A DNA stretch of 64,000 nt from Clitopilus passeckerianus (lineage: Eukaryota > Basidiomycota > Agaricomycetes > Agaricales > Entolomataceae): positions 434,001-498,000 of the forward strand of contig CALYLX010000139.1 in the NCBI GenBank assembly GCA_944990035.1, in the 5' to 3' direction. The position numbers and the translations under genes are program-made. Position 1 is the first letter of the stretch. The number at the start of each line of letters is the position of its first letter. Positions 1 to 64,000 of the stretch are shown in pieces. The notes beneath the pieces were generated by a model, which saw nothing but the letters and a program-made list of their open reading frames with translations, was not told the DNA's origin and did no database searches.

Positions 1-93
1 AAATTCGAGCTTAACACCGCATTGTCAAAGGTTAAGAACCCTGATCCTACTGATTTCGTGGTTCGATCTCTGTGGAATAATACACACTTGTGA
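1..93 (+). CDS. 3' end of a beta-mannosidase paralogue (cut by window edge)
   Basis: Frame 1 is open from the first base to a TGA at 91-93 and encodes 30 residues. They align without gaps to the C-terminal part of the complete beta-mannosidase further right (genomic 9062-9150): FELN, SKVK and DFVVRSLW are shared, about 19 of 30 identities. The complete gene continues for about 60 more residues, with a membrane helix and a cytoplasmic tail. This copy stops just after the SLWNNT motif, so it would be a soluble form or a shortened copy. The body of the gene lies left of the window, so whether it is intact cannot be judged. Confidence 0.75.
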   Translation, partial: KFELNTALSKVKNPDPTDFVVRSLWNNTHL

Positions 94-629
94 ATCTGTG
101 CTTGTAGCTCTATCTGCAATCAATTCATTCTGCAAGGGCTGTTGGCATATCGCTTGCTCTGAAACCTTCAACCATCTCGCTTCTATGATGCTTTGAAAAG
201 GGGTGGGTTCTCTGAACAGACACTCATAAAGTGGTACATCATGTGCTCAGCCATTGACTGCTTGGAGGGGTAGTCTCGTTGGGTTTTCAAGAACCACGTT
301 GAAAACAAGCGCCTCCTCGTCGTACCCCGCTGGCCGGGGCAGCTGCCCAAACCGACATGCAGGACCTGAAACACGTGAGGGATTTCATCTCATTCAAGAT
401 TGGGTGACAGACGTAAGGAATGCTGCAGTGCGTATCCCCATGTTCTCACAACACCAGCATCCGACTACCTGACGGCTTTCATACTTCAAAGTCGATCTTA
501 CTGACAGGATCAGAATACACGGGGGTCAAACCTGCAAACCTCGGCATTATACACCGGCGGAGCTACAGCTTATAAAATGGGGGTTCGATGTTTTTGAACT
601 CTGTTTGCCATCCTCTCGACTGATAACCT
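94..629. other. Intergenic, no gene recognised
   Basis: This stretch follows the mannosidase 3' end. Short open frames on both strands have no recognisable domain and no splice-consistent extension. The sequence just upstream of the next start (about 560-629) is the likely promoter of the DUF2235 gene; a TATAAAAT-like string is at about 571-578. Confidence 0.4.
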
Positions 630-2680
630 ATGACTGAGACGTCGACGGGCCCTCCTCCTTATCCTCCCTGTGAAGACCCGAAGGGTCCGCACCTGCAACG
701 AAGATTGGTTGTTTGCATTGACGGAACATCAAATCAGTTCGGCCTTGAAGTGAGTACCTTGAGTCTTACAACACTGGTCCCCTTACTGATACGCTCAACA
801 TAGAACACCAACGTTGTCGAACTGTACCGAAGATTGCCCAAATGCGATGACCAGCTCACCTACTACAATAGTGGGATCGGAACCTTTGCCAATCCGTCGC
901 GCAACATTTTCAGCTACTGGTTTGAGACTATCGTCAGCGTCATAAATATGGCTTTTGCACTGTGAGTCAATCAAGCATTGAACAGGCGAATGACGGAATC
1001 TAAAAGGGCTTTCAGGGATGTCGACAGCACCATTATGGATGCATACCAGTGGTTGTCTGAGGTCTACCAACCAGGGGACGCAATATATCTCATCGGTGAG
1101 AGGCTATCTATACCCAACAAGCGACCGGTCTAATCCGCGCAGGCTATTCTCGGGGAGCTTACCAAGTAAGAGCCCTAGCTGGAATGCTTAAACAGGTCAG
1201 TCATTTTAAGGCTGTTATCAACAACGGCATCAGATTTGATAGTCATTCAGGTTGGACTCGTCCAGAGAGGAAACAAAGCACAGATAGGCTAGTGAGTAAC
1301 ATCGTAACATCTCGTCCAAACTTCCCCCAGTCTGATTGAGCTACGTCTTTTCAGCGCGTACGAGTTGTATTCCAACTCTAGGGATGGGACGGAGGTTCAG
1401 AGGTCATGGTTCCAGAAAATCTGTGGAGTGAGTTGTCCCTTCTCGTCACTGTCGGGCGGTAACCAAATTCGAGAGTAGGGCGTCCTTTTCTTGATCGTCC
1501 TGTGGCTCGTCATCTTGATGCCACTCGGCATTCTTTGCGCCTTTGCAGACGATATAAATCAGTACTTTGACTCGCAAGTGGCAATTGTATTTTGGGTCGA
1601 AGTGGTTGCGACAATCGTTGGAGCCTTTCTCTTGATGTTGGATCAAGCCAAGCCATCTGCTCACTCTCCCAAGGACCTTCGTCTATTGGCTGACGCATTC
1701 AAACGAACCTTCTCGCACCCCTCTGTTCATCTCCATTTTGTTGGCGTCTGGTAAGAGCATTTTTCAGCACTCTCACCACCAATTAACCCTTCCTTGTAGG
1801 GACACCGTCTCCGCAATTGGTACTGTCGGAGGCAAAACTCTGCCATACACACAAAATGGTAGTCATATATGTTTCTTTCGTCATGCTCTTGCCCTAGACG
1901 AATTCCGAGGTCGATTCTTCCCGGAATATGCTGATAGCACCGCACGGATTTTACCTGAATCGCATGTTCAGAGCCCGCCCCAGCTGAAGGAGGTTTGGTT
2001 CCCTGGACAGCACGCAGATGTGTAAGCGGAGTTATGTTTGAAATGATTTCCACGCCCTGACAATTCGATTTCTCATAGCGGTGGACAGACGAAGATAGAG
2101 CTATCCCCAATACCCCATTCAAACGGAAATCCCGCACTGCGATGGATGGCATGTGAGGCTTTGGCCTGTGGGCTAGTTGTCGACGTTACTTCCGATTCAT
2201 CTGTTGGTTGGTCTGGCAAGGCTCTCAGTATCAATCCCTTCATGAATCAGGTATGGCGACATATGGAAACAGCCCCCATACGTCGATTTACGTGGGATGC
2301 GAAAGGAAATCGCGTAACAACGTATAAGTAAGTCGTCTCTCATACGAGACATGACCGACTTCTGACTGCTGTCCAGACCAAACAGCTTCTCAGGTCGGAA
2401 GATCCAACCAGGACAGAAGTTGCACTTCTCGGTTGCCCTCTGCGAAGTACCCTATCATCCAAAGGCGAAGGTCATTAGCAAGGTGTTCAAAACACGGTGC
2501 CCTGATATTTTAAGACGTGCTCAGACGAAGCTCGATGGAGAGAAGACTGTTCTTTATGCCCCGCATAGCGGTGAAGTGTATACCATCCAACCCCAGGATA
2601 GGGAACCCTGTGTCAACTGTGACCTTAGTTCTTTGGAGATCGAATACGACAACGACCTTCAGAGGCTCGCCCAGCATTAA
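630..2680 (+). CDS. DUF2235 (Tle1-like alpha/beta hydrolase) membrane protein
   Basis: The start codon at 630 opens an exon with a proline-rich leader, then RRLVVCIDGTSNQFG, the usual N-terminal signature of DUF2235 proteins. After a short intron come the NTNVVELYR and YYNSGIGT motifs. The nucleophile elbow GYSRGAYQVRALAG (GxSxG) follows, crossing an exon boundary near 1140, and later WFPGQHADVGG, the family's Asp/His motif. Two hydrophobic helices between about 1491 and 1650 suggest membrane association, as in many fungal members. DUF2235 is related to bacterial Tle1 phospholipase effectors, but the substrate of the fungal proteins is not established. All expected catalytic motifs are present, so it is probably an active hydrolase. 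At least seven introns are needed, so exact borders are approximate. Confidence 0.85.
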
Positions 2681-3721
2681 CCTGGTCGGCCTCCCCTTCA
2701 TCAGTACCTGAAGCTATTCCTCATTTCAACCTTTTGCCTTCACATCCCATCATTGTTAACGCTATTGAACATTCCATGTATCGCTCGTTTCATTTCTCCC
2801 TTTCTTCATATCCACTTCCCTTCATACTACATTTAGGCTACGATAATATCATTTCTTCGTTCCCGATGACTCTGGGCCCCTTCATTACCCACATGCACCT
2901 AATAGAAGTAAGGATAGTCCGATGAACATGCTAACACTCGCATATCTAACGGGGCGCTTCGTGAACCAGATAGCACCTTTTCGAACTAGCTTCGTGAGGG
3001 TTTCAATTAATTTGACATGCAACAACATATTTTGTGCCACCATCTAAGGGCCGATGGGACCACTTGGGCGTTCATCCATGATACTACCTCGTTTTGAGGG
3101 TTCTCTGAAACTAGTTTCTGGGGTGCTGCTGCCTTACCTTTGCTGGCATAGGCGCCAAATAGGCGCTCATTGACAATCGAAACGATCGGGCCGAAAGCCG
3201 GTGCGCTTCCAGTGCTAACGCCGACGTTTGGAAGGCTTGACGTTGGACCACCACCATGCATTTATTGCAGCCACAAATTGCCAGCCCTGCACCCAACTTC
3301 ATCACACGAACAACTCAACAATAACCCTCGATCTACTTTCTGTCAGTGCTTGGGTTGCAAGCCCCCAGCCTCATGCTATATGGCCGTGTATTACCATGCT
3401 CTGCTGGCTTGCAAGGTCGGCTACTCATGTCACTCTGATGAATGCATGCAAATTAATGAAAAGCAGCAGGTGCTTCTTTACTTGCACACCTGGATGATAT
3501 AGACGCCCTACGTTGAGGCAAGATCGCAAATACACGACGCATGGGTGTCTTGTTGAAACTTCGGTCTTCATAGCGCTTTCTCTGCCGATGAAGAAGTCTA
3601 TGTATCCCAATCATCCAACGCAAACGCCACGTTTCTGGCATAGGAGGCCCCCGAATTGTCATTCAAATACGACACCTGAAGCAAGATAGCCAGTAATCAA
3701 CTCGCCCATCTCGCCAGTAAC
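2681..3721. other. Intergenic, nothing recognised
   Basis: About 1 kb between a stop and the next likely start. Open frames up to 110 codons occur but lack an ATG start, recognisable domains or plausible splice partners. No repeat or RNA gene was recognised. Confidence 0.4.
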
Positions 3722-5016
3722 ATGAACCCACCGCCACCATACACCACTGTCCCCACCAATGGACACGAGTCTCTTCGAATGGGGCTCGAATTTGGTAAAG
3801 GCGGAGAGAAAGTAGGCCCTAAGCCTGACGAGGAGTGCTTTACAGCTGACGAATTCCGCCTAGCCCCAGAACCGCGTACTATTGTCGACTTGTCCTCTCA
3901 AGATTAGGCAAGATTTTATCCGTAAAGTCTATAGTATCCTTTGTGAGCTGAATACCATAATTATTTATTCGGTGTCTCATGACCTTGTCTTAGTCCTGCA
4001 GATTGTACGTAGCCCTCCTCGCCACAAAGGGCGTACCTTTACCTTCTACCACCTCTAGGTCGCCACTACTGCTGTAACAGCCGGAATATTCTGCTCGCCG
4101 TCGCTCCACCAGTATCTTCTGGCAAAGTAAGGTTCTTTTCGCTCATGACAAAAATAGAGGCTAACCGCACTCTTTTTCATAACAGTGCATGGATCTTTTA
4201 CGGCTGTTTAGTCGGTGCTTTGAGCAACACTGCGGTTCTTGTGATCTACCAACATACTTTCCCGGCCAACTACCTCCTCTTGGCCTCGTTCACGATTATG
4301 GAAGCAGTCACTTTGGGAGTGAAGCTTGCGACTCTGGACTATGTTCTTGTCCTTCAGGCTCTGTACGTCGTCTGATTGGCTGGAGCACTTCATTCATCTG
4401 ACCTGCCTTCGACCAGTATCATCACCATTGGCGTATTTCTGGGTCTGACACTTTTCACTCTACAGTCCAAGGCAAGACTTGGCCTTCACTTGTTGGTGTC
4501 CTCGCTCCTAATTTTTGAATTTTAAGTGGGATTTCTCTGGCCTTGGACCTTTCCTATACGCCGGATCGCTTTCTCTCAGTAAGTCTTCAAGCGCTCAATG
4601 AATCAGTGCCTCACTTCCATGCTCAACATCTTTCATACAGTCATGACCGGGATTGCTAGGAGCTTTGTCCCATTCGGCAGTTTTGAGAACACTATTCATG
4701 CCTTGGCCGGATCGCTCGTATTCAGTGGATTTATCATCCACGATACCTCCCAATTGATCGATACTCTGTCGCCAGACGAGTTCATATGGGCCTCACTCCG
4801 ACTGTACCTCGACGTCATATCTCTTTGTGAGTGTTCTCAAGTCACTTCGAGCAAATGGTGTTCTGACAGTGCTGTGAAGTCATTTACATTCTACGCTTGT
4901 TCATGGAAGCTGAAAAGAAGAAGCAAGAGGAAGAAGCGAAGAAAAAGAAGGAAGCTGAGGAGAAGGCGAAGAAGGAAAAGGAAAGGGAGGCTAAGGGGAA
5001 GGGGAAGCAGAAGTAA
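3722..5016 (+). CDS. BXI1: TMBIM / Bax inhibitor-1 family protein (Bxi1-like)
   Basis: The spliced product has the TMBIM order: a Pro-rich N terminus (NPPPPYTT), then IRQDFIRKVYSIL, then about seven hydrophobic helices, with LLASFTIMEAVTLGV, VFLGLTLFTLQSK, LVFSGFIIHDTSQLI and LDVISLFIYILRLF, the family's most conserved blocks. A Lys/Glu-rich tail (MEAEKKKQEEEAKKKK and onward) ends at the TAA 5014-5016. Family members sit in the ER, Golgi or vacuole membrane, where they leak calcium and modulate stress-induced death. The N-terminal junction needs an intron of about 52 bp from roughly 3812 to 3863; this is the least certain part. An 11-nt exon at 3994-4004 restores the frame and the family motif. 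The N-terminal PPPPY could bind a WW domain. Confidence 0.85.
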
Positions 5017-5102
5017 TGGAGCCGACCCATACCTGTGATTTTGACATGTCGATTCTGAGGTTATATTTATTCGAGATGTTCTTCTGGTATTGTACTCTGT
5101 TG

Positions 5103-5140
5103 GATCTCTGTGGAATAATACGTCCTTGGGGATTTCTTGA
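5103..5140 (+). pseudogene. Short remnant of a beta-mannosidase C-terminal exon
   Basis: Bases 5103-5121 are identical (19 of 19) to 65-83 in the mannosidase 3' end at the window's left edge. In the same frame they read SLWNNTSLGIS followed by TGA. No mannosidase-like coding sequence was seen directly upstream, where the TMBIM gene ends at 5016. The fragment therefore looks like debris of a tandem mannosidase duplication. It lies between the truncated left copy and the complete gene at 5645. Confidence 0.5.
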
Positions 5141-5644
5141 CTTCGAATCCTAGCATCAGAGAACGTCGGCGATTGCACATGGCTTGCTTGGCTACCAACT
5201 CTCCTCAGTCTCGTTGTAGATGTTCTTCTCCACCTCACAAACATCTATCAGTTGCAGAGCTCTGGCTTCTGTGATGATTATTTCGGCAGACGCGCTGAAA
5301 TCCATGAGATCCAAATCCGGGCAAAGTGCTGGCCTTCCTACTTCTGATCAAGTGACCAAACCAAGTTTGGCGAACTGACTGATTCCACCTCTTCCTCGCT
5401 CTTAACCACCGCCAACAGCCGACATCTCGACAGCGGCTACCATGCTGCCTGCACTCCAACAACCAAATCCAGCAGGAAATCCGTACAGCCCCATGACCGG
5501 GGACGGATCCTCCAATAATGTTTACGTCATCCTCTGTCGACCGAAAGAGTGCCGCTCGGGGTCGTGAGCGAGCCTTCTTCGGGACAACCGTTATAATAAC
5601 AGCTTCAATCGCGGTCTTCGAGGCTCTGAGTACCATTTAGCACG

Positions 5645-8600
5645 ATGGGCGGACGCGTTCTGCTCGCGTTCTTGGCGGCATGCTTGACTACAACAGCGGT
5701 CGCGACGATGTTCGATCTCGCACGACTAGATTGGACCCTAAAGAACCAGAACGGCTCAATCCAGATTCCTGCATCTGGTCCGCCCTCACACGTTCACTTG
5801 GATCTGGCAAGAGCTGGAGTTATCACCGAACCTCTGCTCGAAATTAATGGTGAGCTCCTCGATCCATCAGTAGACAGTCCATTGACACCTGCGAGATCCA
5901 GATTTTACCCAACGCTGGGTGGCTGATGACAACTGGACATACACTGCTGATCTGACGGCATTCGATCGTGAATTCAACACGAAGAAGGCTGGGTCTACGT
6001 TACTGGTATTTTATGGGATTGACACCGTCGCGAACATCGTGAGTCTGCAAGACGTTCCGTGGTGTATTAAATCTGACCTACTTCTCTTAGACTCTGCGTG
6101 GACTACCCGTTGCTTGGGTCAATAATCAGTTCCGGCAGTGGACCTTTGACGTCTCGGACCACCTCACAAGTAACTTCGCGACGGATAACAACATAACCGT
6201 TGATCTCGCGTCGGCCTACCACTATGCTCTCAATGTCTCTACTCGGCCTGACGCAGAGACTTTTCCAGGAAACGGCGGCGTAAGTCATCTCAAACCCACA
6301 GAGTAACCTGTTCTTATAGCTGACGTCCTAATAGTTCGAATACCCTGGTATCTGGCCTTGGATTCGAAAAGTTGCTGACGACTACGGATGGGACTGGGTA
6401 TGCCTCCGCTACTTTACTTTGACACCTTTTACGAAATGCTGAGGCTATTGCATATAGGGACCAGCTTTTGTACCGACTGGAATATATAAACCTGCATACT
6501 TGGTGACACTGCCCAGTGGCGAAAAACTACATGGAAAGAACCCATCTGCCATGGCACCTCTTTCGCGCCCTGGTAGTACCGAACGCGTTCTGGGATCCAT
6601 CTTTGTTGAGGAGTCGTCTATTGACATCTTCAAACGCGGGCAATCATTCTCAGAACAGCACCCGGACCAGACTGCTGACTGGATAGTCAACGTGTCGCTC
6701 GCTCTGCGTTCTCCCTCCACGATACCCAAGGCAGTCCTTACCGTTACATTCCCCGAGCTCCACCTCACGGGAGAATTTGATATTTCGAATTTACCCATCT
6801 CCACCAAGGATCCTCACTGGGTTAGCGCTATTTGGGCTATTCCCGAAGGTATCCCTCAAAGATGGTATCCACACGACCTCGGAACTGGACCCAAGCTCTA
6901 CGATATAACCGTATCTCTTGATACACCCGATGGGAATCTCATCAATTTCAGCACAAGAACTGGCTTTAGGACGATCGTTATCGCTCAGACAGCCTACTCT
7001 GACGCTGAGGTCAAAGAAAGAGGCATAATTCCCGGCGACCAATGGCATTTCGAGATCAACGGGAAACCGTTCTATGCCAAGGGAACGAATATCATCCCAT
7101 TCGACCCTTTCTACCCGAGGATCCCGACAGACCGCGTGAGGTGGATCTTGGAGAGTGCTGTGAAGAGCGGACAAAATATGGTGAATCTTTTTTTTTCTTC
7201 ATCTGCGATACGTAGGAGCAAGAACTGACGAAAACCTAGCTACGCGTATGGGGTGGAGGCGCCTATCAACCCTCGTCGGCTCAGGAAGCGGGTGGCGTAT
7301 ACGACTTCTACTCCATCTGCGACGAACTCGGCATCCTCGCTTGGTCTGAGCTGATCTTTTCTGATGCGCTCTATCCTATCAACGACTTTTTATTGGAGAC
7401 GATCGAGCCTGAAGTCCGACAGAACGTGAGGCGTGTAAATAGGCATCCCAGTAACGCGCAATGGGCAGGCGGCAACGAAATTGAAGGAATCGTCATCTAT
7501 ACCAGGAATTGGGAGAATAACGGGTTGCATTACTTCAACGAGGTACGAAGATCCTTTTCTTCTCGGTGATGCGGCATTAGCTGATTGGATCGACCAGTAT
7601 GTTGAGCTCTTCCAGAAGTTCCTGTACAACGCCGTGACGTCGGAGACGAAGTCGGTAAGGATGTCGAGTTTTAAAATTAGATTAAATCGGGAGTGACGAG
7701 ACTAAATTAGGTGCCTTACACCGACTGTTCCACTACTCATGGTGTTCTGAGCCTTGAACCGTATGTTCTTCGTTTCCAGAACGGGACGGATGGATACATC
7801 TACGGGAATTCAGGCAAGTCTCCTAGCGCTCTCAAAATTGGACCACGATTAACTTCTCACAGAACGATTCAACTACGATGCTGTCTCCGCTTTCGATTAT
7901 TCGACATACCCGGTTGCTCGCTTTGTGAACGAATTTGGGTAAGTACCCTCGGTCCCGATAATCTGCCCGTGTACCTGATTTACATGAACAGCTTCCATTC
8001 GATGCCGTCGTTCTACAGCTGGGAAGAAGTCCTCCAGTCTCCCGAGGACTTTTCTTTCAATTCCACGGTGGTGCAGTCTCGCACACACCACCCTCCCGCT
8101 GGAAATTTCGACTGGCCGAATCCAAAGGCGCCGCAAGGCCATGCGGAAATGACGAAGGCGGTCGAGCTCTGGCTTCCCAGCCCGGGATTCTCGGAGACGA
8201 ATCAGACGTTCGCCCAGTGGTGCTTCAGCACCCAAGTCTTCCAAGCCATGACGATGGTCTCTCAGGTGGCTTGGTATCGTCATGGCGCTGGGAAAGGAGA
8301 GAATAACCTCGGGGCATTGATATGGCAACTCAACGACATCTGGCAAGGTGTTAGCTGGTCGGCGATTGAGTACTCTGGTCGATGGAAGGTTCTCAATTAT
8401 GGTCTGACGGGGATTTATTCCCCTGTCGTTATCTATCCTTTCTGGACGCAGTCGAACCAGACACTGCAGGTGCTTACCATCTCCGATCGGTGGGAGGAGG
8501 TGAAGGGTACTGCGCAGCTGACGTGGTTTGACTGGGCTGGGCGCCCGTTGAATATCACTACTCTCGACTTCACGACCCCGAGCTTGAATAACTCAGTCCT

Positions 8601-9376
8601 ATTGGAGGCCACCGGCCTGACTAACATCTTACCAGTCGGGAGAGATGCCAAAGACGTGTGGCTGCTACTCAATCTGACAGCTCAGATTGATGGAGGGCGG
8701 ACTGTGCATAACGAACAATATGTGAGGCGTTTCTTATTATTCCAAGGTATCTCCTCTGGGTATGGTTCTAATCTATCTGTCTTTCACAGTTCACACCTGC
8801 CTCCTTGGCAGATGCCCATCTTGTCGACCCGAAGATTGAGGTGACTCGGGGAGAGGGCTTTACTTTCACGCTCTCAGCTAAAGGCGGCGTAGCGCCGTGG
8901 ACTTGGATGGACCATCCCGCGGGGACAGTTGGTGTGTTCGTCGATCACGACACTGGCATTCCCTCGAACGGCTTCTACCTGATCCCTGGTAATGACCGCA
9001 CACGTATGTCATCCAAGCTTAATTTGCCTCATACCAGTGTCTAACTGAAGTTCTCTGCGTAGTGAGGTTCGAACTCAATCCTGAGATATCGAAGGTCAAA
9101 TATCCGGATGCTGCCGACTTTGTGGTGAGGTCTTTGTGGAGTAGTAAGGAGCTTGCCGCACTTGAACCTAGGCCCGATCTTCCGATGCCCACAGATGATT
9201 CAAAATGGGTGTCCAATTGGGTGTTCGGCCTTATCCTTGCTGGGGTCGTTGGTGGGTTTATCGCGCAGCGAAGGCGGGCGAGGAACCTTGAATCGTCAAA
9301 GGCTCAGGACGAAGGAGAACAGGAACCCTTGTTGAATGAGGAAGATCATCCGGAGTATGGAACTTCGAGAGCTTAG
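5645..9376 (+). CDS. GH2 beta-mannosidase with C-terminal membrane anchor
   Basis: The start is followed by a hydrophobic signal sequence (RVLLAFLAACLTTTAVA). The exon-2 motif QRWVADDNWTYTADL is typical of the GH2 sugar-binding domain of beta-mannosidases. NRHPSNAQWAGGNEIEG (about 7440-7490) carries the general acid/base Glu. The nucleophile motif NEFG-FHSMPS is split by an intron near 7935-7990. The middle and C-terminal domains are full length. Unlike secreted fungal beta-mannosidases, the protein ends with a helix (WVFGLILAGVVGGFIA), a basic stop-transfer QRRRAR and an acidic tail with EPLL (a dileucine-like sorting motif), ending at 9376. This suggests a type I protein sorted to the vacuole or lysosome-like compartment. 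It would trim terminal beta-mannose from mannan or N-glycan fragments. Confidence 0.9.
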
Positions 9377-10937
9377 TGCTCTTCCGCGGGATAAATTCTC
9401 AACTGTATTGTTAACTGTACACTAGCTTATCGTATTTATCTCCATGTACAACATATTGGAAGCCAAGTTTTTTCTGAAGGCCTCGACTCAGCCAACCTCT
9501 ACCCTAAAAATGATCGACTGATGGATTCTGACAAGCGCCCTTCTCTATTCCGTAGAAAACATACAGCCACTGACGCCATTTGACTGCATACAGCGCGGAG
9601 GCTCTGAGGGGCCGCGCAAATCTCCGTCCTATTGCTTCTCTGCACGGCTGGTCCCTAGACTGAGAAGCACATCCACCTCACCTCCTCGTAGCTAAATAGC
9701 AGTTAGAAGTTCCAATGGGAGATTAACCAGCCATCGCCATAAGGCAATGATTGACTCCAAGGAAATTACTCCCGAGAAGAAGGTCACGACGCTGCGACCC
9801 TGATGTCATTCTCTGAGAACATATCCACATGCCCTCTGCAACGCACGATTCGATTCTGAATCTGACGAGAGTACTACAGGTGCAGGGTGAAGCGAGAGCC
9901 TGGACCGTTGTGATGAACGTTTTTGATGTGACTCACTCTCATCTTCCTATTGTATGCTGTTTTCGTTGGATTCCCGATTGATCATAGCTGTCATGACATA
10001 CGCATGAAGATTTTGAACGGGAGGCGGTGGGGCCGATTCAGGCTTCTGGAAGGGAAGCAAGTGGGTGTATTCCTAGTGCTTCCTCGAGGAAATTAAAGAA
10101 CGTGCAAGGGGTCCCTCTGCCAACAGTCGAGTAGGCTCGGAAAGTCGAAGGAGATTGAAAAGTTGACAGACATGAAATAGGTAAATTACTCTTTCGTCAG
10201 CATCTGATGTTCCTGTGGGATCGCAGTTGTCCATCTTTGTCCGGCCGGATTTTTGAATATATACTTACTCGGCGAGATTTCTGCGTTTGTACACGTTGTA
10301 GAATAAGCATCGGGGATATTGGCAGTTCTGACCGTAGTGTGAGTGGTGGTGGTGGTGGTGGTGGTGGGTGAATGAATCGCGATGCCCGCTGACGGAAGTC
10401 AATCTGTCGAACAGCCGACACACAAGGCAGCGTGATAATAATAATATAGCCTGCAATGGGTTGCAAAGCCACTACAACGCAGCTTATCGATCGTTAGTGC
10501 ATAAGCACAATCTCATGTCGCGCCTTTCCGTTGAAGGCGAGAGGCGGTCATTATTCCTTATGGAGCATAGGACTTGTATTTTTCCAGTGACTGGTGACGG
10601 GTCAATGCCTGCTGGCAAGACCTGTACGCTAGCTGTAGCCTTGAATAAAGTAAAGGTCATTTATGAAAGGAGCTAAACCGAATTGTAGTCATCTGAATTG
10701 GCCTCGAGCTGAGGTAGAAAGAAATGAAAGTCGAAAAGGGGAAATTGGCCCGACAGATGGATGTGAGCGGAGTTTGTTTGGGTTGCCGGGGATGGCAAGT
10801 GCAGGCGTTGGCTTGAGCTGAGCCTTCAACTTTCGATCTTTCGAGCTTTCATTGTCGCCGTTCGCAACGACCGGGCATATCGCTGGACGCAGCCCATTCA
10901 AGAACCTGCATGCTTGCATAGCAGTGGCGAAGAACGA
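9377..10937. other. Long intergenic / promoter region of adenylate cyclase
   Basis: About 1.5 kb without a supported gene. It holds a GGT microsatellite at 10343-10367 and pyrimidine-rich stretches. The length fits a large regulatory region for the downstream cyclase. No RNA gene was recognised. Confidence 0.4.
10343..10367. repeat. (GTG)n microsatellite
   Basis: Eight tandem GTG triplets plus one base. On the opposite strand they give an apparent poly-proline or poly-histidine open frame, which is an artefact of the repeat. Confidence 0.9.
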
Positions 10938-13900
10938 ATGTCAGCAAGACTTGGAACTCCGGCTTCCAGTCGGAATGGGAGTGTTGCTGGAGACCGAAGT
11001 GCTTGGGGACTCGGGGCTTCAAGCTCCTCGCAGGGGGACATTATGACTTACGCACAAGGGACGACAGACATTATAGCGCCATGGGATGAACCTGTGAGTA
11101 TATTGGCCTGTTTTTGGAGATTTCCTGCTAGTCCCACCGCATCGCAATTATTCGCTTCTGGCTTGAACTATTGATTATCTGCCGTTTGTTTTTGGAGAAT
11201 GCTGACCCTTTTGCTATCTATAGCCTTCCCCTCCACCAAAGGCCTCGCGGTTTGGATTTGCCCATAAGGCTTCCTTCTCAGCTTTCCCGCTTCCTGGCCT
11301 ACGGCAAGCAAGCCTGAACAGTCCTTTGCGTCACCCAAGACCATCAGAATCGAATAGTACCATAAGTACGGAAGAACCCTCAATACGACGGTCAGCGGAT
11401 GGAGAATCGACGCTGTCATACCCAACAACCATTGCAGATTCCTCAACACTCTACAGTGAACCTCGACAGTCCAAGGTGTCGCTGCTCTCTAAACTCAGAA
11501 AATCTCGCTCCAAAATCAGCCTTCACTCGAATGGAGACCACCCATCTCTCCAACCACCGCCTCCGCCACTACCTGACGCGCTCAGCATACTACCAGGTCG
11601 AAGAGTTAAGCGCGGAGAGCCGAAGAAGAAGAGGTCTGCCAATGGGGCAGTTCAGCCTACCAACTCGGGGAACAACCCTGTCGGGATGACACTCGACCTG
11701 GACATTGAGAGGATGGACGGCATCATCGACCTCACACTCTCAAGAGACCCTAGCATATCTTACGCTGGCCGTGGCTCGATCTCATCCGATGGCCACACTG
11801 GTTACTCCTCCTGGCAAAGCATAAACCCGAACCCTTCTTCCTCCCAATTCACCCTTATCGCACCCAGCGAGTTCAGCAACCCTTTCGCACCCACTTCCAC
11901 CGATACCAAACGCACAGGACGCATCATCAGCCCTGAAGATGCCCGCCGAATATCACCCAAAGAGCGTACACTGACGGATTCAGCCTCAAAACCTCTACCC
12001 CTCACACCAAACGGGAGCGGTCCGGGAAGTCCCTCATGGACTGCACCCGAGAGCTGGGCAGTAGAATCAGCAAAGAAGACGGTCGAGCCTGATTACTCCA
12101 GTTCAGACGAGAGTGTTACCGACCCTACTGCCGAGCCTCGGATGAGCTTCGCGCCGAATCCCAATGTCAATTCGGAAATAGACAATATACCCGACCATCT
12201 GATGACCGACTTCTTGCTGCCCAAGGCACCCAAGAAGGAGAGGGGGAATCGGCATAGAGGGAAGGGCCAGAGGCAGGAGAGGATATTCGTCATTCGGATT
12301 TACCGTGATGATAAGAATCAGTACCATAATGTTAGGCTTGGGCCTAACACCACGGTTGGTGCACTTCTGCCGAAGTTGAGGGAACAGCTTTTAAGGCCAG
12401 ATGAAGTGGAAGAGCATCGCTTGTATATCAAGGAGCGAGGGCGAGGTAGGCTATATGCGCCTTTTCTTGTTTGAACCGAGCTGATGGTATTTCCTTGCAG
12501 AACGCTTGTTGATGAACACTGAACGTCCCGCTGAGATTGTGCGGAAACGGTTGGAACAGGCAGGCTACGACCCCACGGATTGCAGCGAGCTTCTCGGTAG
12601 CGAAGGGCAACACTCGGCATATCTCCTCAAGTTCGTCTTCAAAAGCCAACTTCTTCGCACTGTTCGTTGTCCATTTTCGTCGAGTCATTGCATATATTGA
12701 TTATCATACACAGAGAGAACAAGAGGGCGAACCAGACATTGACCTTGAGGAGTACAACCACGTTGATCTTACCGGCCGTGGCCTCCGAACGATACCCGTC
12801 CTACTTCACCAGCATGCAGACTCAATAGTCTCCCTCAAGCTCTCACAAAACCCAATGCTCGAAATTCCCCTCGACTTCATCCAATCGTGTGTTGGCCTCC
12901 GGGACCTACGCCTATCCAACATGGCTATGAAAAAAGTGCCGCAGAGTGTCCGCCACGCCATAGGTGTCATGCGCTTGGACCTTTCCTCAAATCGTATAAG
13001 CGACCTTGACGAAGCAGTCCTGGATGACATACCACCGCTGCGGATTTTAACACTGCAGAACAATCGACTAGAAAAACTCCCGTGGTATTTCCCCCGCCTC
13101 CACAACCTCGTCACCCTCAACATCTCCAATAACAAATTCCGCGTCTTCCCCTCCGTCGTCTGCGACCTCATCAACCTCAGTGACCTTGATGCCTCTTTCA
13201 ACCTCATCACCGAGCTTCCGGAAAACTTTGGGAAGTTGGTCAAACTCGAGCGATTATGCCTTGTTGGGAACCAAATCAGCAAGCTCCCAGACGACTGTGT
13301 CAACCTCAGGTCTTTGATGAGGCTTGACTGTCGCAGGAACCAGATTCTCGACTTGAACATCGTCAGCATGCTCCCCCGGCTGCAAGAGCTCGAAGCAGAC
13401 CACAACGCCGTTGCAAAACTTGACCTTTCCCTCGGACCTTCCCTCAGCAAGCTTAATGCTGCCTTCAACGAAATCACCCAACTCTCACTCGCCCCCGGAC
13501 CCCTTGGCAAATCTCCTTACGCGTTGACTGAGCTCGACATCTCACATGCGAAGTTATCATCACTTGATAATTTCGCCCTTGGACAATTGCGGTCCCTCCG
13601 TGAACTCAATATCAACCACAACTCCTTCCGGTCAATGCCAGAGACTTTGGGAGACCTCACCTTCCTCGAGAAGCTCTCATGCGCCGACAACCAGCTCGAC
13701 TCACTACCAGCGAGTCTGGGTAAATTGCAGAGGCTGGAAGTGCTTGATGCGCATAACAACAGTTTGACCGAGCTCCCCATAACGCTGTGGAATTGCGCCT
13801 CGTTAAAGAAGATCAACCTCACGTCCAATTTGCTTGGTGTCTGGCATGACCCCCCTGCGGCACCTTACGAGCCATCCGCTATGGATGTCGAGCTCATGTC

Positions 13901-16800
13901 ACAGCCGGAGCAGATTTTGGGAAGGAAAACCTCCACGACCTCCCTTGGTTCGCTGCCAGGACCTGGACGTCCCGCCCCTCCATTGACCCATTCCTTGGAG
14001 TGCCTTCATCTAGGAGAGAATCAGTTCAACGATGATATCTGCAGTGTCATCCTCGTATTCCGGAAGTTGCGCGTTCTCAACCTGTCGTTCAACAAGCTAC
14101 AGGACCTTCCCTCGAATTTCTTCCGCAACATGACCTTCCTGGAGGAGTTGTACCTGAGTGGGAACAAGTTGACCAGCATCCCGACGGAAAACTTGAAGGC
14201 TCTCAACGCTCTATGTGTTGTATACCTGAATGGCAATCGTTTGGTGTCGCTACCCGAGGAACTTGGAAAAGTCAAGAATTTGATGATTCTTGATGTCGGA
14301 AGCAACTTGCTGAAGTACAACGTCAACAACTGGGAGTTTGACTGGAACTGGTATGTTTCAAGGATTCATCTTTTCGGGTTCAGTCTCTGACAAGCCTTAC
14401 AGGAACTTCAATACCAACCTACGATACCTTAATCTTTCGGGGAACAACCGCCTGCAAATCAAACCGGAACCAGAAAGACATCGGCATAGCGTCTCAGGTC
14501 TTCGCAAGCCTCCCATCCGCCTGGCCGGCTTTACCGACCTCAAGCAGCTTGCGGTGCTTGGACTCATGGATGTGACCATTGCGGCAACGGTCGACAACAG
14601 CATTGTCGAGATACCTGAGGAGAATGACGATCGCCGTATTCGTTCCTCATCCTCCACCGTTCTCAATATGCCTTACGGAATTGCGGATGCAATTGGCAGG
14701 AAAGACCCTCTTACCATGCTCGATCTCGTCCATGAATTCCGCGACAGAGAGGGTGAAGCCATTTTCGCCATGTTTGGTACCTCCCACCCCCCAAAAACTC
14801 TTGCTCCTGGTGCCACGCGTAATCGACTTTCAAAGTACCTGCACGACAACTGCGTAAATGCATTGATGTACCATCTAGGGCATCTCAACCCTGTACTCAA
14901 TGAAGGACCGCCAGATGCCCTACGTAGAACTTTCCTCAAGCTCAACCAAGACTTGCACGACTCGATGTACGTGTCATTGCGCAAGGGGTCAACGAACAGC
15001 AATACGCCCGGGAGGAAGGATAGCATTGTGAGGAACAGCGCTATACCAGACCCGGCTACTATCCGCAGCGGCGTCTCAGGAATCGTGGTGTACTTCGTCA
15101 AGAAGGCCATGTATGTTGCCAACGTGGGCCACGCTCAAGCTGTTGTCTCCAGACAAGGAGATGCGCGTCTGTTATCCCGCAGACACGACCCTCTTGACCG
15201 CACCGAGACGGGGAGAATCCGGTCAGCAGAAGGTTGGGTGTCACCAGCCGGCCTTGTCAACGAAGAAGTGGATATCTCAAGAGCATTCGGGTATTACCAT
15301 CTACTTCCAGTTATCAACGCCCGTCCGGACGTCTTCAGCTACGACATCACCCCCCACGATGAGTTCGTTATCATCGCGAACCGAGGTCTTTGGGACTACA
15401 TGTCATATCAAACCGCTGTGGACATCGCACGCGAAGAGCGAGGTGACCCCATGACTGCTGCCCAGAAGCTGCGGGACTTTGCTATCAGTTATGGCGCTGA
15501 CGGAAGCACCATGATCATGGTCATCGGCATCAACGAAGCTCGCGACGCAGGAGAAGATTTTGCGAAGAAAAACAAGAACTTAATCAATGACCGCACCCTC
15601 TATCGCCTCAAGAACGAAGTGCCTGCCCCAATGGGACATTTAGCTCTCGTCTTCAGCGACATTCGGAACTCAACACCCTTGTGGGAAGCCAACCCAGGCA
15701 TGGCTACTGCTCACCGTATTCACAACAACCTTCTCCGTCGCCAACTCCGGAACTGTGGTGGTTACGAGGTCAAAACAGAAGGCGACGCGTTCATGTGTTC
15801 GTTCCCTACCGCCACAGCGGCCGTCTGGTGGAGTATCACAGTCCAGCAACAGCTCCTCCATGCTGATTGGCCACTGGAGATTTTGGAATGTGAAGACGGT
15901 CAACCGATCTACGACCCTCAAGGTCGTCTCGTCGCTCGTGGCCTCAGTGTCAGGATGGGGATCCATTGCGGTACCCCTTCCCCCGAACCCGATCCTATCA
16001 CCCATCGTATGGACTACTTCGGCTCTATGGTCAACCGCTCTGCACGTATCTGTGGCAATGCAGCTGGCGGGCAAATCATGTGCAGCGCGGACATCATCCG
16101 AGAAATCGAGGCCTCGGTCTTCGGCAAAGAACCTCCCACTGAACATACGAAACGCCAACCTGAGCAGGCCATCCAACGCATCAAGAGTATTGGTATCACC
16201 ATCATCCCCGTTGGAGAGGTCAAGCTTAAGGGTCTCGAAGTGCCAGAGTACCTGTCGCTTCTTTACCCTATAGAACTTCTTGGACGCCAAGATTGGGGAC
16301 CCTCGGGGCCTACCGCATCCGGCTCCCGTGTTCCATTCAGTGTCGAGCAAATGCAATCTATGGGCATGCTGTGCCTCCGCCTCGAAGCGCTCACATCTTC
16401 CCGAATCTTCCGCGCCCTGCCAGCAAGAAAAGGGAGCATCCAGACTTCGCTGAGTGCAGACGATGACTTTGGGCAGGTAGACGAGGCAGATGGGGATGAC
16501 GGCAGCGGGGGAGAGAGGAAACAGCCGGTTGAGATATTTGGCGATCCCGCGATCTTGTTGCCTCCCATCAATTCGCAGAGCACAGATGTGGAGATGATGG
16601 CGCTTTTGCACTCACTGGCAGCGAGGATTGCGAATGCGGCTGCTGCCCTTGCAGAGATGCAGGTGCAGAGTAAGGCAACGGAGGCCAAGAAGGAGGACGC
16701 TACAGTGGATAAGGACGAAGTGATGCAGAAGTTGAGGGGCTGTAACGAGTTGGACGGACGGACGTTGGAGTATGTGTTGTCTTTGTTGAACGGGATCTAG
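10938..16800 (+). CDS. CYR1: Adenylate cyclase, fungal type (RA-LRR-PP2C-cyclase)
   Basis: It makes cAMP and is the Ras/G-protein-controlled regulator of fungal growth and mating. Domain order in the roughly 1,850-residue product: a Ser/Pro-rich disordered N terminus; a Ras-associating-like domain (RIFVIRIYRDDKNQYHNVRL to KFVFKSQLLR, about 12280-12660); more than fifteen leucine-rich repeats (12720-14600); a PP2C-like domain (about 14680-15540); then the class III catalytic domain (15630-16260). The catalytic domain has FSDIRNSTPLWE with a metal-binding Asp, TEGDAFMCSF with the second, and DYFGSMVNRSARI with the transition-state Asn/Arg. The ATG at 10938 opens the first exon (52 residues, intron 11094-11223); an in-frame ATG at 11043 is an alternative. 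Introns lie near 12447, 12665 and 14352. It appears intact. Confidence 0.95.
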
Positions 16801-17144
16801 ACATTATAGTTTTGAGGGGTATACCATCTTCGCATCTATTCTTTCTGTGTTTTCTCGGCTATACCACGTGCATTTTGATCCCACTTATATTTAATTATTT
16901 CTTTCGGTTTAGTTTTAGTCTTCTACTCCTAGATATCTCATATGCCCTGTCTGCTTTTCTCCCTGCTTTCTTTCATGTATAATTACCAATGTGTATACCA
17001 TTCATTTGTATTCCCGCCACAATTTGCATTTCGTTTCCACCCAGGTCTTGTTGGATTCTCGAGATCCTAATGAGAGGCGTGGCCAACCCGTCATATGGGC
17101 CTCAAATTTGCTCATAAAGAACTTATTAGTGGCGCGGGTGGAGG

Positions 17145-17213
17145 TGTGCCGACTGCATGGCTCACTGATTGTGCTGTCTGGCTCTCTGGTTCGATTCCGG
17201 AAAGTGCATAGGC
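17145..17213 (+). repeat. tRNA-like unit, degenerate
   Basis: A D-arm-like ATGGCTCACTGATTGTGC is followed by the box B GGTTCGATTCC at 17188-17198. The spacer is too short for a full tRNA. T-runs lie downstream near 17230. Confidence 0.35.
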
Positions 17214-17405
17214 TATGTAGATACTCACTTTTGTTCTTTTCGTTTTTGCCTCTATAAGAGCGTCCCTTGGGGCGTCCACATCGCTCTCAGGCAACCACTC
17301 AAGGTGAAATGGAGATTGAATATCCCGAACGCTCAGTGGGTATGATAACCACGGGATTCTCCCCGGATCTGGACCTGATATGGCATAGAATCGAATACAA
17401 TACCG

Positions 17406-17483
17406 CCCCTCGATAGCTGAAGCAGAAGAGCACGACCTGGGATGTTCTGTTCTGAAGTTGCGGGTTCGGTTCCGGTTGAGGGG
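17406..17483 (+). repeat. tRNA-like unit with 6-bp acceptor stem
   Basis: CCCCTC at the 5' end pairs perfectly with GAGGGG at the 3' end. Between them are a box-A-like TAGCTGAAGCAGAAGAGC and a box B GGTTCGGTTCC. At 78 nt it has tRNA size, but the T stem is imperfect and no clear anticodon arm is seen. It is probably a decayed tRNA or a pol III unit. Confidence 0.45.
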
Positions 17484-17703
17484 TTTAAAGTGTATCTTCG
17501 TTTCTTTTGGATTAAATTACATCACGTAGAGCAGATTGAATCCTGCAAACCGTCATTTTATTATTAAATGCAGCCTTCAAAGGTTCTCCATCTCTGCACC
17601 TCGCGTTTCTTGATTTACCCACACATTCGCCAGGTCTCATAATAAAGAGTCGACTTGGTCGTACATGATATTTTCAAAGACCTCCCAGAGGTATTGTATT
17701 AGA

Positions 17704-17756
17704 AGCCTTATAGCTCAGTCGGATGATTGCCACCAGATGGCTTGAACTTTTGGCCT
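17704..17756 (+). repeat. tRNA-like 5' half
   Basis: CTTATAGCTCAGTCGGATGA matches a tRNA D arm and box A. It resembles the units at 18759 and 18934, but no box B follows at the expected distance. Confidence 0.35.
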
Positions 17757-17845
17757 AAATGGGCACAACGTTGTACGTTTTGTGATCTACCTGTCCTCGA
17801 TCACGTTCTAGCAGATACAGTCTCAAAGGCATCTTTGTCCATAAA

Positions 17846-17926
17846 TTCCTGGGTAGCTCAGTTGGAAGAGCGTGACCAAGGTTCTTGTGTTCTATCTGCA
17901 GGCCGGTTCAATGCCGACCAGAATGA
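17846..17926 (+). repeat. tRNA-like unit, TTCCTGG family
   Basis: It begins TTCCTGGGTAGCTCAGTTGG, continues AAGAGCGTGACC, and ends with a decayed T arm (GGCCGGTTCAATGCCGACC). The unit and about 50 bp of its left flank are repeated at 18453, and the core resembles the unit at 63803. Confidence 0.5.
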
Positions 17927-18091
17927 TATAGTACTTTCTCATGTTTTTCTCTCCGATTCATCTTAACCAAGTGGCACGTACTGTGCAATATCTCCTGTTT
18001 CCTAGATTGTGAATTTACAGGATCAAGTAGCTTGCGAAAAACGTTGGTTTGTCGCGTTAGCCTCATCATGCGCTTTAGCCCCCTGCACATT

Positions 18092-18177
18092 GCTCCCGCA
18101 ATTGCTCAGTGAGAAGAGCATAAACAGGCACACTGGGGGTCCGTTCAGAAGGTACTGGTTCGATCCCAGTGGAAGGA
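18092..18177 (+). repeat. tRNA-like unit with perfect T arm
   Basis: The D-arm-like TGCTCAGTGAGAAGAGCA at 18103-18120 is followed by a perfect 5-bp T stem with a 7-nt loop at 18154-18170 (ACTGG, loop TTCGATC, CCAGT). The acceptor ends do not pair well. Confidence 0.45.
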
Positions 18178-18452
18178 ATTCAATAGTTGGAAGGACACTT
18201 TTTTCAGGTTCTATTTCAGCAATCACAAGGGGGTCAATTTCACTGCTTTAATTTTCGCAGTTCAATTTTGCAAGGAGTGGACCTTTCGCCCTTGGAACGT
18301 AGCCTTCATAATTTATTAACACATGTGTAACCGAAGGAGCATTGAGTGAGATTTATTTCACCTGGATCAGGCATTGACGAGTTAATTCAGACATTCTCTA
18401 GATCACGCTCAGCAGACACAATCGCAGTCGCAATCATATCTGTACCTTTAAA

Positions 18453-18537
18453 TTCCTGGATAGCTCAGTTGCAAGAGCATGACCAGGTTATAATTGTTCT
18501 ATCCTTCAGATCGATTCGCGAAACTGATCTGAAGGAT
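18453..18537 (+). repeat. tRNA-like unit ending in a perfect 12-bp hairpin
   Basis: The 5' part, TTCCTGGATAGCTCAGTTGC, repeats the unit at 17846. Where a T arm should be there is a perfect inverted repeat: ATCCTTCAGATC at 18501-18512 and GATCTGAAGGAT at 18526-18537, with a 13-nt loop. Confidence 0.5.
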
Positions 18538-18758
18538 GTGTGTTTGGACCAAGTTGTTCACTGGCTATTTTTGTTCTTCTAGTCACCAGGACAGTGTTTA
18601 CACCCCGTCCGAGTTCTATTGATTCTTTATAGTGGATTTAAATACTAACGAGCCCTGGTATATCACATTAGCCTTGCCGCACGTCAACACATTTTATCTG
18701 TCGAAATCACAACAATTTCTCGGTAGCCCTCGTCTAGGATCTTTCAATAACACGCAAG

Positions 18759-18844
18759 TCTTTATAGCTCAGTCAGTCGATCGCCAGCGTCCGGCGTGAA
18801 ATCTGACTGGAAGCCTGCTGCTGGTTCAATCCAGGACGGGGATT
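18759..18844 (+). repeat. tRNA-like unit
   Basis: TTTATAGCTCAGTCAGTCGA (box A) and CTGGTTCAATCCAG (T-arm-like, box B at 18823-18832) are spaced as in a tRNA with a variable loop. The acceptor ends pair poorly. Confidence 0.45.
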
Positions 18845-18933
18845 ATATCATCTGTAGGCGAAAATGTTTTGATCTGGCTGCTTGCCCATAGAGCTCCTCT
18901 TCACTCACGGGTCACGACTTCTGTAGAAGGCCT

Positions 18934-19017
18934 CAAGCCTCAGTAGCTCAGCCAGATGATCACCACTTGGGTTGAACTCTGATTTGGGAGGCTACTGGTT
19001 CGAACCAGAATAAGGGC
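18934..19017 (+). repeat. tRNA-like unit
   Basis: CTCAGTAGCTCAGCCAGATG (box A) is followed by CTGGTTCGAACCAG (T arm, box B at 18997-19006). It resembles the units at 17704 and 18759. Confidence 0.45.
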
Positions 19018-19167
19018 CATGCATGTGCCCGTCTAAGTCTTTTGTGGATGGCAGACTTTTGCTAGTCTTTCCTATTACCAATTGAAATCAGTCGACGGAG
19101 TAGGTCATCTTGGTTGATTGGCTTCTCCGAAGGTGTACGGGTATGAAAGCCAATCTGAATAGTTAAC

Positions 19168-19236
19168 TTCTTCGATGGCTCACGTGACCTCAGGATAGAA
19201 TACCTGAGGTTCTTGGTTCGAAGCCAGTGCGAAGAA
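19168..19236 (+). repeat. 69-nt tRNA-like unit with complete acceptor stem
   Basis: TTCTTCG at 19168-19174 and CGAAGAA at 19230-19236 form a perfect 7-bp acceptor stem. Inside are a box-A-like GATGGCTCACGTGA, a perfect 7-bp hairpin (CCTCAGG 19188-19194, CCTGAGG 19203-19209, 8-nt loop) and a box B GGTTCGAAGCC. It folds like a tRNA with a short D arm, but the loop is not a normal anticodon loop. Confidence 0.5.
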
Positions 19237-20285
19237 AATCAACTTACGAATCAGAATTATTTATCACTGCACCAGCGCTAAATCTCAAACGGCACCTCAC
19301 CAGTATTGTCTTCTGAAATCGTGTATTGGACCCTCTCTAGAGATGACCACATGTTTTAGCCATTTTGCCATGATACAAGTCAACGTCGAGTGTGATAGCC
19401 TCGTTACATCGCTACAGCTGCCCACAACGCGTTACGCTTCTTATCTCATGCTATCGTGCGGCACGACGTCACCAGCAACGCCAGCCAGACTGCCAGACAC
19501 TGATTGATGGCACACGAGCACTGGCGCGACGAGCTGCCATGTCCATTGTCCGGATGCCAGCAACCCAACGACCCAGACATCCCAACGCCAAGCCCGTCGC
19601 GCATACAACCATGATCCACGCAATGCACACATGAGATATCTCCTCGCCTACATCCAAGCGGGGAAGAGAGTGATATGCGTGAAAATTGATACGCACATGA
19701 GGCTACACACGGTTGAAGGTGATGCCGGGGTGTGAGGAACAATTGTGGTGAGGGACGGGCATTGGGATTGGCACACAGTAAGGAACTGGGCAATTGCAAG
19801 CGGTCAGCGCGCACTGCCAGTTCTCGAGGCAGGGCTATGCGTGTATGGGACGGCGAGCTTGGGCCTTGTGAATGATGGGTTGTCGAAGGGCAGAGTAGTT
19901 TCGGACGGGGTACAGCATTCTTGCAATTGCGTAGTCCACCTCTTGTCTCACAAATAAACTCTCTCTCGAGTGAACAACGTTGTTCCAACGCAGCACCCAC
20001 TCTACTCTAGTTGGTGGCAGGACGACAACTGGAGAAAACTCACTCTCTGATCTCTGATATCATCACCATCACTATTCAGAAGCTCCGCACACCTTCCCAA
20101 AGAAGCAATCCACCGGCTACTCCGTCGTCACCGAGAGGCCACACTGCCACTGGGACAGAGAGGAGAAAGGGTGGACACTCTGTTGTGGTGCAAGTCCAAA
20201 TAGCAACGACCACCACCACCGTCTCCCGGACTTAATACCATCTCCCTCAAGACGAGGCCACGGCTATTCGTCAGGACTAAGAAAT

Positions 20286-23229
20286 ATGTCCACCTCGTCG
20301 TCGATATCGGCCAGTGTCACCAACACCGCTGCTGCTGCTTCCAGCTCGGCCGCTGAGAAGACCCTGAGCGTTGGTTCGAACTTGAAGGTCGTCGGGATTA
20401 TCCTCGCTATCGCTTCTGGTGTCCTTATTGGATCGAGCTTTGTGTTTAAGAAGAAGGGGCTGCTTCGTTCGCAGGCGAATGGAGTGGCTGGAGAGGGCGT
20501 GGCTTATCTCAAATCGGTGCGTTTTTGCGTTATTGGTACATTGACAATGGGAAGCTTATCTTTCTTTGGTGTAGCCGCTGTGGTGGTGTGGGATGATAAG
20601 TGAGTGGTTGCTGGTTTGGAAAGAGGGTAGGAATGAACTAATGGATGGTTGCAGTGATGATATTAGGAGAACTGTGTAACTTTGCTGGTACGTCCTCCTT
20701 CCCTCCTCACCTCGACACCAACACTAAAACGCCATTCGCTAGCATACGCCTTCGTGGAAGCTATCGTCGTCACCCCACTCGGAGCCCTAAGCGTCGTGAT
20801 CTGTGCTATCCTCTCCTCGATATTCCTCAAAGAAACCTTGACATTCTTCGGATGGCTAGGATGTGGATTATGTATTGTGTGTCCTCCTTCCCTCCTTCCT
20901 CCTCTCCCTCCTCCCTTCCACCTTCCACCACGCCCCAAACTAACACCCACCCAGCTAGGCTCCGTCATAATCGCCCTCAACGGCCCCTCCGAGGGCACAG
21001 TCGGCCAAATCAAAGAATTCCAAAAACTCTTCCTCGCCCCCGGTTTCCTCGCGTACGCCGGCGTCCTCATCGCCGCCGCCCTCGTTATCGTCATCTATTT
21101 CGCGCCCCGGTATGGGAAGAAGAGTATGCTGTGGTATATCATGGTGTGTTCTATGATTGGGGGTATTAGTGTTTCGGTGACGACGGGGTTGGGGAGTGCG
21201 ATTGTTACGACTGCGTATGGGGATAATCAGGTGTGTGCAGTGACTTTAAATTTGGTTGAGGAGGAGGGCTGATTTTGGAGGGTAGTTTAAATATTGGTTC
21301 ATGTACTTCCTCCTGGTGTTCGTCATTGTGACACTCCTAACGGAGGTGTACTACCTCAACGTAGCGTTGGCTTTATTCAACACCGGTTCGTTTCCCCTCT
21401 TCCTTCTCCTCCTCCCCATTCTAACTAATACTCCTCGAACAGCAATGGTGACACCAACCTACTACGTCATATTCACCTTCTTCTCAATAATAACCACCAT
21501 CGTCCTCTTCCAAGGCCTCAAAGCCTCCCCAAAAGAAATAATAACCCTCGTAATGGGCTTCCTCGTCATCTGCCTCGGGATCGTCATCCTCCAAATGTCC
21601 AAAGTCGACCCCTCACAGCTCAAATCCATCACCGCTCTCGATCGGCGGTCCACCATCCTCTTACAAGCTGCCAGAAGCAAGACGGAGAATATGGAAAGAG
21701 GTGAAGGGGGGGATGGGGAGAAGAGTGTGTTGGGTATGGAGGATCCGGGGATGGATGCGTTGAGGGGGAGTTTTGGTGCTGTGGGGAGTATTATTAGGGC
21801 TAGGAGTGTTAGGAGGATGTCGCAGTCTTCCTCACAGCACCGAGGATCGCGTGCTACGGGGTTGGGAGGGCTGCATCATAATTCCTCCCTATACGACCCG
21901 CATAATTTACGGGACTCCCTGCCTACGTTCACGCAACAGGGGACGGACGGGCAGTTTGACGGGTTGAAGAGACATCAGTTGTACGATGCCCCTGTTCCAC
22001 CTCGGTCGCCCTTCAATCAACCGCACCCCCTCTCGCCACTTTCCCCCTCGACCGCGGCTGGGGGAGGGGGAGATGTGAACAGCACATCCTCGATAGCGGG
22101 TACACCCGTTATGGGGAAGAAACCGACGATTAAATTTGGAGAGGAGGATGTGGTGCACCAGTATGACCGTCCTGGGACGGGGGATCGGACGACGGAGTAT
22201 AGGAGGGCGGTTGGGGGGAGTCCTCTTCACGCTTTAGGAGCGGGAAATAGATCTGACTCGGGTGGACCGGGTGTGGCGGGACTGGGAGCGGGTGGGGGCT
22301 ACCCGCCTATGCCGCAGAGTCAGCTGGGAGGAACGACGCCGAGAGCGAGGATGGATGGGTTGCCTTTGGTTACGGGTGTTGGCACCGGCGGGTGGGGCGG
22401 GTTAGATGAGGGGTCGTCGACTACGTCTTCGGATGTGCCAAACGTCACAGTGGAAGGACCTACCCGTTCCAGCGTCGGTACGGACTCGAACTCGAGCGGG
22501 TCAACGACGAGACCACAGGGAGGACCGAGTTTGTTATCGGATTCTTCGGATGAGTCGCAGGCTCAGATTCAGCAGACACAGACGTTGAGTATACCCGCTG
22601 GCCGGTTTAGGAACGATAACGAGATTCGGTCTGCGCCTCCTACCCTCTCCCCCTCCACCTCTCAACCGGGTGCACCGAATCCATTCGCACGCCCCTCGCA
22701 GGGGAGGGTACAGGCTAGAAACATATTCTCGCCTTCGGGAAGTGGACCTGGGGGTTCATTCCTCGGGACGGAGGGAGGAGACAGTGCGTTGTTGAGTTTC
22801 CCCAGCGTTACGGATTCGGCGAGGAGTGATATTATGTGGGATGAGGAGGACTTTTTGGCGTCTTCTTCGTCTGTTGGTGGGCCTACTAGCCGGGCTCAAC
22901 AACCTCACGGAGCCTCACCTCTCAACCCCGCCGTGCACGGGCATAACAGGACAGAGTCCCTCCCCGAACCTCAACACCCCCGTTCCCGGACCCATTCCAA
23001 CGATAGCAGAGGCGGCGGGCGGGGCGCGAAGAAGCATTACCCCAAAGGGCCAGGTGGGGATGATCGGGAGGAGTCGCAGAGTCTGTGGAGAAGGAGTCAG
23101 GACTCGATGAGTAGTACTGAGGGGGGTGGGGAGGCGGAGTCGCCGCTGAGTCCGAGTTTGATGGAGGGGGGCGGGATTAGGTTAGTTACGCCCCCTCCTA
23201 GAGGGAGTAGTAGTGCTGATCGGTTTTAG
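20286..23229 (+). CDS. NIPA-type magnesium transporter with long cytoplasmic tail
   Basis: The spliced N-terminal part matches the NIPA/DUF803 family: KVVGIILAIASGVLIGSSFVFKKKGL, then LKSPLWWCGMIMMILGELCNFAAYAFVEA assembled across introns near 20518 and 20601, VTPLGALSVVICAILSSIFL, LNGPSEGT, and TAMVTPTYYVIFTFFSI. About nine membrane helices are visible. NIPA proteins carry magnesium and related divalent cations across plasma or endosomal membranes. After the last helix (FLVICLGIVILQMSKVDPSQ) comes a tail of more than 500 residues rich in Ser, Gly and Pro with no recognised domain, encoded by one long exon to the stop at 23229. The tail is presumably disordered and regulatory. Confidence 0.93.
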
Positions 23230-24073
23230 GCGGTGAGATGCCTGCCTTGATTTGGATCTGGACTATACTATACTAGTAGTAGTAGTAAAAAATGTACCAA
23301 GGGAGAAGGGAGGGGGTAAAGGACTATTTTATTAACGTATGGTGTAGGAGTATTTTATATTCGGTTTTGTGATATGATTACGAGTAGTTAGGATACGGTG
23401 TATTCTGGACAATTTGTTTAGTGCTTCTACCTGTGTTACTGGTAGTGTATACTTGTACTAGGTTTCGTGGGGTTTTTCGTTTTTTTATGATGAGGCATGA
23501 ATTTACGAATTTGGATAGGCCTAAAGTACCATGGCGGAATTCAGTAAAGTGTGTATAGCGGCTTCTTCTAGGCATACTATCAGTCAAGATTCGTGAATTC
23601 ATAATCTAAAGGCTTTTTCGACAATAGGTTACGTTACGAGGATGGAGGTTAGCTGACACTGAGCCCTTTCCGGACGTCAGAGTTGGAAGTCTTCCAGCAA
23701 CCTTGAAAGCGTCTTGCTAGAAAACCTTTTTACAGTACTTCTTGCTTCTCCGGGTCAGCTATCAACGGATGTTCATGTGGTATATGTCAACTGGCAAAAG
23801 GGTTCAAGACTCGCTAGCTGACAGAAGCTCAGTAGGTTTAGATCTACGAATCTGAGCATTTTAATCTGAATGATCAAAAATAATATCAGTACGATCAGCT
23901 CCAGTCGAGGAGTGCTCCTCTTCATCAGATTGTGCACCAGAAAGTGATACTGCGTTGGACACGAAGCGCGAGAGGCCATGGCACCAGTCTGAGGCAGAGG
24001 CTGAGCCTAATGACGCTCGCTTGGTTTATGTAATAGGAAAAGGGGCTGTCTGACCATCGCGCCGTCCACCACC
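23230..24073. other. Intergenic, nothing recognised
   Basis: About 840 bp with short open frames only. Several AT-rich stretches after the transporter stop may hold its polyadenylation signals. Confidence 0.35.
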
Positions 24074-26245
24074 ATGGCTGCCAATGAAGTCTGGTGTCTC
24101 ATCGTCAATCACGAGGACCAGGTCATAGGAGAGCTGTTTGAAGTGAGGTACGAAAAAACTACCACCATCGCAGGCTTGAAGGGGAAGGTCAAGGAAAGGA
24201 AAGCAGCTAAACTCAAGGGTGTCGATCCGGACGACCTCAAGATATGGCGACGCATAGACCGATCGACGGTTCTTGACTACAAAAACTTGGACGCTCATGT
24301 CATGAGGATATCCTCTAACAAGGAGGTTGAAGTGCTCGACCCAAGGGAAACAATGGCAGCTCTAGCGGTCTCGGCAAAAGAAGCGTTGCTCGTCCAAATG
24401 CCGAGTGGGTTTCCACCTTCCATCGTTCATCCTACTGATTATTCATCATTTCTCTCCCACATCAGAACCACCCTATGAACCTTCCCAAAGCCAGAGCATC
24501 GGCTTGCCACCCGCCTCACGTCGTTTTCCACCCTTGGCAGGCATTAATTGTTCATCAACGCATCTGGTATGATGTATGTAAACTAATTTCATTGCCAGCC
24601 ACCATTGCAACACGACACTCAACAGTCGATGCACTGTACAAGAGATTGAATGAGTATAAACTTATTATGGTGCGGCGCCTCGTGCAATTGGCTCCGAGCA
24701 CATTCTAATCCACCTCACAGGTTCGAGGGACGCCGGCCAGCGGCAAGTCCACACTTGCAGAGTTGCTAATCCAACACATCGCCGCCGAGGAACCAACGGT
24801 CCATCCAATAGTGATCAGTCATTGGCGTGATCGCGAGGGGAGCCATAATTGGTCCACATATCTAGCAACATACGGGTTCAATCCCAAAGGCCGAAACGTT
24901 CTCATCATCGACGAAGCTCAATTAACCTATTGGGACACCGATTTCTGGAATAATTTTTTGAAAGGAATTACACCAGGACACTCCATTGATTCCGTCATCC
25001 TCTTCGCCAGTTACGGCAGCCCGAGTGGAATCCCTTCCGTGGAAGGAACGCCAATGTTTGTTCCAAAACCTCAGCATATCAGCTTGAGGCCTATTGATCA
25101 CAACGACGAAATTCCTTCAGTGGGGCTTTTCCTCACGACGGACGAATTTACTGATATGGTCCAAAAGACTTTCCCAGCTGGACGTTTCACAGAAGACTTT
25201 CTCGAGTATGTGCATTGTGTCACGGCTGGCCATGCAGGTGCAGTTGGCGACTTCCTTCGAGTTGTCCTCGCTCATCCGGTAAGTCAATCTTCGTATGAAA
25301 GCCTACCACCTGGCTGATAATTGTTTGAAGTCATATCGCAGACACAGGCTTACCCAGGGGGAGTACTCCTTAGAAATCTTTCGATGCCAGCTTCCTATTC
25401 GAGAATTCTGGTCGGGTCTCCTTAACTCCGGTATATTCAGACGTGGGCTCCCGCAGCTCGGTGAACTCCAGAGGCCTGAAATCACCCGAATATTCCATAG
25501 AGTGCTCACCAATAACCACGTCACGATGGGAATGCTAGATGCCAAGGATAAAGAGTCACTCAAAACGTGCTTCCAACGTGGTTGGCTTCATGCAGCCCAG
25601 TCACCGCTTGAAGAATCGCTGGAGATTCAATATATTTTCACGACTCCCCTTCACCAGTGGTTCGTTGAATATTACCTCGGGAGTAAAACACTGGATCCTG
25701 CCGTTATTCAAGAGCAAACACTTTCCGAATTCGCGATCAATGTGATACGAAGCTTCTCGCACTGGCAACTCTCCTCGCCAAGAAAAGTGGGTGTTTCAGA
25801 TACTCAACGCCCACCGGAGGCACAATTCCAGGATGAATTTTACCGTTGCTGCTCTGAATACATTAAAGGGTCCCTTATTACGTTTCCCGAGTTCGGGAGT
25901 GCAAGCAGGAGGATCGACTTTTATATTCCTTGCAAGCAATGGGGTGTGGAGTTGCTACGCGATTGTGACAGGTTTGAAAACCATTCATCTCGCTTCACGG
26001 GCTCTGGTGCATACGCACAGATGACTTTCAATGACTACGTTATTCTCGACTTCCGGAAGAGCCGACCCCGAAGGAAGCATCCTGGTTAGTTATTTTTCCG
26101 TCTCCCCTGCATCAATCTGACCTTCCAATCAAATCCAGGCATGCTGAAGCTTTATCATGTGGTATTTAGCAACGACTACAGGAAAGTACAGGTTCTAGCC
26201 GGGTCGTCATTGGATATGGTCAGAGAGTTTGAGCTTTTGAACTAG
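24074..26245 (+). CDS. Crinkler (CRN)-type protein: ubiquitin-like header, P-loop NTPase, nuclease-like domain
   Basis: The N-terminal exon (VWCLIVNHEDQ to LKIWRRID) matches the CRN header, a ubiquitin-like domain with the FEV, GLKGKVKERK and DDLKIW positions. After two or three short introns comes a P-loop (RGTPASGKSTL, about 24722-24755), a Walker-B-like VLIIDEAQ near 24900 and an NTPase body. The C-terminal part has EAQFQDEFYRCC, RIDFYIP and WGVELLRD, the pattern of the restriction-endonuclease-fold domain in CRN proteins. The usual Lys of PD-(D/E)xK is not obvious. The last intron (about 26087-26137) precedes the end at 26245. CRN proteins act in conflicts between organisms or against selfish DNA in fungi and oomycetes. 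No signal peptide is seen. The frame is open, so the gene may be functional. Confidence 0.8.
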
Positions 26246-27521
26246 CTCAAAAATGATCATGTCGCAATGTCATCTGGCCCGCACTTCAATTATTCACTTC
26301 CGCTCCGATACTTTGATTCTCCACCTTGTGCCCCACGTTTGGCTTTCATCTTTGCTTTCTGTAGGGTCACGTAAACGAACCTGTAATACTTAGTCAGTAT
26401 CAATGTCATCATGAAAAGTTTCCCCTTGGTCAGTGTTACGACTTCTGTCGGTTTTGTTTGCAAATGATACTTATCCTGGCCTGACCAACCATCTGTGGTC
26501 CTGTTTGCGAGCGTGATCGTTTTCGGCAACGCTGATTGATAGAAGCACAGCCTCTGCCAAAACCACTCCCGTTCCATCCCCCTTGACCTCGTGTTAAGAC
26601 AAGTATGCTCTCAATATAGATTCAAGAGCTTTGGTCCGTCCAATCTATCGTCATACTCAATATGGCATCAACCAGAGTTGAAGTTACATTCTGTTTCCTG
26701 AGCGCAAGTCTTTCCTCCTGTTTTTTGGATGAGCGGAAATTTGACAAGTCTTTTTCTCCACCTCTTTCTAGGCAAACATGAACTACTTACAAGCCATACT
26801 TTCTGGCTTGCTAAATCCGCTCTCAAGGTATCACTGCCTCAAGAGAATGAACCGGTCTCCGTCGATACATTACACCCCAGAATCTCGTTACTCGCAATGA
26901 CACGGCACAGGCACGAGGGCAGGATATCCTTCGCCAAAAGGGCGCATCTAACATTCAATGCTGAGCATAGAAATCCAGAATGGACTGAGGCAACAAATCT
27001 GAAGTATAGGCACCGCAAAATATCCTCGTCGAAAGTGCACATCTGGCGGCGTTGTCTTGGCTCCGAGACGCAGCGCAGGCACCAGGGCAAAGCGTCCTTC
27101 TGACCCCTCGTCCAAAGCGTGGCCATGGAATTGCGAAAGCAAAGGAGTCTATTCGTATATTCTACTAAATGTCTTCCTATCGATGCTTTGACTACTCTCA
27201 TCACTCAAGCCATCTCATAGGCTAGCAGACTATGAATACTTGAAAATCTGGGGGTGAACGCCCAACTCCACTTAATTAATATAATGGAATGAATCTGCGG
27301 TATTGATTGCGGCGTATAATCCGCCCCTGCCTTGGACAACCCCTCCACAAACATGACAGGCCGTTCATCCATTCATTGGAATTTTTGGGGCTTTCATCGG
27401 CTCACGTCCTTCCCGGGGCTTCTCCCTATACGGCACCCGATGGATGAGAATATAAAAGGGCGATTGTCTGCACCATCTTACGGCCAGGAAACGACCCTTT
27501 TGCTCGATTCTAATTGCTACG
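26246..27521. other. Intergenic / tyrosinase promoter
   Basis: About 1.3 kb with no supported gene. A minus-strand frame at 26290-26577 lacks any recognisable domain. Two weakly similar stretches near 26911-26935 and 27078-27102 share CAGGCACNAGGGCA and a following TCCTTC. The TATA box of the tyrosinase is at its right end. Confidence 0.4.
27451..27457 (+). promoter_or_regulatory. TATA box of the tyrosinase gene
   Basis: TATAAAA lies 71 nt before the start codon at 27522, a normal distance for a strongly expressed fungal gene. Confidence 0.7.
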
Positions 27522-29770
27522 ATGTCTCACATTACTGTCTCCGGCGCTAACCTTCCCACTCCTAACCCGCCTGGTGCTAAACCCATCACTCCTCCTCGTC
27601 TCAATATCGCTGACCTCATCAACGATGACAAGCAATGGTCTCTGTACATCCAAGCTCTGGGTGAGTATCGTATCTGATACTTAAAGCGTCCCTTGTTCTA
27701 ATGACGATCATGCAGCTCTGTTCCAGAAGGAGGATCCCACAAAGCCGCTTTCCTGGTTCGCCATCAGCGGTATTCATGGGTACCCATATGACTTGCAATG
27801 GGAGAAGGCTGGTCCCAAAACTGAGGACTACGGCTATTGCGTGCACGGCTATCCTCACTTCCCCACCTGGCACCGCCCTTACCTTGCTTTATACGAGGTA
27901 AGTATGACTATAACATCCAATACAGCATACTGATGACACCCTACTACTCTGTAGCAAGCTCTCCAAGCTGCTGCACTCAAAGCCGCCCAGGAGTATAGGA
28001 CGGACACTGATGACTGGGTCCAAGCAGCCCTCACTCTCCGCGCTCCATACTGGGACTGGGCCAATCCTGCCACCTATTTACCTCCTCGTCAGGTCTACGA
28101 CTCAGTTCAGTTCAAGACCCTTCACATAACCACCCCAGAGGGCCCAAATGACGTTCCCAACCCACTCCTCGCCTACGAATTCCAGCGCAAGATCAGGTGG
28201 CCGTATTCTCAGTACTCAGCGACTATCAGGCATCCTCGTTCAGACCCCGCGACGAGTATCGCGGCATTCGAGGAGTGAGTCGCCCGCAATTAGAACAGTA
28301 ATCAATTTCGTACTAACTGCATGCGTAGGGACGTTGGATCTAACGCCAGACTTGGTGACCTTCAGTTCGATTGTTGGAGGACCCTCAACTGGACAACGAC
28401 CTGGCTCCAATTCAGTAACCAAGGTGCTACTCGAGGACAGAGTACGTAACGCCTACCACTTGTCTTCACAGTCCCCAATCAATACTGAATGACTCTCCAG
28501 GGGCCAACAGTCTGGAAACCCTCCACAATTGGATGCACAATCGAACTGGAGGTGGTGGACACATGAGTGACCCGATCTCCGCAGGTGCGTATCTCCTCTA
28601 ATCATCTTGCAAACCAATAATTGATTCGATTTTTTGAAGGCTTTGATCCAATCTTTATGCTCCACCATACCAATGTTAGTTAACTTTCATTATCCCGGAA
28701 ATCTCCCTTTCCTGACGCATGTGAACAGGTTGATCGTCAACTCGCACTTTGGCAAACACTCCACCCGGAAGTCTGGATCTCCCAACAACATGAACCCAAC
28801 TACGTCAACAGGGGTCAGTTTCTCTACTCTTGCGAATTCTGCGCAGTGATTCTAACTAGATGAACTCTAGACCTTTCTCCCTTCTGGAAGGACGGCAACG
28901 CATTCCATCGTTCGACCGATGACCCAGTCAGAGATTTCATCAAGTTCCAGGCTACTTACCCCGAGTTTGTGGGCCTCGAGAACCTCTCTGCCGCTAAGAG
29001 GAAGGCAGAGATTCAAGCCAAAGTCGACGCGTTATACGACCCCAAAAACCGTCGTCGTGGTATTGCCGTACGACCCTCTGCGGCGCTCGCATCTGCTGTC
29101 AGCAACGCTCAGGTAGCCCCGCAGGCCGTCCTGCAAGCAGCCGCTGTTCCTCAGGCCGCTTTTAGCACTCGAGCTATTATAGATGAGAACGCGGTTCCCG
29201 CCGACACTCAGGCTGCCCCCGAGGCCGACACCGCGCTGGAGGCCCTTGATTGGTTCACTCGCATCCGCGTCAAGAAGTTCCAGCTCAAACAAAGCTTCAC
29301 CGTCCTCATTTTCCTGGGCTCAGTTCCCGAGGACGTTGCACAGTGGCGTTCGTCACCCCACCTCGTTGGCAGCCACAGTGAATTCGTGAACTCCGATCCC
29401 GAGCATTGTGTCAGTTGCAGCGACAATGCCAATCTCATCACGGAAGGGTTCATTCAGTTGGACGATGCACTTGAACGGTTGGGTTTGGGTCAGAAGAACG
29501 AGGCGGAAATTGAGGAATTCATCCACGATCAAATTAACTGGCGGATCCAGAAGGTAAGGTAGTTCTGTCATTATTTTCGTTCAATTCTGACCGCTTCGCT
29601 ATTAGGTTGATGGGACGGTGGTGGATGCTGACGAACTTGAGGTCCTTGAGGTAGCCGTTATGACCTGGGATGTGACGGACGGCGACGTCGAAGTCCGCCC
29701 TGTTCACCGCAACGTAACTTCTCACAAGGCTGGGGGTCGTGTTCCAGGCCACAAGACCTACCATCTCTAA
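27522..29770 (+). CDS. ppo: Tyrosinase / polyphenol oxidase (type 3 copper)
   Basis: It hydroxylates monophenols and oxidises o-diphenols to quinones, leading to melanin. The product is about 600 residues without a signal peptide, as in mushroom tyrosinases. The CuA site has SGIHG, YCVHGYPHF (Cys-x-His of the thioether bridge) and TWHRPYL; the CuB site has LHNWMH and FDPIFMLHHTNVDR. All six copper His positions are present. After an Ala-rich linker (about residues 380-440) comes the C-terminal lid domain from about residue 443 (ALDWFTRIRVKKF, FLGSVPEDVAQWRSSP), which keeps the proenzyme closed until proteolysis. Nine exons are likely; the last intron is 29554-29605, phase 0, four codons after the Trp of INWRIQK. 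The end lies 136 bp from the end of a converging gene that encodes a lid-like protein. Confidence 0.95.
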
Positions 29771-29906
29771 AGAGTTTTGTATGGTTTGATTGTAAAGAAT
29801 GTAATAGTACGAACAAGAAGAAATGTCACTCTGGTAGTAGGAGTTGCAAGTTGTACAGCTGTTTATTTTGAGCAGGGAACATGAATTACAAACGGGCGAT
29901 TGTAAA

Positions 29907-30348
29907 TCACGCGCGGGATGTCTCATTGCTAAGTGTAATTGTACCATCCGGCCCAACCACCGAAACCTTCAATAACTTGAGCTTCGAGTTGTCGACCTTT
30001 TCGTCGTGATAGCGCTGTACTGAATGAGATTCTGCTCCTCATTGCGGGATAAGACTTTACCTCCTTGACAACCCACAACAGGTGCTCCCGGAGATATGGG
30101 ACAACATCGGCATCCTCTAGTTTGCCCTTACATCGCTGTTCGAGATACCCGTTCAAGGAACGATATTCAGTGGTTGTAGAGTGCGCATGGGAAGATATGG
30201 GTTCAAAGAGGCGCGAAGGGGAAGTTCTCCAGTCCGAGGGAGATGAGGGGACGGAATCGATGAAGAAATAAAGCTCATAGGGCTCTCCTAGTTCCTTTGG
30301 ATCGTATTTAATCTCCAGGTCCCAGTCGTAGTCGAGGTGAACAGACAT
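29907..30348 (-). CDS. Free-standing homologue of the tyrosinase C-terminal (lid) domain
   Basis: One 46-bp intron (30015-30060) joins two exons into a 131-residue protein with no signal peptide and no copper-binding His pattern. It aligns over its whole length with the C-terminal domain of the tyrosinase next door. DW starts the domain; KELGEPYELYFFID matches QLKQSFTVLIFLG; SVP-x5-WR-x-SP occurs in both with identical spacing; and the end (KLKLLKVSVVGPDGT) matches ELEVLEVAVMTWDVT. The intron falls exactly four codons after a conserved Trp in phase 0 in both genes, which points to common descent by duplication. The Cys-containing loop of the tyrosinase lid is missing. I infer a role as a trans-acting chaperone, inhibitor or decoy for tyrosinase. 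A non-functional duplicate is less likely because frame, intron and TATA box are intact. Confidence 0.75.
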
Positions 30349-30414
30349 TATGAGCAAATTCGGTATATGGTCGGAGCAAGTTCCTGCGGTGACTCCCGGC
30401 GGCCTGAGGGTCGT

Positions 30415-30422
30415 ATTTTATA
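30415..30422 (-). promoter_or_regulatory. TATA box of the lid-domain gene
   Basis: TATAAAAT on the minus strand lies 67 nt before the ATG at 30348, nearly the same spacing as the tyrosinase TATA box. Confidence 0.6.
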
Positions 30423-31239
30423 CGCCTCAAGCTCCGGACACATCTAGAATAGGACGTACAGGTGACTTTTCGGAGCTCAAACGCCGAGATAGAGTTTAAA
30501 CCCAAGGGTTCCTGGAGTGGTTGGTGTCACGTAAACCAGTTGAAGCCAAATCTAAGTTCTAGTTCGGGCAAGGACTCCTAATGCAGAAACCGCTTCGCCC
30601 TGGCTGGTACTGCACTCCTCAATGCACTCCTCGCGAAGCGAGCGCTTTCCGGAACATGCCTCAAAATTAGAAAGACACGCCTCAGTACGCGTTCGAACGA
30701 AGAAATTAGATGCTGCTTGCAAGGATTCCCTATCCAAACGATAGAGAGCCGATGAGCTGTCCGAACGAGGAGGTATTCATAGCCCTCTCTAGCGGTCGGT
30801 GACTCAATCTGGCTGCAGCTTTGGAATGGAGAGAAGTAAAAGATGTTTTGCGGCCGATTTGCACCAACAAACACAGGAGGCTGTGTTGCTTGCTCCCAAT
30901 CAAAAATTCAAAATCAATTCACTTTCAACTTCTTCCACTTTCTTCTCTTCTGGACCACCATTGTTCAATGGCTCATGGCCTCATACTCTGCTATCTTGTA
31001 CGATTTGCCGGTTCTCAGAGTATCGTAGTCGTCAGCTCCCTCTAGAGGAATCACAGAGGAATGCACTGGCCGGTGTGAAATCAGCAACCTACACCCTAGC
31101 TATTCAATCGGAAGGCAATACATGACTACCACAACGTCAATCTTATCCACATTCGTCTCCACCGCGCTGATCACCTCAGTTCGGCATGGCGACCGTCATA
31201 TAACTATGAGTCCAGAGCAAGAGCCTCGTTCCCCTTGAA
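30423..31239. other. Divergent promoter region, nothing else recognised
   Basis: It separates the minus-strand lid gene from the plus-strand membrane protein gene. No exons with copper-binding motifs were found upstream of the lid gene, which supports its being free-standing. Confidence 0.4.
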
Positions 31240-32770
31240 ATGACTACCAAACCGCTCCTAGTCGTCGTTGACGACACGGACGCTCGAGTCAAGTACTCGA
31301 AGGGCTGGTTCCAGGACAATGGAAGTCAAGATAGATTTGGGAGCTTTGGTCCAACGTACCGGCATACCCAACATGGGATCAACCAGAACGGAAGCTTCAC
31401 GTTCTTTTTTGAAGGTACGTCTCTGCTTTCTCCCCGGCCATTGACAGCGTAAATTTGACTTTTTTTCTGTTTAGGTTCCTACGTCAAGGTTTACGGGACA
31501 CCAGGCTACGCCAAAACGGATAATACGAACTACGATCCTGTCCTCAGCTGCAATGTAGACGGAATGAACCTCTACACCATCCCACCCTCCACCGCGCTGA
31601 CAGGCAACAACAATCAGGTCCTTTGCTCGAACGAAACCCTACCAGATGGGCCCCACACGTTGACAGTAAACGTCGCCTCTCGTGGCAAGACGTTCTGGTT
31701 TGACTACATCCGTTTTCAACCCCCCGCAAGCACCAACATCACCACCCTCAAGAACGAAACGCTTTTCATCGATGATCGATATCCAACCATCTCATACAGC
31801 GATGGGTGGTCGCTTTTGAACGATAGCCTTGCCCACTATACCCAGAAGAAAGGTTCTACGATGAAATTCGACTTCAACGGTATGCAACACGCAGCCATCC
31901 ATTCCACTATAGCCTACTCTAACCTTTGAAATTTCAGGAACCGGGGTCACTTGGTATGGTCAAATTCCAAGCGGCTACGCACAAGACTCCACTTCAGGAT
32001 CCTACACCATAGACGGAAAAAACCCTACGACATTTTCAATCGTCGGACCTCCCAACAACAATACGAAACAATACTACCAGGCATTCTTCTCCGCCACAGG
32101 ACTGCGTTCTGCCTCGCACTCCCTCGCTGTCACCTATCAAGGCGATAAGAACCACGCCCCATTAACGCTCGACTACCTCATCCTCGAGCCCAGCACCGGC
32201 TCTCCCTCAGGGTCGAATGGTACATCCAAACCTCCAATAGGCGCTATAGTAGGAGGCGTAGTCGGGGGCCTAGCTTTCCTCGCTATCGTTGGCGTTATCC
32301 TGTTCCTCCTCCTCCGCAAACGGCGCCCACTAAGACGACGAAGATCACGTCTGAGCATCGTTCCCCTTGACCCGTCCCCATCCTCCTCACCAGTCACCAC
32401 CTCCCATCCTCATCACGATTCAGCAAGCCACGTTGAAGCGTTCGTGCACCCTGATCATATGCGGCAGGTCCACCACGACGGGTCGGGGGATGAGCAGAGT
32501 TACCTCATGGCGCCGGTTTCTAGTAGTGGGCCGTCGTCTGATGCTAGCAATGGCAATGGGTCAAGAGGGAACCATTCGTATCTGCAGGTTAGCAATCATG
32601 ATGGGGTGTCCTCACTAGGCGGGTCGAATACGTCCCGGCCTTCAAAGGCGCAGATGGCAAATTCAGAAAGGACGGGCAGGGTGGTGCATCATGAGGATAG
32701 TGGGTTGAGGCTTCCAGAGCCTGATGATGGGCCTGTGGTAGAGTTTCCGCCGAGTTATACTGCGAGATAA
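31240..32770 (+). CDS. Single-pass membrane protein with two beta-sandwich-like ectodomains and C-terminal PPxY
   Basis: Two related extracellular modules are visible. The first opens with VVVDDTDARVKYSKGWFQDNG and includes SYVKVYGTPGY and the repeated-module motif DGPHTLTVNVASRGKTFWFDYIRF. The second opens with LFIDDRYPTISYSDGW and ends with HSLAVTYQGDKNHAPLTLDYLIL. They resemble the galactose-binding-like modules common in agaric membrane proteins of unknown function. A helix (IGAIVGGVVGGLAFLAIVGVILFLLL) is followed by KRRPLRRRR and a long Ser-rich cytoplasmic tail ending FPPSYTAR, a PPxY motif. There is no signal peptide, so it is probably a reverse signal-anchor protein. Introns follow FFFEG and FDFNG. 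A paralogue converges on it at 33612-35260. Confidence 0.8.
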
Positions 32771-33340
32771 GCGCAGAGTATTTATAATTTAGGTATTGGT
32801 TATTATTGGCGTACCCTTCGTCATTCCGGTTACAATATTCGCATTTTAGAAATGTAATAACGTTCGCGTGTATGCTCTATATATGTGTCACCAACAGTTC
32901 CTCAATAGCTCATTTGATGAGCCTAAGCCCAGTCGCAGTTATGTCGAGGTGCTACCATTTCGATTTTGTTGGGGTCAATGGTCACCAGTCATTTGTGGTA
33001 AACCTGTTTGCTTTTATGGGGTTCAATTAATAAATGATTTTCAGCGCAAGTATGCATTCGTGTGGGTTGTGGCACAGCGAGGTGAACATCGGGTTTTCAG
33101 TGGTAGTGGCACAAGCAGATGTTCCATAATAGCGAGAGAGAGAAAGGAGACCAAACTGGAGCATTCATTCAAACTGGAATTGTAGGATTCTAAGTGAATA
33201 TCCAAGTTATAACTATTCCTCGCTCTTCCCACTTCTTCTGTACAGTTCAATCTCCCTCTTTACTGAATTCTGTGAGACACAGATAAAGTGGGGCGTGGTG
33301 TAAGGAAAGAAAAATCATTCTTGTTCCTCAGATCCGAGAA

Positions 33341-33413
33341 TCCCTCGTCACAGAATCAAACTGGCGGACTAAGCCCACGCTCAACAAGTGACAACAACTG
33401 AGCTACCGAGGAA
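33341..33413 (-). repeat. tRNA-like unit, 73 nt
   Basis: On the minus strand it runs TTCCTCGGTAGCTCAGTTG at the 5' end to CGAGGGA at the 3' end. Those ends pair over 7 bp with one G-T. The T arm is CCAG, loop TTTGATT, CTGT. A TATA-like ATATAA lies 26-31 nt upstream (33439-33444), the same distance as in the right-hand arrays. It sits between two convergent genes. The middle does not give a clear anticodon arm. Confidence 0.5.
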
Positions 33414-33611
33414 TTGATTGATGCAACGTATATATGCCTTATATTCCCTTACAATAAGAATACAATAAGAATAAAATGAACGAGTGGAACGAAGATGGGC
33501 CATTGAATGAAGGTATAACCAGTGTGAACGGTGAATAAATGGTAAATTTCACAACGAAGGTGGGGGTATTAATAAGATAAATTATAAATACATATATGGT
33601 ACTAGGGTCCG

Positions 33612-35260
33612 TTAATCGAAGGTATAAACAGGTGGTACTTCCCTCATGGGTATATGCTCTGGGGGAGCCATACGTGCACCACTATCATGATGCTGAACAA
33701 CCGCCTCATCATCCTGTCTCCTCTCTGACGAGCGGACATCGTCACCCTTCCGCAACGGCCGACGAGCGTCACTAGCCTCCGAGGGTGCTGAAGCTGACGA
33801 AGAGGGGGCTGAGGTTCCAGGGGAAGTCGGCGGTTGCCTATACTGGTTCAGCGCAGCCTGTTTCCCAAGTGGTTGGGCCCCATCAACGACACCAGAGTGG
33901 AAATTACCGCCGCGGTTCGGGAGGAGGTTGCTGCTACTTGATGACGGTTCACCGAATGTGCTGACTTGAGCAGTGTATGGCGTAGGGATGAACTGGCTGG
34001 TGGTTGGGGATGAAGGAGTGGATGGGGTTCCTGTGGGTCTTCTTCGTCGGCGCCACAGGAAGAATACGAGGAAGAAGAGAGCGATTACGACTAGACCTCC
34101 GAGGACACCTCCAATGATAGCACCGACGGGAGGTTTTGATGCCGCTGAAGCTACACCTTCAGAGGTGTTAGAGCTGTTGGCGCTCGATACAGTGGAGGAG
34201 GGTAGCTGTGACCCGTTAGACGAACCTGTAGGGGAGGAGTTTGAGGGGGGATTAGAAGGCGAGGTAGATCCGCTGACGGAGGTGTTTGAGGTTGAGCCTG
34301 CTCCTGTTGATGATCCAGTCGAAGACGAGGTTGCCACATAGAGAAAGTCGAGGGTAAGAGGAGTATGGTCGGTATCACCAAGATAGGTGACAACGATGGT
34401 ATGATCTCCGGGGGCGAGATTTGGTGTCGTGAAGAAGGTTTGACGGAGCTTGGTGGTGTCTGTTTCTCCAAGGCCAGCCAGGGTGAATGTAACGGGATCT
34501 CCCCCGTCAATGGAATATGAGCCAGTAGTAGAGGTTCTCGACTTGTCGGAGGGAATTGTTGATAGCCATGTAAGGCTGGTACCTGCAAAGTCGTGTGAGA
34601 GAAAAGTCACCAACCAGATAGGTTCACGAACCTTTCCAGCTGAACTTCATAGTCTCACCATGAGATTCGGTACCCATAACTCCGTCTGCTCTCCCGACCA
34701 TTTTCCCCCAGCTTGAGCTGTACGTGATCCCAGGATCATCGGAGTACACTTTCAGAACAGCGTCCTCAGGTGTTTTCGCAGGTGAGGGTATGTATTGGAT
34801 GTCATCAAGCCAAAACGTTCGGCCTTGCGTAGATACTTGCAGATTGAGGGTGTGAGGTCCATCTTTCAGGTTGTTTTGATGACACATCATAATGTTATTT
34901 TCGAGGAAAAGGAACGGTACATCCACACTTATGCTTGACCCGTCGACAGAACATGACCAAGTTGGATCATTTTGGGCGCCATTGTTGAGCTTTATGACAT
35001 CGGTCGTGCCATAAACGTAGATGTCAGTACCTGCAAGTTGGGTCAGATTCGATGGGAAGAAAACCCTAAGTGAGAAGAAGAAAAGCACCTTCAAATTGAA
35101 AAGAAAAACTCGAATTGGCCTTGGTCCCATGTTCTGTATGTTGGAACGTCTGCCCATAATTTCCTGAGTTGTCTGTACTCCCATGGTCTTGGAACCATCC
35201 ATCCGAGTACGTGATTCTGCTGTCAGTGTCATCGACAACTACCCGCCTGGCAGTCGACAT
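33612..35260 (-). CDS. Single-pass membrane protein, paralogue of the gene at 31240
   Basis: The start at 35260 opens with VVVDDTDSRITYSDGWFQDHG, nearly the same as the 31240 gene. The same two ectodomain modules follow (DGPHTLNLQVSTQGRTFWLDDIQY; DPGITYSSSWGK; DHTIVVTYLGDTDHTPLTLDFLY), with introns at the same places (after FQFEG and FSWKG). A Ser/Thr/Asn-rich stalk of about 60 residues comes next, then the helix IGGVLGGLVVIALFFLVFFLW and RRRRRP. The tail ends with HHDSGARMAP and EVPPVYTFD, again a PPxY motif in a context shared with the paralogue (HH-x-DSG-x-R). The two genes converge with 841 bp between the stops. Function is unknown; the stalk suggests a glycosylated surface protein. Confidence 0.8.
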
Positions 35261-36454
35261 TGATGTGGAGGAAAGGAAAGGTCGTCGCCACCCATGGCGC
35301 CTTCATGCAAGAGAGTTGCCAGAATACAGTAGACCCTATCAAATCAAATGATATTTTCCCAGCGCGCTCGTAGCCAATTCAGAATCTGACGCATCCGCCA
35401 AGCCAAGATCGACCAAGATCATGATCAAGTCGTGACTTTGGCCCGAATTTGATCGCCGATTGACCGGTAAATACCATAATTAGTAATATTTACCGTAAAT
35501 CATTGGCACATTTTCAAGAATTCCTTGCACGTTGGGAACTTGTTACGAGTCTGAGTTATTACTCGGAATCGAACTTTACGGCCGCGATTTTGTGATGGCA
35601 TGTTATTACATAATTTAGGTACTTATCTATTGTTATGTTCATTCCTCCGCGTTCGATTGGCTTGAAACTATTATTCTCCTAATTATTTCTCCTGTCGATG
35701 CCAAACAATGGAGGGAGATTGATCGTTCCGTGTTGAGAACGCTCAATTTGCCTTTTTAGGGCTCCCGGCATGATGGCGGCTTGACGACATCAAACCAATG
35801 TCCCAGCTTGTCGGGTCGCGGCTGTCGTCTATAATAATCGTGTTTTGAAGAAACTCACGCCCGTTCATGGGACAGTCTAAAATGGCGCCGTAGGCGGCCA
35901 GACACAGACTCGTAAATGCCGCACCAAGAATTGATGACGGCCCTCTCACAACATGTGAAGTGTGTTTGTTTTTCTTGAGAATGTGGAATACATACAATCG
36001 CTTGTCGACTTCGAACCGCAGCCTCCTGAGCCATTGTCGCACTTGATTGTTGTCTGGCAACGTTTTCGCGGTTCCATGCGCTATGGGTTGAATAAACTAG
36101 AAGCGTTGTAGAAGCCACAACTTCAACACAACTTGAAGTCATCTCGACTTCGATTGCGGGTGCAATGTTGTCCCGAGCTTGTTGTAAGAAATGAAGGAAT
36201 CACAAAGAGAGGGACGACCGTGCTCCCATGACGACTCTTCGTCACCGAATCGAAGTTGCTGGCTGCGTCCAAGCTCATCACGCAGGAATTGATAGATCCA
36301 ATCGACTTGGACCCAATGCAAATGCGGTATCGGTCCACAGAGCTATACAAGCAGCTAAATAAATTGGCGACGATGATAAAGCTTCAATGAATGTATATTA
36401 ACGAGCTACAATTACATTTGCTCAAAGTTTTACGGTTGCGCTATCCTCGTTAAG
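35261..36454. other. Intergenic, nothing recognised
   Basis: About 1.2 kb with no supported gene. It includes the promoter of the minus-strand membrane protein gene and the 3' flank of the GST gene. A minus-strand frame at 35743-36142 has no recognisable domain. Confidence 0.35.
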
Positions 36455-37317
36455 TCATGCTTTGCCCACCTCAAGGCCAGCTCTGGCGGCAGGACGGGCA
36501 ACGGTGCGCTCAATCCAGTCCTTGACGCGCGGCCATTCATCCAGAGACTCTATACCAGCGAATTTGTGTTTGTTGACCCTAATGGAGAATCATCAGTTCT
36601 TCGTCCCGCTCTACCGAAGCTAGTTTCACCTACCATGGGACTGCCTTGATATCAGCAATTGAGAACTTGCCCCTTCCCTCACCAACAAGCCAATCTCGGT
36701 CAGCTAGGCGGATCTCAAGAACTCCATATAGGCGCTTAGTCTCGTCAAGATAACCTGATGATACCATGAGCACGTCATATTTTACCTGTGGTTTTTGCAA
36801 AATCCTGTCAAAGGAGGTCAACTCACGTTTCTTTGCATAGGGGAGGTCCTCAGGTGCGAAGTTGTTGAAGTGGTGGGATTGTCCCTGCATGGGGGCGACG
36901 CCGCCATGGGTAAAGAAGATCCATTGAAGGAGCTCGCTGTAGGTGTTGGGATTCTTAGCGGGATCGAACCAGAACTTAAAGTCTTTGTCGTAATGATGGG
37001 TGAGATAGAGGAGAATAGCGGCGGTCTCGAAGACTACGAAGTTGTCCCTGCTACGGTCAACAAGAACAGGGATACGACCGTTCGGGTTGAGCTTGATAAA
37101 CCAGGGCTCCTTCTGCGTGTTCTTCCAGATATCAATCGTCTCTATGCTACACCGATGAATTGAGCCAGTGTAGATTAGGCCCAAGAAAGAGTTGGGCTAC
37201 TCACTCGTAGTCGATGCCAGGATAGACAGCCTTCAGTTCCTCGAGGAGGATAGTAGGTTGTAATCCGTTGGGTGATGCGGCGAAGTAGAGGAGGAAAGGC
37301 TTAGTGGATTGAGACAT
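36455..37317 (-). CDS. Glutathione S-transferase, Ure2p-like
   Basis: The N-terminal exon ([20 protein letters not shown]) starts a thioredoxin fold. The next exon has [13 protein letters not shown] (cis-Pro loop) and [17 protein letters not shown], where Glu-Thr takes the place of the usual Glu-Ser that binds the gamma-glutamyl group. The helical C-terminal domain ([27 protein letters not shown]) and [12 protein letters not shown] with the conserved helix-capping Asp follow. The end is [11 protein letters not shown]. Fungal Ure2p-like GSTs are abundant in wood- and litter-decaying mushrooms and are linked to detoxification of plant phenolics. Three or four introns are needed. It is divergent from the LRR gene at 37663 with about 345 bp between the starts. 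Confidence 0.9.
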
Positions 37318-37662
37318 TCTTCGTAGGAAAGGTGAAGTCGGTAAGAAAGCGGAGTTGTATGTTGCCAGTTCTTAACGAATGGAAGAAGCGCTGTATTTAT
37401 CAGGATGTCAGCTGCGACTCTCAGTTACCAAGCGTAGCTGAATCAGCGATCTATAGATGGAACCATGTGGGATGCAGTGGCCGACACCGGTCTTCAGTCA
37501 CCCCAGGAGTTTTGTAACGCATTTCGATGCCAGCTTTGTGGGCTTCAGTTTCTCCCTTGAACCAAAGATGGTCCGAGAACCCTTTCAAGATCAGGATAAC
37601 CCTTGAAGGCGACACCAGGTTCATTGTCGCAGGGATACGCCTGTTGATCGTGTGCGATGCGA

Positions 37663-39600
37663 ATGATTACGATGCGAACGTTCGTTTATCTCGGGACGGG
37701 GGGCGATGACACTGCAGGCTACGATGTCATTGTGAGCTCAGTGAGATAAAAAAAGTCCTGACCAGCTAATTCTCAATAGGTGCCTTCGAGCCCTTCCAAT
37801 GGCTCTGAATATAAGCACGAGCTGAACCAGTGCCGAGGGAGGCTCGCTGATCCATATACCCTCATATTTCAACTCAAATTCATCGATAGCCTCCCCTCCT
37901 TTACCCAACCCTCGGAACGGGTCGTCCATCCCGTCTCCGTCGCAGATCTTAAAAGGCAACAAACGGTTCCCGTTCTTTTCGACCGTCTCTACCCTGTCTC
38001 TACCATGACCAATACAACTCTGCTGGAGATGTCCCTTACGCGCAGCCGCCTCAGAATCCCAAGGAACCAACAAAGCAAGAGATATTGGCGGCAGATGCAC
38101 ACTGCATCGGAGAACATACACGTCCAAATCCTCCCTACGAGGACGCAAACCAGTACGCGAAGCCATAAAATTGCACGACTCATTGAACGCCTTTCTACGA
38201 AAATTGTCAAGGCCATCGCGAGGAACCTCCTAAGCGACGCCAAGCGCGAAGCATCACAGTTCTCTAGATGGCTTCTCTCTATGTCCCTCACCAAAAAATC
38301 GTGGTTACATGTCTTAGACGAATTCCCTATCTTCTTGGAACAAGCTCGTACCCCATTTCACAACCCAACCACAATCCCCAATTTACTAGAGGCAAAACCG
38401 CACTGGAAAGGCGCCATTAAGGTCTTAAATCGATTTACGTTTTTTACTGATAGGACGAGCTCGTGGAGAGTGGATACTGATTTGGAGCGGAAGGCGTTCG
38501 TTCGATCAATCCAATGCCTGCCAACGAGCCTGGAACGACTTGTGGTCGATCTCGAATCGTTTCGCTGGCTATATCAAGTTTCGGAGAAGATTCAGTGGAC
38601 TAAATTGACCTTTCTCGACATAATCGAATATCAACACAGAGGAGAATCCAATTTTTTGCCATTTGACGCATTGACGGCTTCCCTTCGATCATTCCCTGCT
38701 CTTCAGTTTCTGGGCGTTTCGAATTTAGTCCCTCGGTGAGTTAATTGAGCCTAACCAAAGGATTACATAGATACTGAGCAAAGTGCTGGACAATGGTAGC
38801 TATGACGATTCTCCGGTGAGTTCTTCCGCAACCTTTGCACTGGCTATCCGACGAGTCACCTCCAGGTCTATCGCCCGCTAAATACTCCAACCTTCAACCT
38901 AGAAACACTATTTATACACTCCAGCGAACTAGACTGTCGAGATCTCAAGTTCCTCCTCCTACTTGACCCTTCGCCTGCCGCTAAGCTGAAAACCCTCAGC
39001 TTTAAGTATGTTGCCTTGGCCCACGTCGAAGGAATGACGCATCTCTTCCAAAGGGCGTCTTCTAGCCTCCGTGACTTGAATATATATGGGTTAAGGGCTT
39101 TGAACGACGAAATTGGGAAGGTGAACGCCAGGTCGGACGTTCTCGAACCCACCCTATTTGATGGGCTCCCCACCACTATGAAGAAGTTGAGGACCGTTCG
39201 TATCCCAGCCAAATGTGTCACCCCGTTGGTCATTCGCAACATGTCAGGGGAGAGCCGGGTCATAAACACCGACGAGAACGACTCGCCATCGGAGGTAGAC
39301 GACATGGGCCCGGATCGAAGAACGTGTCTGCAGATTGAGGACTATGATCGTTCCAATCCAGTTATATGGGAAGGATTAGTCGGATTGCAGGTCAGCCATG
39401 TGGAGGGTGGAATTGAACGAGTGTATGGGGGACAATGGCTATACGAGGCGATCGAGGTTACGGAGTGGGATGAAATCGTCTTCTCCGGGATATCTGTGGT
39501 CAGAAAGAAGCGATTGGTGAAGTTACTTGGAAAATTGGCTCGATCGAGAGGGTATACAGTTGTCAATAGCGACAACAGGCTAGTGCTCAGGCGGGAATAG
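37663..39600 (+). CDS. F-box/LRR-like hypothetical protein
   Basis: A likely first exon at 37663 (or the ATG at 37672) ends at a GTGAGC donor near 37733. A CTGAC branch point and acceptor near 37779 lead in frame into the large second exon. Further exons start near 38774 and 38867. The product of about 600 residues has leucine-rich stretches such as LPTSLERLVVDLESF, LTFLDIIEY, LRSFPALQFLGVSNL and LKTLSFKYV, spaced as in the LRR part of agaric F-box proteins. A canonical F-box (LPxELLxxIL) is not obvious. It could be an F-box-like substrate receptor, a large expanded family in agarics, but this is an inference from the leucine pattern alone. Confidence 0.55.
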
Positions 39601-39939
39601 ATATGTACAAGTCGATTGCAGCAGCTAAATCGCCTTAAATTCACAAGCTACCAGTCGATCCTGTCGTCGCCGTCTAATGAAGAACTCATATGTTTGACTG
39701 ATTAGATGTGACAACCGATATCCAGCCATGTGTGCAACTGGTAGATTACAAACATACCTGGAATGTGAGTAGGACTGACGACTACCACAGGTCCACTGGC
39801 GGTCCAACTTCAATGAGACTGGCATTCGGCGACTTCGGCTAATAGCTGTCCAGTTGTTTGTTTGAGGGGCAGCAGCCAAACACACCTCTCCCCTTCTGGA
39901 GGAGTGCCGACTTGGTCGAACACGTCGGTACTGACGACC

Positions 39940-41020
39940 ATGAGCGATGCAGCGTTCTACGCTATTCCGGACCAGATAGATCTTCGGCGGCTCGTCAGGA
40001 GGCTCGACATTGCCTGCCTTGAAGATGAATGGAACAAGAAACCCTATCTCGGCAAGTGGATTAAGGCTCAGGCTGCTCTGCAGGTGTGTATCCATTATCT
40101 CCAAACTGAAGTGGTATTGAACTTTCAGGTGTAGCGAGTCGCACATGCTAGGACGCTGCTTAGGAATGTGGAAGAGCTGGACTCAGAACGTCTCTCGTAA
40201 GTCCAGCCTTAGCTTTTGGTCTCGCTCCACATTGACCCTCACCTCGACCAGGCCGAGAGTGCAGCAACTAGAAGAGATCAAGCAGAAGCTTGACGAAGTT
40301 GAGGAGTACGTGAACGAAGTAAAGGAGGTTTGTCGCACCCTAATTATGCCGAGCGCTTTCGTCCTGAATGCCCTCCAATAGCAATCAACGCCCAAACCCA
40401 CCCGTCCACGGTCTATCCTGTCTCAAATCCGCAGGCCGCCTCTTCCATCTGCTACAATCTCTGCTCCTCTCACCCTTGACCTCCCGCCCAATGGAGGGCA
40501 TGTTGATGCACCTTCCAACACTAAGAAAGCTGCACATCTGGAACCTCCAACAGACGAGCTTCTCCTGCCCGCCGATACTGCAAGCTTCCCAACTTCTAAC
40601 TCCTTCGCCTTCCCCACACCCATGCCTCTCCTCCCTCCATCGATAACAATACCCTCAAGCACAACTACAACTACCAGTACCTCCGATGCCACAGCAACAG
40701 CCACTGGTGTCTCCACGAAATACAGCCAGAACACGAACGCACTCCACCAAGACCTCTCTGATCAGCTCGCGCAGATGGCTACTCAACTTCGAAGGAATGC
40801 CCAGTACTTCTCCGAAGCTCTGATCAAAGACAAAGCTGTGATGGAAGATGCGGAGGTCAAGGTGGAGAGTAACTTCAATGTTATGCAGAAAGAACAGACG
40901 AGGTTGAAAGAACATAGTGGGAAGAGTAGTTCAACGACGTGGTTGACGTATGGAATCATCCTTGCGGCTTTGGTTCTGTTCATGTTTACGGTTTTGCTTA
41001 TTCGTGCAACACGTTGGTAG
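39940..41020 (+). CDS. USE1: ER SNARE Use1
   Basis: The start gives MSDAAFYAIPDQIDLRRLVRR. The next exon, after an intron of about 50 bp, gives RVAHARTLLRNVEEL. A helical stretch QQLEEIKQKLDEVEEYVNEVKE and a Pro/Thr-rich linker follow. The SNARE core LHQDLSDQLAQMATQLRRNAQYFSEAL leads to KSSSTTWLTYGIILAALVLFMFTVLL, a C-terminal tail anchor ending at 41020. This matches Use1, the unconventional SNARE for Golgi-to-ER retrograde fusion with Sec20, Ufe1 and Sec22. Four introns are consistent with the frame. It is convergent with the DUF6533 gene, 192 bp apart. Confidence 0.85.
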
Positions 41021-41212
41021 GAGTACGAGGAGGCTTATTTTACTGTAGCTCACGTAATAGTATTATCATTATTGGTCATATGGCGTAAAAGGTATACGAG
41101 TATGAAGGGCAGTAAGGTACAACATGACGGGGAAAGTGGTTGAATTACAAGTAGGTGCGTGAATAAGTAAGTTGGTGACACCAACTCGGTTGGGTCTTCA
41201 ATAGAGCCTCTT

Positions 41213-43213
41213 TCAAGCAGCGCTATCGGAATGCTGCACAACAGTTGTCGTATCGCTAGAGTTGATAAGGGAGTGGTCCTGGTTGAACTGGATGTTTTTA
41301 GTGCTTATGTGTGTCAATTCTTGGTCTCGTGCATTGGCGATCTCAGGGACCATCATGCGGATGTTCATCATCATTCTTGCAGCCTGCAAAGACCAGCATT
41401 GAGAACGGGAGGGGTAACGATAAGAAATGGAAGCTGGCTTACTGCGATACAGGCTGTGACGCTACATGGTCTAGAGGCACAGAAAGGATGGGTTCAATTT
41501 CGGGAGTGAAGAAAGGGAAAGGGGCATACACAATCAGAGCGGCACCAATAAATCCTTTCCCGAATTTTGCGATGAAAGTGTTGGCGAGTAAGAGAGCTAT
41601 AGAAAACTCGGATGAGGTAATGAAGGCAGAGGGTAGAAATGAACGTACCGAAGATAACAAAGAAGTAAACAATTGAATCTCGTGCGAGGACTCGTAATCT
41701 GTATGATTTTCCTTCGTCAGCTGAGGCATCTACGCAGTTGGATGGCCCAACTTACGTTCGGTTGACCTTGTCAAATTGGATTGTCCGGAGTAACGTCAAG
41801 AAGATGAGAACGCCTGAGATGGAACACCATGGTCATAAATGGAAATCTACATTCTAGACGAGTGTCAGGCACTCACTTTCAAATACGGTAGGCGGAATCC
41901 TAAAGAGGTGAGTCGGTCTAAGTGAGGGGCCGATCGAAATGAATTCTTGGAACGAACCATGCGGCGTAATAATAAGGTGGTGCTGAGAACAAGCAATCTG
42001 TGAAGGGTGTTCCTTTGCTGGCGAGGGCTATGACGCGGAGTTTTTCGGTAAGTATGAACGGAAAAGTAAAGAAACAACGTCTAACCTGTAGTATTGACGG
42101 ACGTCATAATTGCGAGGACGATGAAGGGTATCAGAGTAACTAAGAGGATTCCATGAGCTATTGATGTGCTACTCTGTCGAATTAGATTACTTACGAACAT
42201 AGAAAGAGTAAAGTCCCCAGACAATCTCCTGGATCATAACCAGATGGTCAATGCAACGAGCACCAGGTCCTAAGACAAACGTACTTTCTTATTTCCGTCT
42301 GCAACGCATTGCGTCAGTTCGAAAGGTAGATTATAGAAGAAAAGGGAGACGAACAGATAGCGGCGACTCGAAGCAGAAGGATGATATCCACAGCGCTGAG
42401 GGATAACAGCGTTGGCCTAACCATGCGGTCGTTTGGTCATTATGGACAGTAAGTGGGAGCGTAAAGAGCACTACTGACCAAGCGGTCCAGTGAGTTATGA
42501 ATACACATCTGAACGCTGGAGTCAGTAAGGGAGAAATGGCTGTTGGTCAAATTTCGCACATCTAACATGGTGTCAAAAACGGTGCCATCGTTCTATTAAT
42601 GGTAAGGGCTCACTTCTTCACCGAGCTTCAGCGATGGTGCTGATCACGTCTTTCAGCTTTAATTCCCTCAACTACGGTGAGAACTCACTTATCCCGTCAA
42701 AACTGTACTTTTGGTAAGCCTACAAGGAAGAACTATGGAGAACACCTGACTCACAAGAGCATTGGCGGTACAATATATCGGTTGATCATAAACATGACCT
42801 TGGGCAAACCCCAAGGTAAGCTAGATCTAGGATTCATGCCTGCTAGTAGAATTCAACCAACTAAAGAAGACGTACGTCCAGACGGTGGCAACCTGGAAGC
42901 CTCATTAGGAAGGCCAAGAAAGAGCGCAAGTTGCTTACCTCCGTGCCAAACGTTAACAGGTGATCGTATACCAAGAGCATCTGAGATGGATGTCAGCTTC
43001 CTCAACATTTTCTTTCCCTTTCCTAAAGTTCACACACCAGGAAAGCCACTTGTCGCCGATAATTCAGTGTCCACCGACCATTTGTAGAGCGGGACGCACA
43101 AACTTACCATTAGTATACCCAACTGCCTTCCCTTGAACCAGAATCCCCAATAAGTCCGGAGGAAATGGATAAGAAGGCAGACCAGCTGGAGGTGCCGATG
43201 CTGCAGAGACCAT
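41213..43213 (-). CDS. DUF6533-type multi-pass membrane protein
   Basis: The start at 43213 opens a Pro-rich exon (VSAASAPPAGLPSYPFPPDLLG). The next exons give LLVYDHLLTFGTE and WGLPKVMFMINRYI, the two hallmark stretches of the agaric DUF6533 domain. LSAVDIILLLRVAA near 42400 corresponds to the following helix. The last exon reads AARMMMNIRMMVPEIANARDQE and ends at a TGA at 41213-41215. At least ten short exons are needed, so I place only the ends and clear blocks. The family has about seven helices and is large in mushrooms. Its function is unknown. Confidence 0.7.
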
Positions 43214-45749
43214 GGAAGTTATCACCAGGGACGGCAAGAGAGCCTCCTCCGTCTCGTCAGCCCCGCTCTGGTTTATAAATACCCTACTGCGAGATTAGCA
43301 TCGGCCCAGAGTATGGGGTTATAATATATAAGCGCGTTATGTCCCAAGGTCTGGGCGATTCCAATGGGAGGAGTTGCACCATCACTAAGCTGGAGTGGGG
43401 TTTGCTTAGACATCCGAGAAACCATAGGATATGAATAGATTCTTGCTCAAATTTGAACGCAGAATACGACTCGTTTGAGGAGGCCGCAACCAGTAGATTG
43501 GTGTGAGGTTAACAGGAAAGGGTAGAAGTCGATGCGAATCTAACGGATTCAGTTCTGCGTTGCATCATGCCGAAAGCGAAAGGAAGCTTGTTTGAGTAGG
43601 AAATGAGGTGAGGCCGCCCATTCGTAGGAATTCCTCGTCAGACCTCTGATGGTACCTCTGGGTGGTAATAAGGCCGATCCTTAAAGAGGCTTTCACAAGA
43701 GGCAAGGTGACGAAGAGGGTAGTCAACGCTGAAGGAAACCATGTGGATCCAGCGCTCATTTGTTGTGGCGGTACGTCTCTGGTAGTGCCCAGTACTTCTC
43801 TCAGGTCCGTCATGACCGTCATGAAAAGAGGCCATGGAGGTTGCGTCTCAGTAGACGGTATCCGGCTAACGGTTGGCTAAAATTGGGTTGAGACGGCTAC
43901 TCTGACGGGCCGTCCGATCCTTTTCTGGCGCGGATCAACGGATCCGGCCCGTGACGATCATGCATCGATCATGACCATGATGCAGGAGAGGCACTACACT
44001 TCGGTACCGATTTCGCTCCTCCTTCCAGCTGGATACTCGAGTCTTTAGCAACCAGAACGTATCTGATGTTTCGCCACCAACAAGATTGTCGGATTCTTCT
44101 CGCTCATAGAGGTGATCAAGCACTTCTACTTCCCAACAATCTGTCGGATTGGCAACGATAAGGTTGGGAGGGGACCCAGTTTGCTCGAAGCCTCGAAACG
44201 GAAGGCTCGGTGGACTGAAGCACCATAATGAAATCCTGAGGCATTAATCTTGGCGTTTGATGTGGTGCACAACTGAAGATTCTCACCAGCGTACGGAGCT
44301 ACCGTTTTAATCGAGTTTGTGAGCTCCTAGAAGTACTGTACGTTATGTCCTCTCCTGACCTTACTGCTGAGCATGAGATTTAAACATATCAGGCGCCTAA
44401 GAATATATCATTCGCAGTATAAGCAAGAGAATCCATGGACTTCGATGAGCGCAAATTAATAAATGACTTTATGCAGGAGCTGTATGGACGAATGAAGACG
44501 CCCGCATCAGTTTGCCCCAATGGTGATCTCGGTTCTCGGGGGTACAAGCCACCTCTTCTCCTCCAGGAAGGTCATTTCTGGACCTGCGGAGGCAGAGAGC
44601 CTTTGGACATTTTCAAATTATGATGCTATATGGATTGGTTTGCCCATGCTGACTGAGTCACGATGAAGCCACAGACAGCGGGCGGCATCCCAGTAAGTAT
44701 TACAGGGCGTCTTCTACTTATTCATGTACAACATTCCTGAGGCTTGCTTTTGGCCCGGTAGTGTAACGGTTATCACACTCAACAATCGACCTAAAATGGG
44801 GACGGCTCGTCATGAGCTGGTTCGCTAGCTCTTGCCGACAAGCAAGAGTTGGCAGACCATAACTCCCACATGGCAACGTGTTGGGAGGCGCAGCGATAGG
44901 CTGCATCATGCAGTCTATCAATCTGCAACGATATGTTGAGCGACCTCGTTCGACTCGAGGACTGGGCCATCCTTTTTCGTATCACAAGTCTTCATCGGTT
45001 GTGCATCATGCACTTGCATTACCGACGGCGAAGGTTACTTTGACTCAGGGGTCGGTGGAAATACCAGTCATCGGACTCTTCCACGCTTCAGTTGTAATGC
45101 CAATCAATTATAGACCATTCAACCCTTGTGCCTAGTTATTCTCTCTCGCACGGCGAAGGAGTAGTGCATTCGCAAGTTCAGAAGGGACAGATCGTCTGAA
45201 TAGCGGTATCTTGGGGCGCTGACTCCTGTGGCGTGTATAGGACAGCTTCCGTATGTTCAGAACGCTCAGCACTGACTAGAGGTAGCTCAAGTCAGTGTCG
45301 ATGACCAAGTCCGAGTCAGCGCGCCATGGCCGGCCTTCGCGCATTGGTCACGTCTACCCATGACCCAGAGGATGCTGTGCGAACGACGAACGAGAGAAAG
45401 CCAGGGATCTCAATTTCTCAGGGATGCGTAGCGTATTCTCTCAACCATTCTTGAGCTTTCGGCATGATTGCCAACCAGAGCCAGAACCCTTGAGCGATGC
45501 GATTATTGTCCGACTGAATTGTCGCGGACCAACATGTGAGGATGATAAATCAGCCCTTCAGGTTAGGTAAGCGGAGTTTGAAACGAGGCCCGCAGCGCCA
45601 CGCCTTTGCCCAGACAGGCAAGGTTACCGCATTTCTCCAGCTCTTATACATACGACCACCAGCCTGTGAGTCCATCCAAACGACTTTTAGCCCAACTACA
45701 CTCACAGACACTCCTTTGAAGAATCAGAAACTAAAAGTCTTCAATTCAC
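43214..45749. other. Long gene-poor interval with a tRNA-like half
   Basis: About 2.5 kb. The only recognised element is a tRNA-like 5' half at 44754. A 62-codon frame at 44435-44623 starts with ATG, but it has no recognisable domain or neighbour exon. A TATATAAGC-type string near 43326 could be the promoter of an unrecognised transcript. Confidence 0.35.
44754..44797 (+). repeat. tRNA-like 5' half (Val/Glu/Asp-type D arm)
   Basis: GGCCCGGTAGTGTAACGGTT followed by ATCACAC matches the acceptor and D arm (box A) of eukaryotic tRNAs with a GGTTATCAC D loop. No box B or 3' half is found at the expected distance. It is a truncated tRNA copy of a class different from the TAGCTCAG units elsewhere in the window. 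Confidence 0.5.
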
Positions 45750-46647
45750 ATGCGTTTATCACTCATTCCTGCTCTCATAGCTGGTGCCACTCTCGGTAAG
45801 CGGCTATCTCATTTTGTTGATTCAGTTGACCCCTTTACTGACTGCTACTCTCTTTTTCGTTTTCAACAGTCGCTGCCAGTCCTATTCGTGTCGAAGTGAT
45901 TTCCGTTGGCGAGCCCAGCAATATAATCCCAGTTCGTTTCGGATTCGGAGCTCACCCAGCAAACAATGAGCACATCGCTACGATGATCAAGACTGGCGGT
46001 CCTATGGGAGGGCGCAGGCCTTGTGGAGGAAATGGCAGGTCCCGCTTCCGCCAGAAGGCCATTGAGCTATCCAATAGCTTCAGGAAGGCCCTTGGATTGC
46101 CCATCATTGAAATCAATGGCCAGCACAAGAAAGTCGAGGAGCAGGAAATCCACATCTTACCCTTCATTGGTACTCCCCCCACCTTCGTACCGGTGGAGCC
46201 CAATCACGAAAGCACCAACCTTCCCCACCGCCGCCCACACCATCCCCATCCCCATAACCACCATGGCAGCTTCAAGGAGAGGCTCGCCAAAGCTCCTTTC
46301 ATGGATCGTCTCGTCATCTCTTTGGACACTCTTGGAACTTGGGAGGGAAGAGCCGTCGCCTTCGTCCTCGGTACGTAAATTTGTTATCACATTGGTTGGT
46401 CATAAAACTGACTATCACCTTTTCAGGTTGCGGTTTGGGTGTTCTTCTCCGTATGTTCTGGGTTCTGGCCGTTGTCGCCTACCGCACTGTCAAGGGATCT
46501 GGTCGCCAGGAAGATCACTACGTCCTTTTCGTTGAAGAACTTGTTGAGGAAGAACCCGCCCCTTTCACTCCCGCTCCCCCCACCTACACTGTCGGCGATC
46601 ACAAGGAGGATCTCGAGAAAGCTGTTGCTGCTCCCGCTGGTAACTAG
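45750..46647 (+). CDS. Small His-rich protein with signal peptide and C-terminal helix
   Basis: The start gives MRLSLIPALIAGATL, then an intron, then VAASPIRVEVISVGEP: a signal peptide with cleavage near AAS. The ectodomain has GRRPCGGNGRSRFRQKAIELSNSF and a His-Pro run (LPHRRPHHPHPHNHHGSF) that could bind metals. A helix (VAFVLGCGLGVLLRMFWVLAVVAY) spans an intron near 46376. An acidic tail ends with FTPAPPTYTVGDH, a PPxY motif. The pattern is known in agarics only as uncharacterised proteins, so no function is assigned. The product is about 260 residues. Confidence 0.75.
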
Positions 46648-47607
46648 AAGTAGTTCAGCTACCTGCAGGAGGCGTTCTATGGACTCTTCTTTGGATATGT
46701 TCATAACTTTGTCTCACCTACTTCTTTCCTTGACTGATTTTTCTCCGTCTGCCTTGAGTATCTCGTTGATTGATGTGTATAGACATCTTCCTGATCCAAT
46801 ATCAATTATTTGTGCTGTTATCTCCTATGTCTGAGCAAACACTAGCGTCGTTTTCGCGCTGGAATTGACACGAAACGCGGGCTTATGACTGCTGTTCTGT
46901 CTTTTTGCTTCCGTTTTTCCTGGAGCAAGATATGTACCTGGCATTAGTCAGCAGAGCTGACAGGATTTTCGCCGGCTTGTTGGTGGCGTGTTCTCGCCTG
47001 TTCTTGCTTGCGATGACCACAGAATGATCTTGATATTGACTTCGAATATGCATCGCGACCAACGGTCTCGGTTCTGATAATCTGATCCTAATATGGCTTG
47101 GAGAACGCTCAGTCCTTAGCTCCCTCCTCCATCTCTGAAGCTGTGTCTCCAGACCGTGCCCCCAGTATTTGCTTGCGCGCCCGACCAACTCTGAGCGATG
47201 ATGAGGTAAACCATCGAATCATCATCAGATACGGCGTCCTTCTGCACCAATCAAGACGATATGTGTATTCCTGGGGTACATCGCCCTTCGGTTCTGAGGC
47301 AGTATGCCATCACGCCAATCCAAAGTTCTCGACGTTATAACCTTGAATACGAGCTCTCATTGGATGGTATTCGGAAGGATAAGATGGTAATGATCTTGAT
47401 GCTTGGGAGAACCTTGACGAACACCCTGATTCGATGATATTGTTGGTTCTGGCTGTACAGAAAATGCGCTCAGGTTGTGGTATATAGGATTGGCGAAGAG
47501 GCTACTTCGAAAGGCGTAAACTATCTTCTACTCGTGCCTGCTACGCGTTCTTCGATCTCTATTCCTTTCCCAATCCTTCTATTATCTCCCTTGCTTCCGC
47601 CTCAAAA
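46648..47607. other. Intergenic, nothing recognised
   Basis: About 960 bp between a stop and the next start. No gene, repeat or RNA unit was recognised. Confidence 0.35.
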
Positions 47608-49118
47608 ATGTCCTCTGACGCTCAGGCTCCTCCTGATGACTTGACTCTTCTTAGTTCGCTAGGAAAAGCCATGGAAGGAGGAATTGCTCAAGTCATTGTG
47701 TCTGCCGCTTTTTACGGTACGTATTCGACGAGGATCCCGTTTATCGATTCCTATACTCAAGAGTGAATATTGTCAGGTGTTTTTCTACTGTTATTCTCCG
47801 TCTCAATCGTGACATTCATGTACATATTCCCTCCGTTCATAGCGGTATCATGCATCTGATCATTTGAACAGCTTACGAAAAACGCGGACCCCCGCATCAT
47901 ATGTCACTCTTGGGACCACTATCCTCACATTCTTGCTCGCCACTCTGGATCTAGCTGCGCGCATCTCCAGCGTCTATTTTGTCATCTCAAACACGTTACG
48001 CAATGAGTCCAAGGAGCTTCCGCTCACGGACAAAGTGTCGATCGCGAACGAGAAACTGATACTACCCAATATCGTCGCTGAATGGACTACGTCCACTGCT
48101 GTACGTTGCTTCTACCTCTTTCTTCCGACTGTCAGCTGAGGTTGAAATTGTGATTAACAGATGATGATATCCGATCTGGTGGTCATCTGGCGCCTCTGGA
48201 CTGTTATTCCAGAACAAAGAAAGCGAGCCACGATAGTGCCGGTTCTCTTCTACATATTTTCTTCTGGTGAAAATAAAGTCTTTGTGGACGATGGAATTTG
48301 ATCTGATTTCGATTGTCTACAGGTCTGACATTATCCTATCTCTCCAGGATCTCGAGTCCGAAGGGTATACAGTCCGTGTTCTTTGGCGGAGCACCATATG
48401 TCCTCTTCGCCCTCTCTATCACCTTTTCCCTTGCCACGAACGTTGTGACGACAAGTATCTTTGGGTTTAAGTTATGGTGAGAGATGGGTTCCCCTCTTTC
48501 AATGGCAATGCTCTCAACGCCGTTTGACAGGCGCTTCCGAAGCTTCTTGTTGCAAAATGGTATCTCGGCCAATATGGATGTGTCTGGAACTCGGAAACGA
48601 CTTGAGAACATTCTACTTCTACTCATTGAGTCTGGGTTGTTCTATTGCATTCTTCAGGTAGGCGCTTTCAGTGATATCTAAGGCTTCCGGGAGTATTTAC
48701 GAGTCGGGGCATATTTCAGATTATATACCTGGCCTTGGGTTTTGTCCAGTGGACCAGCGCGTCTGGAAGGCTTGGACAGAAGATCTACGATGTCACTTAC
48801 TTCTCACTGTCTGTAAGTCATAGGGCACGCACTGGGTATTTACCAGACTCACGAGGATCACCCTTCTATCAGGCGATCTATCCCACTCTCGTGGTCGTGC
48901 TGGTCAACACCCAACGCTCTCTTGCCGATAGCCTCAAGCGCAGTCGGCTTGAAGATAACGAAGTACGAGATGCTACTCTCAACCACATATCCTTTGCCGC
49001 CGCGCCGTCAGTCGACTCAGAGTCACGGTCAAATAGTCCAATGGCACTGTTATCACCAAAGACATCCATGACGCAGATCAGAGGCGTGACAAATCACACA
49101 CATAGTGCTCCTTATTGA
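47608..49118 (+). CDS. Seven-helix membrane protein, agaric-specific type
   Basis: The start gives MSSDAQAPPDDLTLLSSL. Helices then follow in order: IVSAAFYGVFLLLFSVSIVTFM (across an intron), YVTLGTTILTFLLATLDLAA, the loop EWTTSTAMMISDLVVIWRLW, ATIVPVLFYIF, APYVLFALSITFSLATNVVTT, LENILLLLIESGLFYCIL and YPTLVVVLVNTQRSL. A Ser-rich cytoplasmic tail ends at the TGA 49116-49118. The layout resembles the orphan seven-helix proteins common in mushrooms. Ligand and coupling are unknown, and I see no motif of the Ste2/Ste3 or cAMP-receptor classes. A decayed copy of the 3' end lies 500 bp downstream. Confidence 0.75.
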
Positions 49119-49317
49119 CAGTCGAGAACTGCACCCTAAAATGACATGCTGGGAGTACATGGAATTGTATGTTCCCCATCCGTCCACTAGGTTTTCATGT
49201 ATGGTAGAATACTACTATCGTGAGCGACCCAAAAACAACCGGAGACTAGTCTCTTCGACTTTTATTACATCCAACGTTTCGGTCATTCAAACCAAAAAGG
49301 CTTAAGATTAGATTGGA

Positions 49318-49414
49318 CCCTTCAAACTGGAATCGACCCAGTGACTGCAGAATCGCACGATGACACATAATGGCACATGGGTGTCAACGTTCTTGCCGCG
49401 AAGGTATTGAAGGA
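49318..49414 (-). repeat. tRNA(Tyr)-like unit with variable insert, minus strand
   Basis: On the minus strand it starts TCCTTCAATA and ends with a T arm ACTGG, loop GTCGATT, CCAGT, then TTGAAGGG, so the acceptor stem pairs. The D arm is decayed. A TTTTA element at 49441-49446 lies 27-32 nt upstream, as in the plus-strand arrays after 58300. Confidence 0.6.
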
Positions 49415-49651
49415 TACTCTCGAGTACCGTGTATTGGTGATAAAATAGAGTATGAGCCGGGAGCCAGAGGTGGTTCAGCGTTCGAATATCATCACTCAGA
49501 TAGATTAGCCTGCAAAAGCAATTACGAATCTACTCGAACCTCATCATGTGGAATCGAATCAGTGAACTTGGCACCCTCAAGGCGACCATGCGCGTGGTGC
49601 TAGTGCTACTCTCACCCGCTTTTCCTTCGCCCCGGCGGCCTCCGTTTGGTC

Positions 49652-49850
49652 GGAGTCGTGGCTGAGCAGTCCAACGGCACCTTTAACGTCAACGGCAGCC
49701 ATGGTGCAGATTCTAGGTGTGCTGAATCACACACAGAGTTTATTGACACTGTTTGAACTCTGCACCCCAAAATACCATGCGACTGTCTGCTCTTGATCGC
49801 TCTGCGCACATTCCCTTCTACTCGTATGTTTTCATGTACGGCAAGATCCT
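49652..49850 (+). pseudogene. Duplicated, decayed 3' end of the seven-helix protein gene
   Basis: The stretch is collinear with about 49018-49210, the last coding bases and 3' flank of the 47608 gene. Shared strings include AATCACACACA, TTATTGACA, GAACT(CT)GCACCC with AAAAT, and TTCATGTA with GG and AGAT. Many substitutions and small gaps destroy the frame. Intervening DNA includes a tRNA-like unit. Confidence 0.6.
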
Positions 49851-50603
49851 GGCGTGCCCACATTGTTCCAACCACGAGCTAGATGCTGATAGAGGGGACT
49901 CTTCGGGCTTCCCGGCGCATCTTCTGAGTACTGATCAGCGTTACAACATACACCGCAGTGAGATCGCAACATCGGTAAAACAGCTGATCCGGGAGTAAGG
50001 CGGAATGACCTTGGCCTTCTCGAGCTGGCATCACGAAAGTTCTGAAATTCACGCTCGAGTTTGATGCTAAGCTTTGGGTTAGCAAGGGTTCAGTAACATA
50101 TTTTAGCTAGTGATGACCATGGATGCCATGCGTGAGCTCATCTCGTGGACAGAAAAATTGAACGGACTTGACAGCCCCGGTTAGTTAGTCTTCTCGACCA
50201 CACAATACATTCAGCGAACCGACCCACTAAAACATCGAGACCCGTACAAGCACGGGAGTAATTAGGCGTTCAAACCTTTGAGAAGCCCGGGCCGGTGCGA
50301 ATTGATGGTCGATCACAAAGACCCAGGGATTTGAGTGAAATGATTCGGGACACGCGTGCAATTCTTCATCCCTTCCTCCATCTTCAATTGACCATGTTGC
50401 CCTTAGATAGATCTCGAAATCCCGCCAATACGACATGCCCATGATCACATGTTGCAACCTAGTCCTTTACATCTTACCCAGAGCACAGAAGGAGAAAGTC
50501 TTCGTATGGTCGACGAAGAACTTGGGGCCGAGGATAGTCGAGGTGGAAGGCCCGAAAAGCCTATATAATTCGCTTCCCAGAAAGTTGAACTTTCACCGTC
50601 GCA

Positions 50604-52653
50604 ATGTGGTCTAACATGCTCCTGCCGCTGCTTTCTCTGCCTCTACTTCTTCCGAATACGCTGGGCCATACCGTCCCGAGGTCAGATGGCGTACAGGTTC
50701 TCGAGGAGAGAGCTGGCCAAAAGTACATCTTCATGCACCATGTAAGTGCTCGTTAAGTCAAATGTTCGTACATCGTGGCCTAATGAGCTCAACAGATCGT
50801 CGGAAGTAAGCACCGCTTAAGCAAGTTTGAATTCACTGATTCGACTCACCTTTTTTACTTCAGACACGTAAGTTTGACCAGTCTTTTGCTATACCGAGAT
50901 CTTTGCTAATACTCAGGACCTCGAAGCTATCCGTACACACAGAATGACTGGGCGGACGACATTCGTCAGATTCAGGCCAGAGGCGTGTAAGCAACCTTCT
51001 TCTCCTTCACCAGGCATCATTGTTGAATAGGATCCAACAGCGACGCTATTGCATTGAATCTAGGCCCTGATGACTGGCAACGCAACCAGGTTGCTTCTGC
51101 CTATGCGGCCGCACAGTCAATTGGGGCTACTGTCAAACTTTTCCTCTCTTTCGACTTTACTGCTTTCCCAAGTTGCAATGTGGCGGATTTCGTTGGCAGA
51201 GTGAACCAGTTTGGGAACCATCCCAACCAGTTCAAATACAACGGCAAGACGTTTATCTCAAGCTTCTCTGGGGACTGTCTGGGCAATGGAGGCTGGCAGA
51301 GCCTGAAGGACCAGACCAATGGCTACCTTATGCCGACCATCTTTGGAATTGAAGGTCAATTCAACAACTGGCCCAGTCTCGACTCCTGGTTCTGGTGAGT
51401 GTGCTTGGTGTTCTCGCTATGCAGGGCCCTAATCTTCGAATCAATTCTAGCTGGGGATGTGCTTGGCCCAAAGGCAATGCCAACAAGACCGTAAGCAATC
51501 ATACATGGTTCTCCTTACGACCGTGCTGAACGAACTTCCAACAAGTTGGATGATGATAATTACTGCAAGTCTTCAAAATAGCCGAACGTTCACTCGGGAC
51601 TCATAAACTACACAGATCGCAACCAGCTGGGGTCTCGCTTTGCAACTACAGTTAGCCCTTGGTTCTAGTAAGTTAATTGGTTGGGTGGCCGCGAATATAG
51701 AAACTAACAGGGCTGTAGTACGCACTACAGCTACAAGAACTGGTACTACCGAGGAGACGATTTCTTGTTCTCGACCCGCTGGGAGCAGCTGATGAGCATT
51801 CGGGACTCCCTCACCTTCGTCGAAATTGTCTCCTGGTAAGTCTCCGAGCCACTGCGACGACCACTTACTTACAATGGGTTCCTAGGAATGATTACGGAGA
51901 ATCTCACTAGTAGGTCACCTAGATATTATAGCAGAGACACGACTGAGCAATCATCCAGCATGGGCCCAATCAAAGGTGCTCAACCTGCAGGAACCAACTG
52001 GGCGAACGGTTTCCCCCACACCGCCTTCTACGATCTGGCTCAGTACTACATCAAGGCCTTCCACACTGGATCCTATCCTGCCGTCACTGTGAGTTGCATC
52101 GCCTATATTGCTCGTGTCCTAAGCTAATGTCTTCTGTAGGAGGACGTCATCTACTATTGGGCGCGTCCCCACCCTGCTCAGGCTCACGCCTCTTCAGATT
52201 CATTGGGCCCTCCAGACGGCTACACCAACACTGCCGTGAGTTACATACCATGCCTCCTTCGGCGTTCTTCGCTGATGATATCTCCTCAGGACACCCTTTG
52301 GGCTATTGTCTTGTCGACTTCAAGCAGCAGTGTCACTCTTACCTGCGGTAGCTCCACTAGGACGTTCAACGTTGGTGCAGGCTTGTCCAAGCTGCAAATT
52401 CCTCTGGCTCCCGGAAAGATCACTGTCAGTTTGACGCGCAATGGACAGAAGATCATCAACCAGTCCCCCGGAGACTACAATTTCATCACGAACCCGAGCA
52501 CTTGTAAGTTTCAATGTTTCTCTCCTGGTCGGCCATTTCACTCACTGTTCCCCATCCCCCAGACAATTACAACGCCTACGTTGGAGCAGCTCGTAAGTAG
52601 GGCTCGTATCTTCTTTCAATTGTTGGCTGACCATTGATCTTACAGGCAAATAA
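50604..52653 (+). CDS. GH71 alpha-1,3-glucanase (mutanase)
   Basis: It cleaves alpha-1,3-glucan of the fungal cell wall. The start gives a signal peptide (MLLPLLSLPLLLPNTLGHT). Then come KYIFMHHIVG, the GH71 opening, and YTQNDWADDIRQIQARG, DAIALNLGPDDWQ and VKLFLSFDFTAFP, all typical of the family's barrel. SWNDYGESHYIGPIKGAQP lies near 51830-51990. The C-terminal beta domain (VTLTCGSSTRTFNVGAGLSKLQIPL) ends with NAYVGAARK at 52653. About ten introns are needed. It may act in wall remodelling or on alpha-glucan of other fungi. No separate CBM is seen. It converges on the EF-hand gene, 142 bp apart. Confidence 0.92.
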
Positions 52654-52795
52654 ACCGAGCACACTACAGAGGGCGTGGACATTTCTGGTATATATTCTGG
52701 TCAATAGGTTCAAGGACTAGCGATACATAAGGTTTAAATATGGATGTAAATGTGGTGTGTCATAAATACATGTATGGGACGGAATATTATTTGTA

Positions 52796-55700
52796 TCAAT
52801 GTGAATTGCGAATGGTGTGTGTTCTAGAGTAATCCCTGATGACCGTGCCATACACAGCAGGCAGGGCTGCAGTCTGAGCCGCAATATGCCGTAGTATGGT
52901 CTCCAGGCTTTCCAGCCTTTGGTCCATTTTCGATTCCATCTGGGTCAGGCGTTCCTCCATCTTCGCCTCCATCGCATTTAGGCGTTCCGTTACTCGAGAT
53001 TCTATCATCTCAAAGTTGTTCGCAACGTTGATCTCCATGAGATGAAGGCGTTGCTCGAGAGCCATTAGCCTGTCCTCGGTGGAAACCACTTCTCCATCCA
53101 CAGAAGTGTCGCAGATGCGAACCAAGGGATGCGAGGTGAGATGGGCGTCCAAGCGACTGGGGTTCCTTTTAGTGTTGCATTCACGACACACGACCGTGTC
53201 CCGGGCTACGGGGAAACGTTAAGATATATATTCAAGGAGGGTTCAAATGTGGATGCTTACTGCATACGACACAAGCCCAGCATGATGGGAAGGTTGCAAC
53301 TCCACAGCATGCACACAGTAGGCGGTCACCAGAAGATGACTGCTCGTCGGAACGAAGTGTCGAGGGCTTTTCCTGCGTCCGGAAACGGTTCTTGATGCGT
53401 TCCGACGTATTCCTGGCGGACTCAACCATCCGAATGAGGTCGAAGTCATGCAGAGTTTGCTCGACCTGGATCACGGAGTGCGTAACTTGATGAGTGAACG
53501 TACGCTTGATCGGAGCCTTGTCTATGCACGTCTCGCAGAGGTCAATGTTGTCGGCGTGGTCTTCTGAGACGCACTGAATGCACAACATCCGACGCTTGGT
53601 AATTTGCCGTTCGCACCAGTCGCAACCCCAGGATCTGAACACGAAGTAAGGTCAGCGCACCATCCACAAAAAAGACCCAAGCGAAGACATACGGATGCCA
53701 GGGTAACTTCTGAATCTCAAACTCTGCCAAAGCCTGATAGAACCGAGCCTCCGACGGGTTAAGCTCCTGCCTCAGATACTCCAGCTCAGCCTTCTCCATC
53801 GGACTCAATGGAGTCTGGGGCGTAAGACCCTGCTGCACGATGAGAGTTCTCGTCGTAAGCTCCACATATCGTTTCCTCTCCGTAAACCTGGTCTCGAAGA
53901 ACCGTCGAGACCACAGCTTCTCCTGTGCCTGATGCAGCGCAGCGGCACACGCAAAACTCCACCGGGAGCGTGCGGGGTCTTCTGCGAACTGGACAGGGGT
54001 ATAGCGGTACCGCAGGAGCGTCGGTTCTGTGCACCGAAGCTCGAACATGTCGGCGATCGAATCCCGGTTGGAGGAGCCATCCTTCTGCATAGCAGTCCAG
54101 TATGCAGTGAGGACGCCAGATGCTACATCCAAAGACCCCGAAAACTGTCTTGATGTTCCGTCCTTATCATTGACGACGAGGAACGTGATCTTGAGAGTCC
54201 CATCCCCGCCAGTTGAGATATTCCCAGAGAACTCAAATGCCTCCGCGAAATCCTCTCCCTTCCCAATACACCTCCTCGCATTCGATGAAACTCGGATCGA
54301 GAGACGCAGCATGCATGATACATGCTCATCACCCCAATCACGAATGTAGTGACCTGTCCAGGTCCCCTGAAGTGGTGACTGCGTGATGAGGCGTTGTGGT
54401 TCGAATTCGAAGTAGTCCGTGACGGAGTAGCCGTCCTGGATGCCGTACTTCAAGATATCGTGCGAGACTTCTGAAGCCTCAGCGATTACGTCCTCTTTCG
54501 CTAGGTCGAGTCGGCGCTTGCTGCTGGAGTCACCTTCGACGTCGACCCAGGAGGCGAAGGAGTTTTCGACTGGGCATCGTTTGATGTCGCCGTATGAGAG
54601 TTGGAACTGAAGGTACAGATGAGTAAGGAAACAGGCAGCATGGGGTGATGGGACAACTGACCATGCCGAAGGCAAAGTTCCCAAGGCGGGCTTGGACGTC
54701 CAAATGTGTCTGCTTGAAGATAGCTGTGACAATGTCAGCCGAAGACAATAAGAAGATAAGGATCATACAGCCTACCTTCCAGGTTTTGCATCCTCTGCTC
54801 GATCGCCAAAAGAATCGACACCAGCGACTCCGTCAGAGTCGCAAACTCATCCATATGCACTACATGTTTGCAGGCAAGAGTTATCACCCTCAAGTGTCGC
54901 TTCAAGAGCAAGAACAGGAGGGGCATCACGTACTGTAGACCAACGTCAGCCTTTTGATAAGAAAGAAACGAAGGAAAAGAACCTACTCTCTCAATCCTCC
55001 CCGCCCCCGTCATTAACGCAACCGTAGCAGGTGTATCCAGCTCATACCCAACCTCCCTCAACCCTTCCTCCAGCCTCTCCTCCTCCATCCTCTCATACCC
55101 CACCGTCGCCTTCAACAAATCCGTATCCCCTTCAATCTTTCCCCCTGCACTCCTCGTGCTCCTCAGCAACAACTCAATCCTCCAAAACGACGAATGGAAA
55201 AGATACTCGTCCACTGCGCGCCGGTTAGAAGGGAGGACGTGTGCGAGGGTCCGGAACATCGTTTGGACGAGTTTGTAGATTTTGGATTTGTAGCGGGACA
55301 TGCTGACTTGCCACCCGACGGCCCAGTACGAGATCCACTTCGGCAACCCCCACCCCTCCGGCCTCTCCGCCACGAACGTATTCACCTCCTTCACGCTGAC
55401 GAACCCCGTCCCATCATCATCCACCGCCTCCAATATCGGCTGCACGTACGCTGCGTTGATGTACGCAAGAGCCCATTCGTCCTCTTGTTTCTTCTTCTGT
55501 AGCCCAGGTGAGGGCAGGGCGAGAATGCTCATTCGCGCGTTTGAACTTGAGCCGGGGTTGGGAGTGCCTGGTGTAGGGGTGGGGAGGCCAGATGAGGAGA
55601 GGGAGACAGAGGAGTCCGGCATGCTGAGCTGGTCGGTGTAGTAGTCGTGTAGTGCTAGGACGAAGTGACGGGCTTTAACGCTTCCTTTCCATCCCTATGA

Positions 55701-57277
55701 GAAGCAAAGTGTTAACCCACATTCTTGCCTACCCGGATGATATAAACGACCCACCATATCCTTCCAAATCGTCTGCAAATCCGGATCCGTAATCCGATCG
55801 TGCGCCCCTGCCAACACGGCAGCAATAATCACACTACTCTCCTCCCTCATACTCTCCACCAACTGCCGACTCTGAATATCCAACTTCTTCTCAAACAGGA
55901 CCATATTCCTTCCAAAGGCCTCGTCTATATCCTCCTGCAACTCTTTCACCAATTTCTTCCTGATATCCGGGAGGTCGTTCGTTTTCCTCCCTCCTCCTCC
56001 GGTTGAAGGGTGAGCGTTGGGATTTGATAGCTGGGAGGAAGACGAGAACTGGCTCAAACTCTCCCCACTCCTCGTAACCAACTCCTCCAGCAGTTCATCA
56101 TTCCCCACCACAGCCTTCGCCCCTCCATTCTCCTCAATGAACCTTCTCACATCTCTCTCCCTCGGTGTGTCGAGTTTCCGGAACACCGCCATCATATCTT
56201 TCATCGTCTCGAGCTTCCTATCAATCTCTTTCAGTTGTTGAGATTGGGCAGAGAGCTGGGCGTTGGCGGAATCGATACCGATGGCGGAGTGCAGGGCGAG
56301 TGCGAGCTCGAGGGATTTACGCCGGTCGATGAATGTTTGGGTGAATTCGGCCAGGCGACCCTCATAGATGCCCGATTTTACGGTTTTGGCTGAGGGAACG
56401 AAGAATTAGCATGTCGTTTCATTTGAAATAACGGAGAGCGGGAGGGGAGGAAGCGAGAAGAGAAGAGGGGATGGATGGATGGATGGGAAGAGGATAGTAA
56501 GGAAAAGGGGATGTAGGAGGAACGAACCTAAAAACCCCTTCTTAGATATAGCATCACATGCAGCACCACACTCTTTAACGTCCTTCGCAATATCCCTCAT
56601 AAGAGGCGTCAACCTCTCCGCGATTGAAGTCCCGTCTGGACCTTTCTCGTCCGAGGTTTTTATGTGCCGTAGCCTGCACGCGTAACATCAGTACTATCCT
56701 CCAACCAGAGTGAATAGAGGAGAACTTACTCGAAGAAAACACTCATCAAATCACACATCTGCACCTTCACAGCAACAACTTTCCTATCATTCTCCCTCCT
56801 CGTCAAATCCAGCGTCACAACCAACGCAAACGCCCCCACCGCGATGCCCACAAATGGATGGATGTGCCCCAACGCCGTCAGGCCTTTCACTAGAGTTTTG
56901 GCGGTGTCAGAGAAGTTGTCGACGGCTTCTTCGACGTCTTTAATAGATTGGAAGGGGTCGGCTACGGGAGAGAGGGACTTGGAGCCGGGGAGAAAGGAGG
57001 AGGAAGTGGAGGAGACGAGGGAGGGGTTGGATGTGAGGAATTCGGTGAGGAATTTGTAGGGGTCTGCGTGGTGGGCTGCTGAGGCTACGCGTTCTATTCG
57101 TGTGTGCGTCGGTAAAGGTAGAAGAGGAGAAGAGGGAGGAGAAAAAGACGAACCATACGTGCTCCCATCTCGACTGAGTGTTGACCCATACGGTGGAGGT
57201 GCATCACCAGCACCTTCAGACCCCAGCTCTCTTGACCTCGACTCGTTCTTGTTTGATTTTGAACGCCAACTTGGCAT
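52796..57277 (-). CDS. Large agaric protein: helical NLR-like N terminus, EF-hand, zinc fingers, coiled coil
   Basis: The product is roughly 1,300 residues. The N-terminal exon has a Ser/Pro-rich leader, then DVEEAVDNFSDTAKTLVKGL and HIHPFVGIAVGAFALVVTLDL with RRENDRKVVAV, a helical module found in agaric proteins and at the N termini of some fungal STAND/NLR proteins. Further on are KLDTPRERDVRRFIEENGG, an EF-hand loop DDDGTGFVSVKEVNTF (about 55390-55430) and WISYWAVGWQVSMSRY. A beta-rich middle region follows. A ZZ-like cluster comes next (CDWC, CIQC, CETC), then CACC, CVVC and CREC pairs. The C-terminal coiled coil includes NAMEAKMEERLTQMESKMDQ. A role in self/non-self signalling is an inference from the N terminus only; there is no nucleotide-binding site. 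Confidence 0.75.
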
Positions 57278-58326
57278 TTTGGTGGGTGGTGGAAGAGAGA
57301 AGACGACCGGGTGTAAAGAGGTTTTTAGAATATAAAGTTGTCTCGATCAGGGATTCAAGCAAGGCACGGAAGTTCTGATCCAATATGTCAGAGTCTGTCA
57401 AAGATCGGTTGGGACCACTTCAGATTAACAGAGCCTGTTGATGGTTGTCGCCTGCTCTCTAAGGTCCTTCACGGGGACTTTTATTCTTGTCGTTCGAGAA
57501 AAAGACGATTAGAGTTTAAGTACTCCCCGGAATGTGCACGACTTCATCAGGGTTGACCGCCATGAGAGACTTTTGATAAACATTGCAGTGATTACACTTA
57601 GTCCTCTCCCACCCTGGAAAATCAAAAGAATGTGAATGTAAGAAGCCGAGGATCCGTGTCAAATGGGCGCCCAACATACGTCAAATGGGGCTGATCCAAC
57701 GTGACTCAGTCTGCCAACCCTCAGTACGCAGTGACTTGAAGTGGTAGTCATCTGTATGATCTGCGTAATCCTCCGCCTCGTCCGTGCCGACTTAAAACTT
57801 CTAAAACACGACCAAAACCCTCCCATGGATGGGTGGAAAAGAGGAGGAACATGTTGCCTTGACTATGAATACTCTAGCCAAAATGGGCTGAAACCGAGTT
57901 GAAAGGACAAAATGAGTGTATCATTGTCAGGGTTTTGACAGCTAATCAAAGATGAAAGACGAGGCTTACTGCTAGGTTGTTCTATGAGGATTGGTCATTT
58001 TGTGAGTGGAGGAGGGGCTTGTGGTAAAGCCATCGAGTGGCCGCGTAGCATAATGCTCAGACTTTTGAGCGTCGTCGGTGGTAGTGGCGAGGGCAGAGTG
58101 AGGCTGAACCTCGGAATGGCCTCATCGGAAAACATTCTGCTGATCCGCATTCTGTCCAAGAAAGGTATCCGGTTCCCACCCCTGACTAAATCAAGACGCC
58201 ATCACTGCGCAAAAAGATACGAAATCCAATCGACCCCGCCTACCTCTCCTTTCACGAGAAGGGCGTAGTCGTTCGTCTGATCTATCTCTGTCTTACTCAA
58301 TAGCAGCTCCGCGCTCTACGAGAACA
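57278..58326. other. Intergenic, left edge of the tRNA-like arrays
   Basis: Promoter of the minus-strand EF-hand gene on the left. From 57927 a block begins that is partly repeated at 59112: an 18-bp exact match TCAGGGTTTTGACAGCTA, then weaker similarity for about 120 bp. No supported gene. Confidence 0.45.
57927..58060 (+). repeat. Dispersed repeat, copy 1 (second copy at 59112)
   Basis: An 18-bp exact match at 57927-57944 and 59112-59129 is followed by shared stretches (AAGATGAA, GTTGTTCTA, GGATTGG, CATTTT or CATTG, GAGG). It flanks the tRNA-like array. Confidence 0.5.
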
Positions 58327-58433
58327 TCCTTCAATAGCTCATTGGAAAGCGCGTGGACTCTTGTATGTTTGGCAATTTAATTGCTCGTATACGCGATTCC
58401 AAGGGTCACTGGTTCGACTCCAGTTTGAAGGGT
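58327..58433 (+). repeat. tRNA(Tyr)-like unit with variable hairpin
   Basis: TCCTTCA at the 5' end pairs with TGAAGGG at the 3' end. Box A is in TAGCTCATTGGAAAGCGC; the T arm ACTGG, loop TTCGACT, CCAGT is perfect. Between TGGACTCTTGTAT and CGATTCCAAGG is an insert containing the hairpin GCAATT / AATTGC. T-runs follow near 58456. Confidence 0.7.
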
Positions 58434-58619
58434 TCTCCAGGCTGAAAAACGGTTATTTTTGTTCTCCTCGAGGATGCGCTTCTTGCGCATAAAAACTGGC
58501 CTTTTCTTTGGGTTACGTCGAACTTGTGGAAGGTGGAGACCGTTTTAACCTCCACGGCAATCTACCTTTACTGTATTTCCAGAATCGATTTAACAACGTC
58601 TAGACAGTAAGTGAGAATA

Positions 58620-58717
58620 TCCTTCAATAGCTCAGTGGAAAGAGCATAGAGCGCTCGTCCTGAAAATACCTCCGACTTGAGAGCCTAAGGTCACTGGTTC
58701 GAATCCAGTTTGAAGGG
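58620..58717 (+). repeat. tRNA(Tyr)-like unit
   Basis: Acceptor TCCTTCA/TGAAGGG, D arm TAGCTCAGTGGAAAGAGC and T arm ACTGG, loop TTCGAAT, CCAGT are all intact. The middle (AGAGCGCTCGTCC and on) differs from the other copies. A TTTAACAACG element begins at 58589, 31 nt upstream. Confidence 0.7.
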
Positions 58718-58822
58718 GACATTTAAAGGATCTGGCGGAATCATTTTATTTTGGATCATCGGCCGCCCTCTATGGCCACTATTGCCCAAATATAAACGCC
58801 GGCGCAGTCAAATTGCGTCTCC

Positions 58823-59040
58823 TCGAATGTTGTCAAGAATGGCAGACAGTTGTCAGCAAGGGTTCACTGCAGACGCCGTGGATCCTTCTGTACTTGGGAC
58901 TCCACTAAACCCGACTACCCTTTGCGCAACAGAATCCTTCAATAGCTCAATTAGAAGAAGATAATGGATTCGTGTAATCCGCGCATGATCCGTGGAGTAA
59001 CCACTCCATAAGTACTGGTTCGATTACAGCCTGAATGGAA
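58823..59040 (+). repeat. Duplicated block containing a tRNA-like unit (copy 1)
   Basis: About 110 bp of flank plus the tRNA-like unit at 58935-59040 are repeated at 61180-61385. Shared flank strings include GACAGTTGTCAGCAAG, GTTCACTGCAGA and GCCGTGGATCCT. The unit starts TCCTTCAATAGCTCAATTAG and has a TGGAGT / ACTCCA hairpin and a decayed T arm (ACTGG, loop TTCGATT, ACAGC). The whole block, not just the RNA-like core, has been duplicated. Confidence 0.65.
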
Positions 59041-59111
59041 TATATCATTAGGTTGAGCTCGCTTTTTCTACGGATACTAATAGCTCACTCGCCCGACCTC
59101 CGTTCCTCGAC

Positions 59112-59230
59112 TCAGGGTTTTGACAGCTAAATCGAAGATGAACGACGCATGTTTGCTGTACGGGAGTTGTTCTACAGGGATTGGGCATTGAGGAGGCGGA
59201 TGAGGATCATGTGGCAGAACTTGCAGTCCG
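59112..59230 (+). repeat. Dispersed repeat, copy 2
   Basis: Second copy of the block at 57927-58060. Confidence 0.45.
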
Positions 59231-59531
59231 ACATCCTAAGCAGCTTGAACTCGAAAGCTGAGCATGGTGACGAGCGTGAACCTTGGAATAGTGGCAGACC
59301 CTGATTGCGATCTTCCCACAGGCGTTGGCCACGAGCCCTTTCTTTGTGACTCGATTACTCGAGAACTAGCCTGGCGGGTATAAGGCGTCCTTACACGTGT
59401 GCTTTAGGAGCCTATTGGCACTGTGGCAGCGTGTCTGCTTGGCCCATGTTTAGTAGTCGCTTATGTCACCCAAGAGCATTTTGATCCCACTTTGAAACTT
59501 TCCAAACGCCTAAATCCCATAGATTCTCGTA

Positions 59532-61016
59532 ATGGGAACTACTGAAGAGGCTGCTCAGAAAATTCGTGATTCTATCTTCCAGGAACCTGTTCATGTTGGC
59601 GGCGTTTGTGACATATCTTCCCTCGACTCCCGTATTTTCTTCAATATCGCAGAAGCCAACTTTGCAAGGTGAGATATCAAGATCGTTAACATTGCAGTTT
59701 CTCGCTGTCTAATAGCTATATGTCAGTTGGGTGAATCTCTCTTCTGCGTCTGCAGACCAACTACAGAAGCTTGCCGCGGCCTGTCAGCCTGCTACTTTCG
59801 GCCGTAACCAAGAAGATGTCCTCGACGAGTCTTACAGGAAGGCTGGGAAACTAGATGTCGACCAATTTGCCACATCATTGAATCCTCTCTCCTATCAGAT
59901 CATTGAGCACATCCGGGCAGAGCTCTTGGACGCCGATCAACACGAAAGACATCTTTCTGCCGAGCTCTATAAGTTGAACGTCTACGGTAAATTGATCAAG
60001 CAATTCCAAGCCATAGCGACTCATGTTACATGTTGGTTGAAGGTGAAGGCTCTTTCTTCAAGGCTCACAAAGATACGCCTCGCGGCGAAGGGATGATTGG
60101 ATCCCTGGTCGTGGTTTTCTCTACCCCTCATCAAGGCGGTTCTCTTGTTCTGCGCCATGGTGGGAATGAGTGGACCTTCGACTCTGCCGCCATGCTGAAG
60201 GAAAAGATATCTTCCATCGCCTACGTAGCATTCTTCAGCGATGTCGAACATGAGGTCACTCCGGTGACTTCTGGTTTTCGCATTACCCTCACGTGGAACC
60301 TATACTTGGGCACCAAAGTCGCCCCAACCACAACTCCGCGTCTCTGCCCTGCTCGGTCGGATTTGACGGCTACACTCACCGCTGCAGTACAGAATCCAAA
60401 GTTTTTGCCCCGCGGTGGGTTTCTTGGGTTCGGCCTCGACTTTCAATATCCAGTCAAGGCAGATTATGTCGAACATACTCCACTACGGAACATATTAGGG
60501 CGTCTCAAAGGTTCCGACGCCGCTTTGTTGCGCTCTTTGAAGCTTGCCGGGCTCGAGCCCCGCCTCCAGATACTGTATGAATATGACAATGAATATGAAC
60601 GTGACGTTCGCTTCGGTGACTCCTCGGATTCGGATGACACAGATGACGAAGGGAGTGACCGTGACGAGGGGTATCAACTTGGGGAACCTATCGGAGCGTT
60701 TGGCTTTAGCGGCCCCCGCAGATCTTTCGTCATGTCCTCGAAGGCGCTGGATCTCGGCGACAGATATATGGACGAGGATCTCTTGCAATGCTTCTATAAA
60801 CAAGGCGCCACGTTTACCTACTATTATAGATCCAGACGACCTAGGGGAGTCAGCTCCGACCAATCCGCCGCCATCTTATGGGTTACCACCCCAACACCTA
60901 CATCTCGCTTTCTAACACCCTTCCTCGCGTATGGTAATGAAGCGGTATTGGATTACGTCTATTCCGACCTCATCCTCGTGGCGGAGGTCCCTCCCGCCGA
61001 TAAACGCAGGAATTGA
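59532..61016 (+). CDS. 2OG-Fe(II) dioxygenase (prolyl-4-hydroxylase-like fold)
   Basis: Three exons join in frame (introns about 59669-59726 and 59986-60040). KLNVYGEGSFFKAHKDTPR contains the His-x-Asp iron ligands. GSLVVVFSTPHQGGSLVLRH follows. FFSDVEHEVTPVTSGFRITLTW contains the distal His and the Arg that binds 2-oxoglutarate. The C-terminal part has an acidic linker (SDSDDTDDEGSDRDEGY) and ends ADKRRN at 61016. This arrangement occurs in a family expanded in agarics whose substrates are unknown. The gene is enclosed on both sides by tRNA-like arrays and duplicated blocks, but the catalytic residues are intact. Confidence 0.85.
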
Positions 61017-61179
61017 ATTAAATCTTCGAGGTGATTGCTATAAGGACTTTTCGTGGCCATCTTATTCCTTGGCTATAGTGTAAACTGTGTTCCATTGTTC
61101 CTGTTCGTATGTACCGTATCTCCACCCCATACAATATGTGCAGTCGTTCCAATCAACCAATCAATGAACCCCTACTTTT

Positions 61180-61385
61180 TCGAATGCTGTCAAGAATGAC
61201 AGACAGTTGTCAGCAAGCGTTCACTGCAGATGCCGTGGATCCTCCTATACTTCCAACTCCACTAAACGCGAGTGCCCTATAAGCAAGAGAATCATTCAAT
61301 AGCTTAATTAGGGGAAAGAGAATGGATTCATGTAATCCGCGTATAATTCGTGGAGGAACAATCCCATGGTCACTAGTTTGGGCCA
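61180..61385 (+). repeat. Duplicated block containing a tRNA-like unit (copy 2)
   Basis: Copy of 58823-59040. The unit begins TCATTCAATAGCTTAATTAG at 61292 and ends with a decayed box B (GGTCACTAGTTTGGG). An ACTAAAC element starts at 61261, 31 nt upstream of the unit, as in copy 1. Confidence 0.65.
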
Positions 61386-61514
61386 CGCTCTTTTCACCAG
61401 TGTTTGTGACCTGCTCACCTGATGTGAGATTCTTGACTGGCGTATGGTTGTTCGTATCGAATTATCTCTACTTCTTGGATCCATTTAAAACAGAAATGTG
61501 GACCAAGAGATAAA

Positions 61515-61619
61515 TCCTTTAATAGCTCAGCGGATAGAGCGTGGACTCCTGTGTACCGGCTTCTTGCTCCGGGTACTCTACGATTCCAAGGGCCACTAGT
61601 TCGAGTCCAGTTTGAAGTA
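61515..61619 (+). repeat. tRNA(Tyr)-like unit with variable hairpin
   Basis: Starts TCCTTTAATAGCTCAGCGG; T arm ACTAG, loop TTCGAGT, CCAGT; 3' end TTTGAAGTA. Between TGGACTCCTGTGT and CGATTCCAAGG is the hairpin GTACCGG / CCGGGTAC. TTTAAAA begins at 61484, 31 nt upstream; TTTTTT follows near 61643. Confidence 0.7.
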
Positions 61620-61874
61620 TTCACCCCAGGTGCACGCTGGCCGTTTTTTGCTATTTTCTGGCGAGTGGGCTTCATATTATATTGCCCCGGATTAGAAAAT
61701 CATCATTCCTTCGACTCATGAGCCTGAGAAACCTCCTGAAAAGTGGATGTTCGCGCCGCGCTCGCGTTTACTTAGTGACGGGTCCCACCCATTAGGTATA
61801 CTGGTAGTACTTGGTTAGACTCGTCTCCTGAAGTTAATCGAGTTCATTTAGCACCGCAGGCGGTACACGAGAGA

Positions 61875-61962
61875 ATCCTTCCGTAACTCAGAGGAAAGAG
61901 CATGGCCTCCTGCATCCGAAGTTGGGCCTAGGTCACTGGTTCAATTCCAGTTTAACGAGAGA
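61875..61962 (+). repeat. tRNA(Tyr)-like unit
   Basis: Starts TCCTTCCGTAACTCAGAGG, then AAAGAGCATGG; T arm ACTGG, loop TTCAATT, CCAGT (box B 61938-61948). The acceptor 3' side is decayed. TTTAGCACCGCA begins at 61847, 28 nt upstream; TTTTT follows near 61987. Confidence 0.6.
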
Positions 61963-62056
61963 TTCATAGTCATGAAAGATTTCAGTTTTTGCGCAGGGCC
62001 GGTAGGCTTGGGCTATGTTACGCATGAGTTCACTCTCGCCCGCAACACAGGGTCCG

Positions 62057-62120
62057 TTTTAACACCCGTATGCGGTACGGGAGAAGGTCCTTCAGGGTGA
62101 CTGGTGAGCTGAATATTAAG
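62057..62120 (+). repeat. Deleted tRNA-like unit with its upstream element
   Basis: TTTAACACC at 62058 and TCCTTCA at 62088 keep the 30-nt spacing of the other units. After TCCTTCAGGGTGACTGGTGA the D arm and the middle are missing. It is an internally deleted copy. Confidence 0.5.
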
Positions 62121-62312
62121 GGCATCCTGTGGTTATCGGGCCGCCAGCTGGCCGAACTCAACTTTGCTGACCGATTCTAGGCACGGTTGCAAAAGGCATC
62201 TTGTTCCCACCCCTTGACAAACATCGAAACGTCATCATGATGATCTCAATGCGCGATAAAAGGGTGCCAATTCATCTCACCTTCTTGCCTCCTTCGATCT
62301 AACAACACAACG

Positions 62313-63026
62313 ATGCCTCGTACCGCCGAAACTGCAAGCTTCAAGGTATGGCTCACAAGAGCCGACGATCTGTTCAGGGTTTCACTCATGGATCTCTATT
62401 ATTGCAGTTCAACCACACGATGCTGAGGGTGAAAGATCCCAAGGTGTCGTTGGCATTTTACCAGGATGTACGCCTTTTCCAGATCCCTTTATTTCTGCGT
62501 TTTGAAAGTTTCTTCTCTATTTTAGGTTCTCGGAATGGAGCTTCTATCCGGTTCGTCTCGATCACTCACTACTTCACCCATCTTGCTAATATGACGGATG
62601 AAAACAGAGAAGCACTTTGACGATTTCACCCTTTACTTCCTCGCTTTCAACCACTCCGGGAAGGATCTCACTGCTGAAGAGAAGGAACAATCTGGTTTCT
62701 CCCGCGAAGGTCAGTCCTCCCTCCCTACCCACTCATCACCACACTCATGTACGCACCCCGTAGGCGTCCTCGAACTAACCCATAACCACGGCACGGAGTC
62801 CGATCCCAATTTCGCAGGCTACGCCAATGGGAATACTGAACCCGGAAAAGGATTTGGCCACATTGCGATCACGGTCGAGGATGTCGAGAAGGCTTGCGAA
62901 CGTTTTGAGTCGCTTGGTGTGAAGTTCAAGAAGAGGCCGTCGGATGGGAAGATGAGGCATATTGCGTTCATTTTGGATCCTGATGGGTATTGGATTGAGG
63001 TTGTTCCTGGGGTGTTGAGTTTGTGA
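62313..63026 (+). CDS. GLO1: Glyoxalase I (lactoylglutathione lyase)
   Basis: It converts the methylglyoxal-glutathione adduct to S-lactoylglutathione. Short exons give [31 protein letters not shown] and VLGMELLS. Later exons give [16 protein letters not shown] and [22 protein letters not shown], then [20 protein letters not shown] and [19 protein letters not shown]. The metal ligands (Glu in the ELTHNHGTE region, His in GFGHIA, Glu in YWIEVV) and substrate contacts are in place. At least four introns. The product of about 170 residues is a normal single-domain, monomeric-half type. It sits between two tRNA-like arrays. Confidence 0.92.
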
Positions 63027-63136
63027 TGTGGAGTGAGGAGAGTAGGAATTAAGCTGAGAAAGTGTAATTTTCGGAATGTATGCTGTTCGTCATCAATCTA
63101 ATACGTTTAAGAAGGATAGTGAGGCGTCCGAAGATG

Positions 63137-63223
63137 TCCTTCAATGGTTCAGTGGCGAGAGTATGTAACCGCATACATGTGCTACAATTCCAATGTCACT
63201 GGTTCGACTCCAGTTTGAACGGA
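63137..63223 (+). repeat. tRNA(Tyr)-like unit
   Basis: Starts TCCTTCAATGGTTCAGTGG; T arm ACTGG, loop TTCGACT, CCAGT. The 3' end TGAACGGA has one base inserted relative to the acceptor. TTTAA begins at 63106, 31 nt upstream. T-runs follow at 63229-63250. Confidence 0.65.
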
Positions 63224-63330
63224 TTCAACAAGCTTTCTTTATGTTTTTTCGCTTATATAGCTGACATACGACTACTTCTATCTCTGCTCCTCAAATCCAT
63301 TTAGGAGCAGCAACGCCGGAGAAGAGATAC

Positions 63331-63430
63331 TCCCTCAATAGCTCAGCGGAAATAGCTGGACTTTTGTGTTCCAGCGTCAGGATAAACGCTGCGATTCCAA
63401 GGTCACTGGTTCGATTCCAGTTCGAAGGGT
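63331..63430 (+). repeat. tRNA(Tyr)-like unit with variable hairpin
   Basis: Starts TCCCTCAATAGCTCAGCGG; T arm ACTGG, loop TTCGATT, CCAGT; 3' end TCGAAGGG. Between TGGACTTTTGTGT and CGATTCCAAGG is the hairpin CAGCGT / ACGCTG. TTTAGGAGCAGCAAC begins at 63300, 31 nt upstream. Confidence 0.7.
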
Positions 63431-63574
63431 ATATTCATTAATTTGTGGGCCCTTTCTTTTCCTTAGCCAGCCGGCGACTTAATATTGCTATGCTCGCCTG
63501 ACAAGACTCTTCAGCTCCATCCTCTTGCATGTCCTTGAATTGATTTAGAAGCAGCAATACTTGACAAGGAAATA

Positions 63575-63669
63575 TCCTTCAATAGCTCAGCGGAAAGGGC
63601 GATGTACTTATGTACTGTCGGATCATACTTGCAGTTCGAAGGTCACTGGTTCGACTCCAGTTTGAAGGA
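63575..63669 (+). repeat. tRNA(Tyr)-like unit
   Basis: Acceptor TCCTTCA/TGAAGGA pairs over 7 bp; box A in TAGCTCAGCGGAAAGGGC; T arm ACTGG, loop TTCGACT, CCAGT. The middle is unlike the other copies. TTTAGAAGCAGCAAT begins at 63544, 31 nt upstream. Confidence 0.7.
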
Positions 63670-63802
63670 TGAATGAGTCAATCCCAGCATGCTTTCTTTT
63701 GGATGAGTGAGGCAGTGGGACTGGATGTCGTATTTATAACCTTTTTGTCCGGCTCATGGTGAATTCTAACACCAAATATCGCAGTAGTGTCTAAAGAGAA
63801 AC

Positions 63803-63877
63803 TTCCTGGATAGCTCAGTCGACGAGCGTCGCTGAGGGAATACGAACTTGAGGCCGCCAGTTCAATTCTGGGCCAAA
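63803..63877 (+). repeat. tRNA-like unit, TTCCTGG family
   Basis: Starts TTCCTGGATAGCTCAGTCG, as in the left-hand cluster (17846, 18453); T arm CCAG, loop TTCAATT, CTGG. It shows that the left and right clusters share a second unit family. TTTT follows near 63910. Confidence 0.55.
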
Positions 63878-63987
63878 AATGGAGTTCGATACACGCCTTG
63901 ATCCTACTTTTCGCTTCTCTTGTGTGTCTCCTCTCCGCTTCCGGAACTCAAACCCAATGAAGAGCAGTCATGCGAGGCGAAGGAGCA

Positions 63988-64000
63988 TCCTTCGGTAGCT
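63988..64000 (+). repeat. Start of a further tRNA(Tyr)-like unit (cut by window edge)
   Basis: TCCTTCGGTAGCT at the edge matches the 5' end of the array units, so the array continues to the right. Confidence 0.5.

Follow-up and report, generated by a model that had tools for sequence, protein, structure and literature searches.

Beside a tyrosinase gene that retains a complete lid domain of its own lies a small gene whose product, judged from its sequence, is a member of a conserved family of free-standing fungal lids. The window, by which we mean the whole 64-kb stretch analysed, corresponds to C136:434001-498000 in an assembly of 160 contigs and 64.8 Mb. Within it the tyrosinase occupies 27522..29770 of the plus strand and the small gene 30348-29907 of the minus strand. 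The tail-to-tail arrangement described in the earlier note is as it was given, with the two stop codons 136 bp apart and the same pair recurring on a second haplotype. The spacer (29771..29906; 129 bp on the other haplotype) is 76.7% identical between the two, the lowest conservation anywhere in the pair.

Our model of the tyrosinase has nine exons, joined across eight GT-AG introns into a frame of 601 residues with no internal stops. A type-3 copper domain (PF00264, from a search of the organism's own genome) is followed by a linker rich in Ala and then by the C-terminal lid, whose exon matches PF18132 with 90.5 bits in a Pfam scan. The last two exons (28871..29770) carry the remainder of the catalytic part, the linker and the lid, which begins at about residue 441. 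Alignment to PDB chain 4oua_B, read with an excerpt of PMC4157443, places Phe491 at the plug position and a CVSC motif at residues 499-502. The protein thus combines the features of a latent-type fungal tyrosinase, namely a type-3 copper domain and a lid with both the plug Phe and a CxxC. A protein search gave relatives that are at most 73% identical, the nearest named tyrosinases being those of Punctularia, Polyporus, Fomes, Mycena, Cubamyces, and Trametes, which speaks for a mushroom-type fungus.

The small gene encodes 131 residues in two exons, with residues 1-96 in exon 1 (30061..30348, in agreement with Pfam and a genome search) and residues 97-131 plus the stop codon in exon 2 (29907..30014, in agreement with the genome search). 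Between them lies a 46-nt phase-0 GT-AG intron (30015..30060; GTAAAG...ACAG), placed exactly four codons past Trp92 at a position that is conserved in the family. An alternative acceptor 5 nt upstream (TTCAG) was rejected, as its product ends in unrelated sequence; the TACAG acceptor agrees with spliced relatives. The tyrosinase has a phase-0 intron (29554..29605) four codons past Trp543 of its lid, so that the shared intron position noted earlier is borne out, and in a second lid-bearing tyrosinase elsewhere in the genome, on contig C72, the equivalent place is occupied by a GTGAGT donor. The SVP-x5-WR-x-SP motif is likewise present in both proteins of the pair with identical spacing. TATAAAA boxes stand upstream of both genes, about 70 nt before each ATG as had been reported: 74 nt in the small gene (30416..30422, minus strand; TATATA at 76 nt on the other haplotype) and 71 nt in the tyrosinase (27451..27457, plus strand; kept on the second haplotype by alignment). 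We give this spacing little weight as evidence.

The statement that the small gene encodes only a homologue of the tyrosinase C-terminal domain agrees with the profile search of the 131-residue protein. It matches Pfam Tyrosinase_C (PF18132) with an E value of 8.5e-16 and 59.1 bits (curated cut-off, 26.9) over profile positions 1-121 of 121, and no other Pfam family was found at E up to 10. The gene begins at the lid domain itself and has no catalytic part. A profile-profile comparison of the free-lid relatives with tyrosinases gave a probability of 98.8 and an E value of 6.7e-17. Compared directly with the neighbor's lid by BLASTP, the free lid is 23% identical over 127 columns, with an E value of 1e-10 for that single comparison, and the same likeness reached only E 0.47 in a whole-genome search. 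Taken over these comparisons, the resemblance between free lid and tyrosinase lid is far beyond chance at the level of sequence. Searches of PDB sequences with the free lid or the family alignment returned only weak matches to unrelated chains (E at least 0.46).

A protein search with the free lid gave 14 relatives, and a search with the alignment of those 14 gave 43 proteins, which comprise 42 free lids (the 14 included) and P0056, a piece of a tyrosinase. The 42 are 60 to 238 amino acids long. Precomputed Pfam annotation assigns PF18132 alone to 41 of them, the last being P0055, a 60-amino-acid fragment without any domain. Our own scan found PF18132 as the sole Pfam family in 40/40 members at E up to 0.001, with P0041 and P0055 outside the alignment. 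None of the 42 has a catalytic-domain annotation, and none has the copper-site motifs tried, which recovered 12 of the 14 tyrosinase entries, partial ones among them. Numerous relatives are single-exon calls that run on into the intron, on short contigs, so that an earlier catalytic exon is possible for any given row. Against this, 38 of the 42 have a Met upstream of the YFF strand by 23-30 residues, matching the 131-residue protein; P0013, P0040, and P0042 begin inside the domain, and in P0044 the Met lies further out. Relatives in virus contigs and prokaryote genomes were sought and none was confirmed, as expected for a fungal gene.

The family alignment also bears on the splice model. Of the 41 rows long enough to cover this point, 34 have Val right after Trp+4 (Cys+4 in P0051), as expected where a GT donor is left unspliced. 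In the other seven (P0001, P0002, P0004, P0030, P0032, P0050, and P0054, all with jgi as their source), exon-2 sequence follows at exactly that place. The conserved donor position and its clean removal in seven rows support the predicted splicing of the free-lid gene, and the agreement suggests that these seven derive from transcripts. Entries with ncbi, uniref or nr as their source make up 0/42 of the free lids versus 7/13 of the proteins in the tyrosinase search; the free-lid lineage may be poorly sampled, or such small genes may be poorly annotated.

To place the free lid among its relatives, a tree was built from 59 rows and 92 columns, comprising 43 free lids (two from this genome) and 16 tyrosinase lids; the lid of the C72 tyrosinase and P0055 were left out, and P0028 was included with some intron-read tail. 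One branch parts the 43 free lids from the 16 tyrosinase lids with a support of 100/100, and it is present in all 200 bootstrap trees checked. The tree is unrooted, and with 92 columns many forks within the groups are poorly supported. The free lid of this locus groups with its allele, P0003 and P0005 rather than with the adjoining tyrosinase lid. The plain reading of these sequences is that the free lids would have arisen once, before the family spread. The earlier note had called the small gene a copy of its neighbor's own lid, a description that gives way before the 23% identity and the separate tree group; by these sequence comparisons the free lid is instead an old paralogue of that lid. 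A recent local inverted duplication is rejected on the same two observations.

The free lids differ from tyrosinase lids most clearly in the loop that serves the active site. In abPPO4, residues Ile448-Thr455 run through the active-site groove, and the lid shields the site via Phe454, a substrate placeholder on the strand that enters the groove; the loop then carries a CXXC at 462-465, called a copper grappler (PMC4157443, excerpt). Alignment with abPPO4 sets Phe491 and CVSC 499-502 of the tyrosinase at the places of Phe454 and the CXXC. Free lids are 12-13 residues shorter in this loop. From the Trp to the end of EGF there are 36 residues in 15 of the 16 tyrosinases (46 in the remaining one), versus 24 residues from the Trp to the end of E-[FY]-R in 37 of 43 free rows, those that fit the pattern. 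The plug column holds F in 16/16 tyrosinase lids and a gap in 43/43 free lids under three alignment settings, and the CxxC is found in 14/14 tyrosinase lids versus 0/42 free lids (the P0055 fragment ends before the loop). Nor is any Cys or His conserved throughout the family, the best well-filled columns being His54 (23/43) and Cys73 (22/41). The absence of the loop with both the plug Phe and the CxxC speaks against a role in copper loading, and also against the known Phe acting as the plug.

Two features of the free lids lie near the missing loop. The nearest kept aromatic residue is Phe48, present in 41/43 free lids, which could serve as a substitute plug; it stands 8 residues past the Trp versus 13 for the true plug, and since the profile alignment sets Pro50 opposite the plug, the register is uncertain. 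A family-specific set of residues at and after the missing loop (R46, F48, P50, S53, E61, R63, N66, G67, Y68, and L69) is conserved in at least 39 of 43 rows each, which suggests that it forms a putative binding surface particular to these proteins.

The same gene pair, in the same arrangement, is found on contig C54 of the assembly. This contig is 90.5% identical to the C136 region over the 9,562 bases compared (88% by blastn with gaps counted), and we take it to be the copy from the other nucleus, that is, a second haplotype. The tail-to-tail pairing is thus known from two haplotypes of one assembly. The free-lid frame is open on both haplotypes, and its exons are 93.5 and 94.8% identical. 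Between haplotypes, the free-lid gene shows 11 synonymous and 11 non-synonymous changes (dS 0.133, dN 0.037, dN/dS 0.28; Fisher p 0.0066), a coarse test, as the ratio rests on two sequences. The corresponding dN/dS is 0.083 for the whole tyrosinase and 0.024 for its lid. The free-lid gene is therefore constrained, yet less so than the neighbor's lid, and it evolves faster than that lid at the protein level. A pseudogene is very unlikely given this ratio, the family, and the conserved splice place.

The haplotype comparison gave two further observations. Upstream of the free-lid ATG, a stretch of 102 bp (30349-30450) is 96.1% identical between haplotypes, above the exons of that gene and far above the region upstream of the tyrosinase (83.2%). 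In the tyrosinase lid (within 28871-29770), dS is 0.34 and dN 0.008, against a dS of 0.12 in the catalytic part plus linker; synonymous divergence is thus nearly threefold higher at the lid, and a recombination or gene-conversion boundary is possible.

Elsewhere in the genome, a search in which the best candidates were scored revealed no further free-lid copy among the matches listed. Around the lid-bearing tyrosinase on C72 (C72:245500-255499, with the gene at about 3300-5500 therein), there is no free lid within the 10 kb examined, so not every lid-bearing tyrosinase needs one. In this second tyrosinase the motif is CENC and the intron sits at the same position, and no allelic copy of its lid was among the matches listed in the assembly.

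Three known systems offer a comparison. Over its full length the free lid is the same domain as the lid of latent fungal tyrosinases (PF18132; abPPO4, PDB 4OUA/5M6B), and its SVP-x5-WR-x-SP core and intron position match those of the neighbor's lid; it differs from latent lids in being a separate gene with its own tree group and a shortened plug/CxxC loop. Of the features that mark a functional shielding lid, namely covalent attachment to the catalytic domain, a placeholder Phe, and a CxxC, it has none, with Phe48 as a possible substitute for the second. Like Streptomyces MelC1 (PF06236), it is a lid in the form of a separate chain, a small protein whose gene adjoins that of a tyrosinase. Streptomyces supplies a separate caddie instead of a lid, and MelC1 is encoded on one mRNA with an enzyme that consists of the central domain only (PMC11608171, excerpt). 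Here, in contrast, the tyrosinase has a lid of its own, and the small gene is encoded on the opposite strand behind a separate TATA box; PF06236 was not among the Pfam families matched by the free lid at E up to 10. The third system is the light subunit of abPPO3 (ORF239342, lectin-like; PDB 2Y9W), which is also a small separate companion of a tyrosinase, described in the excerpted text of PMC4157443 as a barrel-shaped protein of unknown role that accompanies the mushroom enzyme. By contrast, the free lid is of lid origin by sequence, and no lectin family was matched in Pfam at E up to 10, nor any lectin chain among the few weak PDB-sequence matches (4 and 2).

The reading we favor, tentatively, is that the free lid acts as a plug-less accessory subunit that would dock on tyrosinase and tune its activation, neither blocking it outright nor loading it with copper. 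Whole-domain homology, the fully supported branch, purifying selection, the conserved intron (with seven spliced relatives) and start Met, the pair on both haplotypes with no further copy among the genome matches listed, and the absence of plug strand and CxxC were all counted in its favor. An isolated lid can fold, and it can remain bound after cleavage with no covalent link, as in apple MdPPO1, while fungal tyrosinases seldom carry a signal sequence and are mostly cytosolic (PMC11608171, excerpt). With a coding sequence that begins at the domain itself, the small gene would plausibly yield a product that meets the enzyme in the cytosol. It is the combination of autonomous, non-covalent lids, cytosolic enzymes, and a known separate caddie that favors docking without plugging. 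The free-lid protein, probably cytosolic like its partner, would dock most likely on the face bound by the covalent lid, before or after cleavage of that lid. Having no plug strand, it could cover or stabilize the enzyme, or else be a competitor of the plugged lid, while leaving the copper site unfilled, so that activation would be tuned without the enzyme being fully blocked or copper-loaded by it. Against this reading stand the C72 locus, with no free lid in the 10 kb examined, and the faster protein evolution of the free lid (dN/dS 0.28 versus 0.024); at 23% identity to the neighbor's lid, moreover, the docking surface may have been lost. The main rival, which we consider possible if somewhat doubtful, is a protein that has become independent of tyrosinase, a freed domain that now binds a sugar, a phenolic or another protein and whose location is a relic of its origin. 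Such a function is allowed by the divergence and by the missing free lid at C72, whereas the pair is present on both haplotypes, the genome matches listed include no copy elsewhere, and Tyrosinase_C is the only Pfam family, both for this protein (E up to 10) and for 40/40 members (E up to 0.001).

The remaining possibilities concern what a docked lid might do, or whether the gene does anything at all. Of the roles in the earlier note, that of a chaperone stays a candidate alongside the accessory subunit. The earlier note had raised an inhibitor role, of which the plug type is weakened by the gap in 43/43 rows, with nearby Phe48 left as a potential substitute. It is unlikely that the free lid recaps activated tyrosinase in trans with this near-invariant residue (41/43) in place of the lost Phe. 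An aromatic is indeed kept close to the missing strand, and the caddie protein is a precedent for a separate protein that places an aromatic in the site (PMC4157443, excerpt); against this, the gap persists under three alignment settings, Phe48 is 8 rather than 13 residues past the Trp, and Pro50 faces the plug in a register that is unsure. Also of low probability is the boldest form of the accessory-subunit reading, a lid exchange, in which the plug-less free lid would swap with the neighbor's plugged covalent lid, switching the latent enzyme on or holding the cut enzyme ready without a protease, as a eukaryotic counterpart of the caddie derived from the enzyme's own lid type. If true, this would be a lid-exchange mechanism for the activation of fungal tyrosinase. 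The copper-loading partner that had also been proposed is argued against by the CxxC counts, 0/42 in free lids versus 14/14 in tyrosinase lids. A chaperone comparable to MelC1 has the precedent of that small separate protein beside a tyrosinase (PMC11608171, excerpt), yet it is quite improbable here, given also that no Cys or His column extends family-wide (His54 23/43, Cys73 22/41) and that the neighboring tyrosinase keeps its own CVSC. Least credible of all is a relic, either a functionless partial tyrosinase duplication or a mis-called open frame. Inverted duplication does yield partial domain copies, the gene is short, and many relatives are single-exon calls on short contigs, but the 42 relatives have no catalytic annotation, share a start Met (38/42) and form one tree group, the intron place is conserved, and the frames are open on both haplotypes with a dN/dS of 0.28.

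The excerpted text of a 2024 review calls the physiological activation of non-insect tyrosinases elusive (PMC11608171). A conserved lid with neither plug nor copper loop amounts to a natural experiment on the functions of lids other than plugging, and it offers a concrete protein to test. Among the open-access literature matches listed, judged by title and the start of the abstract and with subscription journals mostly outside, we found no report of a free-standing fungal lid.

Other genes in the window include a row of open stretches on the plus strand (11224-16797) with RA_3, LRR repeats, PP2C, and adenylate/guanylate cyclase catalytic domains, an order that we take to be that of fungal adenylate cyclase. 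A glycoside hydrolase 2/mannosidase gene lies at 6458-8841, with Mannosidase_ig above its cut-off and Glyco_hydro_2 slightly under. The window further contains a NIPA magnesium transporter (20667-23226), a GST N-terminal domain (36633-37196), a Use1 membrane-fusion protein (40382-41017), and a 2OG-Fe(II) oxygenase (59991-61013).
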